Shown: positions 1 through 64,000 of the stretch, in pieces
Numbering within the stretch: position 1 is the stretch's first letter
Layout of the letters: every line of letters starts with the position of its first letter
Virus record (IMG/VR): IMGVR_UViG_3300046004_001116
Location: 1-64,000 of that record
Source of the DNA: a virus
DNA length: 64,000 nucleotides
Reading direction: 5' to 3' (one strand)
The notes under the pieces: generated by a model
Told to the model about the DNA's origin: nothing
The model's input: the letters and a program-made list of their open reading frames with translations, nothing else
The model's database searches: none
Program-made: the position numbers and the translations under genes

Positions 1-93
1 GGAGCAAGTACACAAAGAATCATGTTAAACACGCACACAGAAAGAGTTAATCAGGTAATCAAAAATGTTATTGCTTACCGTAAAACAAAATAG
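1..93 (+). CDS. 3' end of a gene cut by the window edge
   Basis: Frame 1 is open from the first base to a TAG stop and encodes the last 30 residues of a protein ending in VIAYRKTK. The beginning lies outside the window, so no family can be assigned. Orientation and tight packing agree with the following genes. Confidence 0.5.
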   Translation, partial: GASTQRIMLNTHTERVNQVIKNVIAYRKTK

Positions 94-118
94 TTGCATA
101 ACTGAAATTCATATGATA

Positions 119-130
119 GATATATAAAAT
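119..130 (+). promoter_or_regulatory. Late-promoter-like box
   Basis: GATATATAAAAT lies 13 bases before the HNH gene. It belongs to a family of ATATATA boxes that recurs upstream of many genes here and resembles the T4 late promoter TATAAATA. Confidence 0.5.
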
Positions 131-142
131 AAAATCTACTGT

Positions 143-886
143 ATGGATTATCAATGGCATTACAATCGTTTAATTGAAACAAGAAAAGATCGTATACTTG
201 TTATTGGTGAATATTATGAAAAACATCATATTGTACCAAGAAGTATGGGCGGTACTAATTCTAAAGAGAATCTTGTACATTTAACAGCAAGAGAACATTT
301 CTTAGCGCATTGGTTGCTGTGGCGAATATATCGTAATGATCAAATGGCAAGAGCTTTCTATTTAATGTCTGCCGGCATAGGATCAACTAGTGATAGGAAA
401 GTTTTTTCTAGCATTGCATATCAAGAAGCAAAAATAGCAAAAGGAAAAGCTGTATCCGCTCTTAATAGAATAATAAAGAAAGGACATATCAAATCACAAG
501 ACACGTTGAATAAAATGTCAATAGCATTAAAAGATAAACCTAAATCTGATGAACATAGAAAAAACATTGGCTTAGGATTAAAGGATAAACCTAAATCTGA
601 AAAGCATAGAAAAAACATTTCTATTTCGTTAACTGGGTTTGATTGGTCTAATTATTCTGAACGTAATGATAAGATAGCAAAAGCAAATGCCGGGAAAGGA
701 AATGGCCGAGCTAAAAAGGTGTATCAACTTAAAGACGGTGAAGTCATTAATGAATTTGACACATTAAAAGATGCAAATATTTTTGTTAATCAATTAACAC
801 AGAAAATATTATCAAAATCAACGTTTCACAGATATGTTAGCAATAGCAAAATTATTGGTGAATATATTTGGACTTATAACATTTAA
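143..886 (+). CDS. HNH homing endonuclease with NUMOD repeats
   Basis: A 247-residue free-standing homing endonuclease. The N-terminus has an HNH core: HHIVPR near residue 30, then NLVHLT and a later conserved His. Two tandem NUMOD3-like DNA-binding motifs follow around residues 128-156 (KPKSDEHRKNI and KPKSEKHRKNI), and the C-terminus (VYQLKDGEVINEFDTLKDA) looks like a NUMOD1 helix-turn-helix. Such enzymes nick or cut cognate alleles and spread by homing. It stands alone with its own late-type promoter. The target site cannot be read from the sequence. Confidence 0.85.
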   Translation: MDYQWHYNRLIETRKDRILVIGEYYEKHHIVPRSMGGTNSKENLVHLTAREHFLAHWLLWRIYRNDQMARAFYLMSAGIGSTSDRKVFSSIAYQEAKIAKGKAVSALNRIIKKGHIKSQDTLNKMSIALKDKPKSDEHRKNIGLGLKDKPKSEKHRKNISISLTGFDWSNYSERNDKIAKANAGKGNGRAKKVYQLKDGEVINEFDTLKDANIFVNQLTQKILSKSTFHRYVSNSKIIGEYIWTYNI

Positions 887-906
887 TTAACTAAAATACA
901 TTTATT

Positions 907-1476
907 ATGGATATGATGCAATGGTGCTTAGATAAGCACGCGGAAACAAACCATTACTATGACAAATATCTTCCGTATTCTTTTCATTTAAGAATGGTGG
1001 ACACGGTAGCTCAAGAATACAAATTTTTACTTGATGCTAGTTATGATTATTTTGGAAGAGGAGAACGTAAACCTTTTGCAGCGGAAGATAACTTTATTTC
1101 ATTAAGAACAGCTTGTCTTAGAGCAGTTTATGGGCATGATCTTATTGAAGACTGCCGGGTATCTTATAATGATTGTGCATCTGCTTTAGGACAGGCTGCT
1201 GCAGATATCATTTACGCGGTAACAAACGAAAAAGGAAAAACTCGAAAAGAGCGCGCCAATGATACTTATTATGCTGGAATCGTTGCTACACCTGGAGCAG
1301 TCTTTGTTAAACTATGTGATAGAATTGCAAACGTTCAGTACGGGATCTTGACAAAATCTCGAATGACTGAAATGTACAAAAAAGAAAATGAAAACTTTAT
1401 CACTAAACTTGGCTATACACCAGATCATGCGCTTGCTCCCATGTTTGAAGCACTAATCAAGTTGTTTGAGAACTAA
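907..1476 (+). CDS. HD-domain (p)ppGpp hydrolase-like protein
   Basis: A 189-residue protein with the metal-binding HD signature of RelA/SpoT and MESH1-type hydrolases: GHDLIED near residue 78 and KLCDRIANV near residue 139. These enzymes remove the 3' pyrophosphate of the alarmone (p)ppGpp. No synthetase domain is present, so a hydrolase-only role is inferred; the phage could use it to blunt the stringent response. A related nucleotide hydrolase is possible. It begins 20 bases after the homing endonuclease and has no visible promoter of its own. Confidence 0.65.
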   Translation: MDMMQWCLDKHAETNHYYDKYLPYSFHLRMVDTVAQEYKFLLDASYDYFGRGERKPFAAEDNFISLRTACLRAVYGHDLIEDCRVSYNDCASALGQAAADIIYAVTNEKGKTRKERANDTYYAGIVATPGAVFVKLCDRIANVQYGILTKSRMTEMYKKENENFITKLGYTPDHALAPMFEALIKLFEN

Positions 1477-1511
1477 TATGTGATAGAAGAATATAATTTC
1501 TAAATCATATT

Positions 1512-2372
1512 ATGAAAACTATAAAAGACTGTGTTAACTGTATAGTTACACCAAATCTTACTGGAACCATAACTTACCTGGACTTTGAGCAATCAGCAAC
1601 AAGTCCAGGTGAGTTGGGTTTAACGGTAAACCAAAAGATTATTCAACTTGAGCCACAAAGTACGTCAGCAACTATATCTGATGAACAAGTCAAAGATCTT
1701 GCTGCTACACATATAGATGCTGTTGGTATGTTAAAATCTTCCTTAGTAAATGAAGATGATCAACGAGTTACAAAACGCATCTTTGAAAAGATGTGGAACA
1801 TGGGACATACTTCATATCTTAAATCTTTCACGCTGTTTCAAAAATGGGCAAATAAGTGGTTTGGTTATATGCCTGTACAACTTGTTAAGTCTGACGAAGA
1901 TCTAATAAGAGTAATCGTTTTACATTCAAATAGAATTGCTGTAAAGTCACGTAGAGGACCTGGTAATTTTATAGTTGTTTCATCAGAGGTTGGTGCTAGG
2001 TTACAAGATTCACCAAACTTTGTTTTTGAACCATTAGAAGGACTTGTGTCAGGTGGTACGTGTGTTAAGATAGGCACATTAAATGGACGAATAGAAATTT
2101 ACGTCAATCCATATATGAAATATGATGAATGTAAATTTATTATAGGTAAGACTACACAATCTAATGATCCTGGACTTTATTACGTAACTCGTGATGTAGT
2201 TGATGAACTAGAAGTTAAACTACAAGATCCTTTAAACTCAACTAAATATGCAAATGTTCGTCATGAATGGCTAGGCAAAATTGGAAGTAATGCGTCTGAC
2301 CATTTTTACACAGTAAGATATTCTGATAAGAAACACAACTTATGGAAACACTTAATCTCTAAATACTTATAA
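1512..2372 (+). CDS. Short paralogue of the major capsid protein (gp23/gp24-like)
   Basis: A 286-residue protein whose second half matches the capsid protein at 21129-23012. Shared stretches include RRGPGNF, LQDS, LGTL, YVNPYMKYD against YVDPNMKYD, and a closing PGL segment. The N-terminal half of a gp23 is missing. In T4 the vertex protein gp24 is a gp23 paralogue, so this may be a vertex or minor capsid subunit; a degenerate duplicate is less likely because the frame is fully open. It lies far from the other capsid genes and next to fibre genes. Confidence 0.6.
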   Translation: MKTIKDCVNCIVTPNLTGTITYLDFEQSATSPGELGLTVNQKIIQLEPQSTSATISDEQVKDLAATHIDAVGMLKSSLVNEDDQRVTKRIFEKMWNMGHTSYLKSFTLFQKWANKWFGYMPVQLVKSDEDLIRVIVLHSNRIAVKSRRGPGNFIVVSSEVGARLQDSPNFVFEPLEGLVSGGTCVKIGTLNGRIEIYVNPYMKYDECKFIIGKTTQSNDPGLYYVTRDVVDELEVKLQDPLNSTKYANVRHEWLGKIGSNASDHFYTVRYSDKKHNLWKHLISKYL

Positions 2373-2397
2373 GTAAACTACATAAGATCTGTCTGCG

Positions 2398-2410
2398 GAT
2401 ATATACTAAA
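2398..2410 (+). promoter_or_regulatory. Late-promoter-like box
   Basis: GATATATACTAAA sits 18 bases before the collagen-like fibre gene. It has the same sequence type and spacing as the boxes at 14577, 19118 and 26936. Confidence 0.55.
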
Positions 2411-2427
2411 AATACGTAGACAGAATT

Positions 2428-4374
<1,947 letters not shown>

Positions 4375-4382
4375 CATTTTAA

Positions 4383-4697
4383 ATGGCAACAACTTGGAAT
4401 AACTTAAAAGTGAAAATCTTAATTGAAGAAAAACTTGCAGGATACTTCATCATTGAAGAATCTGCGTGTAATGTAGAAAGTCTAAATTTCTTTTATAATG
4501 ATATGGCAGATAATATCTTGCCAGCACAAATTGTGCCTGATGGTTTATCAAGATATTCGAATGATTGGACTATAATGACAATTACAAAAGATGAAAATGA
4601 ACCTCTTGTTATTGAACGTGATGATTTTGAAACCGAATTGATTACACAGAATGAAACTTTTGGTGATTACATACTATCAGTTTTACCAAACATATAA
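4383..4697 (+). CDS. Unknown 104-residue acidic protein
   Basis: No family recognised. The protein is acidic, with no membrane segment or signal peptide. It follows the collagen-like gene after 8 bases and ends just before a strong terminator, so it is probably co-transcribed with the fibre and could be a fibre chaperone or accessory structural protein. That role is inferred from position only. Confidence 0.6.
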   Translation: MATTWNNLKVKILIEEKLAGYFIIEESACNVESLNFFYNDMADNILPAQIVPDGLSRYSNDWTIMTITKDENEPLVIERDDFETELITQNETFGDYILSVLPNI

Positions 4698-4719
4698 ATA
4701 AAGTTGTTAATAACTTGAG

Positions 4720-4748
4720 ACCCACAAATTTTTATTTGTGGGTTTTTT
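4720..4748 (+). terminator. Intrinsic terminator
   Basis: A 10-bp stem (ACCCACAAAT with its complement) and TTTT loop followed by a T run, after the fibre gene pair. A near copy ends the unit at 46501. Confidence 0.85.
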
Positions 4749-4784
4749 GTATTATTTTTAACTATCAATTTAAAACTACTACTT

Positions 4785-4964
4785 ATGGAAAGTATAAAAT
4801 TATTAGGCATGTTTTTACTTGCCAACTTGTTTCTTTATGGTCTTGGATCATTTATTGCGTTTGATCCTAACCCACTGCACTGGTGGTTACTTAGTTCATG
4901 GGGTGGTCGAGTACTATTCTTATTCATTGAAATGTATATAATAGGAACTTTAATAAAAGATTAA
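4785..4964 (+). CDS. Small membrane protein
   Basis: A 59-residue protein with two hydrophobic stretches (about residues 5-25 and 40-56) separated by a short loop containing HWW. It starts at ATG after the terminator and ends 2 bases before the next gene. No family recognised; a small inner-membrane protein is all the sequence supports. Confidence 0.6.
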   Translation: MESIKLLGMFLLANLFLYGLGSFIAFDPNPLHWWLLSSWGGRVLFLFIEMYIIGTLIKD

Positions 4965-4966
4965 TT

Positions 4967-5260
4967 ATGAAAGAAATCACATTAGGAAAAAGGACTTTAC
5001 AGTTTCAAGTGCTTTGCGAAGCTAACGAAGCTGACAGCTATGAATACACAGAATTTTACGAAGGAACAGAAACCGTGACTCGCAAGAAGTGGTTATTCTT
5101 TGGTGAAACTATAACTGAAGAAAGACCAAAGTTAGTTTTTACAATTTATAGTGACATCACAAGCCCGAGACTTACAAAAGAATATTGGAGGCGTGAAATT
5201 AGTAAACAACTTGAATTACTTGACCGCAGGGACGAAATCCTAAAAGGAGAATACATTTAA
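4967..5260 (+). CDS. Unknown 97-residue protein
   Basis: A soluble, charged protein with mixed alpha/beta character and no recognisable motif. It sits in a run of small genes with gaps of 2 to 15 bases (4785-6298), so it is probably part of one transcript. No function proposed. Confidence 0.6.
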   Translation: MKEITLGKRTLQFQVLCEANEADSYEYTEFYEGTETVTRKKWLFFGETITEERPKLVFTIYSDITSPRLTKEYWRREISKQLELLDRRDEILKGEYI

Positions 5261-5275
5261 CTAAACATAAAAAGA

Positions 5276-5545
5276 ATGACAACATTAGAAAAAGTATGGT
5301 GGTACACAGTTATTGCAATTGTAGCAGGATTTGCTAGCGTAGGAATTTATATGATCGCGGCACCTAAACATATTGTAAGATATGAATTAGGAGGAGCATA
5401 TAACAACGGTGTTCCAGAGATTCATGTAGATATTGAAAATGGCACCGATGAAACAATTCGTTTATCCAAAGATGTATCTTGGCCCGCTGCAGTTCAAATG
5501 GTGGATTCATTAAACACTGGATTAGCAAAACATCCAATCAGATAA
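5276..5545 (+). CDS. Small single-pass membrane protein
   Basis: An 89-residue protein with one hydrophobic segment near the N-terminus (about residues 8-28) and a polar C-terminal part that would face the periplasm or the cytoplasm. The start follows a short AT-rich gap and the stop is directly followed by the next ATG. No family recognised. Confidence 0.6.
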   Translation: MTTLEKVWWYTVIAIVAGFASVGIYMIAAPKHIVRYELGGAYNNGVPEIHVDIENGTDETIRLSKDVSWPAAVQMVDSLNTGLAKHPIR

Positions 5546-5546
5546 T

Positions 5547-5816
5547 ATGGTTCAATCATCACCAAATTTTATTATTACTCTTACTCGAGAAATCAAAGTT
5601 TATAGCGATGGATCCGGTGACTTAGATGGTTTATCAGTCAATGAACTTAAAGAAATTGTGATTGCTTTAAAACGTAAGGAACTTAATAATTACATTGCAA
5701 AAAATAAGGCAGATGTATTTGTTCAAGCCCTGTACGAAGACATTGATGATTTACCTTTTAAAGATACTCGAGACATTGCCGTACTAAACAAAATAGGTAA
5801 ATACTTTAATTTATGA
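5547..5816 (+). CDS. Unknown 89-residue protein
   Basis: A charged, probably helical protein without a recognised motif. Its stop overlaps the start of the HAD gene by 4 bases, implying translational coupling. Confidence 0.55.
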   Translation: MVQSSPNFIITLTREIKVYSDGSGDLDGLSVNELKEIVIALKRKELNNYIAKNKADVFVQALYEDIDDLPFKDTRDIAVLNKIGKYFNL

Positions 5817-6298
5817 AAGTAATCTTTCTAGACATTGACGGTGTTTTGAATGTAATCCCACAAGGTCATGATGCTTTTGGTGGAATTTTTCATTCAGACT
5901 TTGTAGATAACCTAAAACGTATCATTGATGAAACTGATGCTAAGATCGTTATCAGTTCTTCTTGGAGACATAGCGGTTTACAAAAGATGCTTGATATGTG
6001 GGAGTTTAGAAATCTGCCTGGTGAAGTAATTGGTGTTACGCCAGATCTTTATCGTTTCTTAGATTTTGAAGGTGAAAGAACAATGGTTCGTGGAGATGAG
6101 ATACAAGCAGTTCTCAACATTCATCCAGAAATTACACATTATGTTATACTTGATGATGACACTGATATGTTAAAACATCAATTAGGAAACTTTGTGCAAA
6201 CGTCAAATAACATTAATCACCCAGACTGTATTGATATCGGATACGGGCTAACTAAAGAATGTACTAACAAAGCAATACGAATCTTAAATGCAAAATAA
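5813..6298 (+). CDS. HAD-family phosphatase-like protein
   Basis: A 161-residue HAD-fold protein. Motif I is DIDGV (residues 7-11, with both catalytic aspartates), motif II is the SSSWR segment near residue 48, and the acidic motif IV is LDDD near residue 117. The pattern resembles HAD domains found in the Swiss-army-knife RNA-repair families (HAD_SAK). The expected chemistry is phosphate removal from a small molecule or an RNA end. A second member lies at 6709. Overlaps with both neighbours place it in one operon. Confidence 0.75.
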   Translation: MKVIFLDIDGVLNVIPQGHDAFGGIFHSDFVDNLKRIIDETDAKIVISSSWRHSGLQKMLDMWEFRNLPGEVIGVTPDLYRFLDFEGERTMVRGDEIQAVLNIHPEITHYVILDDDTDMLKHQLGNFVQTSNNINHPDCIDIGYGLTKECTNKAIRILNAK

Positions 6299-6626
6299 AG
6301 AATTTATCCTATGTGCCGCTATATGGTACAAAGACATACCGATTAAAAAAGAAATCCCACAAGTTCTTCCAAAGAATTGCGATAAAGGATTAGTAGTCTT
6401 AGGACATCGTCACGGCCAATGTATGTGGACTATGAGTTCATTAACAGGTTTACGAACATGTGAAATTGGTGAAGACTGTGCTGGTGAATCCGAACAAGGG
6501 TTTCTTACAAGTCTAAATAGGTTTGTTGGACGGGAAGAAGGTTTGGAAATTGCTATGCGTGAAAACCAAGTAAAAGATCTTAGAGAAATTCGAGGTAACA
6601 GATTATTCTCTGAAGACCTCTATTAA
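6288..6626 (+). CDS. Conserved phage protein of unknown function (SEDLY end)
   Basis: A 112-residue protein of a type I recall from many phages: AAIWY near the start, a central HRHGQC, then QGFLTS, FVGREE and a terminal LFSEDLY. The function is not known to me. It overlaps the HAD gene by 11 bases, and a second HAD gene follows, so the three may act together. Confidence 0.6.
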   Translation: MQNKEFILCAAIWYKDIPIKKEIPQVLPKNCDKGLVVLGHRHGQCMWTMSSLTGLRTCEIGEDCAGESEQGFLTSLNRFVGREEGLEIAMRENQVKDLREIRGNRLFSEDLY

Positions 6627-6708
6627 TTAATAATGGAATTGCTGTTAAAGTAATTAATGTACTGTAGATGTACATGGTTACATTGTAGCAGTCATAATAT
6701 AAACACAA

Positions 6709-7299
6709 ATGAAAGTAATATTTTTAGATAATGACGGAGTAATCTGCTTAGCAAATAACTGGGGTGGACGAACAAAGAAATTTGAGAAGTACCGCAAACT
6801 ACATCCTGAAGCAACTTCTTGGACTCAAGTTGATGTGTTTCATAGGTTTGATAATTTTGACAAGAAAGCTGTTAAAGTACTTAATGACATCTTAATTAGA
6901 ACCGGAGCGGAAATCGTTGTAAGTTCTGATTGGAAGAAACATGCTACACTTGAAGAACTTGGCGATTATTATGAATCTCAAGGTATTGTTAAACGTCCTA
7001 TTGCTTTTACTCCTTCATATATAGGTTGTGATAAACCTGAAGATTTTTCTTGGAGTTTTTCAATGAGATACGAACAAGAACGTGCTATTGAAATTGCACA
7101 ATACTTAAAAGATCATCCGGAGATCACTCATTGGGTTGCAGTTGATGATCTTGACATGCGTTATGATATCACTTGGACGGACGGAACTGAAGACATACAA
7201 CCTTGGGGTTTGAAAAACTTTGTTTACACTGCTATCATGAGTGAAGGTATAAAACAAGCTGGTAAGAAAGAAAAGATCATAAACTTTTTAATGGACTAA
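6709..7299 (+). CDS. HAD-family phosphatase-like protein, second copy
   Basis: A 196-residue HAD protein. Motif I reads DNDGV (residues 7-11), with both aspartates present. SSDWKK near residue 67 is motif II, and the VDDLDM segment near residue 146 supplies the acidic residues of motif IV. It is longer than the copy at 5813 through an insertion after motif I and a C-terminal extension. RNA-end or nucleotide dephosphorylation is the most likely role by family; the substrate is unknown. Confidence 0.75.
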   Translation: MKVIFLDNDGVICLANNWGGRTKKFEKYRKLHPEATSWTQVDVFHRFDNFDKKAVKVLNDILIRTGAEIVVSSDWKKHATLEELGDYYESQGIVKRPIAFTPSYIGCDKPEDFSWSFSMRYEQERAIEIAQYLKDHPEITHWVAVDDLDMRYDITWTDGTEDIQPWGLKNFVYTAIMSEGIKQAGKKEKIINFLMD

Positions 7300-7300
7300 T

Positions 7301-7432
7301 ATGTTTACATTTTCATTTAAAAGTATTGTCACGGATAAAGTTTATCGTGCTTACATTAACACGGGAAAAGTTCCAAAAGGAATTATAACAGTTTTAGCAA
7401 AAAAAGGCAATGGTTGGAACAGAATTAACTGA
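7301..7432 (+). CDS. Tiny unknown ORF (43 residues)
   Basis: ATG begins one base after the previous stop, and the frame runs to TGA with phage-like codon use. The product is basic with a central hydrophobic stretch. It overlaps the next tiny gene by 23 bases. Confidence 0.4.
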   Translation: MFTFSFKSIVTDKVYRAYINTGKVPKGIITVLAKKGNGWNRIN

Positions 7433-7508
7433 TAAGGAATTTGCTATCTTCTGTGGATTAACATCAGAAATTAATGATGAAATTAAAAAATTAGCAAGAA
7501 ATGATTAA
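7410..7508 (+). CDS. Tiny unknown ORF (32 residues)
   Basis: A short acidic helical peptide encoded from ATG to TAA, overlapping both neighbours. Its stop lies 8 bases inside the next gene, typical of coupled phage genes. No family assigned. Confidence 0.4.
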   Translation: MVGTELTDKEFAIFCGLTSEINDEIKKLARND

Positions 7509-7812
7509 TTGGAAAGAAACTGCCATTGGACACGAAATGGGTCTAGTGATAATTGAAGACAACAAGGTACAACATTCATTAGTGATAGTTCTTAAAGAAT
7601 ATGAATGGGCACCTAACCGTGAACCTTACATCGCGGACTTAGAGATTGTTGCTGCGGATAGCCCAACACTACATGTAGGAAACATTATTAAGTTGCCACT
7701 TCTTACTCATGAAGAAGAAGGTTTCTTAGTGTTTGCTCCGTATCCTAAACATCCAAACAATGAAATCCGAATGCATGCAAAACTTGAGTTTTATCAGTTA
7801 GTTGAGCCGTAA
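7501..7812 (+). CDS. Unknown 103-residue protein
   Basis: A soluble beta-rich protein with no recognised motif. It ends directly before the promoter region at 7812-7891, making it the last gene of its transcript. Confidence 0.6.
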   Translation: MINWKETAIGHEMGLVIIEDNKVQHSLVIVLKEYEWAPNREPYIADLEIVAADSPTLHVGNIIKLPLLTHEEEGFLVFAPYPKHPNNEIRMHAKLEFYQLVEP

Positions 7813-7891
7813 AGTTTAACATAAATTTAACACTTTAAATTTGCTTGGTATGTAATTTTTGGTTAATTTTATACTATAATTAAAAACAATA
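7812..7891 (+). promoter_or_regulatory. Extended TATAAT-type promoter region
   Basis: AT-rich region with TTTGCTTGGTATG near 7840, TTGGTTAATTTTA near 7859 and TATAAT at 7875-7880, then AATTAAAAACAA. The same order of blocks recurs at 30090 and 34770 and, in weaker form, at 30341. This is probably a promoter class distinct from the ATATATA late boxes, perhaps early or middle. Confidence 0.6.
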
Positions 7892-7906
7892 TAAAACTTA
7901 TTCACT

Positions 7907-8431
7907 ATGTTAGACTGTACTCGTTTCAAATCTATTAAAAGCACCAAGCCGGTTGCTACCGTTTCTATTTCTTCAATCCTTGATGAAATCAAATCAGACA
8001 AATATCGTGATGCAATCCTAGAGATTCGTAAAGATGATAATCCGTCTAAATCTCCTCTTAAAGATAAATTACCTTGCTTTACTCCAACTGGTGTTTTTAA
8101 TCACAGGTCAATTGCCGGTATGGAAAACTATAACGGATTAATCTGTTTAGACATTGACCATGTTGAGGACGCCGAGGCTCTTAAGGCACGAGCCTCAAAA
8201 TTATCTTATGTACATGCTGCATTTGTTACTCCATCTGGAAACGGTCTAAAGGTCATGATTAAAACAAATGCTACTCCGGAAACTTACAAGGCTAAAGAAC
8301 TTGAGGTATCTGAAGCATTCGGTCTTGATACAGGCGGTATCCGTGATAACCGTTGCAAGGATATTGCAAGAATCCAATTCGTATCTTACGACCCAACATT
8401 ATACTTTAACCCATCATCAAAATTATTCTAA
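7907..8431 (+). CDS. BT4734-like (VirE N-terminal) domain protein
   Basis: A 174-residue protein matching the BT4734/VirE-N domain typical of Bacteroidota: GLICLDIDHVED near residue 78 and TPSGNGLKVMIK near residue 107. In larger proteins this domain precedes primase or helicase modules; here it stands alone, so it may act with a separate replication enzyme. The role is inferred. It is driven by the TATAAT-type promoter just upstream and supports a Bacteroidota host. Confidence 0.75.
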   Translation: MLDCTRFKSIKSTKPVATVSISSILDEIKSDKYRDAILEIRKDDNPSKSPLKDKLPCFTPTGVFNHRSIAGMENYNGLICLDIDHVEDAEALKARASKLSYVHAAFVTPSGNGLKVMIKTNATPETYKAKELEVSEAFGLDTGGIRDNRCKDIARIQFVSYDPTLYFNPSSKLF

Positions 8432-8432
8432 T

Positions 8433-8765
8433 ATGATAACAGAATTTCAACAATACCAGGTTGCAGCTCTAATCTATAATTTGGTTTTCTTAGGTTATTT
8501 TGGAACAGTATTTAGTTCCAAGGACGGTTTAAACCGTTTTATAAAACTTCTTACGTTGGTAATCTTTGTCGTAGGAACTATCTTTGCAATTGGAATGATT
8601 CGTAATGGTATTCATTTTAATATCATTACACATACTGTTTGTGTTTATGCCGCTGCAGTAGGAACACTGTTTTTATTTGCTAAAGATAGCAACTGGAGAG
8701 CTACTATTACTAAAATGTGTTGCCTTGCCTCGGTGGTTGCAACTATCATTTACTTTTACTTGTAA
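8433..8765 (+). CDS. Polytopic membrane protein (four segments)
   Basis: A 110-residue protein if translation starts at the ATG one base after the previous stop; the frame stays open further upstream but that part overlaps the preceding gene. Four hydrophobic helices span about residues 10-26, 37-56, 62-81 and 91-109. A holin or other membrane-acting protein is possible, but no family motif is visible. Confidence 0.6.
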   Translation: MITEFQQYQVAALIYNLVFLGYFGTVFSSKDGLNRFIKLLTLVIFVVGTIFAIGMIRNGIHFNIITHTVCVYAAAVGTLFLFAKDSNWRATITKMCCLASVVATIIYFYL

Positions 8766-8783
8766 CAACTAATATGAAATAAT

Positions 8784-9779
8784 ATGAGTATCTTAAAAAA
8801 TCTTTTTGGGCAAAAAAACAAGCCCGCGGAATTGCCTATTGAAGGCGCGCAAGTTGTGGTTGCTGAAATCAGTGAAGACCAACGTTTAATTGATGAAATT
8901 CATAATGAATTTGACACAGCACCGGATAGAATCTTGCAAGAAGCACTTAACATCATCAACAAAGAAAAGGATGTTAAAGTTGTATTGGAAAGTTCAATTA
9001 CAGAAAAAGCGTTAAGACTTAAAACATTAGGTTTTGAAAAGAATGCGCTTGTTCACAATCTTACACACACTGAAAGAGACATTAAGAAGTCAGCTAGTGT
9101 AATTGACATGAATGCTGAAATGGCACATCGTGTTAAGTATTACACAAGCACATATCCATTCTTAAAGTTCTTACCAGAATCTGAACTTGACAGAATCTGT
9201 GACAAGTACGGATTGGTTTATGCACCAGTAAAACATTATAAAATGCCAGTTCCTGAAAAGAACTTACATGAGATTGAAAATGCACAAAGTCTTAAATCAT
9301 CTGATGAACAAAAGAATCTTATTACATATCAGTTTGCTCCTAAGTATGAATCTAGTCGTTCTGATTTTAACAAGTTAGTTAAACTATTTGGAAATGATAC
9401 TTTTACTGAAGATGAATTAAAAGCAATTCATATACAATATTTTGGTGATACTAATCAACACAGGCTATCTGATACTTTTTGGTATTATGGTTATCTTGCA
9501 GAGAAAGGAAAAGTAAAAGATCCTGTAGTCCCTAAAGGTTTTATCGCCGACGCAATAGAGACTACATATAATAGAACAGGGTTATTCATCGCTGCACCAA
9601 AAGAACACTTTGACTTGAGTGGATTAACCTTTGATGAAAAGAAAGGTTATTATCAAGCACAAGTTCGTGTGATTAAAGATCCAATTGTATTCCGTTATGT
9701 AAAAGGTGGAATCCAAGTATTATCTAAATGGGGTTTAGAAGCTGAGGATCCAGCTTTACAACATGAAATTTTAAACTAA
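8784..9779 (+). CDS. Unknown 331-residue protein
   Basis: A large soluble, mostly helical protein with a charged N-terminal third. No catalytic motif is recognised. It lies between a membrane protein and two small unknown genes with short gaps, so it is probably in their operon. Its size and position before structural genes would fit a virion or host-takeover protein, without direct evidence. Confidence 0.7.
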   Translation: MSILKNLFGQKNKPAELPIEGAQVVVAEISEDQRLIDEIHNEFDTAPDRILQEALNIINKEKDVKVVLESSITEKALRLKTLGFEKNALVHNLTHTERDIKKSASVIDMNAEMAHRVKYYTSTYPFLKFLPESELDRICDKYGLVYAPVKHYKMPVPEKNLHEIENAQSLKSSDEQKNLITYQFAPKYESSRSDFNKLVKLFGNDTFTEDELKAIHIQYFGDTNQHRLSDTFWYYGYLAEKGKVKDPVVPKGFIADAIETTYNRTGLFIAAPKEHFDLSGLTFDEKKGYYQAQVRVIKDPIVFRYVKGGIQVLSKWGLEAEDPALQHEILN

Positions 9780-9788
9780 TTATACAAT

Positions 9789-10064
9789 ATGACAGATATA
9801 GAAAAAGTAGACAGCTACAAAATTAAAGTTAAGGAAGCTTTAGCAAATAATCCTCAAATGATTATTGGAGAACTTACAGAAGAAGATGCCGCTCACGTTA
9901 GAGATATTGCGTTTTCAGTAATTATGTCTCGTGAAGGAATCTTTAGTGCAGGTGGATTCGTAAGTGCAATACTTGCCAACGATCTAGAAGATGCTATCGG
10001 TAGAGCTGATACTACTTGCTTACGTGCATTGAAGTTCTTTGTCTACATAAATCGTTACCTTTAA
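9789..10064 (+). CDS. Unknown 91-residue protein
   Basis: A small helical protein with no recognised motif, 9 bases downstream of the previous gene. Confidence 0.6.
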   Translation: MTDIEKVDSYKIKVKEALANNPQMIIGELTEEDAAHVRDIAFSVIMSREGIFSAGGFVSAILANDLEDAIGRADTTCLRALKFFVYINRYL

Positions 10065-10112
10065 GTTTCACCTAAATTCATAAGGGATAAATAATAGAAA
10101 TAACTATCCCTT

Positions 10113-10466
10113 ATGAAAAACTATCAGGAGTTCTTGGTGCAAGAAGGTGAATCTATGACTATTGAAAACTTAGCTAACATATGTAAAGATATTGTTAGAA
10201 AAGTAGTTGAAACTGTAAGTGTTCCTCTTGGGTTAACACAACAAGCTATTGTTCTTATGGACAAGCCGTTTCCGCATATTCATTGTCAAAGAGAAATTTT
10301 TGAAGATAACCTAGATGAAAACAATAAGTTTATAGCAGATGAATGCTGTAAAACTTTTGAAGTTCTTGCTGAAGGTTTTGGTTTAACTGTTAACACTGTT
10401 AAAGATGGTGATGAACACGGAAGACCTGGTGATGTATTAGCAAAAGCTGAAATAGTTCAGCAATAA
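10113..10466 (+). CDS. Small protein with capsid-targeting-like N-terminus
   Basis: A 117-residue protein that begins MKNYQEFLVQEGES. This closely resembles the capsid targeting sequence of T4 internal proteins (MKTYQEF...), which the prohead protease cuts after a Glu. Cleavage after VQE would leave GES. The rest has no recognised domain but is rich in Cys/His in the middle. A virion-internal role is inferred from the leader and from similar leaders at 28337 and 28636. Confidence 0.6.
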   Translation: MKNYQEFLVQEGESMTIENLANICKDIVRKVVETVSVPLGLTQQAIVLMDKPFPHIHCQREIFEDNLDENNKFIADECCKTFEVLAEGFGLTVNTVKDGDEHGRPGDVLAKAEIVQQ

Positions 10467-10480
10467 AAATATTAAAGATA

Positions 10481-10957
10481 ATGTCAGCAACTAAAATTTG
10501 GCCTATTAACGGTACTGGAAGTTACGCACCAGAAAGTAACACACAAATAGCATTCGGAGGTGTGGTAGGAACTACAGGCATTGATGGAGTACCAACAGCT
10601 GTAGTGACAGCGATTAATGCGCTTGGCGCAACAAATGTTAAAATAGCCGAACTTGATGTTTGGGTAGCAAGTGCCGCGTCAACAAGTATAGTTTTTGCAA
10701 GTACATATGCTGGCACAACTGGTGCTCGTCAAGTAAAATATTATAATGGAAAACGACCAGCATTTGGTTTAGATGGAGATATTACTGCAATACTTGTTGC
10801 TGCTGCATCACCAAATGATTTAACTATTATTGACAACAGTGGGAAAACTGGCACGTTTCCAGCAGGATCTCTTAAACAAGGTGCTATTTATCCAATCACA
10901 ATTAACTCGGTTGTTTCTGCTACAAGTGGTAACTTCATCGGGTTAAGCGAATACTAA
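10481..10957 (+). CDS. Probable small virion protein
   Basis: A 158-residue Ala/Thr/Gly-rich, beta-like protein with few charged residues, the composition often seen in decoration or fibre-associated proteins. It lies 14 bases before the DUF285 repeat protein and probably shares its transcript. No family recognised. Confidence 0.5.
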   Translation: MSATKIWPINGTGSYAPESNTQIAFGGVVGTTGIDGVPTAVVTAINALGATNVKIAELDVWVASAASTSIVFASTYAGTTGARQVKYYNGKRPAFGLDGDITAILVAAASPNDLTIIDNSGKTGTFPAGSLKQGAIYPITINSVVSATSGNFIGLSEY

Positions 10958-10971
10958 AAAGATAACTCAAT

Positions 10972-13773
10972 ATGTCTGTTAGATTAAGCGACATGTGGTC
11001 ATTAAGCACAGATGTATTTAATTACGATAACGTTATTACAGCAGAAGGGCCTTCAGCTAACTGGTTTTACTCAACATGGAACACAAGTAATACATCAACG
11101 GGGTCAAGCACAGCAACTCAAATTAAGTTACCTCTTGTTGCAACAGGTACTTATAACTTTGTGGTTGACTGGGGCGATGGAACTTCACCGGAAACAATAA
11201 CTGCTTGGAATCAAGCAGAAACAACACATACATACGCAACAGCTGCCACTTATATAATTCGTATCACAGGAACTATCACTGGATGGCAATTTAATAATGG
11301 AGGAGATAAACTTAAACTATTAAGTATATCACAATGGGGCACTTTAAGACCTGGGAATAACACTGCTATATTTATGGGTTGTGGTAATTTAAGGCTGGAC
11401 GATGTAAGAGGTGTTCTTGATACAACAGGAATGACAAGTTTCTATCGACTGTTTCATAGCTGTACAAGTCTAGTGCAAGTTAATAGGATTAATGAATGGA
11501 ATACTTTTAATGTTACAAACATGGGGTCAACTTTTGACTCGTCTTACAGGTTTAACGACAACATTGGAAATTGGAATACTTTTAATGTTACTACTTTTGA
11601 ATTAATGTTTGCACACGCAGGTGCGTTTAATAACGGTGGTAGTCCTGATATTGATAATTGGAACACTGCAAATGTCACAACAATGAGATTTATGTTTGGT
11701 ACCGACGGAACTGTACCCGGGGGTACTGCTATGAAATTTAATCAACCTATAGGAACATGGGACACAACAAAAGTTACAAATATGTCGGGAATGTTTGCTA
11801 GAAATAATGCGTTTAATCAAGACATATCAACTAAAGTTGTTACTAAAACTGTTTTTGAGGTTACTCAAAATTTCACTGTGAAATACGGAGTTACATTTTC
11901 CGCATGGGACACTAAAAATGTAACTGACATGGAAAGTATGCTAAGCGCCGCTGTGGTAGGGAACGGGCAATTTAATCAATACATTGGTAATTGGAACACT
12001 TCTAAAGTTACTCTAATGAACTCAATGTTTAACGAACAAACTGAATTTAACCAAGACGTGTCGACTAAAGTTGTTACTGTTGGCAGTGATACATATACTG
12101 CTTGGGATACTAAAGAAGTTACTAATATGTCGTTTATATTTAGTGGAACTACTGCAGTAGGTGGTTTAGGTAAATTTAATCAAAACATAGGTAATTGGAA
12201 CACTTCTAAAGTTACCAACATGGGTAGGATGTTTTTACAGAAGAATAAATTTAACCAAGACATATCAACTAAAGTTGTTACTGTTAATGGAGTTTCATAC
12301 ACTGCTTGGGATACTAAAGAAGTTACTGATATGGCATTTATGCTATACACATCTTCACCTGATGGCACAGCATATGGAGAATTTAATCAGAACATTGGTA
12401 ATTGGAACACTTCTAAAGTAACAACTTTATATGCTACTTTTTATAACCAAAAATCTTTTAATCAGAATATTGGAACAAAGTACACTACTGTTAATGGAGT
12501 TTCATACACTGCTTGGGATACTAAAGAAGTTACTAACATGTCATTTACATGTAGAGTAGGATCATCTATAGGTGGGGGCGTATTCAATAATGGTGAGTCT
12601 AATGACATTAAGGACTGGAACACATCAAAAGTTACTACGATGCAAAGTATGTTCAGCGGGCAACCCTTATTTAATCAAAATATTGGAACAAAGGCTTCTA
12701 CTGTTGGTTTTACTACTTGGACTGCTTGGGACACTTTAAATGTAACAAATATGTCATATATGCTTAATGCGTATGTTGCAACAAATACAAACGGTGGAGT
12801 ATTTAACAACGGTGGTAGTGGAACTTTTGGTAATTGGAATACATCAAAAGTTACAGATATGAGTTATATGTTACAGGATCAAGTTTTGTTTAACCAAACT
12901 ATGAACACCATGTTAGCTACTATTAATAGTGTTACATATACTGCTTGGGATACTTTAAACGTAACAAATATGGCGGGTCTTTTTGCTGTTTTCAACAAAA
13001 CGGGAATTTTTAATCAAAACCTTGGAAGTTGGAATACATCAAAAGTTACTAACATGAATGCTATGTTTATTGCACAAGTTCTTTTTGATAAAAATATAGG
13101 AACAAGGGAAGTAACAGTTGGGGCTTCTACATACACTGCTTGGAACACTTTAAATGTAACAAATATGTCATTTATGTTTAGCGCAAACCCTTTAAACTCA
13201 TCTTCACAAGGAGTATTTAATAATGGTGGTGCCACCGCGCTTACAAGTTGGAATACATCAAAAGTAACAACCTTTCAGGCAATGTTCCAAAATCAACCGC
13301 TGTTTAATCAAAATTTAAGAACAAAGACAGTTACGGTTGGCGCAAGTACTTACACTGCATGGGATACTTTGGACGCTACTAGCATGAGATATATGTTTTT
13401 TAATAAGACAGGAAATACCGCAAGCCAATTTAACCAAAACATAGGGAATTGGAACACTGCTAAAGTTACAGATATGACTGCTATGTTTTGTAACGCTGCT
13501 AGTTTTAATCAAAACATAGATAATTGGAATGTTTCATTAGTAACCGCATTTAATTCACCTACAGCATTAAATGAAACCTTTGCAGACGGAACAGCAATAT
13601 CAACTGCAAATTACGATGATATACTTGAAGGATGGTCATTGAGGCCAGTTCTTGCAAATAAAGTAATTAGTTTTGGAACAACTAAATATAGTGCAGCTGC
13701 AGTATCGGAAAGAGCAATATTAACATCAGCTCCAAATAATTGGACAATAGTTGATGGCGGTTTAGCAGCATAA
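10972..13773 (+). CDS. DUF285/BspA-like repeat protein, probable virion adhesin
   Basis: A 933-residue protein. A PKD-like N-terminal region (VDWGDGTSPE near residue 69) is followed by about 15 copies of the DUF285 repeat, with a core like FNQNIGNWNTSKVTNM and MF, spread from about residue 150 to 880. DUF285 repeats are common on surfaces of Bacteroidota and Mycoplasma and mediate adhesion. In a phage the likely role is a fibre or receptor-binding surface. The DNA repeats are diverged in the third codon position but recombination could still shuffle them. Confidence 0.75.
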   Translation: MSVRLSDMWSLSTDVFNYDNVITAEGPSANWFYSTWNTSNTSTGSSTATQIKLPLVATGTYNFVVDWGDGTSPETITAWNQAETTHTYATAATYIIRITGTITGWQFNNGGDKLKLLSISQWGTLRPGNNTAIFMGCGNLRLDDVRGVLDTTGMTSFYRLFHSCTSLVQVNRINEWNTFNVTNMGSTFDSSYRFNDNIGNWNTFNVTTFELMFAHAGAFNNGGSPDIDNWNTANVTTMRFMFGTDGTVPGGTAMKFNQPIGTWDTTKVTNMSGMFARNNAFNQDISTKVVTKTVFEVTQNFTVKYGVTFSAWDTKNVTDMESMLSAAVVGNGQFNQYIGNWNTSKVTLMNSMFNEQTEFNQDVSTKVVTVGSDTYTAWDTKEVTNMSFIFSGTTAVGGLGKFNQNIGNWNTSKVTNMGRMFLQKNKFNQDISTKVVTVNGVSYTAWDTKEVTDMAFMLYTSSPDGTAYGEFNQNIGNWNTSKVTTLYATFYNQKSFNQNIGTKYTTVNGVSYTAWDTKEVTNMSFTCRVGSSIGGGVFNNGESNDIKDWNTSKVTTMQSMFSGQPLFNQNIGTKASTVGFTTWTAWDTLNVTNMSYMLNAYVATNTNGGVFNNGGSGTFGNWNTSKVTDMSYMLQDQVLFNQTMNTMLATINSVTYTAWDTLNVTNMAGLFAVFNKTGIFNQNLGSWNTSKVTNMNAMFIAQVLFDKNIGTREVTVGASTYTAWNTLNVTNMSFMFSANPLNSSSQGVFNNGGATALTSWNTSKVTTFQAMFQNQPLFNQNLRTKTVTVGASTYTAWDTLDATSMRYMFFNKTGNTASQFNQNIGNWNTAKVTDMTAMFCNAASFNQNIDNWNVSLVTAFNSPTALNETFADGTAISTANYDDILEGWSLRPVLANKVISFGTTKYSAAAVSERAILTSAPNNWTIVDGGLAA

Positions 13774-13791
13774 TAAAAATTAGAATTATGA

Positions 13792-14019
13792 ATGAAATAT
13801 TACTTAGCACATAACTCAATAGATGTTTTTCATTACGGTAGTATTCATGAGGATCAAGTTTTAACATCTGGGCAACCTTATGTAGAATACTTTAATACTC
13901 TTGTTGAATTACAAGAAAGATTAATATCTTTAGGACAGGAATACACAGAGACAGAAACGGTAATTAATTTGCCGTCTGAAGAACAATCTGAAGAACCATC
14001 TGAAGATCCAAGTATATAA
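13792..14019 (+). CDS. Small acidic protein after the repeat protein
   Basis: A 75-residue protein ending in a short repeat of SEEP-type residues (EEQSEEPSEDPS). The N-terminal part (about 45 residues) looks globular. It follows the DUF285 gene after 18 bases and ends 14 bases before the tmRNA. A fibre-assembly role is possible but only from position. Confidence 0.5.
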   Translation: MKYYLAHNSIDVFHYGSIHEDQVLTSGQPYVEYFNTLVELQERLISLGQEYTETETVINLPSEEQSEEPSEDPSI

Positions 14020-14033
14020 CAATAAATTAAAAC

Positions 14034-14510
14034 GGGCCATTCTGGAATTGATTGGCGGAACGTTATTCTTTGACATGCAGGCAGAGTTACATGGAAACTC
14101 TATAATAACCTATGGAACTTTTAAATGGCGATAAGTCAACAATGACCTTCGAAGATGCTATGGCATTCGTTGGTGCTTCTGAGTACGCGGTAGCTGCTTA
14201 ATGAAGGCGGGTCTCAATTACCTAGGAACAGAAATTTGAACACGGGAAAAAGGGTTAATAGTACCACATGCCGATGACCAATCAGTAACCCTGAGCGAAA
14301 GCAACAGACCACGGAGAAATCCAAGGAGCGCTGTTAATTGGAAGTCACCACCTTAATGTCAGGTGTATAATATCATTGAGTTGGTTGTTTGTTCGGAACT
14401 GGGTTAACTGAACTCTCTATTTTTGAAGTACTGAATAAACTTCATAAGCCTGTGAATGAATGCATCGGATAATCCGAACAAGATGTGGGGGTCGAGTCCC
14501 ACATGGTCCA
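14034..14510 (+). ncRNA. ssrA: tmRNA (transfer-messenger RNA)
   Basis: The 5' end GGGCCATTCTGGAATTGAT matches the tmRNA start pattern and pairs with the 3' end TGGTCC, leaving A as discriminator and no encoded CCA. The 3' tRNA-like part has a T-arm with GTCGAGT. An internal frame near 14127-14202 ends in EYAVAA and two stops, close to the usual tag end YALAA. About 477 nt is longer than a typical tmRNA. A phage copy would rescue stalled ribosomes and tag their products for proteolysis. Confidence 0.9.
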
Positions 14511-14518
14511 CTACTAAT

Positions 14519-14546
14519 AAAGATCTGCCAAAAGCGGATCTTTTGT
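14519..14546 (+). terminator. Intrinsic terminator after tmRNA
   Basis: A 10-bp stem AAAGATCTGC with GCGGATCTTT (one G-U pair), loop CAAAA, then T residues. Confidence 0.8.
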
Positions 14547-14576
14547 TGTATGTTCAGTTTTCATCATATTTAGGTT

Positions 14577-14590
14577 GTGATATATACTCA
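14577..14590 (+). promoter_or_regulatory. Late-promoter-like box of the phosphonate operon
   Basis: GTGATATATACTCA lies 12 bases before the PEP mutase gene, so the phosphonate genes are expected to be expressed late with the capsid genes. Confidence 0.6.
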
Positions 14591-14601
14591 AATACAAATA
14601 T

Positions 14602-15501
14602 ATGAAAACAACTAAAGCACAAAAACTTAGAGACTTACTAAGTAGTGATCAATTAGAATTTATCATGGAGGCCCACAGTGGGTTATCAGCAAAGATAGTT
14701 GAAGAAGCAGGGTTCAAAGGAATTTGGGCAAGCGGTTTATCAATGTCAGCTGTACATGGTGTAAGAGACAATAATGAACTTTCCTGGACTGATGTAGTGA
14801 ATGCACTTAAGTTCATGAGTAATGCAACCACAATTCCAATCCTTCTTGACGCAGATACAGGCTACGGAAGTTTTAATAACTTCGTGCAATTGCTACAGGA
14901 ACTTGTTAAGCATGATATTGGTGGAGTTGTCATTGAGGATAAAATCTTTCCTAAAACCAATTCTTTCATTAACGGAGAAAAACAACAACTTGCAGATATT
15001 GTGGAGTTCTCTAGAAAAATCACAGCAGGTAAAGATTACTTAAAATCTATAGGCCGTGAAGATTTTGTAATCTGTGCAAGATTAGAAGCATACATTACAG
15101 GTTTAGGCCACGAAGAAGCGATGAAACGTGCTATTGCATATGCTGAAGCTGGCGCTGATGCTATTCTTTGTCATAGTAAACTCGCAGATTCTTCAGAGAT
15201 TGATATCTTTATGAATGATTGGAAAAGAACTCTAGTTGGAGAAACTACTCCAATTATTATTGTTCCTACCAAATATTATAAAGTTCCAACTCAACATTTT
15301 GCTGAAACTGGTGTTTCATTAATCATTTGGGCAAATCACAACTTAAGATCTAGCATTAAGTCAATGCAAGAAACTACACAACAAATTTTTGCTGACTCAT
15401 CATTAATTAATGTAGAACAAAATGTAGCAAAACTTGAAGAAGTTTTCCGTTTACAAAATGCTGAAGCATTAGAAATTGCTGAAAAGAAATATCTTCCTTA
15501 A
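14602..15501 (+). CDS. pepM: Phosphoenolpyruvate phosphomutase
   Basis: A 299-residue enzyme of the isocitrate lyase/PEP mutase superfamily. It carries the PEP mutase signature EDKIFPKTNS (residues 112-121) that separates mutases from lyases, and the metal-binding DADTGYG (83-89). It rearranges phosphoenolpyruvate to phosphonopyruvate, creating the C-P bond, the committed step of nearly all natural phosphonates. It is the first gene of a five-gene operon whose other members draw the equilibrium forward. Length is normal for the family and the start is the first ATG after the late box. Confidence 0.95.
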   Translation: MKTTKAQKLRDLLSSDQLEFIMEAHSGLSAKIVEEAGFKGIWASGLSMSAVHGVRDNNELSWTDVVNALKFMSNATTIPILLDADTGYGSFNNFVQLLQELVKHDIGGVVIEDKIFPKTNSFINGEKQQLADIVEFSRKITAGKDYLKSIGREDFVICARLEAYITGLGHEEAMKRAIAYAEAGADAILCHSKLADSSEIDIFMNDWKRTLVGETTPIIIVPTKYYKVPTQHFAETGVSLIIWANHNLRSSIKSMQETTQQIFADSSLINVEQNVAKLEEVFRLQNAEALEIAEKKYLP

Positions 15502-15510
15502 AACTTTAGA

Positions 15511-16629
15511 ATGAATACAAAACAATTTGGTGATTGGTTGCAAGAATTGGAATTTGATGTCTTTACTGGCGTTCCATGTTCTTATCTTAAGTATTTGATT
15601 AACTATGCTTATTCTGACTGCACTTATATTAATGCACCTAATGAAGGTGATGCAGTAGCAGTTGCAGCGGGTGCCTATCTTGCAGGTAAACGTCCAGTGG
15701 TTCTTTTACAAAACTCTGGATTAGGAAATCTTATTTCTCCGCTTACTTCACTTAATCATATCTTTAAGATTCCTTTTCTTGGATTTGTTTCTTTAAGAGG
15801 TGGGCCTGACGATGAACCTCAGCATGAACTGATGGGTAAGATTACTCGAGAAATGCTTCAAGTAACACAAACACCAATTGCTACATTAAGTAAAGATCTA
15901 GAAGAAGCTAAAATGCAAATCATGGCTGCTCGAGATTTTATTGATGCAAATAAAATTCCATTCTTTTTTATCGTTGAAAAGGACACGTTTGATCCCTACA
16001 AGTTATCGATAGACTCAAAGCCAAAATATTCTAAAGGTACAAGCAAAACTTACGGTAAAGGTAATGAAGAATTATCATCAAGAACCGAAGCATTAGAAGA
16101 AATAGTTAGATCACGCGGTAAAGCTGGTGTTATTGCAACTACGGGAATGACAGGCCGAGAACTATATGAAGTTGAAGATCATGAGCAACATTTATACATT
16201 GTAGGATCTATGGGTTGTACATCAGCAATAGGTTTAGGAACTGCAATGTTTAGTGATAAGCCAGTCATTGTAGTTGATGGAGACGGCGCAGCACTTATGC
16301 GTTTAAGCGGTATGCCAATGTTAGGTCACGAAAAGCCGGATAATCTTTTACATATTCTTTTAGATAATAATGAACACAATTCAACTGGTGGACAGTCTAC
16401 AATATCTGCTATTATGAACTGGCCGCTATTTGCAGAATCTATTGGGTATCAAGCAATTACGGTTAGAACGTTAAAGCAACTTAATCATGCAATTGAAGAA
16501 TGGCATATGAATCCCAGCTTGACGTTTATTTACATGAAGATTAATAACACAGTAAAAGATAACCTTGGTAGACCTAAAGTAAAACCACATCAAGTTGGTT
16601 CACGTTTTAGAAACTACATTACATCATAA
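15511..16629 (+). CDS. ppd: Phosphonopyruvate decarboxylase
   Basis: A 372-residue thiamine-diphosphate enzyme. The catalytic Glu lies in NEGDA (E45), and the cofactor motif is DGDGAAL (256-262) followed by NNEHNSTGGQ (286-295). It decarboxylates phosphonopyruvate to phosphonoacetaldehyde and makes the unfavourable mutase step irreversible. Length matches Ppd enzymes rather than the larger acetolactate synthases. It starts 9 bases after pepM. Confidence 0.93.
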   Translation: MNTKQFGDWLQELEFDVFTGVPCSYLKYLINYAYSDCTYINAPNEGDAVAVAAGAYLAGKRPVVLLQNSGLGNLISPLTSLNHIFKIPFLGFVSLRGGPDDEPQHELMGKITREMLQVTQTPIATLSKDLEEAKMQIMAARDFIDANKIPFFFIVEKDTFDPYKLSIDSKPKYSKGTSKTYGKGNEELSSRTEALEEIVRSRGKAGVIATTGMTGRELYEVEDHEQHLYIVGSMGCTSAIGLGTAMFSDKPVIVVDGDGAALMRLSGMPMLGHEKPDNLLHILLDNNEHNSTGGQSTISAIMNWPLFAESIGYQAITVRTLKQLNHAIEEWHMNPSLTFIYMKINNTVKDNLGRPKVKPHQVGSRFRNYITS

Positions 16630-16632
16630 GGT

Positions 16633-17310
16633 ATGGAAAATTGGAAAAACATTTGGAACCGTAAACCAGCTAAAGATGTTTATGATCTGCAAGATCTTAT
16701 AAACGCAAATGGGTTTGACACATCAAGTTTGCTAGTCAAAAATCTAACTGACTATATTGAATCTGTAAAAACTAGAATGGGAATGAAGCAAGGTCAGTCA
16801 GTATATGAAGTTGGCTGCGGCTGTGGTTCTATTCTTTATCTTTTACAACAGATGGGTTTACAAGTTGGTGGTTCTGATTATTCTGACTCACTTATAAAGA
16901 TAGCAAAAGACTTGAACATATCTAATGATATTAAAGTAAGTGTTGCGAATGGTATTCCTGTTGAACCTAAGTATGATTATGTTATAGCAAATAGTGTGTT
17001 TCAGTATTTCCCAGATCTTAATTATGTTGAAGAAGTAGCGTGTCTTATGATGAATAAGTCTATAAGTGGTTCTATTGCAATCTTAGACATAAATGATTTA
17101 TCTAAGCAAGAACTTTATTTAAGTATTCGTCGTAAAGCAGAACCTGACTATGATGAAAAGTATAAAGACTTTCAACATCTATTTATTGACAAGCAATTTT
17201 GGATTAAATTGGGTTCTAAATTAAATTGGAAAGTTATCATAGAAGATCAAGACATACCAGAGTACAAAAATTCTAAATTTAGATACAACATATTTATAAC
17301 AAAAGCATGA
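16633..17310 (+). CDS. SAM-dependent methyltransferase in the phosphonate operon
   Basis: A 225-residue class I methyltransferase. Motif I is YEVGCGCGS near residue 61, with an acidic post-I residue in GSDYSDS. It begins 3 bases after ppd and overlaps the next gene by 4 bases, so it belongs to the pathway. N-methylation of aminoethylphosphonate, or O-methylation of a phosphonate, is a reasonable guess; the substrate cannot be read from sequence. Confidence 0.75.
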   Translation: MENWKNIWNRKPAKDVYDLQDLINANGFDTSSLLVKNLTDYIESVKTRMGMKQGQSVYEVGCGCGSILYLLQQMGLQVGGSDYSDSLIKIAKDLNISNDIKVSVANGIPVEPKYDYVIANSVFQYFPDLNYVEEVACLMMNKSISGSIAILDINDLSKQELYLSIRRKAEPDYDEKYKDFQHLFIDKQFWIKLGSKLNWKVIIEDQDIPEYKNSKFRYNIFITKA

Positions 17311-18035
17311 ACACAGCAATAATTTTAGCGGCAGGTTTAGGAAGCCGTTTTGGTGATATTACAAAGTACGTTCCTAAAGGAATGATTAAAGTAGGGAAGC
17401 AACCTATGATCCAATCCTCAATTGAAGCTATTCTTGAATTAGGATATGATGAGATCATAATTGTAACAGGACACTGTTCTAGTGTTTATGAAGAGTTTTG
17501 TAAAAAGTGGGGCAATGTAAAGATTGTAAAGAATCCTTTCTATTCAACAACTGGAAGTCTATTCTCACTTTACATGGGGCTAATTGAAGCAAAAATGTAT
17601 TACCCACCGGTGAATATTACAATTTTTGAGTCGGATATTATTTATGATAAGAATATCTTAGTAGATATGAAAGCTGAAAACTGTATGGTGGTTTCTGCAC
17701 CAAGAGCTGCAGGTTTAGGTGATGAATGCTGGACTCAAATTGAAGACGGAGTAATTACCAAGATTACTAAAGACAAGAATGATTGTGCAAATCCTGAATA
17801 TGAAATGGTTGGAATTACTAACATTACATTAAGTACAGTGAGCACATTGGCAAATTTAGAAAAAATGATTAAACTTTCTATTGACATGCTATATGAAAAC
17901 AATCAACAGGATTATGAATCCTTATTCACAGAAATGAATATCTTTAAGCCGTATGTAACTACTAAGTTATGGGCAGAGATGGACAACATCAAACATTTAG
18001 AAGATGCAATAACCAAAGTATTACCTAACATATGA
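17307..18035 (+). CDS. pntC: PntC-like CTP:phosphonate cytidylyltransferase
   Basis: A 242-residue nucleotidyltransferase related to LicC and PntC. The nucleotide loop is LAAGLGSRFG (residues 7-16) with a following KY.PKG, then NPFYSTTGSLFSLY near residue 81, and the metal-binding FESD near residue 109. In known clusters PntC activates 2-aminoethylphosphonate to CMP-AEP for transfer to glycans and is often fused to AEP transaminase; here it precedes the transaminase gene with a 4-base overlap. A phosphocholine-type cytidylyltransferase is the alternative, less likely in this context. Confidence 0.8.
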   Translation: MNTAIILAAGLGSRFGDITKYVPKGMIKVGKQPMIQSSIEAILELGYDEIIIVTGHCSSVYEEFCKKWGNVKIVKNPFYSTTGSLFSLYMGLIEAKMYYPPVNITIFESDIIYDKNILVDMKAENCMVVSAPRAAGLGDECWTQIEDGVITKITKDKNDCANPEYEMVGITNITLSTVSTLANLEKMIKLSIDMLYENNQQDYESLFTEMNIFKPYVTTKLWAEMDNIKHLEDAITKVLPNI

Positions 18036-19111
18036 AAAGAAACATTTTATTAAACCCTGGGCCAGCATGTACATCAGACGCAGTAAAACAAGCTGTACTT
18101 GATATTGGTGATGTTTGTCCTAGAGAAATAGAATTTGGCACTCTTATGAAGAATGCGTCTGAAAAGATTAAAACTCACTTAACATCGGATACTGATGAAT
18201 ATGAAGCTGTTCTTTTTACTACTTCAGGAACTGGCGCAATGGAATCTATTATAAGTTCATTACCTAAAGAAACCGACCGAGTTTTAAACATTGTGAATGG
18301 CGAGTACGGAAAACGTATTGGAGAAATGCTTGAGGTTTACGGAATAAGAAATAGCACATTGGATTTTGGTTATGATGCAATTGATTTAGACGTAATTGAA
18401 AAAGTATTGCAATCTGTGGAGTTTTCTCATATCTGTGTAGTTCATTGCGAAACTACCACTGGTGTAATTAACGATATAGAAAAGCTTGCGCAAATTGCTG
18501 CTAAGAAAAATGTTAAAGTGATTGTTGATGCTATGAGTTCTGCTTTTGCATATCCTATTAACATGAAGAAATGGGGAATTGATTTTCTTGCTTGCAGTTC
18601 AAACAAGTTAGTTCAAGGATTAGCTGGAATTGGAATTGTGGTTGGTTCTAAAAAACAAATCCAACGTTGCCACAAAAGAAACTTGTATCTTTCATTAAAA
18701 GACCAAGCTGATTACTTTAATAAAAGCAATCAAATGAGGTTTACTCCACCTGTTCAAATACTGAATGCTTTAGACGTGGCACTTGATGAATTAGCTGAAG
18801 AAGGATTGGCAAAACGTTACAAAAGATATGAAAAGCTAAATCTTTATATACGTAAGAAAATGGAAGCGTGTGGGTTCACTCCAGTTATTCCATTAAATGA
18901 ATCATCAATTATAATTACTGCATATCATGAGCCAGCTGGTTTTGATTTTGAAAACTTCCATTCTTATATGAAAGAAAGAGGTTTTATTGTTTATCCAGGA
19001 AAACTCACAGATGGCAAAAGTTTTAGAATTGCTAACATTGGCAATATAACATTAGATGATGTATATGAATTTTTAACATTAGTTAAAGATTATATGAAAA
19101 ACACAATCTAA
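18032..19111 (+). CDS. phnW: 2-Aminoethylphosphonate transaminase
   Basis: A 359-residue class V aminotransferase. LLNPGPACTS at residues 6-15 is the substrate loop, TSGTGAME (64-71) binds PLP phosphate, D166 of VDAMSS contacts the pyridine ring and K192 of SSNKLVQG is the PLP lysine. The family interconverts phosphonoacetaldehyde and 2-aminoethylphosphonate. In a catabolic operon it would sit with phosphonatase; here, with pepM and ppd, the direction is synthesis. It is the last gene of the operon. Confidence 0.9.
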   Translation: MKRNILLNPGPACTSDAVKQAVLDIGDVCPREIEFGTLMKNASEKIKTHLTSDTDEYEAVLFTTSGTGAMESIISSLPKETDRVLNIVNGEYGKRIGEMLEVYGIRNSTLDFGYDAIDLDVIEKVLQSVEFSHICVVHCETTTGVINDIEKLAQIAAKKNVKVIVDAMSSAFAYPINMKKWGIDFLACSSNKLVQGLAGIGIVVGSKKQIQRCHKRNLYLSLKDQADYFNKSNQMRFTPPVQILNALDVALDELAEEGLAKRYKRYEKLNLYIRKKMEACGFTPVIPLNESSIIITAYHEPAGFDFENFHSYMKERGFIVYPGKLTDGKSFRIANIGNITLDDVYEFLTLVKDYMKNTI

Positions 19112-19117
19112 GATTGA

Positions 19118-19130
19118 GTGATATATACTC
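19118..19130 (+). promoter_or_regulatory. Late-promoter-like box
   Basis: GTGATATATACTC, close to the box before pepM, opens the capsid gene region. Confidence 0.55.
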
Positions 19131-19190
19131 AAAATAAACCAACTATAACATTTTATCATATTTAAGAATATTAAATTTCTTTAATATGAA

Positions 19191-19206
19191 AGAGTATATA
19201 TAGATT
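19191..19206 (+). promoter_or_regulatory. Second late-promoter-like box before the protease gene
   Basis: AGAGTATATATAGATT, 28 bases before the start codon. Two boxes within 75 bases suggest strong late expression of the capsid module. Confidence 0.5.
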
Positions 19207-19234
19207 AGGAAATAATAAAAGTACTTTACCGACA

Positions 19235-21100
19235 ATGAATAATAACAATGTATTAATGATCCTTGAGCGTTCAGGGTCTAATCTTGAGGTTAACAAGTCA
19301 AACAACGAATATGTTCTTGAAGGGATATTCGCTCAGTTTGGTGTTGAGAACAATAATCATCGTATCTACGAAGAAAAGGAATATCTTCCACACTTGGACT
19401 ACTTAAAGAAAAAGATTTCAGAGAACCGCCTTTTGGGTGAACTTGACCACCCAGATAAGTTTGATATTTCATTATCAAAAGTAAGTCACCTTATTGAAGA
19501 TGTTAAGTATGATCCAAAGAAACGTCAGATCATCGGCCGTATTAAATTACTTGATACACCAAGTGGACAAATTGCTAAGAACCTTGTAGATACAGGTGTT
19601 CCAATTTCAATTTCTTCACGTGCTGCTGGAGTAGTTGGAGAAAATAAGAAAGTTCAAATTAAAAGAATCTTTACTTATGATCTTGTAGCTGATCCTGGGT
19701 TTGAAAACGCACAGATGAAAAAAATTAACGAAAGTTTCGGATTCAGCAATGAAGATGATACTGTTGCTATTTACGACATGGGTGCAGAATTTCCTTCTTT
19801 CTTAGAAGCTGTTAATACAGAAGAGATATATACTGAAACCGCAGAAAAAACTGAACCAAAAATGGAAAAAAACGACATAGTTTCTGTAGAAGAAATGAAC
19901 AAGTATTCGGTAGTGATTAAAAATGAAATTGAGAAAATCAATTCACGTTTAGATAAAATTGCTGAATCATCTGATAAAGACGAGAAAATTGCATCTCTTA
20001 CTGAAGAACTTGATAATCTTCGTAAATATACAAACTATCTTGCTGAATCACAAAACAAAGCAATCTCTCATCAAAACTACATTGCAGAGAATTTAGGTAA
20101 TTCAATTGCATATGCTGAGCAAATTGCTGAGAAAGCAGACCAAGGTTTACAATACTTAGAGCATGTTGCTGAAAAGGCTGATCGTGGTATTCAGTATTCT
20201 GAATTAATCGCTGAGAACCAAACAAACTCTAACAAGTATGTAAACGAGCACATTGCTGCTAAACTTGACGAGGCTATCCGTTACGGAGAATATCTTGCAG
20301 GTAAAATTAATGAAACTGTTGCTTATGCACAATACGTTGCTGAACACACAGACAACAGTATCAAATATGGTGAGTATCTTTCAGAGAATGCTACATCTAA
20401 GGAAGACTTCAAAAATCTAACAGAATACGCTGAGTATATGTTTGAAAACTTTGGAGCTAAACCAGACGGTAAATCTCAAGATATTACTGAAGAAACAAAA
20501 ACAAACAAAGGTATCATCGCCAACGCAATCGTTGAAGGTGAATCTATCAAGTCTCGTTATACGTTACTTGATGAAAAAATAGAAGCGGTATTGGAATCTG
20601 TTCAAAAACAAAAAACAGATGATAAATCTAATAACGCTGATTATCCATTCCTAACATTTTTGGGCGAAAGCAAACGCGACGAATTCATCGCCCTAAATGA
20701 GACCGAAAAGAAAAGGGTCGCTAAAGCTCTCGATGCTAAACCATCGTTCAATGAAGCAAATATTGTAGCGGTTTGGGAATCTGCTCTACAAAACGTTGAA
20801 GTAAACGAAGAATGGCTAACTAACATGCCAGCAGAATATTTTCCTTTATGGGAAAATGCATCAGCTGAAGTTAGAGACCGTATCGCTCGTCAATCTCGCG
20901 TATTTAGATTAGACAGCCCTTACCAAATCAAAAACTTTTGGCAAACACGTGGTTTAGGTAAACCAGAGGATTTCGTAGCAGAAAGTTTAAACGAATCAAA
21001 AAGAACTGAAACTGCTGTTGTAAAACAAACAGTATTAGGTTACGATAATGATTATGTAGACGCTATGAAAGCTAAACTAGGTAAATCGTTTAGTCGCTAA
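19235..21100 (+). CDS. Prohead protease (T4 gp21-like) fused to a repeat scaffold domain
   Basis: A 621-residue protein. Residues 25-170 match the T4 prohead protease family (peptidase S80), with the catalytic pair probably H72 in GELDHPD and S127 or S128 in SISSRA. T4 gp21 is about 212 residues. The extra part is a helical region (about 225-415) made of roughly 18-residue repeats such as YGEYLAGKINETVAYAQ, then a globular C-terminus. A fusion of protease and core scaffold in one chain is inferred; it would need self-cleavage during maturation. Confidence 0.8.
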   Translation: MNNNNVLMILERSGSNLEVNKSNNEYVLEGIFAQFGVENNNHRIYEEKEYLPHLDYLKKKISENRLLGELDHPDKFDISLSKVSHLIEDVKYDPKKRQIIGRIKLLDTPSGQIAKNLVDTGVPISISSRAAGVVGENKKVQIKRIFTYDLVADPGFENAQMKKINESFGFSNEDDTVAIYDMGAEFPSFLEAVNTEEIYTETAEKTEPKMEKNDIVSVEEMNKYSVVIKNEIEKINSRLDKIAESSDKDEKIASLTEELDNLRKYTNYLAESQNKAISHQNYIAENLGNSIAYAEQIAEKADQGLQYLEHVAEKADRGIQYSELIAENQTNSNKYVNEHIAAKLDEAIRYGEYLAGKINETVAYAQYVAEHTDNSIKYGEYLSENATSKEDFKNLTEYAEYMFENFGAKPDGKSQDITEETKTNKGIIANAIVEGESIKSRYTLLDEKIEAVLESVQKQKTDDKSNNADYPFLTFLGESKRDEFIALNETEKKRVAKALDAKPSFNEANIVAVWESALQNVEVNEEWLTNMPAEYFPLWENASAEVRDRIARQSRVFRLDSPYQIKNFWQTRGLGKPEDFVAESLNESKRTETAVVKQTVLGYDNDYVDAMKAKLGKSFSR

Positions 21101-21128
21101 TAAACAAAGCAAAAAAAACAAAATTCAA

Positions 21129-23012
21129 ATGAACTTGATTAACGAATCTCAAGTGTTTGAAACTTGGGCTCCAATTCTTGAAGAAAAAACTGGAATCACA
21201 GAATCAAACAAATTAAAGTGGATGTCAACTTACGCACATTACCACTCATTAAATGAAGGATTTTCATATCCTCAAGCATCTTTACTTAATACTCCAGGTA
21301 TGGGTAACGTTGCGCCAGCTTCTACTGTTGCAGGTGGTGCTGCTTCTTTCTACGGTGCAGGTTCTCAAGGGTCTGGTGATAAATTCCCATCTCTTTTACC
21401 TTTAGCAATTCAAGTTGCTGCAAGAACTGTAGGATTTGACATTGTATCAGTTGTACCTATGAACGGACCATCTGGAGTATTAACTTACTTAGATTACGTT
21501 TATGCAGGTGGTAGAGATGTTAAAATGCCAGGTATTCCAAATACTACTGCTAGTAACTTTACAGATAAATTCTCTGTGTTTAAATTAAACACAAGTGGAA
21601 CTACTAATGTAAACGCAACTTTCAAAACTTATCTTGAAACAGCTAATACTGAATCATATGTAGTATTCACTAATGTAGTTCCTGCGGTTGCTCCTAACCA
21701 AGCAAATGCTCTTCTTTGTCAATACGTTGGTAAATCTCGTATCGATGGTTTCCCAATCTTTAGATTAGTTGGAGAATCTTCTAACGTAACTGTTTTAACA
21801 GCTCAAGACTTTACTGCAATTGAAGCTACTACTCAAAGTGTTTCTTACGCTCAAGTACTTGATGGTACAGCTACAGCATATACAACTACTGTAACTAAAG
21901 CTGGTAACACTTACACTACAGGTGCTCTTGCAATCTCTGGTGCTGCTGCAAGTATAACTACATACGCTGAATTAGTTAGAGCTCTTGAAGATCATATCTT
22001 TGGTTTCTCTGGTGCAGGACCACAAGATGCTGATCCTTACCAAGGTGATGGAACTAACGGTTTAACTTCTTACGAACCAATGCGTAGAGGTGTAGGTGAA
22101 ACTACTCAATACAGAACTATGGGTCTTACAGCATTCACGAAATTCGTTGAAGCTGAAACATTCCAAGTTGCTGCTACTGTAACAACTGAGCAAATTCAAG
22201 ATCTTAACCGTCAATACGGTATTGATGTAATCTCTATGATGGAAAATGCATTAGTAAATGAAATCTCTCAATCAATCAACAAACACATCTTATCTAGAGC
22301 GTTTGCATTAGGATGGGAAAATCACGTTACATTCAACAGTGCAGAAGGAGTTAACTTAAACTTATCTCTTGTATCTCAAGTTGGTACTGTAAATGCTCGT
22401 TTCCAAGGTGCTGTTCCAACATCAATTGGTAACTTACAACAACTAGCTTGTCCAGCATTTGCTAACTACGGTGGAACAACTGCTAACTTTGAAAACCAAG
22501 GTACTGTTCAAAGACGTATCCAATCTAAAGTTTTAGCTGCTGCTAACGTAGTTGCTCAAAGAGGTCGTAGAGGACCAGGTAACTTTGTGGTTACTAACCT
22601 TCAAATTGCTACTGCATTACAAGATTCAGCTCAATTCACATTCTACCCATTAGCTAACACAGTAAACCAAAACAATGGTGCTCTTTATCCATTAGGAACT
22701 CTTGCTGGTTTAACTATCTACGTAGACCCTAACATGAAATATGATGATACTCGTATCCTTGTAGGTCGTAAAGGTGCTGATGAAGAGCCAGGTCTTAAAT
22801 TCATGCCTTACTTAATGGCTGAATCAATCCAAACTATTGCTGAAGGAACTATGGCTCCTAAGCTTGCAGTTAAATCTCGTTACGCTCTTGTTGAGGCAGG
22901 TTTCCACCCAGAAACTCAATACTTAACATTACTTGTTAACTTGAAATCTGTTGGTACAGTTTCTACATCACAATACTGGGATTTACTTCCATCTGCTGCT
23001 ACTATTGCATAA
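21129..23012 (+). CDS. Major capsid protein (T4 gp23-like)
   Basis: A 627-residue HK97-fold capsid protein of the gp23 lineage. Features include GPSGVLTYLDYVY near residue 117, an EQIQDLNRQYGID segment near 359 and RRGPGNFVVTN near 482. It directly follows the protease gene, as in T4-like module order, and precedes a strong terminator. Codon use is noticeably more regular (GCT, GGT, AAC) than in neighbours, as expected for a very highly expressed gene. Confidence 0.92.
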   Translation: MNLINESQVFETWAPILEEKTGITESNKLKWMSTYAHYHSLNEGFSYPQASLLNTPGMGNVAPASTVAGGAASFYGAGSQGSGDKFPSLLPLAIQVAARTVGFDIVSVVPMNGPSGVLTYLDYVYAGGRDVKMPGIPNTTASNFTDKFSVFKLNTSGTTNVNATFKTYLETANTESYVVFTNVVPAVAPNQANALLCQYVGKSRIDGFPIFRLVGESSNVTVLTAQDFTAIEATTQSVSYAQVLDGTATAYTTTVTKAGNTYTTGALAISGAAASITTYAELVRALEDHIFGFSGAGPQDADPYQGDGTNGLTSYEPMRRGVGETTQYRTMGLTAFTKFVEAETFQVAATVTTEQIQDLNRQYGIDVISMMENALVNEISQSINKHILSRAFALGWENHVTFNSAEGVNLNLSLVSQVGTVNARFQGAVPTSIGNLQQLACPAFANYGGTTANFENQGTVQRRIQSKVLAAANVVAQRGRRGPGNFVVTNLQIATALQDSAQFTFYPLANTVNQNNGALYPLGTLAGLTIYVDPNMKYDDTRILVGRKGADEEPGLKFMPYLMAESIQTIAEGTMAPKLAVKSRYALVEAGFHPETQYLTLLVNLKSVGTVSTSQYWDLLPSAATIA

Positions 23013-23037
23013 TTTTAGTTTAACAGATTAATATCTT

Positions 23038-23066
23038 AAAGAGAGACTTCGGTCTCTCTTTTTTTG
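23038..23066 (+). terminator. Strong intrinsic terminator after the capsid gene
   Basis: A 10-bp stem AAAGAGAGAC with its complement, TTCG tetraloop and a run of T. Confidence 0.9.
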
Positions 23067-23103
23067 TCCTTATTTTCTACCACAACTTGTAGTAAAGTAG
23101 AAA

Positions 23104-23116
23104 GATATATAAAATG
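23104..23116 (+). promoter_or_regulatory. Late-promoter-like box
   Basis: GATATATAAAATG, about 25 bases before the coiled-coil core protein gene. Confidence 0.5.
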
Positions 23117-23140
23117 GAATAAAAACATAATAAAGATACT

Positions 23141-25513
23141 ATGACTTCATTTAAGAAATTTGTTCATGCTAAGGAAAAGATTACCGAAACTGTCGGTTTT
23201 CCTAAGACTATGAATAAGAACTATATTATACGCAAAGAACTTGAAACTATTAATGAATTTGCTGGAGCTGCTGCTGCAACAAAAGGTGGAGAGATTGATA
23301 GTTTAATGGTTGCCATTGGTGCAGCTGGTGCTTTATTTGCTAAAGCAATGTATAATGGAATAATCTATAAATCTTTAATGGGTGAAATGCCTGGTTACTT
23401 AGAAAAGTATAAGAAATGGAGTGCACCTAGCGCAGATGCTGTGTTTAAAGCTACTACTGGTAAAGCAATAGAAAAACTTAAACAACAAAAAGCAACGTTA
23501 TCAGGAACTGGTGGAGAGCGTGAAGATCGTAGCGGTTCTAAAGAAGAATCAGCAGAAGAAAAGATTACGAAAATGTTTAAAGCTAAAATTGACGCTGCTG
23601 AAGGTGATGCAAAAGACGCAGTTAGACAACAACGTGATGCTGCAATTGAAAAAGTTAAACTTAACATACAAAGTATATCAAAAAAAATTGAAGATCTACA
23701 AAACAAATCAGATGATGTTTTTGCTAAAGGTCAAGAGCAGTTTCGACAAGAGGAAGAAAAATGGACAAAGAAACAAGATGGGTTTGTCGAAGGTGGCGGA
23801 GCGCTTGGTAGTTCATGGAAAACCAAATGGGGTGTTGAATACAGAAATGCTAAAGAAGCAGCTAAATTAGAAGTTCTAGCGCAAGCAAAGAAAATTGCGA
23901 CTGATGCAAAGAATGATAAAGAAGTTGCAGCAATTACTAAAGCAGAAGAACGCGCTAAACAATCTCAAGCTGAAGCTGATAAAAGAATAAAAGAAGTTGA
24001 GGATGATAGTGAAAAAGCAGAACGTGAAATGGCGTCTGCTGGCGAATTTAAAATTCCTCAGTACTTGCAAGCTTTACAATCGTACGACATGGCATGTGCT
24101 ACTGCTTATGGCGAGTGGGATAAAAAATCTCAAGGATTAGACAAAGGCGAAGGCGATGATAAAGAAAGTGCAAATAAAGCTACACAAGCTAAAATTGACA
24201 AGTTAGAAGGTAAGATTACTAAAATAGAAGATATTATTAGTAAACTACGAGATTCTAAAGAAGAAGCTGACATTAAAAAAGTTGAAAAGGGTGATAGAAT
24301 CATAACACAAATTAAAAGTGATATTGATGCTGAAAAAGCAAAACTTGCAGCTGATGAATCTTTTAACGATTTTTACTCAATGCAACTACGTTTAATAGAA
24401 ACTAATGATATGATCAATAACTTGGTAATTGAATTAGGTTTATTTGAAGAAGAAGAATCAAGCTCTATTCCTGGTGACGATCAAGTTCCAAACTTATCTC
24501 AGATTAGAGCTATTATTAAAAAGGTTATTGCTAAAACTCCTGAGGAAGGTCGTCAAAAAGAAGCTGAAAATGGAATTGCTACTTTAACAAAATTAAAGAG
24601 TGCAAAAGAAGATATGAATAAAGCAAGAAACGACATGGCGGCTATATTCAAAGCACAAGCTGAAGAAGAAGATACTTCTAAAAGATTAAAGTTATCTCCT
24701 GAATTACAAAAAGGATTTGGATCTCTTAAAGCTGTTGATGAAACAGACGGTACTAAAACTTTTGATGAATACATAAAAGAGTTTCAAACGGATTATAAAG
24801 TTGATGATGAGGTTGCTAAAGAGGCTAAAGCTAAAGCTGACAAAGAAGCGGCTGAAAAAGCTGCGGCAGCGCAAACAACTCTTAATGCAACCGATAAAGA
24901 TGGTAAGCCCGAAGTTGATGAAGAAGCTGTTAAAGCAACAGAAGGCGAAGTATCAGCCGCTAAAGAAGAATACGACAAGGTAAAAGATGGCGATGATAAA
25001 AAAGCAACTTCTTTGGCAAAGATTAAACATCTTCAAGCGCAACAAAAACTTTCCAAATTAAAAGGTGATGACGCAGAGACTCAAGCAGGATTCCCACAAG
25101 AAATTGAATTGGAAATGAAAAAGATCCAGGATTTAGATAAAACAGCGGCTGCGCCCACTGATAATGATAGTGAAGCGGTTAAAAAACAAAAAGAGTCTAT
25201 TAAGAAAACAATGGATAATTTGGAATCTATGAAACGTGACGGTAAAATTCCACCTGCTTTAATGGAGCCCGGTAAAACAGGTCACAGCCAAACTGATCTT
25301 TTACAAAAACAATTAGATAAACTTAAAGAACTTCAGAATAAAGAAAAACCAACAGAAGAAGTAAAAGATTCTGTTGATCCTGATGATGAACTTGAAGATA
25401 CCGATGATGAACTGGAAAACACTAAGGATGAAACGCCAGATTTAGGAAAACCTAAATCTGCTCCGAAGTTTATGAAGTTTGAGGATTACATTATATCAAA
25501 ACAAAAGAAATAA
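23141..25513 (+). CDS. Large coiled-coil protein, probable prohead core / internal protein
   Basis: A 790-residue Lys/Glu/Ala-rich protein. An N-terminal TSFKKFVHAKEKITE resembles a capsid-targeting leader, a hydrophobic glycine-rich stretch follows (about residues 40-75), and most of the rest is predicted by eye to be coiled coil (about 100-700). The end reads FMKFEDYI. Size, charge and position just after the capsid gene suit a scaffold core or a packaged internal protein. No enzyme motif is seen. Confidence 0.6.
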   Translation: MTSFKKFVHAKEKITETVGFPKTMNKNYIIRKELETINEFAGAAAATKGGEIDSLMVAIGAAGALFAKAMYNGIIYKSLMGEMPGYLEKYKKWSAPSADAVFKATTGKAIEKLKQQKATLSGTGGEREDRSGSKEESAEEKITKMFKAKIDAAEGDAKDAVRQQRDAAIEKVKLNIQSISKKIEDLQNKSDDVFAKGQEQFRQEEEKWTKKQDGFVEGGGALGSSWKTKWGVEYRNAKEAAKLEVLAQAKKIATDAKNDKEVAAITKAEERAKQSQAEADKRIKEVEDDSEKAEREMASAGEFKIPQYLQALQSYDMACATAYGEWDKKSQGLDKGEGDDKESANKATQAKIDKLEGKITKIEDIISKLRDSKEEADIKKVEKGDRIITQIKSDIDAEKAKLAADESFNDFYSMQLRLIETNDMINNLVIELGLFEEEESSSIPGDDQVPNLSQIRAIIKKVIAKTPEEGRQKEAENGIATLTKLKSAKEDMNKARNDMAAIFKAQAEEEDTSKRLKLSPELQKGFGSLKAVDETDGTKTFDEYIKEFQTDYKVDDEVAKEAKAKADKEAAEKAAAAQTTLNATDKDGKPEVDEEAVKATEGEVSAAKEEYDKVKDGDDKKATSLAKIKHLQAQQKLSKLKGDDAETQAGFPQEIELEMKKIQDLDKTAAAPTDNDSEAVKKQKESIKKTMDNLESMKRDGKIPPALMEPGKTGHSQTDLLQKQLDKLKELQNKEKPTEEVKDSVDPDDELEDTDDELENTKDETPDLGKPKSAPKFMKFEDYIISKQKK

Positions 25514-25515
25514 GT

Positions 25516-25971
25516 ATGGACTTTAAAATGTTTGAAGAAACCGCTGGTGAAGTAACTACGGTTTACGTAAGAGAACCACAAGGAATGCTAAGAAAATCTG
25601 CAGCTGTAAAAATCTGGGATAAAATTGGCGTTGGTAAATCTGGAGACGGATTTGGTGTCTATGCTATTGCAGATATTGCAGATAATGAGTTAATAGAGGA
25701 ATGCTCGGTTATAGAAATGACCCGAGATGAATTTAATAGCAAGGTATTAATGGATTATATGTTTAAAATTTCCGGTGATCTATATGTACTTGCATTAGGG
25801 AACGGATCTATCTATAACCATAGAAACCAACCAAACGCACGTTGGGAATACGACGGAGAAAAGAAAATACTTAAAATAGTTGCTACTCGTCCTATTGAAA
25901 TGGGTGAAGAACTGTTTATATCATACGGTAGAGATTACTTCAAAACTCGTGAAACAAATATGAAAGCATAA
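25516..25971 (+). CDS. SET-domain protein (putative lysine methyltransferase)
   Basis: A 151-residue protein with SET motifs in order: GDGFGVYAIADI near residue 44 (SAM-binding GxG), LGNGSIYNHRNQPNARW near residue 95 (the NH...PN core) and GEELFISYG near residue 131. SET enzymes methylate protein lysines. It lies inside the capsid-core gene run, with 2 bases to the previous gene and a 1-base overlap to the next, so a virion protein or host DNA-binding protein may be the substrate. That link is inferred. Confidence 0.8.
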   Translation: MDFKMFEETAGEVTTVYVREPQGMLRKSAAVKIWDKIGVGKSGDGFGVYAIADIADNELIEECSVIEMTRDEFNSKVLMDYMFKISGDLYVLALGNGSIYNHRNQPNARWEYDGEKKILKIVATRPIEMGEELFISYGRDYFKTRETNMKA

Positions 25972-26270
25972 TGAAAACATTTTTAGAAGCAATTAATGAA
26001 GATAACAAATTTTCATCTTCAGGATTTACATTTAGTATTCGTGGTGTTCAAGATGGTAAAGGTGCTGCTATAGGTTTCATTCCAGATAGCAAAACTGTTG
26101 ATTCTTTTAGTAAAGACGAACAAGCTGCGTTTATTGAAAAATACTTTAATAACATGGAGTTCTTTAGAGACTGCATGATTTGGGATAAAAACCACAATGC
26201 GGCTGGTATAGTTTTTAGGATTAACCCAGACTATTTAGCTGACGCACTTGTAAAAGAATTTAAAAGATAA
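25971..26270 (+). CDS. Unknown 99-residue protein, capsid-targeting-like start
   Basis: It begins MKTFLEAINEDN, similar to the leaders of T4 core proteins. The rest is a small alpha/beta domain without a known motif. It shares one base with each neighbour (ATGA-type junctions), indicating coupled translation in the capsid-core operon. Confidence 0.5.
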   Translation: MKTFLEAINEDNKFSSSGFTFSIRGVQDGKGAAIGFIPDSKTVDSFSKDEQAAFIEKYFNNMEFFRDCMIWDKNHNAAGIVFRINPDYLADALVKEFKR

Positions 26271-26659
26271 TGAAAACATTTTTTGAAACAACAGCACCGG
26301 TTAAAGAAGTAACTGAGGATACAGTTGAAACACCAACTAATTTCCCTACATTCTCTCAAGTAGTGCATAACGAGGTTGCCGAGGGCTTTACAGGAAAGGA
26401 TGATGTCTCAGCTGCATTTGAGAAACTACATGCTTTACAATTAGAATTACAAAAGTTACAAACTCAAATGTTGGAAACTCGTTCTAAGTTTATGTCTTTT
26501 GCTAAAGAAGCACCACAAAGAAAGGCTATTGCTGCTGATCTTATTGGTTTAAGTAAAAAGAAAAATGATCTTGTGAAAAAGATCTCTGACGCTGAAGTAG
26601 TTGCTCAAAGAGCCCTTGCTTCAGATACTAGTGAATTAGAGGACTTAGATGTGCTATAA
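26270..26659 (+). CDS. Probable small prohead core protein
   Basis: A 129-residue protein starting MKTFFETTAPVKEVTE and then strongly helical, with heptad-like spacing around residues 48-110 and an acidic end. The composition and location resemble the small T4 core proteins, but there is no direct motif match. Confidence 0.5.
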   Translation: MKTFFETTAPVKEVTEDTVETPTNFPTFSQVVHNEVAEGFTGKDDVSAAFEKLHALQLELQKLQTQMLETRSKFMSFAKEAPQRKAIAADLIGLSKKKNDLVKKISDAEVVAQRALASDTSELEDLDVL

Positions 26660-26696
26660 TTCCCAATGATAAATAGAATAACAAATAACAATAAAT

Positions 26697-26882
26697 ATGG
26701 AAACTTACAATTCAATCATTGCCTTAATTGAGGCAGCAAAACCAGATGTTGAAAAATTCTTCGCAGGAGGAAACAAATCTGCAGGAACACGCGTTCGTAA
26801 ACACATGCAAGATCTTAAAGCACTTGCTCAACAGTTAAGAACAGAAGTTCAAGACAACAAAAAAGGTGGAGCTGAAGCTTAA
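26697..26882 (+). CDS. Histone H1-like (Hc1-type) DNA-binding protein
   Basis: A 61-residue protein with the pattern of the small Hc1-type proteins of Bacteroidota: DVEKFFAGGNKSAGTRVRKH, then MQDLKALAQQLRTEVQ. Host versions bind and compact DNA. Its place at the end of the capsid-core operon suggests packaging with, or condensation of, phage DNA, or action on the host nucleoid. The family match is by eye but strong across the whole length. Confidence 0.8.
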   Translation: METYNSIIALIEAAKPDVEKFFAGGNKSAGTRVRKHMQDLKALAQQLRTEVQDNKKGGAEA

Positions 26883-26901
26883 TCTAGGACAAACAAGTAA
26901 C

Positions 26902-26936
26902 AAAAAGCAGGGTAGTCAAACATCCTGCTTTTTTTG
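26902..26936 (+). terminator. Intrinsic terminator after the Hc1-like gene
   Basis: Stem AAAGCAGG with CCTGCTTT, a 12-base loop and a run of T. Confidence 0.85.
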
Positions 26937-26950
26937 TGATATATACTAAG
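26936..26950 (+). promoter_or_regulatory. Late-promoter-like box
   Basis: TGATATATACTAAG, about 14 bases before the next start codon and directly after the terminator. Confidence 0.55.
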
Positions 26951-26963
26951 AAATTACAATATA

Positions 26964-27395
26964 ATGAAAGTGGAACTCTATATAGAAAAAGAAGAATATG
27001 ATATATTCTACCGCTGGATTAACAGAATTAGCCTTGGCATTTATTCGACGGCACCTGTTAGGTTTTCTCATAGAATAGAGGACATTGGAGACCCTCTAAA
27101 GGTATCTCTAGATTCTCGTGAATATACTCTAATAAAAGATATTCAAACCGATATAGAGGAAATACAGAAAACACACGGTCCAATAGAAATTGATTTTTCT
27201 CCAGTTAACACAGCAACACACCTTTTAGCAATACATGATGTAATTCGCGAAGCTGAAAGAAAAGATTTACTAACTGAAGTGGTTTATTCCGCTTTACAAA
27301 TAGCATTACAAATGCCTGACATAACTCCGACTGAAGCAATGGTTATTGCAGAACACGAGTGGCTGGGTATTCGTGGAGCAGACGATGATCTGTAA
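26964..27395 (+). CDS. Unknown 143-residue protein
   Basis: A soluble acidic protein without a recognised motif, transcribed from its own late-type box between the capsid operon and a nuclease gene. No function proposed. Confidence 0.65.
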   Translation: MKVELYIEKEEYDIFYRWINRISLGIYSTAPVRFSHRIEDIGDPLKVSLDSREYTLIKDIQTDIEEIQKTHGPIEIDFSPVNTATHLLAIHDVIREAERKDLLTEVVYSALQIALQMPDITPTEAMVIAEHEWLGIRGADDDL

Positions 27396-27461
27396 CCACT
27401 TAAATTATTCTTTAAAGAACTATTATTCAATTCTGTATAAAAATACTATCTCTTAGTTTGG

Positions 27462-27539
27462 AAGGTAGAACAGTAAACAACAAAGTAAAGTTGATCTTTC
27501 TATGGATAAGATCCGAGATCCTTTGGAGGTTTCTACCTT
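27462..27539 (+). ncRNA. Possible structured leader RNA of the nuclease gene
   Basis: AAGGTAGAA pairs perfectly with TTCTACCTT 60 bases later (9 bp), enclosing further GATC-containing complementary segments. It lies in the 240-base gap before the nuclease start. A regulatory leader or separate small RNA is inferred from pairing alone. Confidence 0.4.
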
Positions 27540-27637
27540 GTTTAACAATGCAAAAGAAAAGAAAGGATCGTGAATGTATATTCAGTTCTTCTTTTATTAA
27601 AAGCAAGAGATATGAAAAACAACTATTTCCTAACGGC

Positions 27638-28315
27638 ATGTCAAAACTTAAAACATCAATAGTTTTATTTATAGCTGTACTTGTTGCTTCGGCCATGATG
27701 TCGGTTAACAAGAATAATCTTATAGTAGTAAAACACAAGTATTACAAATCAACATTTGATACTAACTTAAATTATCCAGTGAAAGTAGAATATTGGCTTA
27801 CTCGCAATATGCACTTATGTAATAAACATATTCCTCGTCCTGGAGATTTTAAAGAAGACCCACAAATTGGCAAATCCAATAACCTGGATATATCATATGT
27901 TAAAAGCGGTTACGATCGCGGTCATAACTTTCCAGCATACGATGGTTCTTGTGACCAAACTGGAATGTACGAATCATTCTATTATACAAACATGACACCA
28001 CAAGCACCTGGATTAAACAGAGGCGGTTGGAAATCACTTGAAGAGAACATAAGAAAAGAATCTGAGCTTAACGATAGTATATATGTAGCAACAGGTTCAA
28101 TCCAAGGAATCTCAACAAAAACTGTAGGTGGCAACGGTTGTCCTAAAGTAGCAATTCCAGCATCTTGTTGGAAAGCATATTGGGTAAAACGCACTGGTAA
28201 GAAAGTAGCTTATCTTTTTCCTAATTCTAAAGTTGACGTAAAAGACATTGATAAATACTTAATCAGTGTTAAACAACTCGAAAAAAGCGTTGGAAAACTA
28301 TTTCCAACCAATTAA
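27638..28315 (+). CDS. Secreted DNA/RNA non-specific endonuclease
   Basis: A nuclease of the NucA (beta-beta-alpha metal) family with the DRGH catalytic motif (YDRGHNFP, about residue 91 of the chosen product). I place the start at 27638, giving 225 residues that begin with a clear signal peptide (SKLKTSIVLFIAVLVASAM); the frame is open further upstream but that part overlaps the structured leader. Export suggests digestion of extracellular or periplasmic DNA, for instance released host DNA or competing phage DNA. Confidence 0.8.
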   Translation: MSKLKTSIVLFIAVLVASAMMSVNKNNLIVVKHKYYKSTFDTNLNYPVKVEYWLTRNMHLCNKHIPRPGDFKEDPQIGKSNNLDISYVKSGYDRGHNFPAYDGSCDQTGMYESFYYTNMTPQAPGLNRGGWKSLEENIRKESELNDSIYVATGSIQGISTKTVGGNGCPKVAIPASCWKAYWVKRTGKKVAYLFPNSKVDVKDIDKYLISVKQLEKSVGKLFPTN

Positions 28316-28336
28316 TATAATAACTATAAACTTAAT

Positions 28337-28618
28337 ATGAAACATATTCATAACTTTACAGAATTTATTAATGAAGCTACATCTGCTTATACCGAAATGA
28401 TTTTGTCTAAAGACCAAGATTTCGATCAAGTTAAAAAGTTACTTATAACCGATAAGAAAGCAAATCATCTAAATTTTACTCATTGGTCTCATGGTCAACC
28501 TTTAGGTTCAATCCGAGGACATTTAATTACTATGTTCTTCAATAATCCAAAATCCGAAGTTTCCGATTTCATTCAAAGGAATGACATCAAAATAGCAAAT
28601 AAATCCTATTTCGAATAA
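28337..28618 (+). CDS. Small protein with capsid-targeting-like leader
   Basis: A 93-residue protein beginning MKHIHNFTEFINEATSA, nearly the T4 internal-protein leader, with a possible protease site INE/A. The rest has no known domain. A similar leader starts the next gene, so both may be packaged proteins injected with the DNA. Confidence 0.6.
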   Translation: MKHIHNFTEFINEATSAYTEMILSKDQDFDQVKKLLITDKKANHLNFTHWSHGQPLGSIRGHLITMFFNNPKSEVSDFIQRNDIKIANKSYFE

Positions 28619-28635
28619 ATAACTATAAACTCAAT

Positions 28636-29061
28636 ATGAAACACGTACAACAATTTGATGAATTTATTAATGAAGCTGCAAATGCAATAGTTAAACCTAA
28701 TGCAAAACTAAAAAGTGGTACAGGGTTTCCATACGCTTCTTTTTACTTGTCAACTCAAGCATTAGACATAATGATAAATTTTGACGACCCAAAACATATT
28801 GCTGTTATTAAACTGCTAGCCGACCAAGAAAAAGAAATGAAAGACAACGGCTTTTTAAGTAAAAGTTCAATGGATAAAGCAAGAACAGCATATAAAAACG
28901 CACTTGGGACTTATGTAGTGCAGGCAAAGTACGACGGCCCGGATATAACTTTCCGTTTGTCTAGTACGCCAGACGCTAACTTAGATGACGGTAGTAAAAA
29001 GCAATGGTTACCTGGATCAGAGAGCAGCGGCGGTGGAATTACAATGGCAAAGTACATTTAA
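28636..29061 (+). CDS. Small protein with capsid-targeting-like leader
   Basis: A 141-residue protein beginning MKHVQQFDEFINEAANA, paralogous in its leader to the preceding gene (MKHIHNFTEFINEA) and again with INE/A as probable cleavage site. The mature part is a small alpha/beta domain with no recognised motif. The intergenic sequences before both genes are also alike (aactataaact.aatATG), suggesting duplication. Confidence 0.6.
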   Translation: MKHVQQFDEFINEAANAIVKPNAKLKSGTGFPYASFYLSTQALDIMINFDDPKHIAVIKLLADQEKEMKDNGFLSKSSMDKARTAYKNALGTYVVQAKYDGPDITFRLSSTPDANLDDGSKKQWLPGSESSGGGITMAKYI

Positions 29062-29115
29062 AACTTTTCTATTAAAAACAATATTTGCTGGTATAAAAAA
29101 ACAAAATAAGTAATA

Positions 29116-29811
29116 ATGAACAAAACACAATTTACTAATCGTTGGTCAAATATGAATTTGTCCCAACAGGAGTTAGACCGCAAATGGCGTTTACAATTAG
29201 AAGCGCAAGAACAAGAACTTATGATGGCTGAACAAGCTGTTTATTTGGCAAGTATTAATCCTATGAATGCACTGCATGTTGGTGCTTTTGGCGGAGGAAC
29301 TTTAACACCTCCTGAACCACCTGCACCGTCTTCACCATTAACAGTTTTACGGTATGCTACTTCACAAGGTGAAGAAGTTGTGTGGCCTGAAGATTTTCCA
29401 TTAACTTTTACGTTAGATCCAACTTTACCTGATTTTTCTTATACTCTTGATGTATCCTATATCCCACCATCTCAAGTCCCAACTCCTGCTGCTTTAATAG
29501 GTGTTACAATTGGAAATACAGTTACAAGTATTGGTGACCTTGCTTTTACTAATTGTTTTAATTTGGCATCTGTTACATTTGCGCCAATTTCAACAGTTAC
29601 AAGTATTGGTTCTAACGCGTTTTCAACTTGCCCCTCATTAACATCTATTGAAATTCCAGATTCAGTTACAAGTGTGGGTGGTAATGCATTTGCTAGTTCA
29701 GGATTACAAACTGTAACTATATCTTCAGCAACCGCAATTGCTATTGGTATAACATCACCTACTGTTGGGGTTAACTTTTTTGGAGTGACTGTTGATACTA
29801 TTCTTCCTTAA
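29116..29811 (+). CDS. Virion surface protein: shared anchor plus leucine-rich-type repeats
   Basis: A 231-residue protein. The first 55 residues (MNKTQF... QQELDRKWR) match the start of the protein at 44717 and probably anchor it to the virion. A proline-rich linker (PPEPPAPSSP, about 67-76) leads to BspA-type LRR_5 repeats, for example VTSIGSNAFSTCPSLTSIEI near residue 164. Such repeats bind proteins or glycans. An interchangeable receptor-binding tip is inferred. Confidence 0.7.
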   Translation: MNKTQFTNRWSNMNLSQQELDRKWRLQLEAQEQELMMAEQAVYLASINPMNALHVGAFGGGTLTPPEPPAPSSPLTVLRYATSQGEEVVWPEDFPLTFTLDPTLPDFSYTLDVSYIPPSQVPTPAALIGVTIGNTVTSIGDLAFTNCFNLASVTFAPISTVTSIGSNAFSTCPSLTSIEIPDSVTSVGGNAFASSGLQTVTISSATAIAIGITSPTVGVNFFGVTVDTILP

Positions 29812-29880
29812 TAACGTAAAAGTACATTTAAAACTTTTTTCAACTTTTTTCACTAAATGTAAAACTAAGTAAAAAGGCAA

Positions 29881-29895
29881 GTATATATAATAAAC
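29881..29895 (+). promoter_or_regulatory. Late-promoter-like box
   Basis: GTATATATAATAAAC, repeated almost exactly at 34565 before a similar tiny gene. Confidence 0.5.
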
Positions 29896-29919
29896 AAAAC
29901 AATTAATAAATCAAAAACA

Positions 29920-30021
29920 ATGAAATCTCAAGTAATAAATATGGTCCCTGCGTATATTGCCAATCAGCCGATTGAGCAAAAGGAATCTTATTCTAAATCT
30001 GGAGATATTATATTTGAGTAA
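29920..30021 (+). CDS. Tiny ORF (33 residues) of a duplicated cassette
   Basis: ATG to TAA between a late-type box and a strong terminator. The same arrangement (box, tiny ORF starting with M-K/Q-S/T-Q, terminator with the same stem) recurs at 34563-34762. A leader peptide or small host-takeover peptide is possible. Confidence 0.45.
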   Translation: MKSQVINMVPAYIANQPIEQKESYSKSGDIIFE

Positions 30022-30046
30022 ATACACAACTATAACCAACATATCT

Positions 30047-30079
30047 AAGCTCCAGAATTAATTTTCTGGAGCTTTTTTT
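30047..30079 (+). terminator. Strong intrinsic terminator
   Basis: Stem AAGCTCCAGAA with TTCTGGAGCTT, loop TTAATT, then T residues. The stem and loop are identical to the terminator at 34730. Confidence 0.9.
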
Positions 30080-30089
30080 ATTGCGATTA

Positions 30090-30166
30090 ATTTAACAAAA
30101 CTTTAACATATAGAATTTGCTTGGTATGAAATTATTGGTTAATTTTGCTCTATAATTAAAAACAAC
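30090..30166 (+). promoter_or_regulatory. Extended TATAAT-type promoter region
   Basis: Contains AACTTTAACATA, TTTGCTTGGTATG, TTGGTTAATTTT and TATAAT (30151-30156), the same blocks as at 7812 and 34770. Confidence 0.6.
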
Positions 30167-30172
30167 ATTATT

Positions 30173-30325
30173 ATGGCAACAATTACAACATACAAGATTA
30201 AAGAAAAGTACAAATCACTTTTAGCTACATATGCTTGGACTAAACTTGATTTAAACGGATCTTATTCTAAAGAAGATTGGAATAAAGCTGGTTTTAAAGA
30301 TTCTGTCTTAGATATTAATTGTTAA
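30173..30325 (+). CDS. Small unknown ORF (50 residues)
   Basis: A Lys/Ser/Tyr-rich product ending DINC, directly downstream of a TATAAT-type promoter. The following small ORF also ends in NC, a weak hint of relationship. Confidence 0.5.
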   Translation: MATITTYKIKEKYKSLLATYAWTKLDLNGSYSKEDWNKAGFKDSVLDINC

Positions 30326-30340
30326 TAACTTTATGAATAA

Positions 30341-30390
30341 AAGTTTGCATTAGTCAATTTAATTGGTTAATTTTAACTAACAATAAAAAT
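30341..30390 (+). promoter_or_regulatory. Weaker TATAAT-type promoter region
   Basis: AGTTTGCATTAG and ATTGGTTAATTTTAAC, with spacing similar to the regions at 7812, 30090 and 34770, upstream of the ORF at 30400. Confidence 0.4.
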
Positions 30391-30399
30391 TTAATTATC

Positions 30400-30498
30400 A
30401 TGTCTATACAAAATCGAAAGTTAATCAGAAGCATATACGGAATCCACGGTCTAATCAATATTTTAAGTGGGTTTGACGTAAACGGAAATAATTGTTAA
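30400..30498 (+). CDS. Tiny unknown ORF (32 residues)
   Basis: ATG to TAA, basic N-terminus, ends GNNC. Last protein gene before the RNA array. Confidence 0.35.
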   Translation: MSIQNRKLIRSIYGIHGLINILSGFDVNGNNC

Positions 30499-30715
30499 AA
30501 TTTCATTTAGCTTCGGCTAAGTATTATTCGTGGTACCAGGCGGGCAGTAGGGGTTACCGAATTAAAACAAACAAGAATGGTGAAATATGGGCTGGCCAGG
30601 CAACATAAAGTAACAACGACGCTCAGCGGTATCAATTCAAAACCTCCTCGTGGTGATACTGGAAACTTGATTCGTCAAGGCTAATTTGAAGTTCATTGAC
30701 ATAGTGATAACATTT
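30499..30715 (+). ncRNA. Structured RNA leader of the tRNA array
   Basis: About 215 bases without a gene. It contains stable TTCG hairpins (TTAGC stem at 30507-30520, CTTGA stem at 30666-30679) and GTATCA paired with TGATAC near 30628 and 30653. No ORF or tRNA is evident. A processed leader or independent RNA is inferred. Confidence 0.4.
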
Positions 30716-30790
30716 ACGAGATTAGCTCAGTTGGTTCAGAGCAACTCTTTTACACGGAGAAGGTCACAGGTTCGAATCCTGTATCTCGTA
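30716..30790 (+). tRNA. tRNA-Val(TAC)
   Basis: Acceptor ACGAGAT/ATCTCGT, D-arm with GG, anticodon TAC in loop TTTACAC, T-loop TTCGAAT, discriminator A. No CCA encoded. Confidence 0.9.
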
Positions 30791-30793
30791 CTA

Positions 30794-30884
30794 ATGAATT
30801 AAACGGTCTAAGGATTAGGACGCTGGCGTAAGGCACCGGCTGAAACGCCGACCATCGTTGGAGAGATTCTACTCTCTAATTCAT
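30794..30884 (+). ncRNA. tRNA-like RNA with GCGTAAGGC loop
   Basis: Ends ATGAATTA and TAATTCAT pair perfectly. It has a D-arm-like GTC/GAC hairpin with a GG loop, a hairpin GCTGG/CCGGC capped by CGTAAGGCA, and a T-arm-like GAGAG/CTCTC with a 6-base loop. There is no usable anticodon. The GCGTAAGGC loop recurs in other RNAs of this array. Confidence 0.5.
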
Positions 30885-30990
30885 AACACACTGCAGTGAT
30901 TGCCGGCCACACGCATCGGTTCTTAACGGGAAATCGTTCTCGTCGTTAGGTGAACAGACCGGACAAATTCCTTAGGTGGTGCTAGGGTCA

Positions 30991-31067
30991 ACTGCTGCTA
31001 TAGACGAATTGGTTAAGTCGTCGCCCTTTCAAGGCGGAGGTTGCGGGTTCAAGTCCCGTTGGCAGTA
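30991..31067 (+). tRNA. tRNA-Glu(TTC)
   Basis: Acceptor ACTGCTG/TGGCAGT, anticodon TTC in loop CTTTCAA, T-arm GCGGG/CCCGT with TTCAAGT, discriminator A. About 100 bases upstream (30885-30990) show hairpins but no gene. Confidence 0.8.
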
Positions 31068-31073
31068 CAACAT

Positions 31074-31148
31074 GAGCGCTGAAGCACAATCGGACGTGCA
31101 CCTGGCATACGGCCAGTAGGATATAGGTTCGAATCCTATCTTTGCTCC
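31074..31148 (+). tRNA. tRNA-like gene with non-canonical anticodon loop
   Basis: Good D-arm (GCAC/GTGC) and T-arm (ATAGG/CCTAT), weak acceptor (GAGC/GCTC plus mismatches). The anticodon arm CTGG/CCAG closes loop CATACGG, so U33 is replaced by A; the nominal anticodon is TAC. Decoding ability is doubtful. Confidence 0.5.
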
Positions 31149-31156
31149 AAATACTT

Positions 31157-31230
31157 TCTCCTGTCGTCTAGTCGGCTCAGGACGCTGCCCTTTCACGGCG
31201 GTAACGCGGGTTCGAATCCCGTCGGGAGAA
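31157..31230 (+). tRNA. tRNA-Glu(TTC), second copy
   Basis: Acceptor TCTCCTG/CGGGAGA, loop CTTTCAC, T-loop TTCGAAT, discriminator A. Confidence 0.92.
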
Positions 31231-31236
31231 CAACAC

Positions 31237-31323
31237 TACCGAATGGTGTAATCTATGTGTTAAAAGAACAGCGCTGGCTGAGACCAGAGTTCCACCGTAA
31301 TTGTAGTAATCGGTGATTCGGTA
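31237..31323 (+). ncRNA. Small RNA closed by an 8-bp stem
   Basis: TACCGAAT and ATTCGGTA pair perfectly. Inside are hairpins CTGG/CCAG (loop CTGAGA) and CACCG/CGGTG. The outline resembles a tRNA without a recognisable anticodon or T-loop. Confidence 0.45.
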
Positions 31324-31332
31324 AACAATATT

Positions 31333-31404
31333 GGTTTCGTAGCTCAGAGGCAGAGCGGCACCCTGTTAAGGTGAGGGTCGGGATTTCGATATTCCCCGAG
31401 ACCG
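31333..31404 (+). tRNA. tRNA-Asn(GTT)
   Basis: Acceptor GGTTTCG/CGAGACC, anticodon GTT in CTGTTAA, T-loop TTCGATA, discriminator G. Confidence 0.88.
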
Positions 31405-31417
31405 CAATTAAAAAATA

Positions 31418-31584
31418 GCTTTCAGCCAAAGGTGGCGGGCAATACTTTTACTCAGTTATGTATGGACTGTCTTAGACGTAAGGTGGAAAATCATAAAGGT
31501 TTAAATAGGATATGACTCTGATTGTCGACGAGATGAGAGTATCTGATAAGTATCGCTGGGTGGGTTCGATTCCCATTGTGAGCT
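31418..31584 (+). ncRNA. tRNA-like gene with a ~100-base insertion
   Basis: Ends GCTTTCA and TGTGAGC pair 6 of 7, with a good T-arm (GTGGG/CCCAT, TTCGATT) and U as discriminator. Where the anticodon arm should be, GCAATACTT pairs with AAGTATCGC and encloses about 100 bases containing GACGTAAGGT. Either a tRNA (Cys or Gly type by discriminator) with an intron-like insertion, or a tRNA mimic. Confidence 0.5.
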
Positions 31585-31590
31585 CAAGAT

Positions 31591-31664
31591 TCCTCAGTAG
31601 CTCAGTTGGTTAGAGCGTCGGACTGTTAATCCGTAGGTCCTAGGTTCGAGTCCTAGCTGGGGAG
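31591..31664 (+). tRNA. tRNA-Asn(GTT), second copy
   Basis: Acceptor TCCTCAG/CTGGGGA, loop CTGTTAA, T-loop TTCGAGT, discriminator G. Confidence 0.92.
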
Positions 31665-31669
31665 CAAAA

Positions 31670-31810
31670 GTTGATTACTTTAGGTTACAGGAATTACCAG
31701 AAACCTGTCGACATACTCTTGGGCGTAAGGCAAGAGCAGATTTTGAACCAGGTTTAATCTGTAATGTAAACCTACTCGTATTTAACAATTATACGTTAAG
31801 TCTAATCAAC
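31670..31810 (+). ncRNA. Pseudoknotted RNA with GCGTAAGGC loop
   Basis: Ends GTTGATTA and TAATCAAC pair perfectly. AAACCTG (31701) pairs with CAGGTTT (31749) around hairpin CTCTTG/CAAGAG, whose loop carries GGCGTAAGG. CAGATT (31737) pairs with AATCTG (31756), crossing the first helix to make an H-type pseudoknot. A CGTAT/ATACG hairpin sits where a T-arm would be. Confidence 0.55.
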
Positions 31811-31822
31811 TAAATTGTAACT

Positions 31823-31908
31823 GGCCTTGTAGCTCAATTGGATTGCATTACGCTTAGAGCCACCGACTTTTAATCGGTAGGTTGGGGGTTCGAGTCCCTC
31901 CAGGGTCA
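31823..31908 (+). tRNA. tRNA-Lys(TTT) with enlarged D-loop
   Basis: Acceptor GGCCTTG/CAGGGTC, anticodon TTT in CTTTTAA, T-loop TTCGAGT, discriminator A. The D-loop between GCTC and GAGC is about 21 bases, roughly 12 longer than usual. Confidence 0.85.
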
Positions 31909-31912
31909 CAAA

Positions 31913-31984
31913 GGAATAATTACTCTGGCGGTGGTGCGGGTAAGCGCCGGGAAGTAACGCCCGGTTGGCAAAGTAAATTATTCA
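31913..31984 (+). ncRNA. Small RNA closed by an 11-bp stem
   Basis: GAATAATTACT pairs with AGTAAATTATTC (one bulged A). The G-rich interior folds CCGGG against CCCGG and contains GGGTAAGC. No anticodon. Function unknown. Confidence 0.45.
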
Positions 31985-32006
31985 GAGGTAAGGAAAAGAC
32001 TAAACT

Positions 32007-32079
32007 GGGGCTATGGTATAGATGGCTAACACACTTGCCTTGCACGCAGGAATCCCGAGTTCGAGGCTCGGTAGCTCCA
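32007..32079 (+). tRNA. tRNA-Ala(TGC)
   Basis: Acceptor GGGGCTA/TAGCTCC, anticodon TGC in CTTGCAC, T-loop TTCGAGG, discriminator A. Confidence 0.9.
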
Positions 32080-32333
32080 CGGGAGTTTTTGAAACGGCCT
32101 ACTCTTTGAGGCACGTGATATTTGTACTTTAACAAAATTCACAGTATGGCAAGAGGGTTTTTGGAAGCGGCTTTAAGGTATAAGCAATGTATTTGACCAG
32201 AACAAAATCATAGTATAACTATCTTCTGTCACGTTAGCAGACCGGGTATGGCTACGCACAGTTTGGAAGTAATATGTGTATTAAACAAAACTTTCACCGC
32301 GGCGAAACGTTTCCCAAAACAAAGTAGTCGCAA
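32080..32333 (+). other. Gene-free stretch with a partial GAAGCGG element
   Basis: About 250 bases with no ORF or full tRNA. TTTTTGGAAGCGG at 32157-32170 resembles the 5' half of the AGCGG element, and CCAAAA near 32314 could pair with its TTTTGG, but the TAANATTC half is not clear. It may hold a degraded permuted tRNA or a diverged element. Confidence 0.3.
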
Positions 32334-32421
32334 GAAGGGAGTACGCCGGAGTTGGAGAGCCGGAGCGGTCTGTAACACCGTTGGCATTACGCCTGAGTAG
32401 GTTCGAATCCTACTACTTTCA
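32334..32421 (+). tRNA. tRNA-Tyr(GTA)
   Basis: Anticodon GTA in CTGTAAC on stem CGGT/ACCG, a long variable arm, T-arm GTAGG/CCTAC with TTCGAAT, discriminator A. Acceptor GAAGGGA/TACTTTC pairs 6 of 7. Confidence 0.82.
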
Positions 32422-32424
32422 CAA

Positions 32425-32503
32425 AAATTGAAGCGGAGGTAAGAGTTACATCAACTTTTTATTGGAAAAAACAAACAAACACTCTTCCTAATATTCTCAA
32501 TTT
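32425..32503 (+). ncRNA. AGCGG/TAANATTC element, stand-alone copy
   Basis: Outer stem AAATTGA/TCAATTT, conserved AGCGG on the 5' side, inner stem AAGAG/CTCTT followed by TTACATC, and TAATATTC on the 3' side. The same pieces, with compensatory changes in both stems, occur at 40718 and around the two permuted tRNAs (33453, 36351). Here the inner stem closes only a 31-base loop. Confidence 0.65.
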
Positions 32504-32506
32504 CAT

Positions 32507-32577
32507 TGTCCGATGGTGTAACGGTAACACTACTGTTTTTGGTGCAGTCATTCAAGGTTCGAATCCTTGTCGGATAA
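32507..32577 (+). tRNA. tRNA-Gln(TTG)
   Basis: Acceptor TGTCCGA/TCGGATA, anticodon TTG in TTTTGGT, T-loop TTCGAAT, discriminator A. Confidence 0.9.
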
Positions 32578-32586
32578 CTATTATAT

Positions 32587-32659
32587 TGGAATATGGTATA
32601 ATGGCTCATTACACGTGGTTTTGGTCCACGCAATCAAGGTTCGATTCCTTGTATTCCAA
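32587..32659 (+). tRNA. tRNA-Gln(TTG), second copy
   Basis: Acceptor TGGAATA/TATTCCA, anticodon stem CGTGG/CCACG with TTTTGGT, T-loop TTCGATT. Confidence 0.92.
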
Positions 32660-32663
32660 CAAT

Positions 32664-32740
32664 TCGCGTAGCGATCCACAGAGAGAGGTTACCCGCCTTG
32701 GACGCGGGGTTATTGCAGGTTCGAGTCCTGTCTACGCGAC
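32664..32740 (+). tRNA. tRNA-Pro(TGG), divergent copy
   Basis: Acceptor TCGCGTA/TACGCGA, anticodon TGG in CTTGGAC on CCGC/GCGG, T-loop TTCGAGT, discriminator C. The D-arm is unusual and held by G-U pairs. Confidence 0.75.
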
Positions 32741-32750
32741 AAATTTTTAA

Positions 32751-32823
32751 CGGGGTGTAGATCAGTTGGTAGATCGCGTGCTTTGGGAGCATGAGGCCGC
32801 AGGTTCGAGTCCTGTCACCCCGA
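32751..32823 (+). tRNA. tRNA-Pro(TGG)
   Basis: Acceptor CGGGGTG/CACCCCG, anticodon TGG in TTTGGGA, T-loop TTCGAGT, discriminator A. Confidence 0.93.
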
Positions 32824-32837
32824 CGAGACGAGACTGT

Positions 32838-32884
32838 TACTAATTCATAGGGGCCCATTCACGCAAGTGTCTGCATAGAATTAG
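32838..32884 (+). ncRNA. Short hairpin RNA between tRNAs
   Basis: CTAATTC pairs with GAATTAG around a loop that contains a CAC-GCAA-GTG mini-hairpin. About 47 bases; processing signal or small RNA. Confidence 0.35.
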
Positions 32885-32889
32885 AATTT

Positions 32890-32963
32890 AGGTGGTTAGC
32901 TCAACTGGTTAGAGCACTCGCCTGATACGCGAGAGGTTATGAGTTCGACTCTCATATCACCTA
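32890..32963 (+). tRNA. tRNA-Ile(GAT)
   Basis: Acceptor AGGTGGT/ATCACCT, anticodon GAT in CTGATAC on CTCGC/GCGAG, T-loop TTCGACT, discriminator A. Confidence 0.93.
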
Positions 32964-33031
32964 CTAAAAAATATAAAAGTCAAATGAAACAAATTTTAGT
33001 CAACTCCTCATAGGTTAGCATTGCTAAACTT

Positions 33032-33262
33032 ATGACTCAGAAATTGAGAATTTGGAGAGTAGTTCCCGTTCGTAACGGCGTTCAGGCTCCCACTTTTTTT
33101 GTAGAAACTACAGAAGAAGGACGCGACAAGGCAGAAGTATCTGCTTTAAAACAAGCAAGACAAAGGTCAGGCTTGAGTAAATTTGATTGTTGGAATTTCA
33201 ATCTTATCAAAACAGAATTAAGGTTAGATAAGTTTGGAAGATATGTAAAGTATCACCAATAA
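33032..33262 (+). CDS. Unknown 76-residue protein inside the tRNA array
   Basis: A basic protein (RIWRVVPVRNGV..., many Arg/Lys) with a likely beta-alpha fold. It is one of a few small protein genes interleaved with the tRNAs. RNA binding is a guess from charge and context only. Confidence 0.6.
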   Translation: MTQKLRIWRVVPVRNGVQAPTFFVETTEEGRDKAEVSALKQARQRSGLSKFDCWNFNLIKTELRLDKFGRYVKYHQ

Positions 33263-33308
33263 TAAACTGGGCAGTTTTCGGTCTGCGTAATAATTAAAAC
33301 CGAAATTT

Positions 33309-33380
33309 GGTGATGTAGCTCAGCGGCAGAGCACCCGGCTCATATCCGGAAGGTCGAGGTCTCGGAATCCTCCATCGCTA
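33309..33380 (+). tRNA. tRNA with anticodon CAT (Met or Ile2)
   Basis: Acceptor GGTGATG/CATCGCT, anticodon stem CCGG/CCGG with loop CTCATAT, discriminator A. The T-loop is 9 bases (TCTCGGAAT) instead of 7. If the host lysidine synthase acts on it, it would read ATA as Ile. Confidence 0.75.
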
Positions 33381-33384
33381 CAAA

Positions 33385-33443
33385 TGTATACTTTAATATA
33401 CAATATGGTCTAAAACGGCTATAATTGTATATTAAAGTATACA
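33385..33443 (+). repeat. 20-bp perfect inverted repeat (hairpin)
   Basis: Bases 33385-33404 are the exact reverse complement of 33424-33443, with a 19-base loop. The AT-rich stem lies just before the permuted tRNA-Asn. It may act in processing (RNase III-type) or mark an old insertion. Confidence 0.7.
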
Positions 33444-33452
33444 AACAATAAA

Positions 33453-33593
33453 TTCCAGAAGCGGCAAAGAGAGTTACTTCGTCTGTTAAACGAGAGGTCG
33501 TAGGTTCGAGTCCTACTGCGTGTACCTTGATGGGAAACGTATAGCTCAGTTGGTTAGAGCGCTAAAAATCTCTCTCTTAATTATTCTCTGGCA
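33453..33593 (+). tRNA. Permuted tRNA-Asn(GTT) inside an AGCGG/TAANATTC element
   Basis: The 3' half comes first (33479-33524: anticodon loop CTGTTAA, T-arm GTAGG/CCTAC, acceptor strand TGCGTGT, A73), then after 10 bases the 5' half (33535-33562: acceptor strand AAACGTA, TA, D-arm GCTCAGTTGGTTAGAGC, G, C). Joined in the normal order they give a complete tRNA with a 5-bp anticodon stem CTCGT/ACGAG; the acceptor pairs 6 of 7. Flanks carry CCAGA-AGCGG...GAGTTAC upstream and CTCTC...TAATTATTC-TCTGG downstream. The two halves follow no normal tRNA gene order. Confidence 0.7.
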
Positions 33594-33597
33594 ATTT

Positions 33598-33671
33598 GAC
33601 TCGGTAGCTCAGTTGGTAGTAGCACCTCACTTTTAATGAGGGGGTCGTGGGTTCGAGTCCCACCCGGGTCA
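33598..33671 (+). tRNA. tRNA-Lys(TTT), second copy
   Basis: Acceptor GACTCGG/CCGGGTC, anticodon TTT in CTTTTAA, T-loop TTCGAGT, discriminator A. Confidence 0.93.
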
Positions 33672-33686
33672 CAAATATTAATCATG

Positions 33687-33762
33687 GGAGCAGCTGGGAT
33701 AGCGCGGGTGGTGTCGAGCCACCTTTCACCGGTAGCTTGAGGTTCGAGTCCTCTTTGTTCCC
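33687..33762 (+). tRNA. tRNA-like gene with unclear anticodon
   Basis: Acceptor GGAGCAG/TTGTTCC and T-loop TTCGAGT are tRNA-like. The anticodon-position stem GGTGG/CCACC closes loop TGTCGAG, which has G in place of U33 (nominal anticodon TCG). The D-arm is poor. Possibly a mimic. Confidence 0.45.
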
Positions 33763-33777
33763 CTAAATGTTATCAGT

Positions 33778-34029
33778 ATGACACGAGAACAGAAAATAGC
33801 AAAAAGGAAACTTCGTGCTTCTATCCACAGAGAAAAAAGAAACGAAAAGTACTTTAAAAAAATACGAGCGGCAAATGATATAGGCGGGTGGGTTCCACTT
33901 TATGCCGTTGATAGCCGTGGATACGTTTCAGGTTCATGGCCTGACTCAAGTAGCCCTACAGGATATTCACAAAGATGTTCTTATGATGCCTGGGGAACTT
34001 GTCAAAGTCCATGCAACGGAGACTGTTAA
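33778..34029 (+). CDS. Unknown 83-residue protein inside the tRNA array
   Basis: The first 35 residues are very basic and helical (MTREQKIAKRKLRASIHREK), the rest is Gly/Ser/Tyr-rich with four cysteines near the end (CSYDAWGTCQSPCNGDC), which could bind zinc. Nucleic-acid binding is plausible but not proven. Confidence 0.6.
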   Translation: MTREQKIAKRKLRASIHREKRNEKYFKKIRAANDIGGWVPLYAVDSRGYVSGSWPDSSSPTGYSQRCSYDAWGTCQSPCNGDC

Positions 34030-34033
34030 AAAT

Positions 34034-34092
34034 TGGGAGGTCGCATAGTTGGTTAGTGCTCATCTTCGGTGGTTCGAGTCCACCCCTCCCCA
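34034..34092 (+). tRNA. tRNA-like gene lacking the anticodon arm
   Basis: Acceptor GGGAGG/CCTCCC, a D-arm (GCATAGTTGGTTAGTGC) and a T-arm (GGTGG TTCGAGT CCACC) are intact, but only TCATCTTC lies where the anticodon arm should be. At about 59 bases it cannot decode; a deleted tRNA or an elbow-only mimic. Confidence 0.65.
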
Positions 34093-34097
34093 CTAAG

Positions 34098-34275
34098 ATT
34101 TAATCTGCTAAACGCAAAATGGTATGTTGCCGCCGATAACTACGGAAACACAAGCAAGGAAGGAGGTCACTTGCCGCATACAGGAAACACAGATCCGTTC
34201 ATTTTGTTAGTAAGGTATCGGGTACATTCGGTTGTACTTGGGTATTCACCAATCTGTGCCGGTGACAGATTAAAT
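34098..34275 (+). ncRNA. ~178-base structured RNA
   Basis: ATTTAATCTG and CAGATTAAAT close the RNA with 10 perfect pairs. Inside, CACAGAT pairs with ATCTGTG and GTAC/GTAC closes a small hairpin. It fills the gap between two tRNAs and has no ORF. No known class recognised; size alone recalls 6S RNA but motifs do not. Confidence 0.5.
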
Positions 34276-34281
34276 TTTTAT

Positions 34282-34355
34282 GGCCATGTAACTCAGTTGG
34301 TTAGAGTGCCCGCCTCATAAGCGGAGAGTCCTTGGTTCGAGTCCAAGCTTGGCCA
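34282..34355 (+). tRNA. tRNA-Met(CAT)
   Basis: Acceptor GGCCATG/CTTGGCC, anticodon CAT in CTCATAA on CCGC/GCGG, T-loop TTCGAGT, discriminator A. Confidence 0.9.
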
Positions 34356-34356
34356 C

Positions 34357-34530
34357 ATGAAAACGCAAGTAACGGTATTATTCCGAAGCGATGATAAGAA
34401 TTACAATTGGTCATCAGTATTATCTAAAGAAGTAGGATATGAATTTGTTAAACTACAGAAAATAGAGAACACGGATAATCCAAGATGGCCAAAATGGTCT
34501 TTTATCATTACTTACAAAAAAAGTAAATAA
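34357..34530 (+). CDS. Small unknown ORF (57 residues)
   Basis: Begins one base after the tRNA-Met gene; a basic product (MKTQVTVLFRSDD... YKKSK) of beta-alpha character. Coding potential looks real, function unknown. Confidence 0.5.
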   Translation: MKTQVTVLFRSDDKNYNWSSVLSKEVGYEFVKLQKIENTDNPRWPKWSFIITYKKSK

Positions 34531-34562
34531 AAATGCAAAAGTGTAAAACTAACCGTTTTCAC

Positions 34563-34578
34563 GTGTATATATAATAAA
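34563..34578 (+). promoter_or_regulatory. Late-promoter-like box
   Basis: GTGTATATATAATAAA, matching the box at 29881 before the related tiny ORF. Confidence 0.5.
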
Positions 34579-34596
34579 CAACAAATAAATTAAACA

Positions 34597-34704
34597 ATGC
34601 AAACACAATCATTACATACAAGATCGTTTACGTCAAGCTGGAACTTATGTTTCGGACTAGGGCGCGATTGTGACATAGATCTGGAGGATCTGACTACTAT
34701 CTAA
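34597..34704 (+). CDS. Tiny ORF (35 residues) of a duplicated cassette
   Basis: Starts MQTQSLHTRSF, ends in an acidic tail (CDIDLEDLTTI). Promoter box, position and terminator copy the arrangement at 29881-30079. Confidence 0.4.
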   Translation: MQTQSLHTRSFTSSWNLCFGLGRDCDIDLEDLTTI

Positions 34705-34729
34705 TGTAATTTGCATACAAGATATTTTC

Positions 34730-34762
34730 AAAGCTCCAGAATTAATTTTCTGGAGCTTTTTT
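34730..34762 (+). terminator. Strong intrinsic terminator
   Basis: Same stem-loop as the terminator at 30047 (AAGCTCCAGAA paired with TTCTGGAGCTT), splitting the RNA array into two transcription units. Confidence 0.9.
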
Positions 34763-34769
34763 ATTGCGA

Positions 34770-34849
34770 TTAATTTAACAAAACTTTAACATATTAAATT
34801 TGCTTTACATCTTTTAATTGGTTAATTTTATACTGTAATTAAAAACAAC
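34770..34849 (+). promoter_or_regulatory. Extended TATAAT-type promoter for the second half of the array
   Basis: Same blocks as at 7812 and 30090: AACTTTAACATA, AAATTTGCTT, TTGGTTAATTTTATAC, TGTAATTAAAAACAA. tRNA-Phe follows about 40 bases later. Confidence 0.6.
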
Positions 34850-34887
34850 CATTAATTGCATTCTTTGACATACTGAAAACTAAAATT

Positions 34888-34960
34888 GGTGCTGTGGCAG
34901 ATCAGGTGATTGCGGCGGACTGAAAATCCGTAGGAGTGGGTTCGATACCCACCGGCACCA
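34888..34960 (+). tRNA. tRNA-Phe(GAA)
   Basis: Acceptor GGTGCTG/CGGCACC, anticodon GAA in CTGAAAA, T-loop TTCGATA, discriminator A. Confidence 0.93.
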
Positions 34961-35075
34961 CACAAACTTATTTAAGGTTCGACCCTCACCCATTTTGCGC
35001 TCAATTCGCATTTACTTTGGAAGACTGGTTCTAGAGGGAGCTACCGACTGATAAGTGGCCGCACACGCGGCAAAT
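34961..35075 (+). other. Gap with an isolated T-arm-like fragment
   Basis: Contains AAGGTTCGACCCT near 34973, like a T-arm, but no matching D-arm or acceptor that I can assign. Possibly a tRNA remnant or another odd RNA. Confidence 0.25.
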
Positions 35076-35150
35076 GCCTGAGTGGGTAAACTGGTAAAGC
35101 CGCTTGACTTAGGATCAAGAGTTCTGTGGGTTCGACTCCCACCTCGGGTA
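35076..35150 (+). tRNA. tRNA-Leu(TAG) with short variable arm
   Basis: Acceptor GCCTGAG/CTCGGGT, anticodon TAG in CTTAGGA on TTGA/TCAA, T-loop TTCGACT, discriminator A. The variable region is only about 6 bases, although Leu tRNAs normally have a long arm. Confidence 0.8.
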
Positions 35151-35154
35151 CAAA

Positions 35155-35226
35155 TTATTTAGTTCCATGCATAAGCTCAAACAGCTCCCTGAAATTACAT
35201 GGTTTAAAGGAGCTTAAACTAAATAA
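35155..35226 (+). ncRNA. 72-base pseudoknot RNA
   Basis: TTATTTAGTT pairs with AACTAAATAA at the ends (10 bp). Inside, CCATG (35165) pairs with CATGG (35198) and AGCTCC (35183) pairs with GGAGCT (35209); the two helices cross, making an H-type pseudoknot. All three helices are perfect. It lies between tRNA-Leu and tRNA-Asp. Confidence 0.6.
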
Positions 35227-35234
35227 TAAATTTT

Positions 35235-35308
35235 GGTGCCGCAGCATATCGGCGTATGATGCTCGCCTGTCACGTGGGAGATTGCGGGTTCGAATCCCGT
35301 CGGTACCG
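35235..35308 (+). tRNA. tRNA-Asp(GTC)
   Basis: Acceptor GGTGCCG/CGGTACC, anticodon GTC in CTGTCAC, T-loop TTCGAAT, discriminator G. Confidence 0.9.
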
Positions 35309-35351
35309 CCATCTGGTTAAGATTCCAGAGAACAATCAAAAATCTACAAAC

Positions 35352-35425
35352 ACCCTCATGGTCCAGTTGGAGTGGATGTCGCCCTGTCACGGCGAAGATC
35401 GCGGGTTCGAGTCCCGCTGGGGGTG
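35352..35425 (+). tRNA. tRNA-Asp(GTC), second copy
   Basis: Acceptor ACCCTCA/TGGGGGT, anticodon stem CGCC/GGCG with CTGTCAC, T-loop TTCGAGT, discriminator G. Confidence 0.92.
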
Positions 35426-35428
35426 CAA

Positions 35429-35530
35429 AAAACTGGGGTAGAAAAATCTTAGGACGGCAATCCGTAGATGTAATACGATGGTTACTGCACAAAGAGAAAA
35501 GTAATTTGCCGATGAAATTCACTTAGCAGT
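35429..35530 (+). ncRNA. ~100-base structured RNA
   Basis: Ends AAAACTG/CAGTTTT pair, CGGCAA pairs with TTGCCG, and TTACT/AGTAA forms an internal hairpin. No ORF. Class unknown. Confidence 0.4.
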
Positions 35531-35619
35531 TTTCCTTTTGATGAAATTGGCAAACATGGCTCGCGCGAAGCGAGTGCTCAGGGTTTACTCTGATAAAGGT
35601 TCGAGTCCTTTAAGGGAAA
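35531..35619 (+). tRNA. tRNA-Leu/Ser-shaped RNA without an anticodon loop
   Basis: Acceptor TTTCCTT/AAGGGAA, D-loop with GG, a long variable arm (CAG...CTG) and T-arm AAAGG TTCGAGT CCTTT. The anticodon stem CTCGC/GCGAG is capped by only GCGAA, a tight GNRA-like turn, so no anticodon is displayed. Confidence 0.6.
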
Positions 35620-35635
35620 CAAATTTCAGGAGTAA

Positions 35636-35782
35636 TTAACCTGAAGCTGAATGGTTCGAAACATTCGATTGGTCATGGTGTATTGGGCACGGTAGAACGG
35701 AGTAATCGTACGCAGAGCGTTAGGCTCTCAACGGCGGTGAAAGGGAAAACAGGTTAAAGGTTCGAATCCTTAGGATCAGCTT
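35636..35782 (+). ncRNA. tRNA-like pseudoknotted RNA with GCGTTAGGC loop
   Basis: TTAACCTG (35636) pairs with CAGGTTAA (35750); AAGCTGA (35644) pairs with TCAGCTT (35776) and crosses it. A T-arm-like AAGG TTCGAAT CCTT precedes the 3' end. AGAGC/GCTCT is capped by GTTAG, giving GCGTTAGGC, a variant of the GCGTAAGGC loop seen at 30794 and 31670. Confidence 0.5.
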
Positions 35783-35852
35783 GCGTTAAAGTGTAAAGGT
35801 TGCATGGGACTCTCATAAGGTCTACGGGGTGGTTCGAGTCCACGCTACGCTA
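35782..35852 (+). tRNA. Divergent tRNA with anticodon CAT
   Basis: Anticodon CAT in CTCATAA on GGACT/GGTCT, T-loop TTCGAGT, discriminator A. The acceptor pairs only 4 of 7 and starts with a T-T mismatch. Confidence 0.55.
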
Positions 35853-35939
35853 CAAAATTCTAAGTGTGTCTTGGTACGCTCTGACAACCGTCAACGACAA
35901 GGTCTCGGTAGGCAAAACGCGTTTGATCCTACCCATTCT
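35853..35939 (+). ncRNA. Small structured gap RNA
   Basis: GGTAGG (35907) pairs with CCTACC (35928), inside which CAAA pairs with TTTG. No tRNA or ORF. May be a spacer with processing hairpins. Confidence 0.3.
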
Positions 35940-36013
35940 GCAGTAGTAGCTCAGTTGGTAGAGCGCTGCCTTGCCAAGGCAGAGGTTCGCGGGTTCGAAT
36001 CCCGTCTACTGCT
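35940..36013 (+). tRNA. tRNA-Gly(GCC)
   Basis: Acceptor GCAGTAG/CTACTGC, anticodon GCC in TTGCCAA on CTGCC/GGCAG, T-loop TTCGAAT, discriminator T. Confidence 0.94.
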
Positions 36014-36020
36014 CAAATAT

Positions 36021-36094
36021 GCGGGTATGGTGTTTAACGGTTAGCACGTGAGCCTTCCAAGTTTGAAGTTTCGGTTCGAATCCGAATATCCGCT
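36021..36094 (+). tRNA. tRNA-Gly(TCC)
   Basis: Acceptor GCGGGTA/TATCCGC, anticodon TCC in CTTCCAA, T-loop TTCGAAT, discriminator T. Confidence 0.93.
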
Positions 36095-36099
36095 CAACT

Positions 36100-36173
36100 G
36101 GTCTTGTAGCTCAACTGGATAGAGCATTGGTTTTCTAAACCAACGGTTATGGGTTCGATTCCCGTCAAGATCA
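36100..36173 (+). tRNA. tRNA-Arg(TCT)
   Basis: Acceptor GGTCTTG/CAAGATC, anticodon TCT in TTTCTAA on TTGGT/ACCAA, T-loop TTCGATT, discriminator A. Confidence 0.94.
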
Positions 36174-36180
36174 CAAACAT

Positions 36181-36251
36181 ACGCCTATGGTGCAACGGTA
36201 GCATGACGGTCTCCAAAACCGTTGATAAAGGTTCGAATCCTTTTGGGCGTG
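36181..36251 (+). tRNA. tRNA-Trp(CCA), normal order
   Basis: Acceptor ACGCCTA/TGGGCGT, anticodon CCA in CTCCAAA on ACGGT/ACCGT, T-loop TTCGAAT, discriminator G. Confidence 0.94.
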
Positions 36252-36260
36252 CAAATATAA

Positions 36261-36347
36261 GGAGAGGTGCCAGAGTGGTCGATTGGACCGGTCTTGAAAA
36301 CCGGAGAGCGTGAAAGCGCTCCGTGGGTTCGAATCCCACCCTCTCTT
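36261..36347 (+). tRNA. tRNA-Ser(TGA)
   Basis: Acceptor GGAGAGG/CCTCTCT, anticodon TGA in CTTGAAA on CCGGT/ACCGG, long variable arm GAGCG/CGCTC, T-loop TTCGAAT. Confidence 0.92.
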
Positions 36348-36350
36348 CAA

Positions 36351-36498
36351 AATTAGAAGCGGTACATTGAGATACTTCAATATCCAAAACTGCCATTTGT
36401 TGGTTCGAGTCCAACCTGAGGTGTTAATAGCACCTCGGTGGTGAAATGGTAAACACAGCAGTCCCAAAACAAGACGCTCATGTAAACATTCTCTAATT
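36351..36498 (+). tRNA. Permuted tRNA-Trp(CCA) inside an AGCGG/TAANATTC element
   Basis: The 3' half is first (36383-36423: TCCAAA, ACTGC, T-arm GTTGG TTCGAGT CCAAC, acceptor strand CTGAGGT, G73), then the 5' half (36432-36463: acceptor strand ACCTCGG, D-arm GTG/CAC, GCAGT, C32). Joined in normal order they give a 7-bp acceptor, a perfect anticodon stem GCAGT/ACTGC and the canonical Trp loop CTCCAAA; G73 is the Trp discriminator. Flanks: AATTAGA-AGCGG...GAGATAC before and CTCATG-TAAACATTC-TCTAATT after. Confidence 0.78.
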
Positions 36499-36503
36499 GA
36501 ATT

Positions 36504-36577
36504 GCTGGCGACGCATGAATGGTGGTGCACCGGATTTGTAACCCGGACTAGAGTCGGTTCGATCCCGACCGTCAGCT
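36504..36577 (+). tRNA. tRNA-Thr(TGT)
   Basis: Acceptor GCTGGCG/CGTCAGC, anticodon TGT in TTTGTAA, T-loop TTCGATC, discriminator T. Confidence 0.88.
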
Positions 36578-36583
36578 CAAAAT

Positions 36584-36654
36584 GGCCCTATGACCGAGCG
36601 GTTAGGTGCAGGTCTGCAAAATCTGTTAGGTTGGTTCGACTCCAACTGGTGCCT
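36584..36654 (+). tRNA. tRNA-Cys(GCA)
   Basis: Acceptor GGCCCTA/TGGTGCC (one mismatch), anticodon GCA in CTGCAAA, T-loop TTCGACT, discriminator T as usual for Cys. Confidence 0.9.
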
Positions 36655-36655
36655 C

Positions 36656-36854
36656 GAGAATAATCAGAGGACTCATCGCTGGAAACAGAGGAAGTTCGCG
36701 ACAACTAAACCTAACATGGGAGATGTAAAAATCGTTCGTACCACGGAAGTTGCAAGTTAAACAGTTTGAGGGTGTCGGTTTCCCTATGAGAACGGGTTAA
36801 TGCAAAGTCAAATGATGGGATAAAACAGAAACGCGGCTACGCTCAATTATTCAA
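36656..36854 (+). ncRNA. rnpB: Compact RNase P RNA
   Basis: Both universally conserved cores are present: GAGGAAGTTCGCG (36689-36700) and ACAGAAACGCGGCTA (36725-region counterpart at 36825-36839). They pair as helix P4 with the hallmark bulged U (36695). Around them P1 (GAATAAT 36658 with ATTATTC 36846), P2 (CTCATC 36672 with GATGGG 36814) and a short P3 (CTG-GAAA-CAG, 36679-36688) fall in the canonical order. Near 200 bases it is about half the bacterial size, so the specificity domain is reduced. It sits between tRNA-Cys and tRNA-Leu and would trim tRNA 5' ends. Confidence 0.72.
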
Positions 36855-36857
36855 ATT

Positions 36858-36939
36858 GCCCAGGTGGAGAAATTGGTAGACTCGCCAGCCTAAGGAGCTG
36901 GTGCCGCAAGGCGTGAGGGTTCGAGTCCCTCCTTGGGTA
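36858..36939 (+). tRNA. tRNA-Leu(AAG)
   Basis: Acceptor GCCCAGG/CTTGGGT, anticodon AAG in CTAAGGA on CCAGC/GCTGG, a short variable helix, T-loop TTCGAGT, discriminator A. A34 is unusual for Leu and may be deaminated. Confidence 0.85.
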
Positions 36940-36951
36940 CAAAATTAAAAT

Positions 36952-37041
36952 GGGCCGATTGGTGTAACTGGGAATGAATACCAGCTTGGGTTAACACGAA
37001 CCTGTAGGTTCGGCTGAGAGTTCGAATCTCTCATCGGTCCC
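36952..37041 (+). tRNA. tRNA-like gene with rearranged middle
   Basis: Acceptor GGGCCGA/TCGGTCC and T-arm GAGAG TTCGAAT CTCTC are good. Between them lie CTGG/CCAG (9-base loop) and CGAACC/GGTTCG hairpins, but no ordinary D-arm plus anticodon arm can be drawn. Anticodon unresolved. Confidence 0.45.
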
Positions 37042-37142
37042 GGTATCTCCCAAGGGAGAAAACTCTGGTTGGTGGTCTGACCTTATAGACCGCAATAAGA
37101 CTGTCAAGGTAGGACGTCAGTTATAGAGAGGTGAGCCATACC
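37042..37142 (+). ncRNA. ~100-base structured RNA
   Basis: GGTAT/ATACC can close the RNA; GGTCT/AGACC and CTCCC/GGGAG form internal hairpins, and GAGAGG could pair with CCTCTC just beyond the end. Function unknown. Confidence 0.35.
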
Positions 37143-37157
37143 TATTCCTCTCAACAT

Positions 37158-37232
37158 GGTGATTGTAGCTCAGTTGGTTAGAGCGCTGGTTTGTGGTACC
37201 AGAGGTCGCGGGTTCGACCCCCGTCATTCACC
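37158..37232 (+). tRNA. tRNA-His(GTG)
   Basis: Has the extra G-1 opposite C73 that marks His tRNAs, acceptor GTGATTG/CATTCAC, anticodon GTG in TTGTGGT, T-loop TTCGACC. Confidence 0.93.
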
Positions 37233-37247
37233 CTAAAAAGAATACTT

Positions 37248-37397
37248 ATGAAAGGCATTGAATTAATTCCAATTGGGCCTGTTTCTGAAGAAGCAAAGGC
37301 TAGGTTAAAGAAACGATCTGAAAGGGATAAAGCAAGATTAGACCAAATGGTTAAAGACGCTAAAGAAGGCAAGTATGATCATATAATAAACAAATAG
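37248..37397 (+). CDS. Small Lys/Glu-rich ORF (49 residues)
   Basis: I place the start at ATG 37248, since the frame upstream lies inside tRNA-His. The product is a charged helix (EEAKARLKKRSERDKARLDQ). It ends with TAG, showing that TAG is a normal stop in this genome. Confidence 0.5.
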   Translation: MKGIELIPIGPVSEEAKARLKKRSERDKARLDQMVKDAKEGKYDHIINK

Positions 37398-37402
37398 AAA
37401 GC

Positions 37403-37624
37403 ATGAAAGCGGGAGCTAAAACAACAGACAAAGATTTTAATAACTTAATTACATACTTGGAAAGATTCAAAGGTGCTAATATTACAATCACTGTTGATAA
37501 AAATCCTTCGCCTGAAAAGATTGCTTATATAAAAGAAAGAATAAAGATAAGTGAGCAACGTGCTCAAAACGGCCGGGTGGTGGAACTGGTAGACACGCTG
37601 GGTTTAAGCCCCAGTGGGCAGTAA
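37403..37624 (+). CDS. Small unknown ORF running into tRNA-Leu
   Basis: A 73-codon frame; the first 55 residues look like a real small alpha/beta protein, but the last 18 codons lie inside the tRNA-Leu gene and read VVELVDTLGLSPSGQ. Either the tRNA inserted into the 3' end of the gene or the gene uses the tRNA sequence as its end. Confidence 0.5.
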   Translation: MKAGAKTTDKDFNNLITYLERFKGANITITVDKNPSPEKIAYIKERIKISEQRAQNGRVVELVDTLGLSPSGQ

Positions 37625-37656
37625 TGCCCGTGCGGGTTCGAATCCCGCTCTGGTCA
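37571..37656 (+). tRNA. tRNA-Leu(TAA)
   Basis: Acceptor GGCCGGG/TCTGGTC, anticodon TAA in TTTAAGC on CTGGG/CCCAG, variable arm GGGC/GCCC, T-loop TTCGAAT, discriminator A. Confidence 0.92.
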
Positions 37657-37660
37657 CAAA

Positions 37661-37746
37661 GGAGAGGTAAGCATAGTGGTACTGCAGCGGATTGCTAATC
37701 CGTTCGGCGTTTATTCGTCGCGTGGGTTCGATCCCCACTCTCTCCG
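37661..37746 (+). tRNA. tRNA-Ser(GCT)
   Basis: Acceptor GGAGAGG/TCTCTCC, anticodon GCT in TTGCTAA, long variable arm, T-loop TTCGATC, discriminator G. Confidence 0.92.
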
Positions 37747-37765
37747 CAATATATAATAAAACAAT

Positions 37766-37837
37766 GGCCTGTTAGTTTAACGGATAGAACTCTGGTTTAC
37801 GGCATCAGCGATGGGGGTTCGAGTCCCTCACGGGTCA
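37766..37837 (+). tRNA. tRNA-Arg(ACG)
   Basis: Acceptor GGCCTGT/ACGGGTC, anticodon ACG in TTACGGC on CTGGT/ATCAG, T-loop TTCGAGT, discriminator A. Last tRNA of the main array. Confidence 0.9.
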
Positions 37838-37861
37838 CTAATCAAATAAAAAACAAATGTC

Positions 37862-38314
37862 ATGGTATTTAGAAAGCTCGCAGATAGGCAGGAAGTTGAC
37901 TTATTACCATACGCACATGATTTCCTAACGGAACATCCAGAGCATAAACTCTACGTGGGTACGGATAGTCAAAACATCGGAAAAACTACAGTTTATGCAA
38001 CAGTTATTGTGTTTCATAATAACAACGGTGGTGGTCACGTTTTATATTCTAAGGTAACAGTACCTAGAATCGCGGACAGATGGACCAGATTGTGGAAAGA
38101 AGTAGAAATGTCAGTTCAAGCAGCTGACCTTTTAAAAGAAGGAGATTTTCATCCGGTAGATTTTATTGACTTGGATTTAAACCCAGACCCAAGATACAAA
38201 TCGAATATGGTCTTAAGATCAGCTGTTGGTTATGTTGAGAGTTTTGGTTACAAAGCAAGAGTAAAACCGAATGCGACTATTGCATCTTGTGTTGCAGATA
38301 GTATCTTCCGTTAA
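37862..38314 (+). CDS. YkuK-like (DUF458) RNase H-fold protein
   Basis: A 150-residue protein matching the YkuK/DUF458 family of predicted RNase H-fold nucleases: LYVGTDSQNIGKTTVYATVI near residue 31 holds the first acidic residue, with further conserved acidic and Arg residues (IDLDLNPDPRYKSN near 102). It follows the tRNA array directly. An RNA- or DNA-processing nuclease role is inferred from fold only. Confidence 0.65.
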   Translation: MVFRKLADRQEVDLLPYAHDFLTEHPEHKLYVGTDSQNIGKTTVYATVIVFHNNNGGGHVLYSKVTVPRIADRWTRLWKEVEMSVQAADLLKEGDFHPVDFIDLDLNPDPRYKSNMVLRSAVGYVESFGYKARVKPNATIASCVADSIFR

Positions 38315-38331
38315 GAACTATTATATAAGAA

Positions 38332-38345
38332 GTGAATATATAATC
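38332..38345 (+). promoter_or_regulatory. Late-promoter-like box
   Basis: GTGAATATATAATC, with flanks (TAAGAACTATT... before, CTATAA after) repeated at 61745. Confidence 0.5.
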
Positions 38346-38353
38346 TATAATAC

Positions 38354-38382
38354 TTTGGGGTGTAAAAGCCCCAAATATTTTT
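38354..38382 (+). terminator. Hairpin with T-rich tail
   Basis: TTTGGGG pairs with CCCCAAA, followed by TATTTTT. Because it lies between the promoter box and the Pth2-like start codon, it could act as an attenuator. Confidence 0.5.
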
Positions 38383-38407
38383 ACTAACTAAAATAAAACA
38401 AAAAAAC

Positions 38408-38764
38408 ATGAAGTAGGTACAAACAAAATTCTCCGAAACAAAATTAATCGTTGTCACTAGATCTGATATTTCTCCGGGCTATCAAGTAGTCCAATCAACA
38501 CACTCAATCGCTGATTTCTCATATCAGCATCCTGAAGCTTTCCAACAGTGGAAGAATGATTCAAACTCAATCATTTGCCTTTCAGTGCCTTCAGAAGAGA
38601 AACTTCTCAAACTATTTAATAAATTCGAAAACCGTATACCGGCTACAGCGTTCTATGAACCAGACGTATCCGAATGGACTTCCGTGTGCTTACTTGGCAC
38701 CCCAGAGATTCGTAAAGCACTTTCGCATTTACCGCTATCATTAAAAAACTCCGATGTATTATGA
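38408..38764 (+). CDS. Peptidyl-tRNA hydrolase 2-like protein with in-frame TAG
   Basis: The frame from ATG 38408 reads Met-Lys-TAG and then stays open for 115 codons to TGA. The product resembles Pth2: LIVVTRSDISPGYQVVQSTH and a later SIICLSVPSEEKLLKL. Pth2 releases amino acids or peptides from drop-off peptidyl-tRNA. There is no other ATG before the conserved core. Readthrough, a non-ATG start after the TAG, or a fresh mutation are all possible. Its stop overlaps the next start by 2 bases. Confidence 0.65.
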
Positions 38765-39186
38765 AAGGAATCTTAAAAGTTAGAAGCTTTGATGCGCTTA
38801 AAAAATTAAGTACAAAAAGAGCTTACGGTAAACACAAAAGATTACATGAAAGAATGAGACATATTCATACGTCTATTCTATTTCTTGAAGAACACAAATT
38901 ACTTACTGTGGATATGCTATGGGATATGTTATGTGTTTACATTAGCTATCAAAGAGAAGCAGGTAAACTTTATTATGTTTACGCTTACGCTAGACCAGAT
39001 AGTTGGTATAAGACAAACAATCGAATATTTACCGAATTTACACCAGAACATGTTGATTCGTATATTAATCATATACTTACAAATGCTTATAGCCATGTAA
39101 TGAATCTGCCGTATGAACTACATAAAAAATACAGAGACATTATCATCGGGAGAGAAAAAGAACTAAAATTAAAAAACAACAATTAA
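38761..39186 (+). CDS. Unknown 141-residue protein
   Basis: A basic, mostly helical protein with many Tyr and His residues and no recognised motif. It overlaps the Pth2-like gene, so it is probably translated with it. Confidence 0.6.
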   Translation: MKGILKVRSFDALKKLSTKRAYGKHKRLHERMRHIHTSILFLEEHKLLTVDMLWDMLCVYISYQREAGKLYYVYAYARPDSWYKTNNRIFTEFTPEHVDSYINHILTNAYSHVMNLPYELHKKYRDIIIGREKELKLKNNN

Positions 39187-39196
39187 AACAAACATT

Positions 39197-39490
39197 ATGA
39201 AAACACAAGCACAACACAGACAAGACGTAGTTAATTATTTAAGATTAACAGCACAACACAAATTCCTAAAAGGGGAAAGTAATTTATTAGGATTAATAGA
39301 AACTGCAGATGGAAGTTTCTTTCGAGTAGACAATGGAACTCCAGTAACATCACAAATTAACATCGATTGGTTTGTAGAGCATTATAAAGGTGATGCTAAA
39401 AACGTAATCAAAAACCAAATCTTTTTTCATGGCCATGGTTACACTAGTATTAAAAGAAAATATTATGAAAAGTTGTTAGCCGCTAAATAA
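39197..39490 (+). CDS. Unknown 97-residue protein
   Basis: A small basic alpha/beta protein, 10 bases after the previous gene. No family recognised. Confidence 0.6.
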   Translation: MKTQAQHRQDVVNYLRLTAQHKFLKGESNLLGLIETADGSFFRVDNGTPVTSQINIDWFVEHYKGDAKNVIKNQIFFHGHGYTSIKRKYYEKLLAAK

Positions 39491-39541
39491 AACTAAAGAT
39501 AACTCCTGAATATAAATACTCAATAAAATAAAACACAGACT

Positions 39542-39820
39542 ATGAACAAAGTAATTAAATTCTCAGCAGATTGGTGTGGACCATGCAAAGTATACAAACC
39601 AAACTATATAAAATTTGCTGAACAAGTTAGTGGAGATGGAAAGGACATTGATGTGCTTGATCTTGATGTAGATAAAAATTCAGATGAGGCAAGTAAATAC
39701 GGAGTAAGATCTATCCCACTTACACTTTTTATTAAAGATGGTGAAGTTGTTGATAAAATCAGCGGTGTAATACCAACAAGTGCATTACTTGACAAATATG
39801 CAGCAGTTTATCAGAATTAA
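39542..39820 (+). CDS. Thioredoxin
   Basis: A 92-residue thioredoxin-fold protein with the active site WCGPC (residues 11-15) and cis-proline segment RSIPLTLF near residue 58. Slightly shorter than host thioredoxins. It may reduce phage ribonucleotide reductase or act as a processivity partner, as in other phages. Ends just before a terminator. Confidence 0.92.
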   Translation: MNKVIKFSADWCGPCKVYKPNYIKFAEQVSGDGKDIDVLDLDVDKNSDEASKYGVRSIPLTLFIKDGEVVDKISGVIPTSALLDKYAAVYQN

Positions 39821-39845
39821 AATACTTTTAAAGAATTAGAAATCA

Positions 39846-39868
39846 GGGACCAAAAGGTCCCTTTTTTT
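39846..39868 (+). terminator. Intrinsic terminator after thioredoxin
   Basis: Stem GGGACC/GGTCCC, AAAA loop and seven T. Confidence 0.88.
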
Positions 39869-39915
39869 GACATCTCAAATGATAAATACTGTAACTAAAA
39901 TAACTCAGTATTCAT

Positions 39916-40203
39916 ATGGGACAAAAAGAAAACGTGTTTAAAAGAATATTCACCTGGTTAGGTGGTGTCTTACAAGACGAAACGGGAACTCCGTCATCAA
40001 AAAGAGTAGTAGGGCTTTTATGTGGTGTTACTCTATGTATTACTTTATATGCAAACAGCTTCTCACATGGAGATATTAAACCATCAGACATATTGGTTGA
40101 AGCAGTTACTGCTTTAGCTTTTGGTTGTTTAGGATTATCTTCAATTGACAAAATTTGGGGTAAAAAGAAAACAGAACCTGCTGCTGAAGAACCTGCTGAA
40201 TAA
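39916..40203 (+). CDS. Two-segment membrane protein, holin-like
   Basis: A 95-residue protein with an amphipathic N-terminus, two hydrophobic segments (about residues 31-48 and 58-75) and a charged C-terminal tail ending in acidic PAAEEPAE. This is the usual layout of class II holins, and many phage holins carry a charged tail, but no specific family motif is visible. Confidence 0.5.
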   Translation: MGQKENVFKRIFTWLGGVLQDETGTPSSKRVVGLLCGVTLCITLYANSFSHGDIKPSDILVEAVTALAFGCLGLSSIDKIWGKKKTEPAAEEPAE

Positions 40204-40229
40204 GTAAACTTAAAATTATCCTTAAAACA

Positions 40230-40349
40230 ATGTCAGACCAACTACGAATAGAGTTGGACATAATCATAGTTTTAATGAAAGCAGGTATTCCTGCAGACAT
40301 AGCAAGAATTATGGCCAGACAGATAATGATTGATAGCACTACAGCATAG
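40230..40349 (+). CDS. Tiny ORF (39 residues)
   Basis: Helical peptide (RIELDIIIVLMKAGIPADIA) from ATG to TAG, 26 bases after the membrane protein gene. Function unknown. Confidence 0.45.
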   Translation: MSDQLRIELDIIIVLMKAGIPADIARIMARQIMIDSTTA

Positions 40350-40412
40350 TTTTTAACAATTAGAAAAAAAGTTTAAAAAAATGTAAAAATGCAAAAACTA
40401 TCTGAAATGATA

Positions 40413-40426
40413 TGTATAAATATACT
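40413..40426 (+). promoter_or_regulatory. Late promoter with exact T4 core
   Basis: TGTATAAATATACT contains TATAAATA, the T4 late consensus. It lies at the head of the structured RNA locus, not of a protein gene. Confidence 0.6.
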
Positions 40427-40439
40427 ATAAATTAATTAC

Positions 40440-40828
40440 AATAATACGTTCTTACAATACTTTGTCATCTCGAAGCGGTCATCAGAGTTACATCAAACTA
40501 TAACTATGACAGCCAATTCTTTAAAAACGCAGTAGGTGTAAAAGCCTAACCGTTTTAGAGATCCTACCGTCTTTTACCTCTACAGGCCAGGCGGCTATCG
40601 CAAGATAGGAAATCAGTAGATCGGTGATCCACTTAATATCGGATCGACTCGCGCACGTAAGGCGCAATCCTTTGAGGAGAAATTCTCGGGCACTGACAAA
40701 TTGCATACAAAACATAACCGACGCGGAGATAGGAGTTACATCAAACTTTAAGCAAAATTCGAACAAACGCTCCTTTCTAATATTCTCGGTCATTTTGAAA
40801 TTTCTTGCCACATTGGCATTTCTATAAT
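40440..40828 (+). ncRNA. Structured RNA locus upstream of the Ro60-like gene
   Basis: About 390 bases with no convincing ORF. It contains an AGCGG...GAGTTACATC segment (40463-40511, closed by TGTCAT/ATGACA), a pseudoknot of GTAGG/CCTAC and GTAAAAG/CTTTTAC (40532-40577), a GCAA-capped hairpin CTATC/GATAG near 40594, GCGC/GCGC capped by ACGTAAG near 40655, and the full element at 40718. Candidate Y-like or other non-coding RNAs for the adjacent Ro60-like protein. Confidence 0.5.
40718..40790 (+). ncRNA. AGCGG/TAANATTC element, stand-alone copy
   Basis: Outer stem ACCGA/TCGGT, CGCGG, inner stem AGGAG/CTCCT followed by TTACATC, and TAATATTC. Compared with 32425 both stems changed on both strands (ATTGA to ACCGA, AAGAG to AGGAG) while loops stayed the same, which is strong evidence for a conserved RNA structure. 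Confidence 0.7.
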
Positions 40829-40867
40829 GACGAGTATCGCTTCACAGCTTTACTCGTCTTTTTTTGT
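40829..40867 (+). terminator. Intrinsic terminator
   Basis: GACGAGTA pairs with TACTCGTC, 14-base loop, seven T. Ends the RNA locus before the Ro60-like gene. Confidence 0.85.
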
Positions 40868-40889
40868 TTAATAACTAAAACCAATTATA

Positions 40890-42512
40890 ATGAGCAGATT
40901 AACACCTTATTCAGACAAAAGAACAGCTACATCTAATGAAGCTTATTCTACCGTAGTGGAAAACTACATGGGCGGAAACTCTTTTAACGTTTCTCCGCTT
41001 GCAACTCTTAAAATTGTAACCGCAAGTTCAATCTTTGGAGAACCAAGATATTACCAAGACGGTATAGGATCTTCTAAAACTATTAAGAATCATTCAACTC
41101 TTATGGAGTATGATATCTTTAGTGATGGGGTGAAAGATAACCGAAGTGTAGTGGATGTATTTACTTCTGCAATTGACAATGCATTAGACTTTGACTTCAA
41201 AGCAACATTGGATTTTGCATTAGAACTACGTACAGAATACTTCATGCGTCTTAACCCAGCGGTTATCTTTGTTCGTGCTTCACAGCATCCAAACAGAGTT
41301 GCGTTTAATGAAGCTAATCCAGGCTACATGAAATCTATCGGAAAAGCAATCGCTTTAAGACCTGATGACGTAACAAACCAATTGGATTACTACATGTTCT
41401 TAAACGGTTCTAAGAAAGGTTTGCCTTCTTTACTTAAAAGAACTTGGGCTGATACTCTTGAGTCATTCTCTAGATATCAATTAAACAAATATAAAGGTAA
41501 AAGTCTTATTGACCTTGTAAGAATCTCACACGCAAGTAACGATGATATTACTGAGTTAATGAAGACAGGAACAATTAAAGTTACATCATCTGAACAAACT
41601 TGGGAAAGTTTAAAGAGTGCTGGAAAAACTTGGGTTGAGATTCTTGACACAATTAAAGTTCCTCACATGGCTCTTTTAAGAAACCTTCGTGGAATCTTTA
41701 CAGAAATCAATGATGCGGCTATTGCGGCTAAAGTTCTTGAGCAATTGGAATCTGGTGTTTTATACGGAAAGCAATTTCCTTTTAGATACTGGAGTGCTTT
41801 TAAAGCAATTCAATCCGCGGACGTTAATCACTCTGGATTAATTAAAGACAGTCTTGAAAAATGTATGGACCTTGCGGTTGCTAACATGCCAAAACTTGAC
41901 GGTCGAGTAATGTCTCTTTGTGATAACTCAGGTTCTGCTTGGGGATCTCTTAATTCAGAATACGGTTCTGTTACAGTGGCAGAGATTGCCAACTTGTCAG
42001 CAATCATTACTGCACAACAATCTGCGGAAGGTTATGTAGGAGTATTTGGTGACAGACTTAAAACTCGTTCTATCTCTAAAAGAAATGGTCTTTTAACTCA
42101 GTTAAATGAATCAAACACTGAAGGAAGAGGAATTGGTGGAGGAACTGAAAACGGAATTTGGTTATTCTGGGATAAAGCAATCAAGGATAAACAACACTGG
42201 GACACCGTGTTTATCTATTCTGATATGCAAGCAGGTCACGGAAACCTTTACGGCACAAACGAAAGAGACTATGCAGAGTTTGCGCACAAACGTTCTAACC
42301 GATACATTGATGTACTTGCATTAGTGGAAAAATATAGAAAAACTGTTAATCCAAAAGTTAACGTTTTCTCAGTACAAGTTGCTGGGTACGATAATACAGT
42401 ACTTCCTGAAAACTTATACCGTGGTGCAATCTTAGCAGGGTGGACGGGTAAAGAATGTCACTATGCCGACGCTGTTATAAAAGCTTGGAATGAAATAGAG
42501 AATCAAAAATAA
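40890..42512 (+). CDS. Ro60-like TROVE/vWA RNA-binding protein
   Basis: A 540-residue protein with an N-terminal TROVE (HEAT-like ring) region of about 330 residues and a C-terminal von Willebrand A domain; the metal site is DNSGS at residues 345-349. Ro60 binds misfolded small RNAs and Y RNAs and, in bacteria, works with exoribonucleases in RNA quality control. Some mycobacteriophages also encode one. The upstream structured RNA locus and the tRNA mimics are candidate ligands. The C-terminal end is echoed in the next gene. Confidence 0.88.
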   Translation: MSRLTPYSDKRTATSNEAYSTVVENYMGGNSFNVSPLATLKIVTASSIFGEPRYYQDGIGSSKTIKNHSTLMEYDIFSDGVKDNRSVVDVFTSAIDNALDFDFKATLDFALELRTEYFMRLNPAVIFVRASQHPNRVAFNEANPGYMKSIGKAIALRPDDVTNQLDYYMFLNGSKKGLPSLLKRTWADTLESFSRYQLNKYKGKSLIDLVRISHASNDDITELMKTGTIKVTSSEQTWESLKSAGKTWVEILDTIKVPHMALLRNLRGIFTEINDAAIAAKVLEQLESGVLYGKQFPFRYWSAFKAIQSADVNHSGLIKDSLEKCMDLAVANMPKLDGRVMSLCDNSGSAWGSLNSEYGSVTVAEIANLSAIITAQQSAEGYVGVFGDRLKTRSISKRNGLLTQLNESNTEGRGIGGGTENGIWLFWDKAIKDKQHWDTVFIYSDMQAGHGNLYGTNERDYAEFAHKRSNRYIDVLALVEKYRKTVNPKVNVFSVQVAGYDNTVLPENLYRGAILAGWTGKECHYADAVIKAWNEIENQK

Positions 42513-42515
42513 ATT

Positions 42516-42540
42516 AAAGGAGCTTCGGCTCCTTTCTTTT
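42516..42540 (+). terminator. Intrinsic terminator after the Ro60-like gene
   Basis: Stem AAAGGAGC/GCTCCTTT with TTCG loop and T-rich tail. Confidence 0.9.
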
Positions 42541-42552
42541 GCATATATAAGT
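42541..42552 (+). promoter_or_regulatory. Late-promoter-like box
   Basis: GCATATATAAGT directly after the terminator. Confidence 0.45.
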
Positions 42553-42564
42553 ACTTAACCTAAT

Positions 42565-42577
42565 GATATATAAAATA
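42565..42577 (+). promoter_or_regulatory. Late-promoter-like box
   Basis: GATATATAAAATA, 10 bases before the chosen start of the GIY-YIG gene. It overlaps an upstream in-frame ATG (42563), which argues for the later start. Confidence 0.5.
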
Positions 42578-42586
42578 AACAAAATT

Positions 42587-43480
42587 ATGTATCATTACGT
42601 CTATAAAGTAAAAGATCCTATTACTAAAGAATATTACATAGGTAGTAGAAGTTGCAACTGTTTACCGTCTGAAGACACTAGTTATAAAGGGTCTATGAAA
42701 ACTTGGATTCCTAATAATTATGTTTTTTTAGAAAAAGAAATCTTACAAGAAGATTTTGAAAGCAGAGAAGATGCGCTTATCTTTGAAAGCAGCTTGATAG
42801 GAAAACATATTAAAGATGCATTAAATAGAAATTACGCTCAACCTGGACCAAAATTTCATACAGTGGGTAAAGACTGTTCTGGTGAACTTAATGGCTTTCA
42901 TAATAAAAATCATGATGAGGCTACAAAAATAAAAATTGGGCGCTCAGGTAATCTTAATGCTGCATTTGGAAAAAAGTGGATTCATAAAGACGGCCAACGA
43001 AAATTTATTAAGAAAGAAGATTTAAACACTTACATTAATGCTGGTTGGTCTTTAGGTAATCTTATTTTAAATAATCCACTTAAAGAGACAAGAATTTGGA
43101 TAACTGATGGATCTGCTAACAAATATGTTAAAGAAAATGAATTAAATTTGCCTGATGGTTGGAGAATAGGAAAGACTTATTCAAATGAGGCTAAAGAAAA
43201 ATTTGGTAACCAGCTTTCTAAAAGTAGAACTAAAGCTATACAGAATACAAAAGAAGTAACATCTAATACTGTTTGGATGAATGATGGCTTAAAGAATCAT
43301 CGAATAAAACTATTTAATGTTGAAGAATATAAAACTAAAGGATTTAATATGGGAAGACTAAATTATGAACCGTGGAATAAAGGCTTACCGCGAGTATCTG
43401 GCGCTGGTAGACAACCAAAAGAACCAGTGTATGCTAAAGCTATTATCGATGCTTGGGACTCTATTGAAAACAAACAATAA
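42587..43480 (+). CDS. GIY-YIG homing endonuclease with captured Ro60-like tail
   Basis: About 297 residues. The N-terminus YHYVYKVKDPITKEYYIGS is a GIY-YIG-type core (YVYK...YYIGS), followed by a conserved Glu in the FESSL segment; NUMOD-like modules follow (HNKNHDEATKIKIGRSG near residue 105). The last 17 residues, YAKAIIDAWDSIENKQ, copy the end of the Ro60-like protein, YADAVIKAWNEIENQK, although the DNA has diverged. Probably a homing insertion that carried or duplicated the 3' end of its neighbour. Confidence 0.8.
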   Translation: MYHYVYKVKDPITKEYYIGSRSCNCLPSEDTSYKGSMKTWIPNNYVFLEKEILQEDFESREDALIFESSLIGKHIKDALNRNYAQPGPKFHTVGKDCSGELNGFHNKNHDEATKIKIGRSGNLNAAFGKKWIHKDGQRKFIKKEDLNTYINAGWSLGNLILNNPLKETRIWITDGSANKYVKENELNLPDGWRIGKTYSNEAKEKFGNQLSKSRTKAIQNTKEVTSNTVWMNDGLKNHRIKLFNVEEYKTKGFNMGRLNYEPWNKGLPRVSGAGRQPKEPVYAKAIIDAWDSIENKQ

Positions 43481-43707
43481 TGATTAGACAGCAACTCTAC
43501 AGAAATGGGGAGGACTTATATCTTATCCTACGCGAGGTAGAAATATCTCGCTTGTTGGATAAAGCTGGTCAGATTAGAGGTGACGCCTTTAATGCTCTCA
43601 AAGATTACTTAGGATCTGATAAGGTTCTTAAGAATCAATCCCACTTTTTGTTTTGTGAAACAGTGCAAGAAGCTAATTGGGAAGACATTACAGATACAAA
43701 TGATTAA
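43480..43707 (+). CDS. Unknown 75-residue protein
   Basis: A small acidic protein overlapping the endonuclease stop by one base. If the endonuclease is an insertion, this gene originally followed the Ro60-like gene with the same overlap, suggesting a related function. Confidence 0.6.
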   Translation: MIRQQLYRNGEDLYLILREVEISRLLDKAGQIRGDAFNALKDYLGSDKVLKNQSHFLFCETVQEANWEDITDTND

Positions 43708-43708
43708 A

Positions 43709-43735
43709 AAAAGAGCCTTCGGGCTCTTTTTTTAG
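43709..43735 (+). terminator. Intrinsic terminator
   Basis: Stem AAAGAGCC/GGCTCTTT with TTCG loop and T run. Confidence 0.9.
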
Positions 43736-43761
43736 CTTACCATGAAACTTTATTCTTAAGC

Positions 43762-43775
43762 ATGTATATATAATT
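43762..43775 (+). promoter_or_regulatory. Late-promoter-like box
   Basis: ATGTATATATAATT, about 107 bases before the next start codon; the long leader has GGCT/AGCC hairpin potential. Confidence 0.45.
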
Positions 43776-43882
43776 AAATTCTGGGGAGCCAAACTTAGGC
43801 TTGCTTCGGGTGTCACAGCCTTGGAATATTCATACGTGGATATAAAGAAGTAAGAGTAATCAAAAACAACCAGACAACTATT

Positions 43883-44644
43883 ATGACAATAACAACTACT
43901 GCCACTAGTGGCACATGTGGTCTTAGCATCACAACCAACAGAAACCGTGTGAAAGAATACGGTTCTAATGTGTATTTAAGAGACGGACAAAAGTTCGAAA
44001 TTGAATTACACAACCCTCACACTTACAAAGTATTAGCAAAAATTAAACTTAATGGCTATTACATTTCTACAAGTGGGTTAGTCCTTAACCCAGGCCAACG
44101 AGTATTCTTGGAAAGATTCATTGACAAAGATGAAAGTTTTATCTTCTCAACTTATGATGTTGATGGCACTCCTGAATCTAAAGCGGCAATTGCTTACAAT
44201 GGTGATGTTGAAGTAGAGTACTATGCTCAATACATACCAAGCAATTTGAGTTTAGGTAATTGGAACACAGGACAAACTTACACTTACTTTAACGGTAAAA
44301 CTACAACTGACCTTAACAACACTTTTTATTGTTCATCAAATATCTCTAACACAGCAGGGATTTCAAGTGTAACACAGGATAGTTTTTCTTTTAATGCTTC
44401 AAACACATTATCAGAACCTGTAGAAACTGGAAGAATTGATGGCGGTAAGAAAACAGGACAAAAATTTGGAACATCAAATGATTCATTTAATTCTTGGGTG
44501 TTTGAGACTAAGAAAATGAAAATCATGCCTATTTCAGCTAAACCTGTTGAAGTAAGTGAACTTCGTAACTACTGCACTAACTGCGGAACAAGAGCGAAAA
44601 AAGCATCATGGAAATTCTGTCCATCTTGCGGAACTAAAATGTAA
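43883..44644 (+). CDS. Protein with C-terminal zinc ribbon
   Basis: A 253-residue protein. The N-terminal 120 residues look beta-rich (possible lectin- or jelly-roll-like), a Ser/Thr/Asn-rich middle follows, and the end is a zinc ribbon with two CxxC pairs (CTNCGTRAKKASWKFCPSCG). Function unknown; the ribbon would stabilise the fold or bind nucleic acid. Confidence 0.65.
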   Translation: MTITTTATSGTCGLSITTNRNRVKEYGSNVYLRDGQKFEIELHNPHTYKVLAKIKLNGYYISTSGLVLNPGQRVFLERFIDKDESFIFSTYDVDGTPESKAAIAYNGDVEVEYYAQYIPSNLSLGNWNTGQTYTYFNGKTTTDLNNTFYCSSNISNTAGISSVTQDSFSFNASNTLSEPVETGRIDGGKKTGQKFGTSNDSFNSWVFETKKMKIMPISAKPVEVSELRNYCTNCGTRAKKASWKFCPSCGTKM

Positions 44645-44687
44645 AAAACTGGGTTGGCTCCCTTAATTTTTTATCTTAAAAGTCTAA

Positions 44688-44700
44688 GAATATATACCAA
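44688..44700 (+). promoter_or_regulatory. Late-promoter-like box
   Basis: GAATATATACCAA, 16 bases before the FISUMP-domain gene. Confidence 0.5.
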
Positions 44701-44716
44701 AAATATAATGTAAAAG

Positions 44717-45460
44717 ATGAATAAGAATCAATTCTTTAACAAACATAAATTCCAGCAAATACCTCAACAAGAACTTGACAGAAAATGGCGAGTTTTTAAT
44801 GAGCAAGAAATGTTTAATAACATGAGTGCTCCTGCAACTGCTTTTGGCGGCGGCGGTATTAGTGATACTGAACCACCAGTACCTTCTTGTATTGATGGCT
44901 GGATGACTACAAATCTAGATGTAATTGCTTTTAGAGACGGCTATCCAATATTACAAGCATTAGATGCTTTAGAATGGACAGACGCTAATAACAGCCTTAT
45001 TCCAGTATGGTGTTACTATAATTTCGATTCTAATACAGGTCCAACTTACGGAAAACTTTATAATTACTATGTTGTTGAAGAATCATTAATAAGAGGAATT
45101 GGGCCTGCTGGGTATGCTGTTCCGTCAGAAGAGGATTGGACTATCTTAGAGAATTGTTTAGGAGGTAATGAAATTGCTGGTGGTAAATTAAAAACAACAG
45201 GAACTTCTGACGATACTGGATTATGGTTACCTCCAAATTCAGGAGCAACTGATGAAGTTGGATTCTCCGGTATACCTAGCGGATATATGTCAGATGGCGG
45301 AGTTGCTGGGAATCTGAAATCTCGAGGAAGTTTTTGGACAACTACTGAAGTTTCTGAAACCATAGCAATGGTTATGAACTTAAATTATAATAGTACTGCT
45401 GTTTATCACGGTCCAGATACTAAAAGTAAAGGATATTCTATTAGATTGAAAACTATTTAA
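44717..45460 (+). CDS. Virion surface protein: shared anchor plus FISUMP domain
   Basis: A 247-residue protein. The first 50 residues share the pattern MNKxQF...QQELDRKWR...EQE with the protein at 29116. The rest is a FISUMP (Fibrobacter succinogenes major paralogous) domain: YGKLYNYY near residue 112, then YAVPSEEDWTILENCLGG, GGKLK and GATDEVGFSGIPSGY. FISUMP domains occur on cell surfaces of Bacteroidota. An interchangeable tip on a common virion anchor is inferred. Confidence 0.75.
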   Translation: MNKNQFFNKHKFQQIPQQELDRKWRVFNEQEMFNNMSAPATAFGGGGISDTEPPVPSCIDGWMTTNLDVIAFRDGYPILQALDALEWTDANNSLIPVWCYYNFDSNTGPTYGKLYNYYVVEESLIRGIGPAGYAVPSEEDWTILENCLGGNEIAGGKLKTTGTSDDTGLWLPPNSGATDEVGFSGIPSGYMSDGGVAGNLKSRGSFWTTTEVSETIAMVMNLNYNSTAVYHGPDTKSKGYSIRLKTI

Positions 45461-45499
45461 TTTGTATTGAATATAACTATCAAATAAAAATAATACCAC

Positions 45500-45704
45500 A
45501 GAAATTCTTTTGAGAGGTTACTCCGTTGCTAAACCCTGACGGACTTAATCGTTAAACTTAAATAAACATATCGGAAATCGCTAATGTGCAAGTTCTTGCA
45601 ATACTGCCAGTCCTTTCCCTGTTTAAATTTGTGTTTACTCATCACAGCAACATGATGCTGGAAATAGTCAAGAGTAAAGGGATATGAGACTATTGGGAAT
45701 TTCT
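45500..45704 (+). ncRNA. 205-base structured RNA with T-rich end
   Basis: AGAAATTC and GAATTTCT pair perfectly at the ends and are followed by a T run, so the RNA may terminate there. Inside are CAGCA/TGCTG, ATAGTC/GACTAT, GCAAG/CTTGC and TCCGT/ACGGA helices. It contains GAGAGGTTACTCC, similar to GAGAGTTACTTC of the AGCGG element. No ORF. Class unknown. Confidence 0.5.
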
Positions 45705-45723
45705 TTTTTAACATATACATACC

Positions 45724-46071
45724 ATGATACAAGAAGAAAGAGTTATACTTACACTTGCTGATATTGCTGAAGAATTTGATGTAGTAGAAAATGAAGAAAT
45801 AGTTTTTGCTGAAGAGCTTGAACATATTGGTGCAAAAAATGCATCTGAAGTATTTTTTATTGGTATAATGGAAGATGACATCAATGAAGGTGAATTCATA
45901 TCTGAAACTGAGACAGAAACTATAAAAGGTTCAGACATTTACGGATTAATTGGATTAAATGATTGTTTTGTAACTAAAGGCAAAATTAAAGGATATCCAG
46001 CATTTAAAGTATATGATGGAATAAGCGAATTTGTTTTCGCAGGTCCAGATTTTAAATTGAATCTTCTATAA
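45724..46071 (+). CDS. Unknown acidic 115-residue protein
   Basis: Strongly acidic throughout (about residues 1-75 carry many Glu/Asp), with a beta-like end. DNA-mimic proteins have this composition, but no specific family is recognised. Confidence 0.6.
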   Translation: MIQEERVILTLADIAEEFDVVENEEIVFAEELEHIGAKNASEVFFIGIMEDDINEGEFISETETETIKGSDIYGLIGLNDCFVTKGKIKGYPAFKVYDGISEFVFAGPDFKLNLL

Positions 46072-46078
46072 AATATAT

Positions 46079-46151
46079 TGCGGGGTAGAGCAGTTGGTAG
46101 CTCAGTGGGCTCATAACCCAAAGGTCGCAGGTTCGAGTCCTGCCCCCGCTA
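46079..46151 (+). tRNA. Initiator tRNA-fMet(CAT)
   Basis: Shows both initiator marks: an unpaired first position (T1 opposite T72) and three G-C pairs in the anticodon stem (GGG/CCC) around CTCATAA. D-arm AGAGCAGTTGGTAGCTC is of initiator type. Discriminator A. It lies 8 kb away from the main array. Confidence 0.9.
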
Positions 46152-46170
46152 CTAACTTAAATTATTAAAA

Positions 46171-46341
46171 ATGGCGACAGCAGCTAAAAGATCGAGACAG
46201 GCAAGGGTTTTAGAAGTCTTAGAGAAGCAACTCAAAAGCGGTGTAAAAACTGAAAAGAAAACCACTGATGTGAAAGTTCCCTTAACCGAACATGACATCA
46301 AAAGAATTAAGAAAGAAATTGAAATACTACAAGGTAAGTAA
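46171..46341 (+). CDS. Small basic protein (56 residues)
   Basis: ATG to TAA between two RNA genes. The product is Lys-rich and helical (MATAAKRSRQARVLEVLEKQ), with charge suited to nucleic-acid binding. No family recognised. Confidence 0.5.
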   Translation: MATAAKRSRQARVLEVLEKQLKSGVKTEKKTTDVKVPLTEHDIKRIKKEIEILQGK

Positions 46342-46347
46342 TTTCTT

Positions 46348-46360
46348 GGATATATAATTT
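46348..46360 (+). promoter_or_regulatory. Late-promoter-like box before a tRNA-like RNA
   Basis: GGATATATAATTT directly precedes the RNA at 46363. Confidence 0.45.
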
Positions 46361-46362
46361 AA

Positions 46363-46480
46363 GAGAGAGTAGCTCAGGTAGTAGAGCAAATCCTAGTAGT
46401 GCAACATTAGATAAGTTCTCGAGATTAGTCTATACGCAACAAACCCGATCGTGCCGCCGATGCAAGTCCGGCCTCTCTCT
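46363..46480 (+). ncRNA. tRNA-like RNA with an expanded anticodon region
   Basis: Acceptor GAGAGAG/CTCTCTC, TA, a perfect D-arm (GCTCAGGTAGTAGAGC) and a T-arm (GCCG/CGGC, loop TGCAAGT) enclose about 67 bases instead of the usual 22. No standard anticodon loop is visible. Candidate intron-bearing tRNA or tRNA-mimicking Y-type RNA, close to the Ro60-like gene. Confidence 0.55.
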
Positions 46481-46500
46481 TAAATTGTTAATAACTTAAG

Positions 46501-46530
46501 ACCTGCAAATTTTTATTTGTAGGTTTTTTT
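46501..46530 (+). terminator. Intrinsic terminator
   Basis: ACCTGCAAAT pairs with ATTTGTAGGT (one G-U), TTTT loop, T run. Confidence 0.88.
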
Positions 46531-46547
46531 GTTTAATTTTATATACT

Positions 46548-47363
46548 ATGAAAACAATAAAAACATACAGCATTGGTGATATCCACGGTAGAAACGATTG
46601 GATGTACTTTACACACGGATCTCCTGTAGATTTTGAAACCTGGAGAACTCACGTAGAAGCTAGCGGCGGGCCAGATGGATATGCTGACTTTGACCAACCT
46701 GACTGGCATAACTATACAATGTATGACAAGATCATATTCGTTGGTGATTATGTAGATTCTTTTACTGTCTCTAACTTGGAGATTAAAAAGAATCTTGAGG
46801 ATATCATTTTCTTTAAGAAGACTTGTCCTGACAAAGTAGTTCTTCTTTTAGGAAATCATGACATATCTTACATTGTGCCTAATCAAGAATGTTCTGGGTT
46901 TAGATCTACTATGAAATGGGATTTAGCTGACATCTTTACTAAAAACGCTAATCTTTTTAAACTTGCTCATCAGATTGGTAATGTTCTTTGGACACATGCA
47001 GGTGTAACTGTTGGTTGGTGGAAAGAATTTGAAAAAGAGATGTATGATCCAAAGAATAGATTCATTGACGTTGCTAGAGATAACATGGGTGCAAACTTTG
47101 CGGACTTACTTAATCTTGGATGGGATATGAAACTCGAAAGCATTTATAACGTAGATCATATCTCTGGCGGGTTTCAAATGTGGGCAGGGCCTCTTTGGGT
47201 TAGACCTCATGTTTTAAATAAAAATGCTATGGGCGGTATCAAGCAAATTGTAGGTCATACACCACAAGCGGCTATTTGGGAATGTGAAAACGTAGTTTAC
47301 ATTGACTGCTTAGAGCACGGTGGTGATTCTGGTGATTGCTATGCACTTGATGTAGTAGTATAA
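46548..47363 (+). CDS. Calcineurin-like phosphoesterase (Ser/Thr phosphatase type)
   Basis: A 271-residue metallophosphatase with all family motifs: GDIHG (residues 10-14), GDYVD near 65, GNHD near 105, a conserved WTHAG near 149 and VGHTP near 230. Two metals in this fold cleave phosphoester bonds of proteins, nucleotides or RNA ends. Two shorter relatives lie at 47411 and 59953. Confidence 0.85.
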   Translation: MKTIKTYSIGDIHGRNDWMYFTHGSPVDFETWRTHVEASGGPDGYADFDQPDWHNYTMYDKIIFVGDYVDSFTVSNLEIKKNLEDIIFFKKTCPDKVVLLLGNHDISYIVPNQECSGFRSTMKWDLADIFTKNANLFKLAHQIGNVLWTHAGVTVGWWKEFEKEMYDPKNRFIDVARDNMGANFADLLNLGWDMKLESIYNVDHISGGFQMWAGPLWVRPHVLNKNAMGGIKQIVGHTPQAAIWECENVVYIDCLEHGGDSGDCYALDVVV

Positions 47364-47380
47364 GAACTTTCGGGTTGCTC

Positions 47381-47392
47381 ATGTATATAAGT
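47381..47392 (+). promoter_or_regulatory. Late-promoter-like box
   Basis: ATGTATATAAGT, 19 bases before the next phosphoesterase gene. Confidence 0.45.
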
Positions 47393-47410
47393 TTAATAAA
47401 CTAACGATAC

Positions 47411-47935
47411 ATGAGCAAAACGTATATCATTACTGATACACACTTTAATGGGAATGTTTACAGCAATCCCAACTACACACAAACTATTTTTAACTATTGG
47501 TCTACTATCGTTGGTCCAGATGATACTATCATTCATGGCGGTGATGTTTGCTCGGGTTCTTGGAATAAGGTATCTGAACAAATTGCTTCAATGCCTGGAA
47601 AGAAAATCCTTGTCCGAGGAAATCATGACGGTGCTAAAGATGAAAAGTATCTTGAAGCATTTGATGAAGTCTATTCAACATATGTTGACACAGAGAATGA
47701 TGTAGTTTATTCTCACTACCCAGTAGATGCAGAGATATATAATTGTAAATATAACATCTTTGGACACTTCCATAAGTACCCCCAGAATATGAAAGACAGT
47801 CTTGTACGCAGGTACAAAGGTTTCTTTGATTTTAATCGTAACTTTACTTACTGTATTGTGGATTGGGAATACAAACCTGTAGAAGTTCAGGTGTTTCTTA
47901 AAAAATGTATAGATCATGCCAAATTTTGTGTTTAG
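47411..47935 (+). CDS. Small metallophosphoesterase
   Basis: A 174-residue calcineurin-like protein with DTHF (residues 9-12), GGDV near 45, RGNHD near 74, a SHYP near 101 and GHFH near 117. It is of the short phage type, whose substrates are mostly unknown. It overlaps the LicD-like gene by 20 bases. Confidence 0.85.
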   Translation: MSKTYIITDTHFNGNVYSNPNYTQTIFNYWSTIVGPDDTIIHGGDVCSGSWNKVSEQIASMPGKKILVRGNHDGAKDEKYLEAFDEVYSTYVDTENDVVYSHYPVDAEIYNCKYNIFGHFHKYPQNMKDSLVRRYKGFFDFNRNFTYCIVDWEYKPVEVQVFLKKCIDHAKFCV

Positions 47936-48683
47936 CTTTCAAGAGTTCTTAACAGAGAACGAAGTATTTGAAGGAACCAATAGAGTAGATAAAAGACTAT
48001 CTGACGAAGTACAAGAAGAGTACAACAAATTAAAAATCGAATCTTTAAAGAAACAAATTGACTTGTGTAAAAAACATAAAGTTAAGTGCTTTATAGATTA
48101 TGGTTCACTATTAGGTTTATACCGAGACAAAAAACTTATCAAGCACGATAACGATACTGATGTTGCTATCTTTGGTGAAACAGTAACAAAAGAATTTCTT
48201 GAAGATGTAGAGAAAGAATTTGTTTTACAACGTCCAACAAAAATGAGTGCTTTAATTAATAAGTTATTTGTAAGTGATGAAAATGCTGATGATTATCACC
48301 AGATTCCTTACGTAGGTCTTGCGCTTAAAGGTAAAGATGGTAAAGAAATTCAGGTTACCGCAATGTCTAAAAAGAAAATTGGCGTTCCTGGAGATTTCTT
48401 TTTCTATTATCCATACGGTGATGGGAAACGTATTACAAGATATCCAGGATGGGAAGTTCAATTAACTGATGCAAAGCATTTTGATAAACTTGGAACTTTA
48501 AAACATGATGGGTATGATTTTCCAATTCCTGGAGATCCTGAAGTCTATTTAGAATATCTTTATGGTAAAGATTGGAAAACACCAAAGTCAAATTCAGGTC
48601 TAAACGATGATTGCGAATTTATATCCAGAGCAAAAGGTAAAGCATACTGCTATTCCCATAAAGAAGGTAAGTACAAGAAGTAA
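47916..48683 (+). CDS. LicD-family transferase
   Basis: A 255-residue protein with the LicD signature DYGSLLGLYRDKKLIKHDND (residues 66-85). LicD-type enzymes move phosphocholine or similar phospho-groups from CDP/CMP donors onto glycans. A phage that makes CMP-AEP (17307) would need such a transferase; this is the only candidate in the window. The N-terminus NFVFSFQEFLTENE resembles the capsid-targeting leaders, so the enzyme might also be packaged. Confidence 0.75.
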   Translation: MPNFVFSFQEFLTENEVFEGTNRVDKRLSDEVQEEYNKLKIESLKKQIDLCKKHKVKCFIDYGSLLGLYRDKKLIKHDNDTDVAIFGETVTKEFLEDVEKEFVLQRPTKMSALINKLFVSDENADDYHQIPYVGLALKGKDGKEIQVTAMSKKKIGVPGDFFFYYPYGDGKRITRYPGWEVQLTDAKHFDKLGTLKHDGYDFPIPGDPEVYLEYLYGKDWKTPKSNSGLNDDCEFISRAKGKAYCYSHKEGKYKK

Positions 48684-48690
48684 TATAATG

Positions 48691-48722
48691 TTGATATAGA
48701 TAATATCAATAATTTTTTTTTC
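48691..48722 (+). terminator. Intrinsic terminator
   Basis: TTGATAT/ATATCAA followed by nine T; a second hairpin, TGGAGG/CCTCCA, follows at about 48729-48755. Confidence 0.8.
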
Positions 48723-48810
48723 ACACATTGGAGGTCTTTATAGGTCCTCCATTGTTTTGCCCAGAAAACTATTAACTATTTAAAGTATATAATTTCAATA
48801 AAACTTATTT

Positions 48811-49203
48811 ATGATACATACATTTATTATTGATGTTGACGATACCATTTTAACCACGCCTCTCAAAGAAGATGGAAAGTATGATTATGATAATTCTCAG
48901 CCTATTCCACTAACCATTGAGAGGATTCGTAGTCTTAAAAAGGATGGTCATAGCATCATATTGTTTACAGCTCGCGGTATGAAAACATTTGCCGGAGATG
49001 TTAAAAAGATTAAGAAAGAACATGAAGATCGTTTACTTAATTGGCTTAAAGTCAATGACTGTCCTTACGATTCTATTATCTTTGGTAAACCTTGGGGTCC
49101 TAATCCTGTTTACGTAGATAATCGTAATTTATCTTTACATGCATTTGCTACAAGTGCTCCAGAATTTTTTGAACCAATCATCCTAGTCGAAAATAAACTA
49201 TGA
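48811..49203 (+). CDS. HAD phosphatase of sugar-biosynthesis type
   Basis: A 130-residue HAD protein with DVDDT (residues 8-12), FTARG near 51 and YVDNR near 105. Similar short HADs accompany nucleotidyltransferases in capsule and heptose pathways. Its stop overlaps the start of the bifunctional gene by 4 bases, so the two probably act in one pathway. Confidence 0.78.
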   Translation: MIHTFIIDVDDTILTTPLKEDGKYDYDNSQPIPLTIERIRSLKKDGHSIILFTARGMKTFAGDVKKIKKEHEDRLLNWLKVNDCPYDSIIFGKPWGPNPVYVDNRNLSLHAFATSAPEFFEPIILVENKL

Positions 49204-50792
49204 CATCAGTAATTATTCCAGCCGCTGGTTTAGCCAGTAGAATGAAACCTCTTTCACGAGGTGTAAGTAAAGCAATGATCCCAGTTAACGGTCGTCCGTT
49301 AATTTCATATATCATTGAAACCCTACTTAAAGATTATCCAACTAGAGAAATCGTAATCGTTGAGAATGAACTTGGCGATATTAAAGAATTTGTTAACCGA
49401 GTCTATAATACTTCCAATATTAAAACTGTTGTTCAAGAGGAAAAACTTGGACCGCTGCATGCAATATCTTTAGGTCATAATGCCTTGGAGAATAAAGAAT
49501 CTGGTGTAACAGTTTGGTTAGGTGATACTATCTGTCTTGATGAATTTCCCTTTCATAAAGATTTCTTAGCAGTTCAATCTGTTGAAGATCCTCATCGTTG
49601 GTGTCTTGTAGACCAAGACGGTAAACTGTATGATAAACCTGATACTGCAGTTCCTACAGATTTAGCATTAATTGGTGTGTATAACTTTGCTAATCGTAAA
49701 GCATTTGATACTTCTATGAAAGTAGGCATGAAAAAACCAACACATAAAGGTGAGTACCAAATTGCTGCTCTATTAGAAAACTATATCTTAAGCTATAAAA
49801 TGCAACTTGTAGGTACTAATGAATGGTATGATTGTGGCGAACTTAATACTTATTACGAATCTAAAGCAAAATTGCTTCAAAGAACTGCCAGATCATTTAA
49901 CAAGATCAAGGTAGATACATTCTATAATATCATTTCTAAATCTAGTGATTCTCCGGAAAAGCAAAGAAAGATACAAGATGAAAAAGAATGGTTCTTAGCT
50001 CTAGATCCTTGGGCATCACAATTCATTCCAAGAATACTTCCGTCTGAGGTTGGTGAGTTATCAATGTCATTGGAACCGGGTATTGCTTTAAACGAAATTA
50101 TTGTGTATGATAATTTAAGAACAGATATTTGGCATGATATTATACGTAAGATTGTAAACATTCATCATGGTGTCTTTAAAAGACCTTCTAAAATATCAGA
50201 AGATCGCATGAAAGAAGAATGCTTCCGTGCTTATGTTCTAAAAAATGTAAACCGTCTTGACGGCATGAAGGATACTATTATTACTTCTCAAGATAAGTTT
50301 CAGATGGTTAGAGATTTCGTTGAGCAAACTGGCTACATGTTATGTTCAGATCCTCATCCATACTGGTCACAAATCATGCATGGTGATTCTCATTTAGGAA
50401 ATCTTATTTATGATCCACACTCAGGTTCTATTAAATTTGTTGATCCTCGAGGTTCATTTGGTAATCTTAAAGGTACTGAAGGCGACATGCGATATGATAT
50501 GGCAAAATTAATGCAAGATTTTTACTGCGGGTACAGTATGATTATGGCAGATCGTTATATCTTATTTGGAGAAACTTGTTCTATTGACTGGGTTCCTGGA
50601 ACGGAAAACTTATCAGCTATGCTTGAAGAGCAACTTGTAGAAAACTTTTACGATGTAAACTTACTTAAACGATTGGCAATTGTTTTATTAATCACAGCAA
50701 TTCCTTTTCATACTGATGATAAAAATCGACAAGAAGCATTTTGGTTAAGAGGTATTGAACTAATCGAGGCTATAAAAGACGGAGATAAATAA
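49200..50792 (+). CDS. Bifunctional nucleotidyltransferase-kinase
   Basis: A 530-residue fusion. Residues 1-230 are a sugar-1-phosphate nucleotidyltransferase (IPAAGLASRMKP at 6-17, GDTICLDE near 106, DCGELNTY near 212). The second half is an aminoglycoside-phosphotransferase/choline-kinase-like domain with MHGDSHLGNLIYD near 394 and KFVDPRG near 412. Such a protein can phosphorylate a small molecule or sugar and activate it with NTP. With the adjoining HAD it probably builds an activated sugar for the glycosyltransferases downstream. Confidence 0.8.
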   Translation: MTSVIIPAAGLASRMKPLSRGVSKAMIPVNGRPLISYIIETLLKDYPTREIVIVENELGDIKEFVNRVYNTSNIKTVVQEEKLGPLHAISLGHNALENKESGVTVWLGDTICLDEFPFHKDFLAVQSVEDPHRWCLVDQDGKLYDKPDTAVPTDLALIGVYNFANRKAFDTSMKVGMKKPTHKGEYQIAALLENYILSYKMQLVGTNEWYDCGELNTYYESKAKLLQRTARSFNKIKVDTFYNIISKSSDSPEKQRKIQDEKEWFLALDPWASQFIPRILPSEVGELSMSLEPGIALNEIIVYDNLRTDIWHDIIRKIVNIHHGVFKRPSKISEDRMKEECFRAYVLKNVNRLDGMKDTIITSQDKFQMVRDFVEQTGYMLCSDPHPYWSQIMHGDSHLGNLIYDPHSGSIKFVDPRGSFGNLKGTEGDMRYDMAKLMQDFYCGYSMIMADRYILFGETCSIDWVPGTENLSAMLEEQLVENFYDVNLLKRLAIVLLITAIPFHTDDKNRQEAFWLRGIELIEAIKDGDK

Positions 50793-50806
50793 TCTATACA
50801 AAACAA

Positions 50807-52222
50807 ATGGCGCTATTTATAAAAACGCATGATCGTCCTTTAACAGGAAAACCTAAAGCAATGTTATTCTTTCCTCGTGACTTCGAGAAAATGGAATACA
50901 TTATGGGATTCGGTATTCCTGTTTTAGAATACCTAAGCGAACACTACGATCCAATCATAATCACGGGTTCTAACAGTGACACTACACACTTTAAAAAGTA
51001 CGGACAAGTTTGGGGTTTCTCAATTGCACATCTTTTAAAGCTGAAAGAGTTCTCAATGAAACGCGCTGATGAAATGGAAGGCGATGACACAAACTGGGAA
51101 TACAACCGAGACATTGTCACAGCTGAACTTGAACTATCATTTGGTAAAGAATTCTTTCAAGATCTTACCAAAATCTTTATGATAGATCCTATTGATTTTA
51201 TCTTACCACAAACTTCATACGTTCCTAAGAAATCTAGTGAACTTCTTTGTGAAAGAAAAAATGAATTTCATGATACGGTAAACGCAGATCTTCATGAACT
51301 TGCTACAATTACTGACTATAATAAAAAGACTGCTGAAAAGTATTATTCTCGTGCTTCGGTCTTAGCTTTTGGTAGTCACAACAAAAACATCAGTATGTCA
51401 TTAATTGACTGGAGTGTTAAACAAGCAAGTAATTTTGAGTGTGCTTATGGATTTATTAATGATCCTGCTTTTTACTATCCTATCTTTGAGCTTTGGGGTA
51501 TTCCGTTTAAAGCACTTTACTTTGCTGATGATAATCGAGGTACTCGTGATTTCCATGAATTTCCAATTGGCGAACTTCAACATATAGTATGGGACAGCCG
51601 CAAAAAAGTAAAAGATCTTCTTTCTTTTGATGAACCAGTGAAACAAGATAAAGATTTCTTTTTTGCTGGAACTATCTTTCAAGAAAAAGGTGGCCGAGTT
51701 GAGCTATATGAAAGATACTTAAAAGATTTAAGACTTCCTAACTCGGATCTGTTTATTCCACAAAGAGCAAACGGTATTGTTTACTCTAAAGATAACAATG
51801 ACAGATTTGTAAATAAACTTACAGATAAGTTTGCTGAACTGCATGCAAATGTTTTAGCTCATCCTATGTATGCTAATCATATTGTTCCTGCTGAATATGA
51901 AGATACTGTTAAGCACTACAAGTACGGAATGTTATTACGTTGTGTATCTTATTATGATTCTTTAAACTTCAGACCTATACTATATGCAAGATTAGGAATA
52001 CTTCCTTTCATAGATCCTCAATATGATCCGCTTGGATTACAAATTCCACTAGACATACAAGAGCACTTGGTTGTTCAAGATGCTGCGGATATTGAGAAAA
52101 AAGTTGCATATTTTAATGCAAATCCTGCACACAGACAAGAACTATTAAGTAAACTTGAATATAAATTTAAGGTTAAAACATTCAACAAGGAATGGAAAAC
52201 CATCTTATCTCAATACATATAA
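50807..52222 (+). CDS. Large glycosyltransferase-like protein (GT-B type suspected)
   Basis: A 471-residue protein. The C-terminal part (RPILYARLGILPFIDPQYDPLG near residue 389) parallels the next protein (YAEMLRVGVLPFYHPDYDTQ), typical of the donor-binding half of GT-B glycosyltransferases. The rest has no clear motif. It lies in a block with other sugar enzymes. Function by context: transfer of an activated sugar to DNA, protein or glycan. Confidence 0.5.
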   Translation: MALFIKTHDRPLTGKPKAMLFFPRDFEKMEYIMGFGIPVLEYLSEHYDPIIITGSNSDTTHFKKYGQVWGFSIAHLLKLKEFSMKRADEMEGDDTNWEYNRDIVTAELELSFGKEFFQDLTKIFMIDPIDFILPQTSYVPKKSSELLCERKNEFHDTVNADLHELATITDYNKKTAEKYYSRASVLAFGSHNKNISMSLIDWSVKQASNFECAYGFINDPAFYYPIFELWGIPFKALYFADDNRGTRDFHEFPIGELQHIVWDSRKKVKDLLSFDEPVKQDKDFFFAGTIFQEKGGRVELYERYLKDLRLPNSDLFIPQRANGIVYSKDNNDRFVNKLTDKFAELHANVLAHPMYANHIVPAEYEDTVKHYKYGMLLRCVSYYDSLNFRPILYARLGILPFIDPQYDPLGLQIPLDIQEHLVVQDAADIEKKVAYFNANPAHRQELLSKLEYKFKVKTFNKEWKTILSQYI

Positions 52223-52225
52223 TTA

Positions 52226-53620
52226 ATGAAAACAGAAAATTTAACAGTTGCAGTTTATCCTATTGGATCTTCAATGAAGTTCAGTAAGGAAAAACTTAAA
52301 AGATCTGATGGATCATCTGAGTATTTTAAATTAATCTGGGCGCTTGTTCGTAACGAATCCATTAGTTCAGTTTGGTTAGTTCAGCGTAGTGATTGGAAAC
52401 GTTTATCTTTTGAAGAAAAGGCAGAAATTGACCCAAGAGGTGTTCTGCGTGATATTCATTCAGAATTTGCCGTTGAACTACCACCTGGTAGACGTCAAGG
52501 TCCTGATGGAAATCTTATTCCTCATACAAAAGAAGAACAAGAAAAATACATGGATCTTTGGAACAAAGTAAAAGATCTTCCACAACCTGACTTTGGGTTT
52601 GGATTTGCTTCACAAGGATTAACTATGGTAAATATTCCTGGAATAGTGCCAAGTATTAAAGATCCTTCAAGAATGACAGGTGCATTGGATATGACTCTTA
52701 TTTATGGAGCTCCACTTGTACACTACTTAAATATGTCAAACATCCCTTGGTTTATGATTATGACGGATCCTCGTTACATCAAGAAAAACCAAAAATGGCG
52801 TGATATGGTTAACGGTCCTAGAGAATGTATTGCACAATACAATTCTGACATTAACTTTACTCACTTTGACACTTACCCTGATTTAACAAGTGGAAACGAA
52901 ATCACTGAGAAACTTATTCTTACGTACTCCGGTATTGAGAAAATGAATCTTATTGGTGAAACTGTTGTACCACCTGATACTGAGCGTGATGTTAAATTCT
53001 CAATCGTTGCAATGCAATCTGCTTATGGTAAAACTACAACTGTAGATTATCGTTTAGAAGCATTAAAGAAATGGATCTTAACTCAACCTAATTCTAAAGA
53101 TTGTGAAATCTTTGGTAAATGGGACGAGCGCTTCATTAAACAATACCCACAGTTTAAAGGTTATAAGGCTCCCGAGGAAATTGATGAAATCTTTAAAAGA
53201 ACTCGATACACACTTATCATACCTATTCGTCCTGACTGGGTTACAAGTAAATATGCAGAAATGCTTCGCGTAGGTGTACTTCCTTTTTATCACCCTGATT
53301 ACGATACACAATTTTCAACTATTCCTAAAGATCATTATCTTAGAGTAAAAACTCCTAAAGAAATGTTTGATAAGATTGAAGATCTTGAAGCAAATCCAGA
53401 GAAACGAATTGCTTTGGTTAAACAATTACAATTAATGTTCTTACGGGGTGTTCGTCAAGGTTCGTTTATTGCTGATGTGGTTAATCCTTTCTTAGAGCGT
53501 GCAGGTGTTCCTGTCGTTGTAGGTAAAGGCTATTCTGATGAATTACTTCGTACACCACAAATGTCAGATTATAATAAACCAACTAAAGCACCGGTGATTA
53601 ATTCTGCAGCATTATTTTAG
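52226..53620 (+). CDS. Large glycosyltransferase-like protein, paralogue of the previous
   Basis: A 464-residue protein with a GT-B-like layout: an N-terminal half with YGAPLVHYLNMSNIPWFMIM near residue 165 and a donor-side half with SKYAEMLRVGVLPFYHPDYD near 341. Only the C-terminal halves align with the previous protein. Ends with TAG. A DNA-base or virion glycosyltransferase is possible. Confidence 0.5.
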   Translation: MKTENLTVAVYPIGSSMKFSKEKLKRSDGSSEYFKLIWALVRNESISSVWLVQRSDWKRLSFEEKAEIDPRGVLRDIHSEFAVELPPGRRQGPDGNLIPHTKEEQEKYMDLWNKVKDLPQPDFGFGFASQGLTMVNIPGIVPSIKDPSRMTGALDMTLIYGAPLVHYLNMSNIPWFMIMTDPRYIKKNQKWRDMVNGPRECIAQYNSDINFTHFDTYPDLTSGNEITEKLILTYSGIEKMNLIGETVVPPDTERDVKFSIVAMQSAYGKTTTVDYRLEALKKWILTQPNSKDCEIFGKWDERFIKQYPQFKGYKAPEEIDEIFKRTRYTLIIPIRPDWVTSKYAEMLRVGVLPFYHPDYDTQFSTIPKDHYLRVKTPKEMFDKIEDLEANPEKRIALVKQLQLMFLRGVRQGSFIADVVNPFLERAGVPVVVGKGYSDELLRTPQMSDYNKPTKAPVINSAALF

Positions 53621-53621
53621 T

Positions 53622-54359
53622 ATGAAAGATTATTCAAAATTTTGGGATGCGGTCTACGTAATCAATCTTGATTTTAGACAAGACCGCTGGGAAAGCATAC
53701 AGGCAAAAGCAGCGGTCATAGGATTACCTATAGAACGCTGGAATGCTGTTAAAGCAACTGATGTTAATTTAGAAAAGGACCGAGTTGGAATCCGAGTGAA
53801 AAAGACTTCATGTGTTGCTTGCGCTTTATCACATTATGGAATTTATCGTGATGCACTATCTAAAGGATATGATAACATACTTGTTCTTGAAGACGACGCT
53901 GATCTTCCTCTTGACTTATATGAACAAGTGGATAATATGTTTAACACAAATGAATATTACTTAAAGAATTATGATCTTATCTATTTAGGATGTGCTGACA
54001 AATATCCAAATGTTTCTTTAACAGAAAATTTAGCATTATCACAATTTACATTACTTACGCATGCACTTCTATTTTCTAAAAGAGGTATGGAAAAAGTAAT
54101 AGAAATCATTGATACTCAAGATGACGGTAAATGTCGTATGAGTGTTGATGTATTCCTTGCAGAAAGATTACAACCGCTAAATAAAACTTTTCAAGCGGTT
54201 CCTTCAATTATAACAACTATTACAAGCACATCAGATATCGCAGGTTGGAAAAGAACTTGGAGCTCTATGCTATCTGACTGCAAACATCAAGGATTAAAGA
54301 ATCCGAAAAAATGGGAATCTTTTGAGAAAAGAGCCAAATCAATAAAACAATACTTATAA
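53622..54359 (+). CDS. Family 25 glycosyltransferase
   Basis: A 245-residue GT25 protein: YVINLDFRQDRW near residue 12, CALSHYGIYRDAL near 66 and NILVLEDDADLP near 84 (the EDD metal site). GT25 enzymes add galactose or glucose to lipooligosaccharide or to hydroxylysine of collagen. A collagen-like fibre is encoded at 2428, which makes a role in fibre glycosylation worth considering. Confidence 0.85.
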   Translation: MKDYSKFWDAVYVINLDFRQDRWESIQAKAAVIGLPIERWNAVKATDVNLEKDRVGIRVKKTSCVACALSHYGIYRDALSKGYDNILVLEDDADLPLDLYEQVDNMFNTNEYYLKNYDLIYLGCADKYPNVSLTENLALSQFTLLTHALLFSKRGMEKVIEIIDTQDDGKCRMSVDVFLAERLQPLNKTFQAVPSIITTITSTSDIAGWKRTWSSMLSDCKHQGLKNPKKWESFEKRAKSIKQYL

Positions 54360-54368
54360 AAATTAATT

Positions 54369-55583
54369 ATGACAAAAGACGGAAAAATAAAGTACGGTGT
54401 CGCAGTTCCATTAATTGGTGGAATGGCCGTTGCCAATAAAAATTCTACTGGGGAAGATCCAAGTTTCATTGTGTCTTTTCCTGCGTTTGCTGGTAACGAT
54501 GCCCACTGTGTGAACAGATTTAAAGACGTGCCATATTTGCTAGCAGATGAAGAAACTAATGAGTTAGGAGATTATGAAAGTGCACTTTTTGATGATGTAG
54601 ATTTTGTATCTGCCGTTTGTCCTTGTGCAGGTTTATCAATGCTTAACTCAAGTACAACAGGTTCAGCAAAAGCAAGAGGTGGAGACGCCGCTCAAAATGA
54701 CTGGATGTACAAAAGTGCTCGTCTTGTTCTTGGTACTGTTAAACCAAAAGTATTCTGGGGCGAAAACGCGCCAGGACTATACAGTGCTATGGGTGAAAAG
54801 GTTGTTGAGAATTTAAAAGTAATTGGTAAAGAATTTGGTTATTCTTTCTCACTTGTTAAAACTGATACATTCTTACATGGTATTCCTCAACACAGAATGA
54901 GATCGTTTTACTTTTTCTGGAAAGACAGTGAAGCACCAATCTTAGGTTACACAAAACGTGAGGCTCCAATGTTAAAAGATTACCTTGATATGATTCCTGA
55001 AGGTGTTACAGAAATGGACAGACCGTTTGGACTTGGTGATATTTCTGAAAATGGATGGTTCTTGTTTGCAAAAACTCAAGGATGGGATACGCAAAAATTA
55101 CTAGAGAGTCATTATAAAACTATGTTCCACTTTGTTTCTGGTGAAGGTTTAGTTCAGGAAGCACTTGATTGGGCAGAAGCTAATGAAAATCTACAAATGA
55201 AAAAGTTTATTGCACACACGCAAAAGAAACTCGCAGATAATAAAGGTTGGTGGGACGGAACTCCACTTATCTTTAATGAAGCAACCAATGCTATCATTGC
55301 AAAGAACTCAGCAATTATACGACCTGGGCATGAAAGAGGTATTACAATTCGTGAAGCAATGTGGTTAATGGGTCTTCCTCATGATTTTGAATTGGTAGGT
55401 GGTTCTTTTAATCATATCTGTCAGAATGTTCCTGTAACAACTGCAACCGATTGGACAAATGAAATCGTAAGATTCATTAAAGGAGAGATAACAGAATTTG
55501 GTGGTGATTTTGTAAAACAGAATAACATTAACCAAAGAATTGACTATGCTGCTAAAACTATGACCTCAAAAAAATTATTCTAA
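54369..55583 (+). CDS. C5-cytosine DNA methyltransferase-like protein
   Basis: A 404-residue protein with cytosine-C5 methyltransferase motifs: VCPCAGLS near residue 83 (motif IV with catalytic Cys), WGENAPG near 127 (motif VI), GIPQHRMRSFYF near 173 (motif VIII) and TIREAMWLMGLP near 325 with NVPVTTATDW after it (IX-X). Motif I is atypical (PLIGGMAVAN instead of FAGxGG). It may methylate DNA, or catalyse another C5 reaction given the dCMP-hydroxymethylase-like enzyme at 57515. Confidence 0.8.
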   Translation: MTKDGKIKYGVAVPLIGGMAVANKNSTGEDPSFIVSFPAFAGNDAHCVNRFKDVPYLLADEETNELGDYESALFDDVDFVSAVCPCAGLSMLNSSTTGSAKARGGDAAQNDWMYKSARLVLGTVKPKVFWGENAPGLYSAMGEKVVENLKVIGKEFGYSFSLVKTDTFLHGIPQHRMRSFYFFWKDSEAPILGYTKREAPMLKDYLDMIPEGVTEMDRPFGLGDISENGWFLFAKTQGWDTQKLLESHYKTMFHFVSGEGLVQEALDWAEANENLQMKKFIAHTQKKLADNKGWWDGTPLIFNEATNAIIAKNSAIIRPGHERGITIREAMWLMGLPHDFELVGGSFNHICQNVPVTTATDWTNEIVRFIKGEITEFGGDFVKQNNINQRIDYAAKTMTSKKLF

Positions 55584-56290
55584 TGCTTGGAGATTGTTTT
55601 TTAGCCACTATTGCATACGAGAATCACGAGTACTTGCCTCTACTTGTAGAACAGTTTCCTGATTTGATAATATATGATGCCTCTGTAAAAAACATTTATA
55701 GAGGTCCTGGTAAGATTGTAAAAATTCCTAATGAAGGTTTCACTGGTAATTGGAATCTTATCTTTGAAGATTTTGAACATTCAGACAAAAAGTTTATTTG
55801 GATGACAAATAACGATATCACAATTGAGACTTCGACTGTTGAGAGAATGAGAGAAGTGCTATGGAGTGAACCTAAAGCAGCTTGTGTGGTTGCTTCTTAT
55901 AATTCTCATCATCAACCATTAAGATGTCAGGAAAAGGGAATTCGTCCTGTGCCTTTCATGGAACAAACTTCACCTTTATACCGTAAAGAAGCACTGCTAT
56001 CACTTTTTAATTCTAAAGGATATTTCTTATATCCAGGTATTAAAATGGGTTGGGGCGTTGATGTAATCTCATCATTTCAATTAAGAGAATTAGGCTGGGA
56101 TTTACTTGTTATTGATGACGTAGAATTTAAACATCATATTGCTGAAAATGCAAAAGCAGAATATGGTTCTAAAAAGGAATACTCTAAGATTGCTGCTGCT
56201 GACCGAGGCAGACATATTGTTGAAGTATTAGGAACAGGTTACAAAAAGAAATTACTTAAAGGTCTTGAAGAATACAAATACAAAATTTAA
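55583..56290 (+). CDS. GT-A glycosyltransferase-like protein
   Basis: A 235-residue protein with a GT2-like order: a nucleotide-binding N-terminus, WMTNNDITIE near residue 73 in place of DxD, and a C-terminal WGVDVISSFQLRELGW near 155, typical of the acceptor side (ED-like) region. It shares a base with the methyltransferase gene before it. Sugar and acceptor unknown. Confidence 0.65.
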   Translation: MLGDCFLATIAYENHEYLPLLVEQFPDLIIYDASVKNIYRGPGKIVKIPNEGFTGNWNLIFEDFEHSDKKFIWMTNNDITIETSTVERMREVLWSEPKAACVVASYNSHHQPLRCQEKGIRPVPFMEQTSPLYRKEALLSLFNSKGYFLYPGIKMGWGVDVISSFQLRELGWDLLVIDDVEFKHHIAENAKAEYGSKKEYSKIAAADRGRHIVEVLGTGYKKKLLKGLEEYKYKI

Positions 56291-56291
56291 C

Positions 56292-56903
56292 ATGAGAAAA
56301 TTAAACATTACACGAGAAGAATTTATTACGCTCTGGCCTAAAGGACTTAAAGTAGCAGAGATTGGTGTGTTTAAAGGAGTTCATTCAAAAGAACTAATAA
56401 AATCTAACCCATCACAATTAACATTAATTGATATCTGGCGTCATATTGAAGACGATGGAGTTTACAGCACACTTGATGCATGTAATTTATCAAACCGCGG
56501 TCATATCCGTATTTGGAATAAAGTAATTAAAGCGTTTGCCGATAATCCTGAAGTAGAAATTGTCAGAGAATTTGGTGATGTTCATGCTCAGACTGTTGCT
56601 GATGAACACTACGACGTAGTTTATATTGATGGCGACCATTCATATGAAGGTTGCTTGAGAGATATGGAAGCTTGGAAAACTAAAGTTGCTAAAGGTGGAT
56701 TTATGTATGGCCATGATTACACAGATTCATACGCTTGGATTGAGGTAATCAAATCAGTAACACAATTTTTACAAGATAACCTAGATTGGCATTTAGTAGC
56801 AATCACAGGAGAAAGACCAAGAAAATCACCAAGCTGGATCATAGCTCGTAAAGAATCTTTTGTGTGGGATCTGTTAACATTATCACCAGAAACCGAGAAT
56901 TAA
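56292..56903 (+). CDS. SAM-dependent O-methyltransferase-like protein
   Basis: About 203 residues from the ATG just after the previous stop. VAEIGVFKGVHS near residue 20 is motif I and VVYIDGDHSYEGCLRDMEAW near 108 is the hallmark of the Methyltransf_24/macrocin O-methyltransferase group, which methylates sugars. Consistent with its place among glycosyltransferases. Confidence 0.8.
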   Translation: MRKLNITREEFITLWPKGLKVAEIGVFKGVHSKELIKSNPSQLTLIDIWRHIEDDGVYSTLDACNLSNRGHIRIWNKVIKAFADNPEVEIVREFGDVHAQTVADEHYDVVYIDGDHSYEGCLRDMEAWKTKVAKGGFMYGHDYTDSYAWIEVIKSVTQFLQDNLDWHLVAITGERPRKSPSWIIARKESFVWDLLTLSPETEN

Positions 56904-56912
56904 TAGTTCTTG

Positions 56913-56926
56913 GATGTATATAAAAT
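56913..56926 (+). promoter_or_regulatory. Late-promoter-like box
   Basis: GATGTATATAAAAT, about 17 bases before the kinase gene. Confidence 0.45.
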
Positions 56927-56942
56927 TTAACTAACTTATTAT

Positions 56943-57512
56943 ATGAAACTATTAATCATAGAAGGCACAGATCGTTGTGGCAAAGATACTCTTATAGAAT
57001 CTATAGCTCGCGAATATAAGCATGTCATCAAACGTCATTGGGGCTATCCTTTAGGTGAAACCAATGAAGATAAAACAGCGTATCAAAAAGATTCTTTTAA
57101 CTGGGAATTTAAGTTGCACAACATCTTACAAACTGCAAGTAATGAAGTTGATAAAAACTCCATCATAATTTGGAATCGTTCTCACATTGGAGAATTGGTT
57201 TACGGAACTATTTACAGAGATAGCCAGCCTGAAACGTGGGTAATGGATCTTGAAAGAAAATACTGTTTTGATCAAGCTGATAACATTTACTTGGTTTATT
57301 TACACGCAGATCCAGAGTTTGTTGTAAAACAAGATGATGGCAAATCATATTCAGCAAATCTTAAAGATAAACAGACTGAACTATCAAAATTCAATAGTGC
57401 TTGTAACCGATCTACTATCCGTAAAAAACTTTTTGTAAAAGTAAATGAAAACGGAGAATATAAAAGTCAACAAGATATCCTTAACTCAGTATTTACATTT
57501 ATTAACGACTAA
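56943..57512 (+). CDS. Deoxynucleoside monophosphate kinase
   Basis: A 189-residue P-loop kinase of the thymidylate-kinase type: IEGTDRCGKDTLIE (residues 6-19) is the P-loop and WNRSHIGELVYG near 79 the DR(Y/H)-like motif. It would phosphorylate a (modified) dNMP. The next gene is a thymidylate-synthase relative, so the pair may make a modified dNTP. Confidence 0.78.
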   Translation: MKLLIIEGTDRCGKDTLIESIAREYKHVIKRHWGYPLGETNEDKTAYQKDSFNWEFKLHNILQTASNEVDKNSIIIWNRSHIGELVYGTIYRDSQPETWVMDLERKYCFDQADNIYLVYLHADPEFVVKQDDGKSYSANLKDKQTELSKFNSACNRSTIRKKLFVKVNENGEYKSQQDILNSVFTFIND

Positions 57513-57514
57513 AC

Positions 57515-58363
57515 ATGCAGCATTCTTTAAATTCAGAATTTCACAAACTAATTAACAAGATAGAAAATCAAGGTTTCTTATCACAGCCTAGAGGATTAAA
57601 AGTTAAAGAATTAGAAATGGAAAGGTTAACGATTAACCCAACCATGCCTTTAGCTGATTTTGATGCTCGTCCTTTTAACTGGAAGTATTTCATGGGTGAG
57701 ATGGCTTGGTATTTAAAACAAGATAGAAATGTTGATTACATTAATAACTTTTCATCTTTTTGGAAAAACATTGCTGATGAAGAAGGCAACATACATTCAA
57801 ACTACGGGCATTTACTTTTTGGAAAACAAATTCAATGGGCACTTGACTCATTAAAGAAAGACATTAACACAAGACAAGGAATTGCTTTTATCAGTAACCC
57901 AGGCGTGCAATATCCTGGTAATAAAGATTTTGTTTGCACAATTTATCTTAACTTTTGGGTAAGAAACAATAAGTTAAATATGAAAGTTCAGATGCGCTCA
58001 AATGATATCTTTTACGGATTAACTTTTGATGCACCATTCTTTGCGTTTGTGCAACAAACAATGCATCAGTGGTTATTAGAATCGTATCCTGACTTAACAT
58101 TAGGTACTTATTATCATTGTGCAGATAACATTCACTTTTATGAAAGACACTTTGAGCTTGCTCAAGAAATCATAAAAGAACCAATTAAAAATCCAAACTT
58201 CTTTTTACTTAAAACTCCGTTATTTGTTATGAAAGATAACATTATGGTATTAACTGTAGCAGGTATTAAGTTCTTAAATGAAGTTGAAGAACTAATTCAA
58301 AACAAACCTATAACACAAGAACAATCTAAAGCTGTTCTAAACAATTATTTTTACATTCAATAA
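57515..58363 (+). CDS. Thymidylate synthase-family enzyme, dCMP hydroxymethylase-like
   Basis: A 282-residue enzyme. Catalytic Cys lies in DFVCTIYLNF near residue 138, followed by MRSNDIFYGLTFD near 158 and HFYERHF near 210. Thymidylate synthase has Asn at the end of the GLPFN motif; this protein has Asp (GLTFD), like T4 dCMP hydroxymethylase (GFRND), the residue that selects dCMP over dUMP. Therefore 5-hydroxymethyl-dCMP is the favoured product. A thymidylate synthase is the alternative. Confidence 0.75.
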   Translation: MQHSLNSEFHKLINKIENQGFLSQPRGLKVKELEMERLTINPTMPLADFDARPFNWKYFMGEMAWYLKQDRNVDYINNFSSFWKNIADEEGNIHSNYGHLLFGKQIQWALDSLKKDINTRQGIAFISNPGVQYPGNKDFVCTIYLNFWVRNNKLNMKVQMRSNDIFYGLTFDAPFFAFVQQTMHQWLLESYPDLTLGTYYHCADNIHFYERHFELAQEIIKEPIKNPNFFLLKTPLFVMKDNIMVLTVAGIKFLNEVEELIQNKPITQEQSKAVLNNYFYIQ

Positions 58364-58375
58364 ACACAATCAATC

Positions 58376-58810
58376 ATGGAAGAAATTATCGACAAGAGAA
58401 TTAAAATAGCAAGAACAAGAACTGGTGTACCATGTCTTTGGGAAAGCACAATGAAATTTGCTGACTTAAGAAGAGCTACTGCAATTCTTGATAAAAATGG
58501 AAAATCAAAAGCAGCTGTATTTTTAAACGCTGATAAAGAAAAGCAAGCCTTAGTGCCTATTCAACAAAATGACTACATAGCAAAAGCATTTGAAGATAAA
58601 CACGGAGTTGCTTTATCAGTATTTAAAGTTACTGAAATTTCATCAATGGAAAACACGGCAACAATAGTTCCGGTGTACCGCAAATCATCTTTAATTGCTG
58701 AGTATGAAGTTCCTACTGAATATAAGCATATGATAGAATCTGTTATTAGTAAATTAGGAAACACAAAACACGTAGTTTCTTATATGTCAGAATTTGAAAC
58801 TGCTAAATAA
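58376..58810 (+). CDS. Unknown 144-residue protein
   Basis: A soluble alpha/beta protein with many Lys and Ala residues. No motif recognised. It follows the hydroxymethylase-like gene after 12 bases and may belong to its operon. Confidence 0.6.
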   Translation: MEEIIDKRIKIARTRTGVPCLWESTMKFADLRRATAILDKNGKSKAAVFLNADKEKQALVPIQQNDYIAKAFEDKHGVALSVFKVTEISSMENTATIVPVYRKSSLIAEYEVPTEYKHMIESVISKLGNTKHVVSYMSEFETAK

Positions 58811-58884
58811 GTTGTTAAAAACTTTAAGGTAAAACTATTGCTTATTCAGATTATTTAGATTAAATTTATACAAATAATAAAACT

Positions 58885-59247
58885 ATGACACAATACTTAA
58901 TCTATGTAAGAGGTGAAAAGGTGGAAAGCCTTTCTTCTTGGTTTAGACATCAATTTGGTCCTCATTCAAAATTACTTAGGTTAAACAAATCTGATGTTGC
59001 TTTTGACGTAGAGGCTAGAAAATCAGGCTTTGTCTCTATGATGATAGGACATGAAGAATTTACTAGACTGCAAGATTTTCTCGATGACCCTGAAAATATA
59101 AAGAAACCTATTAATAGAGAAGCTGTGTTAGTAGAATACTTAACAAGAATGGGTGATTCTCCTAGAAATAGATTTTCACCCGCTGCACAAAGTGTTGAAG
59201 ACATCATTACCATAGTTGCTGATATAATTGAAGAAAAATACTTTTAA
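58885..59247 (+). CDS. Unknown 120-residue protein
   Basis: A small alpha/beta protein, 2 bases before the cREC gene. No family recognised. Confidence 0.6.
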   Translation: MTQYLIYVRGEKVESLSSWFRHQFGPHSKLLRLNKSDVAFDVEARKSGFVSMMIGHEEFTRLQDFLDDPENIKKPINREAVLVEYLTRMGDSPRNRFSPAAQSVEDIITIVADIIEEKYF

Positions 59248-59249
59248 TC

Positions 59250-59693
59250 ATGAGTTACAAATTATACCTTGACGATATCCGAATGCCACATGTAAGTGCA
59301 AAGAAATTTCCTTACTTGGCTGAACTATACAATGATCCGACTTGGATTATAGTTAGAAGTTACGATGAATTTACAAGTCAAATTAAAAATAGTTGGGAAA
59401 CTACAAAAGAAGCACCAAGTATTATATCTTTTGACCATGATCTTGGCCCAGAACATACAAAATACTTTTTTGATAATGGTGGGCGAGAAAACCCACCTAA
59501 TCCAGACGATGCTACTTTTACTGAAAAGACAGGAAAAGACTGCGCAAATTGGTTAGTTGATTTTTGTGAGACCAAAGGAATGCCGTTACCCGATTTTTAT
59601 ATTCATAGCGCAAATCCTGTAGGTGGTAAAAACATTGAGTCATTATTAACACAATACAAAAAATTCTTAAGACAAGTCAATGAGCTGGAATAA
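59250..59693 (+). CDS. Cyclic-phosphate processing receiver (cREC) protein
   Basis: A 147-residue protein with the cREC pattern: YLDDIRMP (residues 5-12), IISFDHDLGPEH near 58, TGKDCANWLVDF near 92 and HSANPVGGKNI near 117. The cREC family is predicted to process 2',3'-cyclic phosphate RNA ends and often occurs in phages with RNA-repair genes. It would fit repair of cleaved or permuted tRNAs. Overlaps the next gene by 14 bases. Confidence 0.8.
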   Translation: MSYKLYLDDIRMPHVSAKKFPYLAELYNDPTWIIVRSYDEFTSQIKNSWETTKEAPSIISFDHDLGPEHTKYFFDNGGRENPPNPDDATFTEKTGKDCANWLVDFCETKGMPLPDFYIHSANPVGGKNIESLLTQYKKFLRQVNELE

Positions 59694-59946
59694 ATATGAT
59701 GAAGAAGAAGAAAAAATGTATCTTGAAGATGCAAAAGTTCTACACCGTATGACTAGACCAAGAAGTCCACTTATACGTGAATACATACAAGATCCTAAAG
59801 ACCACGAACTTATTCACGTTATCATCAAAAGACGTGTAGGTAATGTATGGACAAATTCTTCAATGATTGTTGATACACATTTATGTACTTGGCTAAACCA
59901 TGATTTATCACAAGGCTGGATTGATGAACTAGCCGTACCAAAATAA
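59680..59946 (+). CDS. Unknown 88-residue protein
   Basis: A small protein with an acidic start and basic middle, overlapping the cREC gene. No motif recognised. Confidence 0.55.
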   Translation: MSWNKYDEEEEKMYLEDAKVLHRMTRPRSPLIREYIQDPKDHELIHVIIKRRVGNVWTNSSMIVDTHLCTWLNHDLSQGWIDELAVPK

Positions 59947-59952
59947 TTAACT

Positions 59953-60651
59953 ATGATATACTTTACATCAGATTCCCATTATAACCACAAGAATATTGTA
60001 AGTGGTGTTACCCGTTGGGAAGACAAAAGCGGATGTCGTGATTTCGCAACAAAAGAAGAAATGGACGAGGCAATTATTGCTAACATAAACAAAGTTGTCA
60101 AAACTGACGATACACTGTTTCATTTAGGTGATGTTGCTTTTCAAGGTCCTGACAAAGTAAAAGAATTTAGAGCTAGAATAAAATGTAAGACTGTTCATTT
60201 AATCTTGGGTAATCATGATGTGGATATTCATACATTAAAAGAACTACAAGAATTATTCACTACTGTTGATTTCTATCGTGAGATTAACATTAACGGACAA
60301 AAGATTATTCTTTGTCATTATCCGCTAAGAACTTGGAATAAATGGCACCACGGAAGTTGGATGTTACACGGACACTGTCACGGTAAACTTCAACACCAAA
60401 TTCCTGCAAGTTTACTTAAACGTTTACTTGAAGAAAAAGAAATGGATGTTCTATGGGCTCTTGCTAATAATGAAGATGTTGAAGGCTACTGTCCTAACGG
60501 TAGATCTCTTGATGTTGGACTTGATACACACCCGCAATTCCGTCCGTATAGCATGTCTGAATTACATGATATTATGGCAAAGAAAACCTTTACTGCTACT
60601 GATGCACATAATGAAGATTCCGCAAGGAAAACTAATATGGGAGCAAGATAA
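59953..60651 (+). CDS. Metallophosphoesterase
   Basis: A 232-residue calcineurin-like phosphoesterase: SDSHYNHKNI (residues 6-15), HLGDVAFQG near 57, LGNHD near 84, CHYPLRTW near 117 and HGHCHG near 133. It belongs to the phage type common beside RNA-repair genes. Substrate unknown; cyclic phosphodiester or RNA-end processing is plausible beside the cREC gene. Confidence 0.85.
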   Translation: MIYFTSDSHYNHKNIVSGVTRWEDKSGCRDFATKEEMDEAIIANINKVVKTDDTLFHLGDVAFQGPDKVKEFRARIKCKTVHLILGNHDVDIHTLKELQELFTTVDFYREININGQKIILCHYPLRTWNKWHHGSWMLHGHCHGKLQHQIPASLLKRLLEEKEMDVLWALANNEDVEGYCPNGRSLDVGLDTHPQFRPYSMSELHDIMAKKTFTATDAHNEDSARKTNMGAR

Positions 60652-60671
60652 ATACTAAAAATCTAGTTACG

Positions 60672-61727
60672 ATGCTATCATATACAGAATGGATATTAAA
60701 TGAAGGAGGATGGTCTTCTATTAAAACTCAAGGAATAAAAATCACACCAGCAATACTAAAAGTTGCTGATGATTATGTTAAGCAATTATTTGCTGACTTT
60801 GAGAAATGGATGTCTAAGACTTATCCTGATACATTACCTTTAAAAGGAATCCGTCCTGTAGGCTCAGGAATCTATTACGAAGAAGATTTAAAGAATGAAC
60901 CGGAGAAAATATACGGAGATATAGATTATCTTGTAGAATATCCTGTCTATGGTGATTCTTCAGATCCTCGTAAAACTGAAACTGACGCTATTCGTTTTTA
61001 CAATAAAGCAATGTTTCAATTCTTCAATGAAACAAAATACAAAGGTGTAGATTTAAAAGATTCTCGAGGTGCAGACGGTACCGGAGCAGTTCTTATTGCT
61101 GAAGTACAACCCAATGTATACATTCAAGTAGATTTTGTCTCTACACACGCAAAATATGTAGAATGGGCGCTTGACCGTTTTACACCTATTCACAATATTA
61201 AAGGATTCGTCTCAGGAAACCTTTACTCTTCACTTGCTGATGCACTTTCTATTTCTATGGGAGATAGAGGTGCACGAGCAAAACTTCAAGCAGGAGCACT
61301 TGTTCCGTTTCGTATGAGAAAAGATGTTGAAGAACTTGCAATCTCTATGAATTTCAAAACGCTTTTCACAGACATTGTCAGTTTCTTCATGTCTTTAAAA
61401 GATAACACTACATCACCAGAATTTCAGCAGTCAGATATTGCAGGTATTGATTCTAAGAATCTTACATTAGCAGGAATTGCTAAAGGAATCTCTTCACTTG
61501 CAGATGTTCTTGAAAGAAACGGTATTCTTGATGGAAAAACTGTTCAGTTTAAAAATGCAGCAGATATGAAAAGAGCCGTTGCACAAAATTACTCTGCTAA
61601 GATGGCTGAATTACGTGGAGATTCTAAATTTAACAAAGCCGCTGACCCAATGGCAATAGCCACACGAGATAAGATATTTAAAGTTTCTAAAGATTCAGAG
61701 GATGAAGTTGCCTCTATCTTAAAATAA
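60672..61727 (+). CDS. Pol-beta-type nucleotidyltransferase with capsid-targeting-like leader
   Basis: A 351-residue protein. PVGSG near residue 54 and YGDIDYLVEYP near 73 form the GS...DxD core of pol-beta-fold nucleotidyltransferases, a group that includes CCA-adding enzymes and protein nucleotidylylases. The N-terminus LSYTEWILNEGG has the T4-like cut pattern LNE/G, so the enzyme may be packaged and injected, like T4 Alt. Substrate unknown. Confidence 0.65.
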   Translation: MLSYTEWILNEGGWSSIKTQGIKITPAILKVADDYVKQLFADFEKWMSKTYPDTLPLKGIRPVGSGIYYEEDLKNEPEKIYGDIDYLVEYPVYGDSSDPRKTETDAIRFYNKAMFQFFNETKYKGVDLKDSRGADGTGAVLIAEVQPNVYIQVDFVSTHAKYVEWALDRFTPIHNIKGFVSGNLYSSLADALSISMGDRGARAKLQAGALVPFRMRKDVEELAISMNFKTLFTDIVSFFMSLKDNTTSPEFQQSDIAGIDSKNLTLAGIAKGISSLADVLERNGILDGKTVQFKNAADMKRAVAQNYSAKMAELRGDSKFNKAADPMAIATRDKIFKVSKDSEDEVASILK

Positions 61728-61744
61728 GAACTATTGTATTACTT

Positions 61745-61757
61745 GTGAATATATAAT
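61745..61757 (+). promoter_or_regulatory. Late-promoter-like box
   Basis: GTGAATATATAAT, in a flank also found at 38332. Confidence 0.5.
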
Positions 61758-61796
61758 CTATAACCATGTGATCTTTAATCACGCAAAACTACATTT

Positions 61797-62123
61797 ATGT
61801 TAAAAAGAATTTGGAACTTCTTCTTTGGAAGAAAAGAGGTCCCTACTATTGCCGTTGAAATAAACACAATAGAAGTTACTGAAGCTAAAACAGTAAAACC
61901 TTTAAAAGACGTTCACTTCCCAGTTACTGCATTAGCGGAAACTTTAGCTCCTGCTGAAGTGAAAAAAGCTCGTAAACCGAGAAAACCAAAACCAGCTGTT
62001 GCTAAAGAAGAAGTTGTTACTGACTCTGCTGATGCTCCAGTAAAAAAGAAACGCAGATACTACAAACCGCGTAAAAAGAAAACTGACGATGGCTCAGCTA
62101 AACCTACAGAAAAGAGCCTTTAA
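61797..62123 (+). CDS. Small protein with very basic tail
   Basis: A 108-residue protein: an N-terminal amphipathic segment (KRIWNFFFGRK), a neutral middle, and a Lys/Arg/Pro-rich second half (KKARKPRKPKP and KKKRRYYKPRKKK). Such tails bind DNA or RNA non-specifically. Histone-like or packaging-related function is possible. Confidence 0.6.
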   Translation: MLKRIWNFFFGRKEVPTIAVEINTIEVTEAKTVKPLKDVHFPVTALAETLAPAEVKKARKPRKPKPAVAKEEVVTDSADAPVKKKRRYYKPRKKKTDDGSAKPTEKSL

Positions 62124-62135
62124 TCCGGCTCTTTT
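62110..62135 (+). terminator. Intrinsic terminator overlapping the gene end
   Basis: AAAGAGCC pairs with GGCTCTTT around an 8-base loop, then TTC. The 5' strand lies inside the last codons. Confidence 0.7.
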
Positions 62136-62166
62136 CAATGTAAGAAATCAATTGTAAATATATTAT

Positions 62167-63318
62167 ATGAAAAAAGACAAATCTCCTACTATATGTCTTA
62201 ACATGATCGTCAAGAATGAATCTCGAATCATGAAAAGATGTTTGGAATCTGTACTACCTTTTATAGATACATGGTGTATTGTTGACACAGGTTCTACTGA
62301 TGGCACACAAGATATCATAAAAGAAATCTTAAAAGATAAACCTGGAATACTTCATGAAAAACCTTGGGTTAACTTTGGCCACAACCGTAATGAAGCATTA
62401 GCACTCGCAAGATCATGGGGTGATTTTACTTTATTAACTGATGCTGACATGGTATTAGTTGATAAAGGATTTAAGAAAGACAAACTTGATATTAACATCG
62501 ATGTTTATGATATTGCTCAAGATAACTTAGGAACATATTATCATAACATGCGAGTTCTTAATAATAAAAAGACTTGGAGATGTATTGGCGTAACACATGA
62601 ATATTATGACTGTGTTGAAGGTGTTCAATCAAGAGCGGTTCTTGATACATTGTTTTTTGATGATGTATCTGACGGCGGATCTAAAGGTGATAAGTTTCCT
62701 CGTGATATTGCTTTACTAGAGCAAGGACTTATTGACGAACCTGAGAATGGCCGTTATATGTTTTATCTTGCTCAATCCTACCGAGATTTTGGCAATCTTG
62801 ACAAAGCTATTGAATGGTACACAAAACGTGTTGAGTTTGGTGGATGGGAAGAAGAGCAATGGTTTGCGCAGTATATGATAGGTTGGTGCATGATACAAAA
62901 AGACTTACCATTTGATGAAGTATATCCAGTGACAATGAAAGCTTGGATGATGAGACCTTGGAGATCTGAACCAATTTCAGTGTTAGCAGCGCATGCTAAA
63001 AAATTAGGAATGTGGCAACACGCGTATCAATTATCAAAAATATGTGCTACTACACCTTGGCCTGCTAATGATGTTCTATTTATAGTAAAATCTATTTATG
63101 GACCGTTTAGTGTTGATGAATTTGCAGTTGCTGCATTTTGGGCTGGCCAGTATGCTGAAGCAGAACAAGCCAATCTTTCATTGCTAAATAACCCAGAACT
63201 TGATAAACATCAAATACCAAGAATTAAGAAAAATCTTTGGTTCTCACGAAAAAACTTAGGTGTATACAACGAAGAATCTTTAAATAATTACTTCGAAGAA
63301 AAACGAAAAACAATATGA
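62167..63318 (+). CDS. Family 2 glycosyltransferase with TPR-like tail
   Basis: A 383-residue protein. LNMIVKNESRIMKRCLESV (residues 11-29) and LTDADMVLV near 96 define a GT2 domain of the SunS-like group; CIVDTGSTDGT lies near 37. Residues from about 190 on look like TPR helices (NGRYMFYLAQSYRDFGNLDK). Related proteins glycosylate peptides or proteins. Its stop overlaps the next start by 3 bases. Confidence 0.82.
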   Translation: MKKDKSPTICLNMIVKNESRIMKRCLESVLPFIDTWCIVDTGSTDGTQDIIKEILKDKPGILHEKPWVNFGHNRNEALALARSWGDFTLLTDADMVLVDKGFKKDKLDINIDVYDIAQDNLGTYYHNMRVLNNKKTWRCIGVTHEYYDCVEGVQSRAVLDTLFFDDVSDGGSKGDKFPRDIALLEQGLIDEPENGRYMFYLAQSYRDFGNLDKAIEWYTKRVEFGGWEEEQWFAQYMIGWCMIQKDLPFDEVYPVTMKAWMMRPWRSEPISVLAAHAKKLGMWQHAYQLSKICATTPWPANDVLFIVKSIYGPFSVDEFAVAAFWAGQYAEAEQANLSLLNNPELDKHQIPRIKKNLWFSRKNLGVYNEESLNNYFEEKRKTI

Positions 63319-64000
63319 ACATAGGAATACTCGCATCTGTCTATGGATATGGTCCTGAACAGATTAAACCTTGGGTTGAAAGTTTAAAAGCAACAAAATT
63401 TGGTGGTAAAGTTTTTGTGGTAGTTTACAACCCACAAGATTCTATTTTATTAGATTACCTAAAAGAAAACGGAATCTTTACTTTTACTAGTGAATTAAAC
63501 GGTGATACCAACATGGCTACTCAAAGATTTTTGGAATATTCAGAAATCTTAAAATCTGAATACACAAGTGATGTTGATGCATTTATCGCAACAGACATAC
63601 GTGATGTAATCTTTCAGTCAGACCCAGGTGTTTGGTTAAAAAATAACATTCAAGATTATGATTTAGTTGCAACATCAGAAGGTGTTACATTTAGACACGA
63701 AGATTGGAATGGGGATAACTTAGAATTACATTTAGGTAAGAACTTGTTCCTAAAACTTGCAGACAAAGAAACTTTATGTTCTGGAATCATTGCAGGCAAA
63801 AAGGAAATGTTAATTAAATTGTTTCAAACAGTTTATGAATTAGCATTCTTTTCAGCTGACCCAGGTGCTTTTGTTGACCAAATCTTTTACGCTGCCGCAA
63901 TATACGAAGTATTTGCTGAAAGAACAAAAATAGTTCCTGCTAGTGATAACTGGTGCGCAAACTTAGGAACAATTAAAGCAATTCCTGAAAGTTCACAAGA
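63315..64000 (+). CDS. Glycosyltransferase-like protein, cut by the window end
   Basis: Open from ATG 63315 to the last base, at least 228 residues. FIATDIRDVIFQ near residue 92 is a DxxD motif of GT-A enzymes that act on surface glycans, and SGIIAGKKEM near 157 is typical of the acceptor side. The rest of the gene lies outside the window. Confidence 0.65.
   Translation, partial: MNIGILASVYGYGPEQIKPWVESLKATKFGGKVFVVVYNPQDSILLDYLKENGIFTFTSELNGDTNMATQRFLEYSEILKSEYTSDVDAFIATDIRDVIFQSDPGVWLKNNIQDYDLVATSEGVTFRHEDWNGDNLELHLGKNLFLKLADKETLCSGIIAGKKEMLIKLFQTVYELAFFSADPGAFVDQIFYAAAIYEVFAERTKIVPASDNWCANLGTIKAIPESSQ

What the first reader, a model, noticed from the sequence alone, without database searches (positions are those of the whole stretch)
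14577..19111. Phage-encoded pathway from PEP to CMP-aminoethylphosphonate under a late promoter
Five overlapping or adjacent genes encode PEP mutase, phosphonopyruvate decarboxylase, a methyltransferase, a PntC-like cytidylyltransferase and AEP transaminase, with the diagnostic motifs intact (EDKxxxKTNS, DGDG, LAAGLGSR, PLP Lys192). Known enzymology then gives PEP to phosphonopyruvate to phosphonoacetaldehyde to AEP to CMP-AEP. The operon starts with the same box as the capsid genes and lies directly before them, which suggests use on the virion, phage DNA or cell surface late in infection. A full C-P bond pathway ending in nucleotide activation would be unusual for a phage.
Basis: partly seen in the sequence, partly recalled or inferred. 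Interest (0 to 1): 0.95.

Follow-up and report, generated by a model that had tools for sequence, protein, structure and literature searches.

The report
Phage-encoded phosphonate tailoring pathway
A large bacterial virus carries, right beside its capsid genes, all the enzymes that bacteria use to build and activate 2-aminoethylphosphonate (a molecule with a direct carbon-phosphorus bond), plus a LicD-type enzyme that probably attaches it; ten other viral contigs carry related kits, so decorating surfaces with phosphonates seems to be a recurrent and so far unreported viral strategy.

Summary
Five genes at 14602-19111 encode PEP mutase, phosphonopyruvate decarboxylase, a methyltransferase, a PntC-type cytidylyltransferase and AEP transaminase; family models, catalytic residues and a structure model support all but the methyltransferase's substrate. 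The cytidylyltransferase matches Treponema PntC better than LicC and keeps PntC's two AEP-contacting glutamates. An identical TGATATATACT box precedes this operon and the prohead protease-capsid genes. The record is an 86-kb piece of a T4-like phage.

Two results go further. (1) The phage also has a LicD transferase (47916-48683) heading a glycan cluster; its model matches FKRP. In the nearest relative (PEP mutase 76% identical) a licD gene overlaps pepM by 17 nt. (2) Ten further IMG/VR contigs carry pepM; all hold LicD or another CDP-alcohol-type transferase, one fuses cytidylyltransferase to LicD, several probably make hydroxyethylphosphonate instead of AEP, and several sit among capsid genes.

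Best reading: CMP-AEP is made late in infection and LicD attaches AEP to a glycan or protein, most likely of the virion. Chemistry to CMP-AEP is well supported; the acceptor is inferred. LicD has a T4-like capsid-targeting N-terminus, unexplained. I found no published report in the papers searched.

The parts
14578..14588 (+). TGATATATACT box, putative late promoter of the phosphonate operon
   Evidence: Exact copies at 14578, 19119 and 26937 in the window and at 80802 of the record; enriched over shuffles
14602..15501 (+). pepM: phosphoenolpyruvate mutase (PEP to phosphonopyruvate)
   Evidence: TIGR02320 344 bits, above cut-off; best PDB match M. edulis PEP mutase 1e-105; EDKIFPKTNS motif
15511..16629 (+). 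ppd: phosphonopyruvate decarboxylase (to phosphonoacetaldehyde), TPP enzyme
   Evidence: TIGR03297 355 bits, above cut-off; matches both subunits of PDB 9iz3
16633..17310 (+). SAM-dependent methyltransferase of the pnt cluster, substrate unknown (perhaps AEP or an intermediate)
   Evidence: Generic methyltransferase domains; 36% identical over its length to a methyltransferase between pepM and ppd in Viridibacillus soli
17307..18035 (+). pntC: CTP:2-aminoethylphosphonate cytidylyltransferase (AEP to CMP-AEP)
   Evidence: Best PDB sequence match T. denticola PntC-AEPT 9e-30 full length; R14, K24, E108, D110, K155, E204 conserved; model best match 6pd2, TM 0.85, LicC 0.74
18032..19111 (+). aepT/phnW: AEP transaminase (phosphonoacetaldehyde to AEP)
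   Evidence: TIGR03301 349 bits against cut-off 361; best PDB match the AEPT domain of T. denticola PntC-AEPT, 1e-75; K192, D166, R332 invariant
19119..19129 (+). Second copy of the TGATATATACT box, before the head genes
   Evidence: Exact match
19235..21100 (+). Prohead protease (Peptidase_S77, T4 gp21 type) with long C-terminal extension
   Evidence: PF03420 and PHROG 207
21129..23012 (+). Major capsid protein, gp23 type
   Evidence: PF07068; 38-43% identical to Lak megaphages and LR756500
47916..48683 (+). LicD-family CMP-alcohol phosphotransferase, proposed phosphonyl transferase; N-terminus resembles a T4 capsid-targeting sequence
   Evidence: PF04991 37 bits, cut-off 22.6; invariant R70, D78, D80, D82; model matches FKRP, E 3e-7; N-terminal FQEFLTE
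48811..49203 (+). HAD phosphatase resembling capsule-biosynthesis phosphatases, next to LicD
   Evidence: TIGR01689 75 bits, below cut-off 162
49200..50792 (+). Sugar-1-phosphate nucleotidyltransferase fused to a kinase-like domain, next to LicD
   Evidence: PF00483 68 bits; RmlA-like NCBIfam matches; kinase-like part read from the sequence
53622..54359 (+). Family 25 glycosyltransferase of the glycan cluster downstream of LicD
   Evidence: PF01755 43 bits

Best explanation
The phage encodes a complete phosphonate-tailoring (Pnt) system. PepM turns host PEP into phosphonopyruvate, Ppd decarboxylates it to phosphonoacetaldehyde, AEPT aminates it to 2-aminoethylphosphonate (AEP), and PntC activates AEP with CTP to CMP-AEP. 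A LicD-family transferase encoded elsewhere in the same phage (47916-48683) then moves the aminoethylphosphonyl group from CMP-AEP to a hydroxyl of a phage-made glycan or protein. The methyltransferase probably methylates the phosphonate or a precursor. The operon is transcribed late with the head genes, so the most likely acceptor is a glycan or protein of the new virion. Shown here: gene content, conserved catalytic residues, recurrent linkage of PepM, Ppd, cytidylyltransferase and LicD across phages. Inferred: enzyme activities, that this LicD uses CMP-AEP, timing, and the acceptor.
For: Enzymes; PntC residue test and fold. Shared box and placement. LicD in the same phage. Linkage: in L001 (PepM 76% identical) LicD overlaps pepM by 17 nt, shortly after tail sheath and tube genes. 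In two contigs of one metagenome aepT, pepM and ppd are followed by two licD genes. In six more contigs pepM-ppd clusters contain licD and a PF01467-type cytidylyltransferase; L135 has the cytidylyltransferase and LicD in one protein; the one cluster without LicD has a CDP-alcohol phosphotransferase. Structural-gene context: L136 terminase, portal, major head protein, then the cluster; L133 and L135 major head protein, then the cluster. Bacterial precedent: the same four enzymes in order in bacterial loci and LicD-like genes in pnt clusters (PMC6697681).
Against: In this phage LicD is 28.8 kb from the operon and heads its own cluster with a different nucleotidyltransferase (49200), so it might use another activated donor. 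LicD's N-terminus looks like a capsid-targeting sequence, so it may end up inside the head, which fits poorly with modifying an external virion glycan. The AEPT score is slightly under the equivalog cut-off. The acceptor is unknown. The record is a fragment, so other transferases may exist.
Confidence: 0.6

Rival explanations
1. The phage makes CMP-AEP but the group goes onto the host's surface polysaccharide or lipid during infection, through the phage LicD or a host transferase, to block superinfection or protect the infected cell.
For: Bacterial pnt clusters tailor cell surfaces (PMC6697681), and LicD/FKRP-type enzymes act on glycans. One related phage cluster carries a CDP-alcohol phosphatidyltransferase, which suggests a lipid product there. 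The PNAS 2022 survey proposes phosphonate surfaces as protection against viruses (PMC8931226).
Against: The operon shares its box with the head genes, and related clusters lie beside capsid genes in unrelated phages, which is late for surface exclusion. No export gene was recognised next to the operon (inspection).
Confidence: 0.2
2. The pnt operon and LicD are unrelated in this phage: LicD uses a donor from the adjacent nucleotidyltransferase-kinase gene, and CMP-AEP is used by an unidentified or host enzyme.
For: 28.8 kb separation; LicD is next to a HAD phosphatase and an NTP-transferase/kinase fusion. Many viral LicD genes occur without PepM.
Against: In the closest relative LicD and pepM overlap. 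All ten other viral pepM contigs hold LicD or a CDP-alcohol transferase. The 49200 N-domain is nearest to RmlA-type sugar nucleotidyltransferases, with LicC only a weak partial match.
Confidence: 0.15
3. The activated phosphonate modifies phage DNA, as a hypermodified base or sugar.
For: The phage has a C5-cytosine methyltransferase-like gene (54369-55583) and glycosyltransferases, and virus-encoded DNA glycosylation exists (a paper in the reference list of PMC12619734).
Against: LicD/FKRP enzymes are known to act on glycans and lipids (own knowledge). No recognised DNA hypermodification pathway was found, though that was not searched systematically.
Confidence: 0.05
4. The operon makes a free phosphonate as an antibiotic, phosphorus store or host-metabolism switch.
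For: Many phosphonates are bioactive (PMC6697681 abstract).
Against: Activation by PntC and the recurrent LicD partner point to a conjugated product.
Confidence: 0.03

Closest known systems
Bacterial phosphonyl tailoring (Pnt) pathway, e.g. Treponema denticola Ppm-Ppd-PntC-AEPT (Rice et al. 2019, PMC6697681)
   Same: Same four enzymes, same CMP-AEP logic, LicD-like partner genes; PntC and AEPT are nearest to the T. denticola fusion among solved structures
   Different: Encoded by a phage beside the head genes; separate PntC and AEPT proteins; PepM not fused to a nucleotidyltransferase; extra methyltransferase; LicD at a distant locus with a capsid-targeting-like N-terminus
Lic pathway (LicC/LicD phosphocholine transfer) and FKRP (CDP-ribitol transferase)
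   Same: CMP-linked donor and LicD-fold transferase
   Different: Donor is a phosphonate; the PntC residues are Glu108 and Glu204 where LicC has Asp (with PMC6697681)
Fom1-type pathway (PF01467 cytidylyltransferase with PepM, CMP-hydroxyethylphosphonate)
   Same: Other phages found here carry PepM with a PF01467 cytidylyltransferase, fused in L114, and an iron alcohol dehydrogenase in several
   Different: The window phage uses AEPT and PntC instead
Phage virion glycosylation (mycobacteriophages; Freeman et al. 2023, seen only in a reference list)
   Same: Phage-encoded glycosyltransferases thought to act on virion proteins
   Different: No phosphonate or LicD step was found in the papers searched

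Membership tests
PEP mutase (TIGR02320) | Score above the equivalog cut-off and the EDKXXXXXNS motif | tested here: met
   344.2 bits against 319.55; EDKIFPKTNS
Phosphonopyruvate decarboxylase (TIGR03297) | Score above the equivalog cut-off, TPP GDG motif | tested here: met
   355.5 bits against 312.5; VVDGDGAALM
AEP transaminase (TIGR03301) | Score above the equivalog cut-off | tested here: not met
   348.7 bits against 360.8; it is the top family by far, and PRK13479 (NF010006) scores 293.0 against 296
AEP transaminase (TIGR03301) | PLP lysine and active-site residues; closest solved relatives are AEP transaminases | tested here: met
   K192, D166, R332 invariant; top PDB matches are AEPTs
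PntC | Catalytic Arg15, Lys25, Lys153 of T. denticola PntC | tested here: met
   R14, K24, K155
PntC | Glu104 and Glu196 near the AEP amine instead of Asp as in LicC | tested here: met
   E108 and E204 in the alignment with 22 bacterial PntCs
PntC | CMP-AEP formation and preference for AEP over phosphocholine | not testable with these tools
   Needs enzyme assay
LicC | Nearest relative by sequence and fold is LicC | tested here: not met
   6pd1 9e-30 against 1jyk 3e-13; TM 0.85 against 0.74
LicD (PF04991) | Score above the gathering cut-off and conserved aspartates | tested here: met
   37 bits against 22.6; D78, D80, D82 invariant in 27 sequences; FKRP fold
LicD (PF04991) | Transfer of a phospho/phosphonyl group from a CMP-linked donor | not testable with these tools
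   Needs assay with CMP-AEP
T4-type capsid-targeting sequence | Short N-terminal propeptide removed by the prohead protease after a hydrophobic-x-Glu site; protein found in the virion | tested here: inconclusive
   Motif at 19 of 104 N-termini against 3.3 expected; LicD has FQEFLTE; S77 protease present; T4 IPI begins MKTFKEF but does not itself match my pattern; packaging not shown

The most novel reading that the evidence does not exclude
Phages of several unrelated lineages decorate their own virions with phosphonate-bearing glycans (AEP in this phage, hydroxyethylphosphonate in others), made by a phage-borne PepM-Ppd-cytidylyltransferase-LicD module placed among the capsid genes. In the T4-like lineage the LicD transferase is itself packaged in the head and delivered to the next host.
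Probability: 0.35. Interest if true: 0.93.

Novelty: new variant of a known kind. Interest (0 to 1): 0.82.

Why it matters
Biosynthesis of C-P bonds is known from cells; searches of the held literature gave no report of a virus that encodes the pathway through nucleotide activation. If confirmed, viruses would be producers of phosphonates, which matter for phosphorus cycling, and phosphonates would join the chemistries phages use to disguise or stabilise themselves. It also offers a defined set of enzymes in which the still uncharacterised phosphonyl transfer step of the Pnt pathway can be tested, since one phage fuses a cytidylyltransferase to LicD.

Tried and rejected
Contamination or chimera: rejected; the operon is flanked by phage genes and shares their box, and a related phage fragment has tail sheath and tube genes beside licD-pepM. 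INPHARED hits for PepM: two are unverified gut contigs whose genes look bacterial to me, two are annotated prpB, so none counted. LicC identity of the 17307 product: rejected. Methyltransferase in other genomes: only 1 of 261 genomes in the order of Viridibacillus has it, so it is rare and its substrate stays open. Close relatives of the capsid protein in IMG/VR: none found. Capsid-targeting motif on Ppd (FGDWLQE): treated as a chance hit. Rfam and ARAGORN do not call the tmRNA-like region.
Full report
What is there. The window is bases 1-64000 of an 85,919-base virus record. Its head genes are T4-like: a gp21-type prohead protease (19235-21100) and a gp23-type major capsid protein (21129-23012), 38-43% identical to Lak megaphages and other large phages. 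The five genes at 14602-19111 are packed head to tail.

Enzymes. PepM and Ppd pass the NCBIfam equivalog cut-offs; the transaminase falls 12 bits short of its cut-off but AEP transaminase is by far its best family. PepM is nearest to M. edulis PEP mutase among solved structures. PntC and AEPT both have as nearest solved relative the two halves of one protein, T. denticola PntC-AEPT. By sequence the PntC match covers the whole protein at 9e-30 and LicC only residues 4-94 at 3e-13. The residues shown by mutation in PMC6697681 (Arg15, Lys25, Lys153) and the two glutamates near the AEP amine (Glu104, Glu196; Asp in LicC) are R14, K24, K155, E108 and E204 here. A model (mean pLDDT 83) matches PntC with TM 0.85 and LicC with 0.74. 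The chemistry PEP to CMP-AEP then follows from established enzymology.

The methyltransferase. It matches only generic models, but Viridibacillus soli has a homologue, 36% identical over its length, between pepM and ppd in a pnt cluster that also has PntC-AEPT. So it belongs with the pathway, though it is rare. Methylation of AEP is my guess.

Regulation. TGATATATACT occurs exactly at 14578, 19119, 26937 and 80802; sites with at most one mismatch are four times more frequent in the window than in shuffles. The operon and the head genes therefore share a box. Late timing is inferred.

The missing transferase. A LicD protein lies at 47916-48683 (37 bits, cut-off 22.6). Eight positions including three aspartates are invariant over 27 viral LicD proteins. 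Its model (mean pLDDT 72.5, core blocks above 90) matches FKRP, a CDP-ribitol transferase crystallised with CMP (E 3e-7, TM about 0.5). It is followed by a HAD phosphatase, a nucleotidyltransferase-kinase fusion and a glycosyltransferase, so it heads a glycan cluster. A second contig from another metagenome carries this region at 99.99% identity.

Relatives. With one protein as query IMG/VR gave one relative, L001: tail sheath, tail tube, methyltransferase, LicD, PepM (76% identical), with LicD and PepM overlapping by 17 nt. LicD then led to contig 3300033148_005240, a phage with tape measure protein, AEPT, PepM (frameshifted in the record), Ppd subunits and two LicD genes. Profiles of LicD, AEPT and PepM gave, in all, ten other contigs: L001, 3300033148_004210, 3300033148_005240, 3300033153_009691, 3300032070_000632, 3300035698_003935, 3300024433_001125, 3300025889_013162, 3300005935_005922 and 3300001533_001154. 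Nine hold LicD; the tenth (L134) has a CDP-alcohol phosphotransferase. L001 ends inside pepM, so its downstream genes are unknown; the other nine all have Ppd, as one chain or two (in L136 the two Ppd ORFs were read by eye). PF01467-type cytidylyltransferases are present too, fused to PepM in 004210 and to LicD in L135. Six contigs have an iron alcohol dehydrogenase-like gene in the cluster; the best NCBIfam match of the one tested is the phosphonate-associated model TIGR03405, under its cut-off. So those phages probably make hydroxyethylphosphonate, not AEP. Viral hallmark genes were confirmed for L001, 005240, L133, L134, L135 and L136; for 004210, 009691, L131 and L132 I rely on IMG/VR and on reading the ORFs, with only non-structural or weak matches for L131 and L132.

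Placement. In L136 the order is terminase, portal, major head protein, cluster; in L133 and L135 a major head protein precedes the cluster. In the window the operon precedes protease and capsid protein. Repeated placement beside capsid genes in unrelated phages is the main argument for a virion target.

Origin. In a PepM tree the window and L001 pair (100/100) falls inside the bacterial clade, apart from the other phages, which are not one group with it. The module was thus probably acquired more than once. The nearest bacterial PepMs are 62-64% identical, from Bacteroidota and Bacillota, and bacterial loci carry PepM, Ppd, PntC and AEPT together.

The odd N-terminus. Many proteins of this phage start with an aromatic-x-x-aromatic motif ending in an acidic residue, found at 19 of 104 N-termini against 3.3 expected from internal windows (binomial 1e-9). 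T4 internal proteins carry a propeptide that takes them into the prohead and is removed by the protease (PMC7411985); T4 IPI begins MKTFKEF. LicD has FQEFLTE, and L001 LicD a similar extension; both extensions are absent from the two LicD proteins of 005240. If real, LicD is packaged. That could mean action inside the prohead or delivery to the next cell; neither fits simply with an external glycan. I leave this open.

Literature. Searches for phage with phosphonopyruvate, PEP mutase, AEP, LicD or pepM found no report of a phage pnt pathway. One paper lists viral phosphonate-degradation genes, which is the opposite direction (PMC13188868). Most subscription papers are not covered.

Verdict. 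Observation confirmed; chemistry to CMP-AEP about 0.9 likely; LicD as its user about 0.7; virion as target about 0.45. These figures are judgement.

Noticed in passing
window 14033-14512: Looks like an uncalled tmRNA: acceptor-stem-like ends GGGCCAU/AUGGUCC, a T-arm-like GGGGGUCGAGUCCC, an internal reading frame ending EYAVAA-stop, and a terminator-like hairpin after it. ARAGORN and Rfam do not call it; folding pairs the ends but is no more stable than shuffles.
   Followed up: partly
window 42563-43480: GIY-YIG-like ORF within a 1-kb stretch absent from a 99.99% identical contig (L089), so a recently mobile homing endonuclease candidate (domain read by eye).
   Followed up: partly
window 10113, 28337, 28636, 60672 and record 72488-78243: Many small proteins with T4-like capsid-targeting N-termini, suggesting a large set of packaged, perhaps injected proteins.
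   Followed up: partly
window 30716-37838: Array of about 31 tRNA genes in 7 kb with raised G+C.
   Followed up: no
window 25516-25971: SET-domain protein close to the head genes.
   Followed up: no
window 10972-13773: 933-residue protein made of DUF285 repeats, upstream of the phosphonate operon.
   Followed up: no
L114 8758-9978: Ppd beta subunit preceded in the same ORF by a homing-endonuclease-like stretch, perhaps an inserted element.
   Followed up: no
L098-L124: Many viral LicD genes without PepM lie next to PF01467-like cytidylyltransferases, so CDP-alcohol tailoring may be common in phages.
   Followed up: no

What the first reader, a model, noticed from the sequence alone, without database searches (positions are those of the whole stretch)
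40440..42512. Ro60-like protein beside a structured RNA locus
Bacterial Ro60 proteins work with Y RNAs that imitate tRNAs and are usually encoded nearby. Here a TROVE/vWA gene follows a 390-base RNA locus with its own late promoter and terminator, and tRNA mimics lie within 10 kb. This suggests a phage-encoded RNA quality-control particle acting on phage tRNAs.
Basis: partly seen in the sequence, partly recalled or inferred. Interest (0 to 1): 0.7.

Follow-up and report, generated by a model that had tools for sequence, protein, structure and literature searches.

The report
Phage Ro60 with five Y RNAs
A T4-like phage carries its own copy of the ring-shaped RNA-handling protein Ro60 together with at least five small partner RNAs (Y RNAs), two beside the gene and three hidden among its tRNA genes; phage Ro60-Y RNA sets are a known kind, but here the RNAs come in several builds, including an undescribed large one, and in related phages whole tRNAs sit inside them.

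Summary
ORF 40890-42512 is a Ro60/TROVE protein by profile, predicted fold and complete vWA metal site. The 40441-40868 RNA locus is two Y RNAs in tandem before a terminator: a long one (40461-40700) and a minimal hairpin (40708-40797). Three more copies lie in the tRNA array (32425-32503, 33451-33596, 36350-36499); the last two enclose a circularly permuted tRNA (T arm, acceptor hairpin, D arm), the YrlA build. All share a core: stem 1, AGCGG opposite AAUAUUC, stem 2, UACUUC. The core is strongly covarying (0/500 shuffles), occurs on the coding strand in 43 of 44 Ro60 loci examined, and forms tandem arrays before Ro60 in Bacillus phage G, Rhizobium phage Y65 and Streptomyces phage BRock. Known kind, new variant: the long Y RNA has a conserved insert matching no Rfam family, and phage-G-like relatives embed intact, anticodon-bearing tRNAs in the Y RNA. 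Function (Ro60 adaptors that bring in host nucleases or tRNA enzymes) is inferred, not shown.

The parts
40890..42512 (+). Ro60/TROVE protein (540 aa): TROVE region plus vWA domain with complete MIDAS (D345-x-S347-x-S349, T419, D445 invariant in 23 aligned sequences)
   Evidence: Pfam PF05731; alignment A6; AlphaFold2 model pLDDT 80 matches Ro60 of Thermus phage phiLo 9l5y, D. radiodurans Rsr 2nvo, Ro autoantigen 1yvp
40446..40453 (+). leader element ACGTTCTT, boxA-like (antitermination signal; the boxA link is inference)
   Evidence: G[TA]TCTT 18-30 nt before the first Y core in 23 of 23 leaders; background 5.7%
40461..40700 (+). long Y RNA: stems 1 and 2 with the conserved core, closing a ~170-nt structured insert
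   Evidence: insert conserved in 14 aligned loci with covarying hairpin and helix; no Rfam match
40708..40797 (+). minimal Y RNA hairpin
   Evidence: CM R1 71 bits (training member); covariation in A1; fold
40826..40868 (+). intrinsic terminator of the Y RNA transcript (hairpin plus T run)
   Evidence: inverted repeat, fold; not listed by the strict terminator scan
32425..32503 (+). minimal Y RNA between tRNA-Tyr and tRNA-Gln
   Evidence: 79% identical to the Ro60-side copy, E 3e-9; R1 62.8 bits (training member)
33451..33596 (+). YrlA-type Y RNA: stems 1 and 2 enclose T arm, acceptor hairpin, D arm (circularly permuted tRNA)
   Evidence: Rfam YrlA RF02553 34.3 bits over model 1-114, E 3.8e-6 (below gathering 69); R1 28.5 bits, E 1e-5, not in training; fold
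36350..36499 (+). probable YrlA-type Y RNA with permuted tRNA insert
   Evidence: core, box, 3' motif and both stems; T arm and acceptor hairpin fold; R1 only at noise level (10.3 bits)

Best explanation
The phage encodes a Ro60 ribonucleoprotein set: one Ro60 ring and at least five Y RNAs. In each Y RNA the two ends pair into stem 1 and stem 2 around a conserved internal loop (AGCGG / AAUAUUC), taken to be the Ro60-binding handle; what lies above stem 2 is an exchangeable head (nothing, a permuted tRNA, or a ~170-nt domain). Most likely the RNAs are expressed as stable non-coding RNAs, bind the outside of the ring, gate its hole, and bring partners to it: the tRNA-like heads recruit host tRNA-recognising enzymes or PNPase, as YrlA does, so that Ro60 steers processing or decay of structured RNAs in the infected cell. 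Shown here: protein family and fold, RNA structure by covariation, linkage of the RNA to Ro60 across phages. Inferred: binding, partners, substrates.
For: Protein. RNA structure: sequence-only selection gives stem 1 4.22 of 5 pairs against 2.36 when arms are swapped (maximum of 1000 swaps 2.84) and stem 2 7.07 against 4.68 (maximum 5.24); A1 covariation score 0.530 against 0.219 +/- 0.018 shuffled and at most 0.184 when slid. Linkage: core plus box in 43 of 44 Ro60 loci, 1.13 per kb in the 1.6 kb upstream against 0.0066 per kb on the opposite strand. A model built from the window's group (R1) finds seven copies around Ro60 of Bacillus phage G. The Rfam YrlA model independently picks the 33451 module and the phage G module at L055:3716.
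Against: No expression or binding data. The Ro60-side Y RNAs lack a tRNA-like part, so nothing shows what they recruit. The 36350 copy rests on structure inspection. Rfam YrlA hits stay below the gathering score. PNPase contact is extrapolated from Deinococcus and Salmonella.
Confidence: 0.8

Rival explanations
1. Same RNP, other purpose: the tRNA-like Y RNAs are decoys that protect phage tRNAs from host anticodon nucleases (competitive inhibitors), with Ro60 as their stabiliser.
For: Y RNAs lie inside the tRNA array; Hughes et al. 2020 propose the competitive-inhibitor role for YrlA (PMC7790460); phage-G-like relatives embed whole anticodon-bearing tRNAs in Y RNAs.
Against: The window's tRNA-like heads are permuted, attached where an anticodon arm would be; three of the five Ys have no recognisable tRNA part; no fragments of Salmonella YrlA were detected when tRNAs were cut.
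Confidence: 0.25
2. One reading: an RNA quality-control particle that inspects and repairs or removes misfolded phage tRNAs.
For: Ro60 and Y RNAs sit in or near tRNA arrays in many phages.
Against: Co-location with tRNA genes is also expected of any stable-RNA gene cluster; no substrate data; no RtcB in the record.
Confidence: 0.12
3. The upstream RNA is a cis-acting leader that regulates Ro60 expression, not a trans-acting Y RNA.
For: It lies directly upstream of the gene on the same strand in most loci.
Against: A terminator separates it from the gene; the same module occurs up to 8.5 kb away among tRNAs, and in several relatives only downstream of Ro60 (L027, L030, L040).
Confidence: 0.05
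4. The modules are decayed tRNA genes or repeats without function.
For: Three of the five sit in a tRNA array with many odd spacers.
Against: The minimal modules contain no tRNA part; compensatory changes across 27 sequences; strand bias of about 170-fold.
Confidence: 0.02

Closest known systems
Bacterial YrlA Y RNA (Rfam RF02553) with Rsr/Ro60, as in Salmonella
   Same: Encoded near Ro60; basal stem of paired ends with a conserved internal loop; permuted tRNA head of T, acceptor and D arms in the 33451 and 36350 copies
   Different: Scores below the Rfam gathering score (34.3 of 69); 5' core AGCGG instead of AUGC; two minimal and one long variant without tRNA part; spread over 8 kb in and beside a tRNA array; no RtcB in the record
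Ro60-Y RNA loci of other phages (Bacillus phage G gp540; Rhizobium phage Y65; Streptomyces phage BRock; Thermus phage phiLo Ro60 structure 9l5y)
   Same: TROVE protein; in G, Y65 and BRock tandem Y RNAs with the same kind of core directly upstream and tRNA genes around
   Different: The long Y RNA with the ~170-nt insert was seen only in the window's group; the phage G Y RNAs carry no annotation in the record
Deinococcus Ro60-Y RNA-PNPase complex (RYPER)
   Same: Ro60 fold; Y RNA as adaptor is the model adopted
   Different: No partner nuclease shown here
Vertebrate Y RNAs
   Same: Two-stem hairpin with an internal loop, bound by Ro60
   Different: The seven-pair helix with a bulged C and a three-nucleotide bulge (PMC4726728) is not seen; no sequence relation claimed

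Membership tests
Ro60/TROVE proteins | TROVE domain by profile | tested here: met
   PF05731 33.1 bits, cutoff 23; A7 profile hits TROVE chains 9l5y/9kop at 3e-30
Ro60/TROVE proteins | ring-forming helical TROVE part plus vWA fold | tested here: met
   Model pLDDT 80; Foldseek E 1e-15 to 9kop/9l5y, 5e-13 to 2nvo, 9e-11 to 1yvp
Ro60/TROVE proteins | vWA metal site DxSxS, T, D | tested here: met
   D345, S347, S349, T419, D445 invariant
Bacterial Y RNAs | encoded close to a Ro60 gene | tested here: met
   Two of five at -418 and -170 from the start codon; 43 of 44 loci overall
Bacterial Y RNAs | large basal stem formed by 5' and 3' ends, with a conserved core | tested here: met
Bacterial Y RNAs | a Y RNA with a tRNA-like domain of D, T and acceptor arms (PMC8394870 for the domain; the rule that each species has at least one is from memory of Chen et al. 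2014) | tested here: met
   33451-33596; 36350-36499 probable
Bacterial Y RNAs | binds Ro60/Rsr | not testable with these tools
   needs co-purification
YrlA (Rfam RF02553) | reaches the curated gathering score of 69 bits | tested here: not met
   Best 34.3 bits at 33455-33594
RYPER complex | Y RNA tethers PNPase to Ro60 | not testable with these tools
   no binding data
rsr-yrl-rtcBA RNA repair operon | RtcB ligase next to Rsr | tested here: not met
   PF01139 absent from the 85.9-kb record; the record may be a fragment

The most novel reading that the evidence does not exclude
Phages keep a kit of Ro60 adaptors in which one conserved handle carries exchangeable heads: none, a permuted tRNA, a ~170-nt domain matching no Rfam family (two subtypes, in this window and about 20 relatives), or, in phage-G-like relatives, an intact colinear tRNA with anticodon arm whose acceptor stem is fused to the handle. 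The last two heads would be new effector classes of Y RNA, and some apparent phage tRNAs (for example L026:7701-7773 and L028:7763-7835) would in truth be parts of Y RNAs.
Probability: 0.5. Interest if true: 0.72.

Novelty: new variant of a known kind. Interest (0 to 1): 0.52.

Why it matters
What Y RNAs do in bacteria is largely open. Phages with up to seven copies beside one Ro60 and several head types give a natural comparative set: the shared handle defines the likely Ro60 site, and the heads point to the partners. It also warns that tRNA counts in phage genomes may include Y RNAs, and it provides a covariance-supported core that links Y RNAs of the window's group, phage G, and by eye Rhizobium and Streptomyces phages, most of them unannotated or below Rfam's threshold.

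Tried and rejected
T4-type late promoter at 40415: the motif is not enriched on either strand. Housekeeping-type promoter by consensus scan: no more sites than in shuffles. Rfam identity of the long insert: none. A possible extra copy at 32164: folds no better than shuffles (193 of 200 fold as well), rejected. The many weak YrlA matches in the window other than 33455 mostly fall on neighbouring tRNAs and look like artefacts of tandem tRNAs resembling a permuted one. Bacterial genome pattern scan: nearly all chance matches when both stems are required. DNA-level search for the RNA locus in phages: only chance hits. Chen et al. 2014 and the Sim and Wolin reviews could not be read, so statements about them are from memory.

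Full report
WHAT IS THERE. The window is part of an 85.9-kb virus record of a T4-like phage: Gp23 major capsid protein and prohead protease, 31 tRNA genes between 30.7 and 37.9 kb. ORF 40890-42512 is a TROVE protein. The profile of its family finds solved TROVE proteins at E 3e-30. The AlphaFold2 model (mean pLDDT 80) has as best structural matches the TROVE structures 9kop and 9l5y (the latter titled Ro60 of Thermus phage phiLo), then Deinococcus Rsr and animal Ro60. The vWA metal-site residues are invariant in 23 aligned sequences. So the protein call is secure.

THE RNA LOCUS IS TWO RNAs. Between 40441 and 40868 a 33-nt segment occurs twice, 248 nt apart, 82% identical, and a third copy lies at 32430-32498 inside the tRNA array. 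Reading the same place in Ro60-bearing viral loci showed the same signature again and again: stem 1 ending in GA, AGCGG, stem 2 ending in GU, UACUUC, a loop of any size, stem 2', AAUAUUC, stem 1' beginning with UC. In the window the first unit (40461-40700) has a ~170-nt insert, the second (40708-40797) a short loop, and a terminator hairpin follows (40826-40868).

IS IT MORE THAN CHANCE? Three tests. (a) Modules chosen by sequence alone, then paired with their own or swapped 3' arms: stem 1 4.22 against 2.36 pairs of 5 (maximum of 1000 swaps 2.84); stem 2 7.07 against 4.68 (maximum of 300 swaps 5.24). (b) 27 minimal modules aligned (A1): covariation score 0.530, shuffles 0.219 +/- 0.018, slid structures at most 0.184; 14 of 18 pairs change on both sides. 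Relatedness inflates the shuffle test; the slide test does not share that fault. (c) Location: 43 of 44 Ro60 loci carry core plus box on the coding strand; density 1.13 per kb within 1.6 kb upstream of Ro60, 0.092 elsewhere on that strand, 0.0066 on the other strand. These loci were gathered by Ro60 similarity, not by the RNA; some are near-duplicates of one another.

HOW MANY IN THE WINDOW. Five: 32425-32503, 33451-33596, 36350-36499, 40461-40700, 40708-40797. Their pairing scores (26 to 32) exceed the 99th percentile of shuffled downstream sequence (25). A covariance model R1 from A1 gives 71 and 63 bits for the two minimal copies (both in its training set), 28.5 bits, E 1e-5 for 33446-33594 (not in training), and only noise for 36344 and the long one, whose inserts it cannot span. 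Rfam's YrlA model matches 33455-33594 over its full length (34.3 bits, E 3.8e-6) but below its gathering score of 69. The insert there reads T arm, acceptor hairpin, D arm; 36350-36499 has the same order by inspection. That is a circularly permuted tRNA attached where the anticodon arm would be, the YrlA build (D, T and acceptor arms, PMC8394870).

OTHER PHAGES. R1 finds seven copies in Bacillus phage G, five of them in tandem directly upstream of its Ro60 gp540; no feature is annotated there. Rhizobium phage Y65 and Streptomyces phage BRock also have tandem copies, with GUUGCG or GAUGCG as 5' core and GUUACUUC or similar as box, before Ro60, and Rfam YrlA matches in the same places. Ro60 lies among tRNA genes in many of these phages.

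HEADS. Of 71 distinct modules (a few low-scoring ones are likely false), most are minimal; a group has a T loop in permuted order; ten contain a colinear tRNA recognised by ARAGORN, with anticodon arm, inside the Y RNA stems, for example L026:7701-7773, which scores 58.9 bits as tRNA and folds as a cloverleaf on top of stems 1 and 2. The long head of the window is shared by 13 aligned relatives with a covarying hairpin (columns 258-272) and helix (163-217) and has a second subtype in L003, L006, L007, L009, L012, L037. It matches no Rfam family.

EXPRESSION SIGNALS. All 23 long-Y leaders examined carry G[TA]TCTT 18-30 nt before the first core, background 5.7%; in many it reads CGTTCTTTAACATA, which resembles the rRNA boxA antitermination signal (from memory, not tested). 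Thirteen of 24 leaders have a Bacteroidetes-type -7 box TAnnTTTG (consensus from memory) at -49 to -60, background 6%; the window does not.

MECHANISM. [quoted passage not shown] PMC7790460). By homology the window's Ys are Ro60 ligands with exchangeable heads. I put 0.8 on a Ro60-Y RNP acting as an adaptor platform, about half of that on PNPase as a partner; for the purpose, 0.25 on a nuclease-decoy role (which can coexist with the RNP) and 0.12 on phage tRNA quality control. None of these roles is shown by sequence.

NOVELTY. Phage Ro60 and phage Y RNAs are known: the phiLo Ro60 structure; TROVE proteins in jumbo phages (PMC7824862); [quoted passage not shown] and, from memory, Chen et al. 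2014 on more than 250 bacterial and phage species. New here, as far as I could check: the long head, the spread of Y RNAs through the tRNA array, and the colinear tRNA heads in relatives. Because the key papers could not be read, some of this may already be described. Hence a new variant of a known kind.

Noticed in passing
L026:7678-7798, L027:7854-7960, L027:7988-8106, L028:7742-7859, L028:7996-8093, L029:1807-1919, L040:8173-8279, L040:8397-8510: Intact colinear tRNAs with anticodon arms (Lys, Ser, Leu and others) lie inside Y RNA stems; ARAGORN calls them ordinary tRNAs.
   Followed up: partly
window 42563-43480: Homing-endonuclease-like ORF (phrog_314) right after Ro60; its last 16 residues (YAKAIIDAWDSIENKQ) nearly repeat the C-terminus of Ro60, most closely that of relative L008. 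It seems to have invaded the 3' end of the Ro60 gene and brought a copy of it.
   Followed up: partly
window 14602-19111: Neighbouring genes for PEP mutase, a TPP enzyme, a methyltransferase, a nucleotidyl transferase and a class V aminotransferase: looks like a phage-borne aminoethylphosphonate pathway.
   Followed up: no
window 1512-2372 and 21129-23012: Two different proteins match Gp23 major capsid protein.
   Followed up: no
window 34512-34592 and 40360-40438: Promoter-region-like repeat (AAATGCAAAA...GTATATATAAT), 72% identical, upstream of a tRNA stretch and of the Y RNA locus; similar sequence in L001 and L038.
   Followed up: no
window 34036-34095: tRNA-like element with D and T arms but apparently no anticodon arm, between tRNA genes.
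   Followed up: no
L031:10632-11091: GOLLD-like large RNA (96 bits, below gathering 150) overlapping a tRNA in a phage that also has Ro60 and Y RNAs.
   Followed up: no
Y RNA box in all modules, e.g. window 40487-40494 and 40735-40742: UUACNUC directly after stem 2; vertebrate and nematode Y RNAs have a conserved UUAUC near the same place (from memory). Possibly a shared feature, possibly chance.
   Followed up: no
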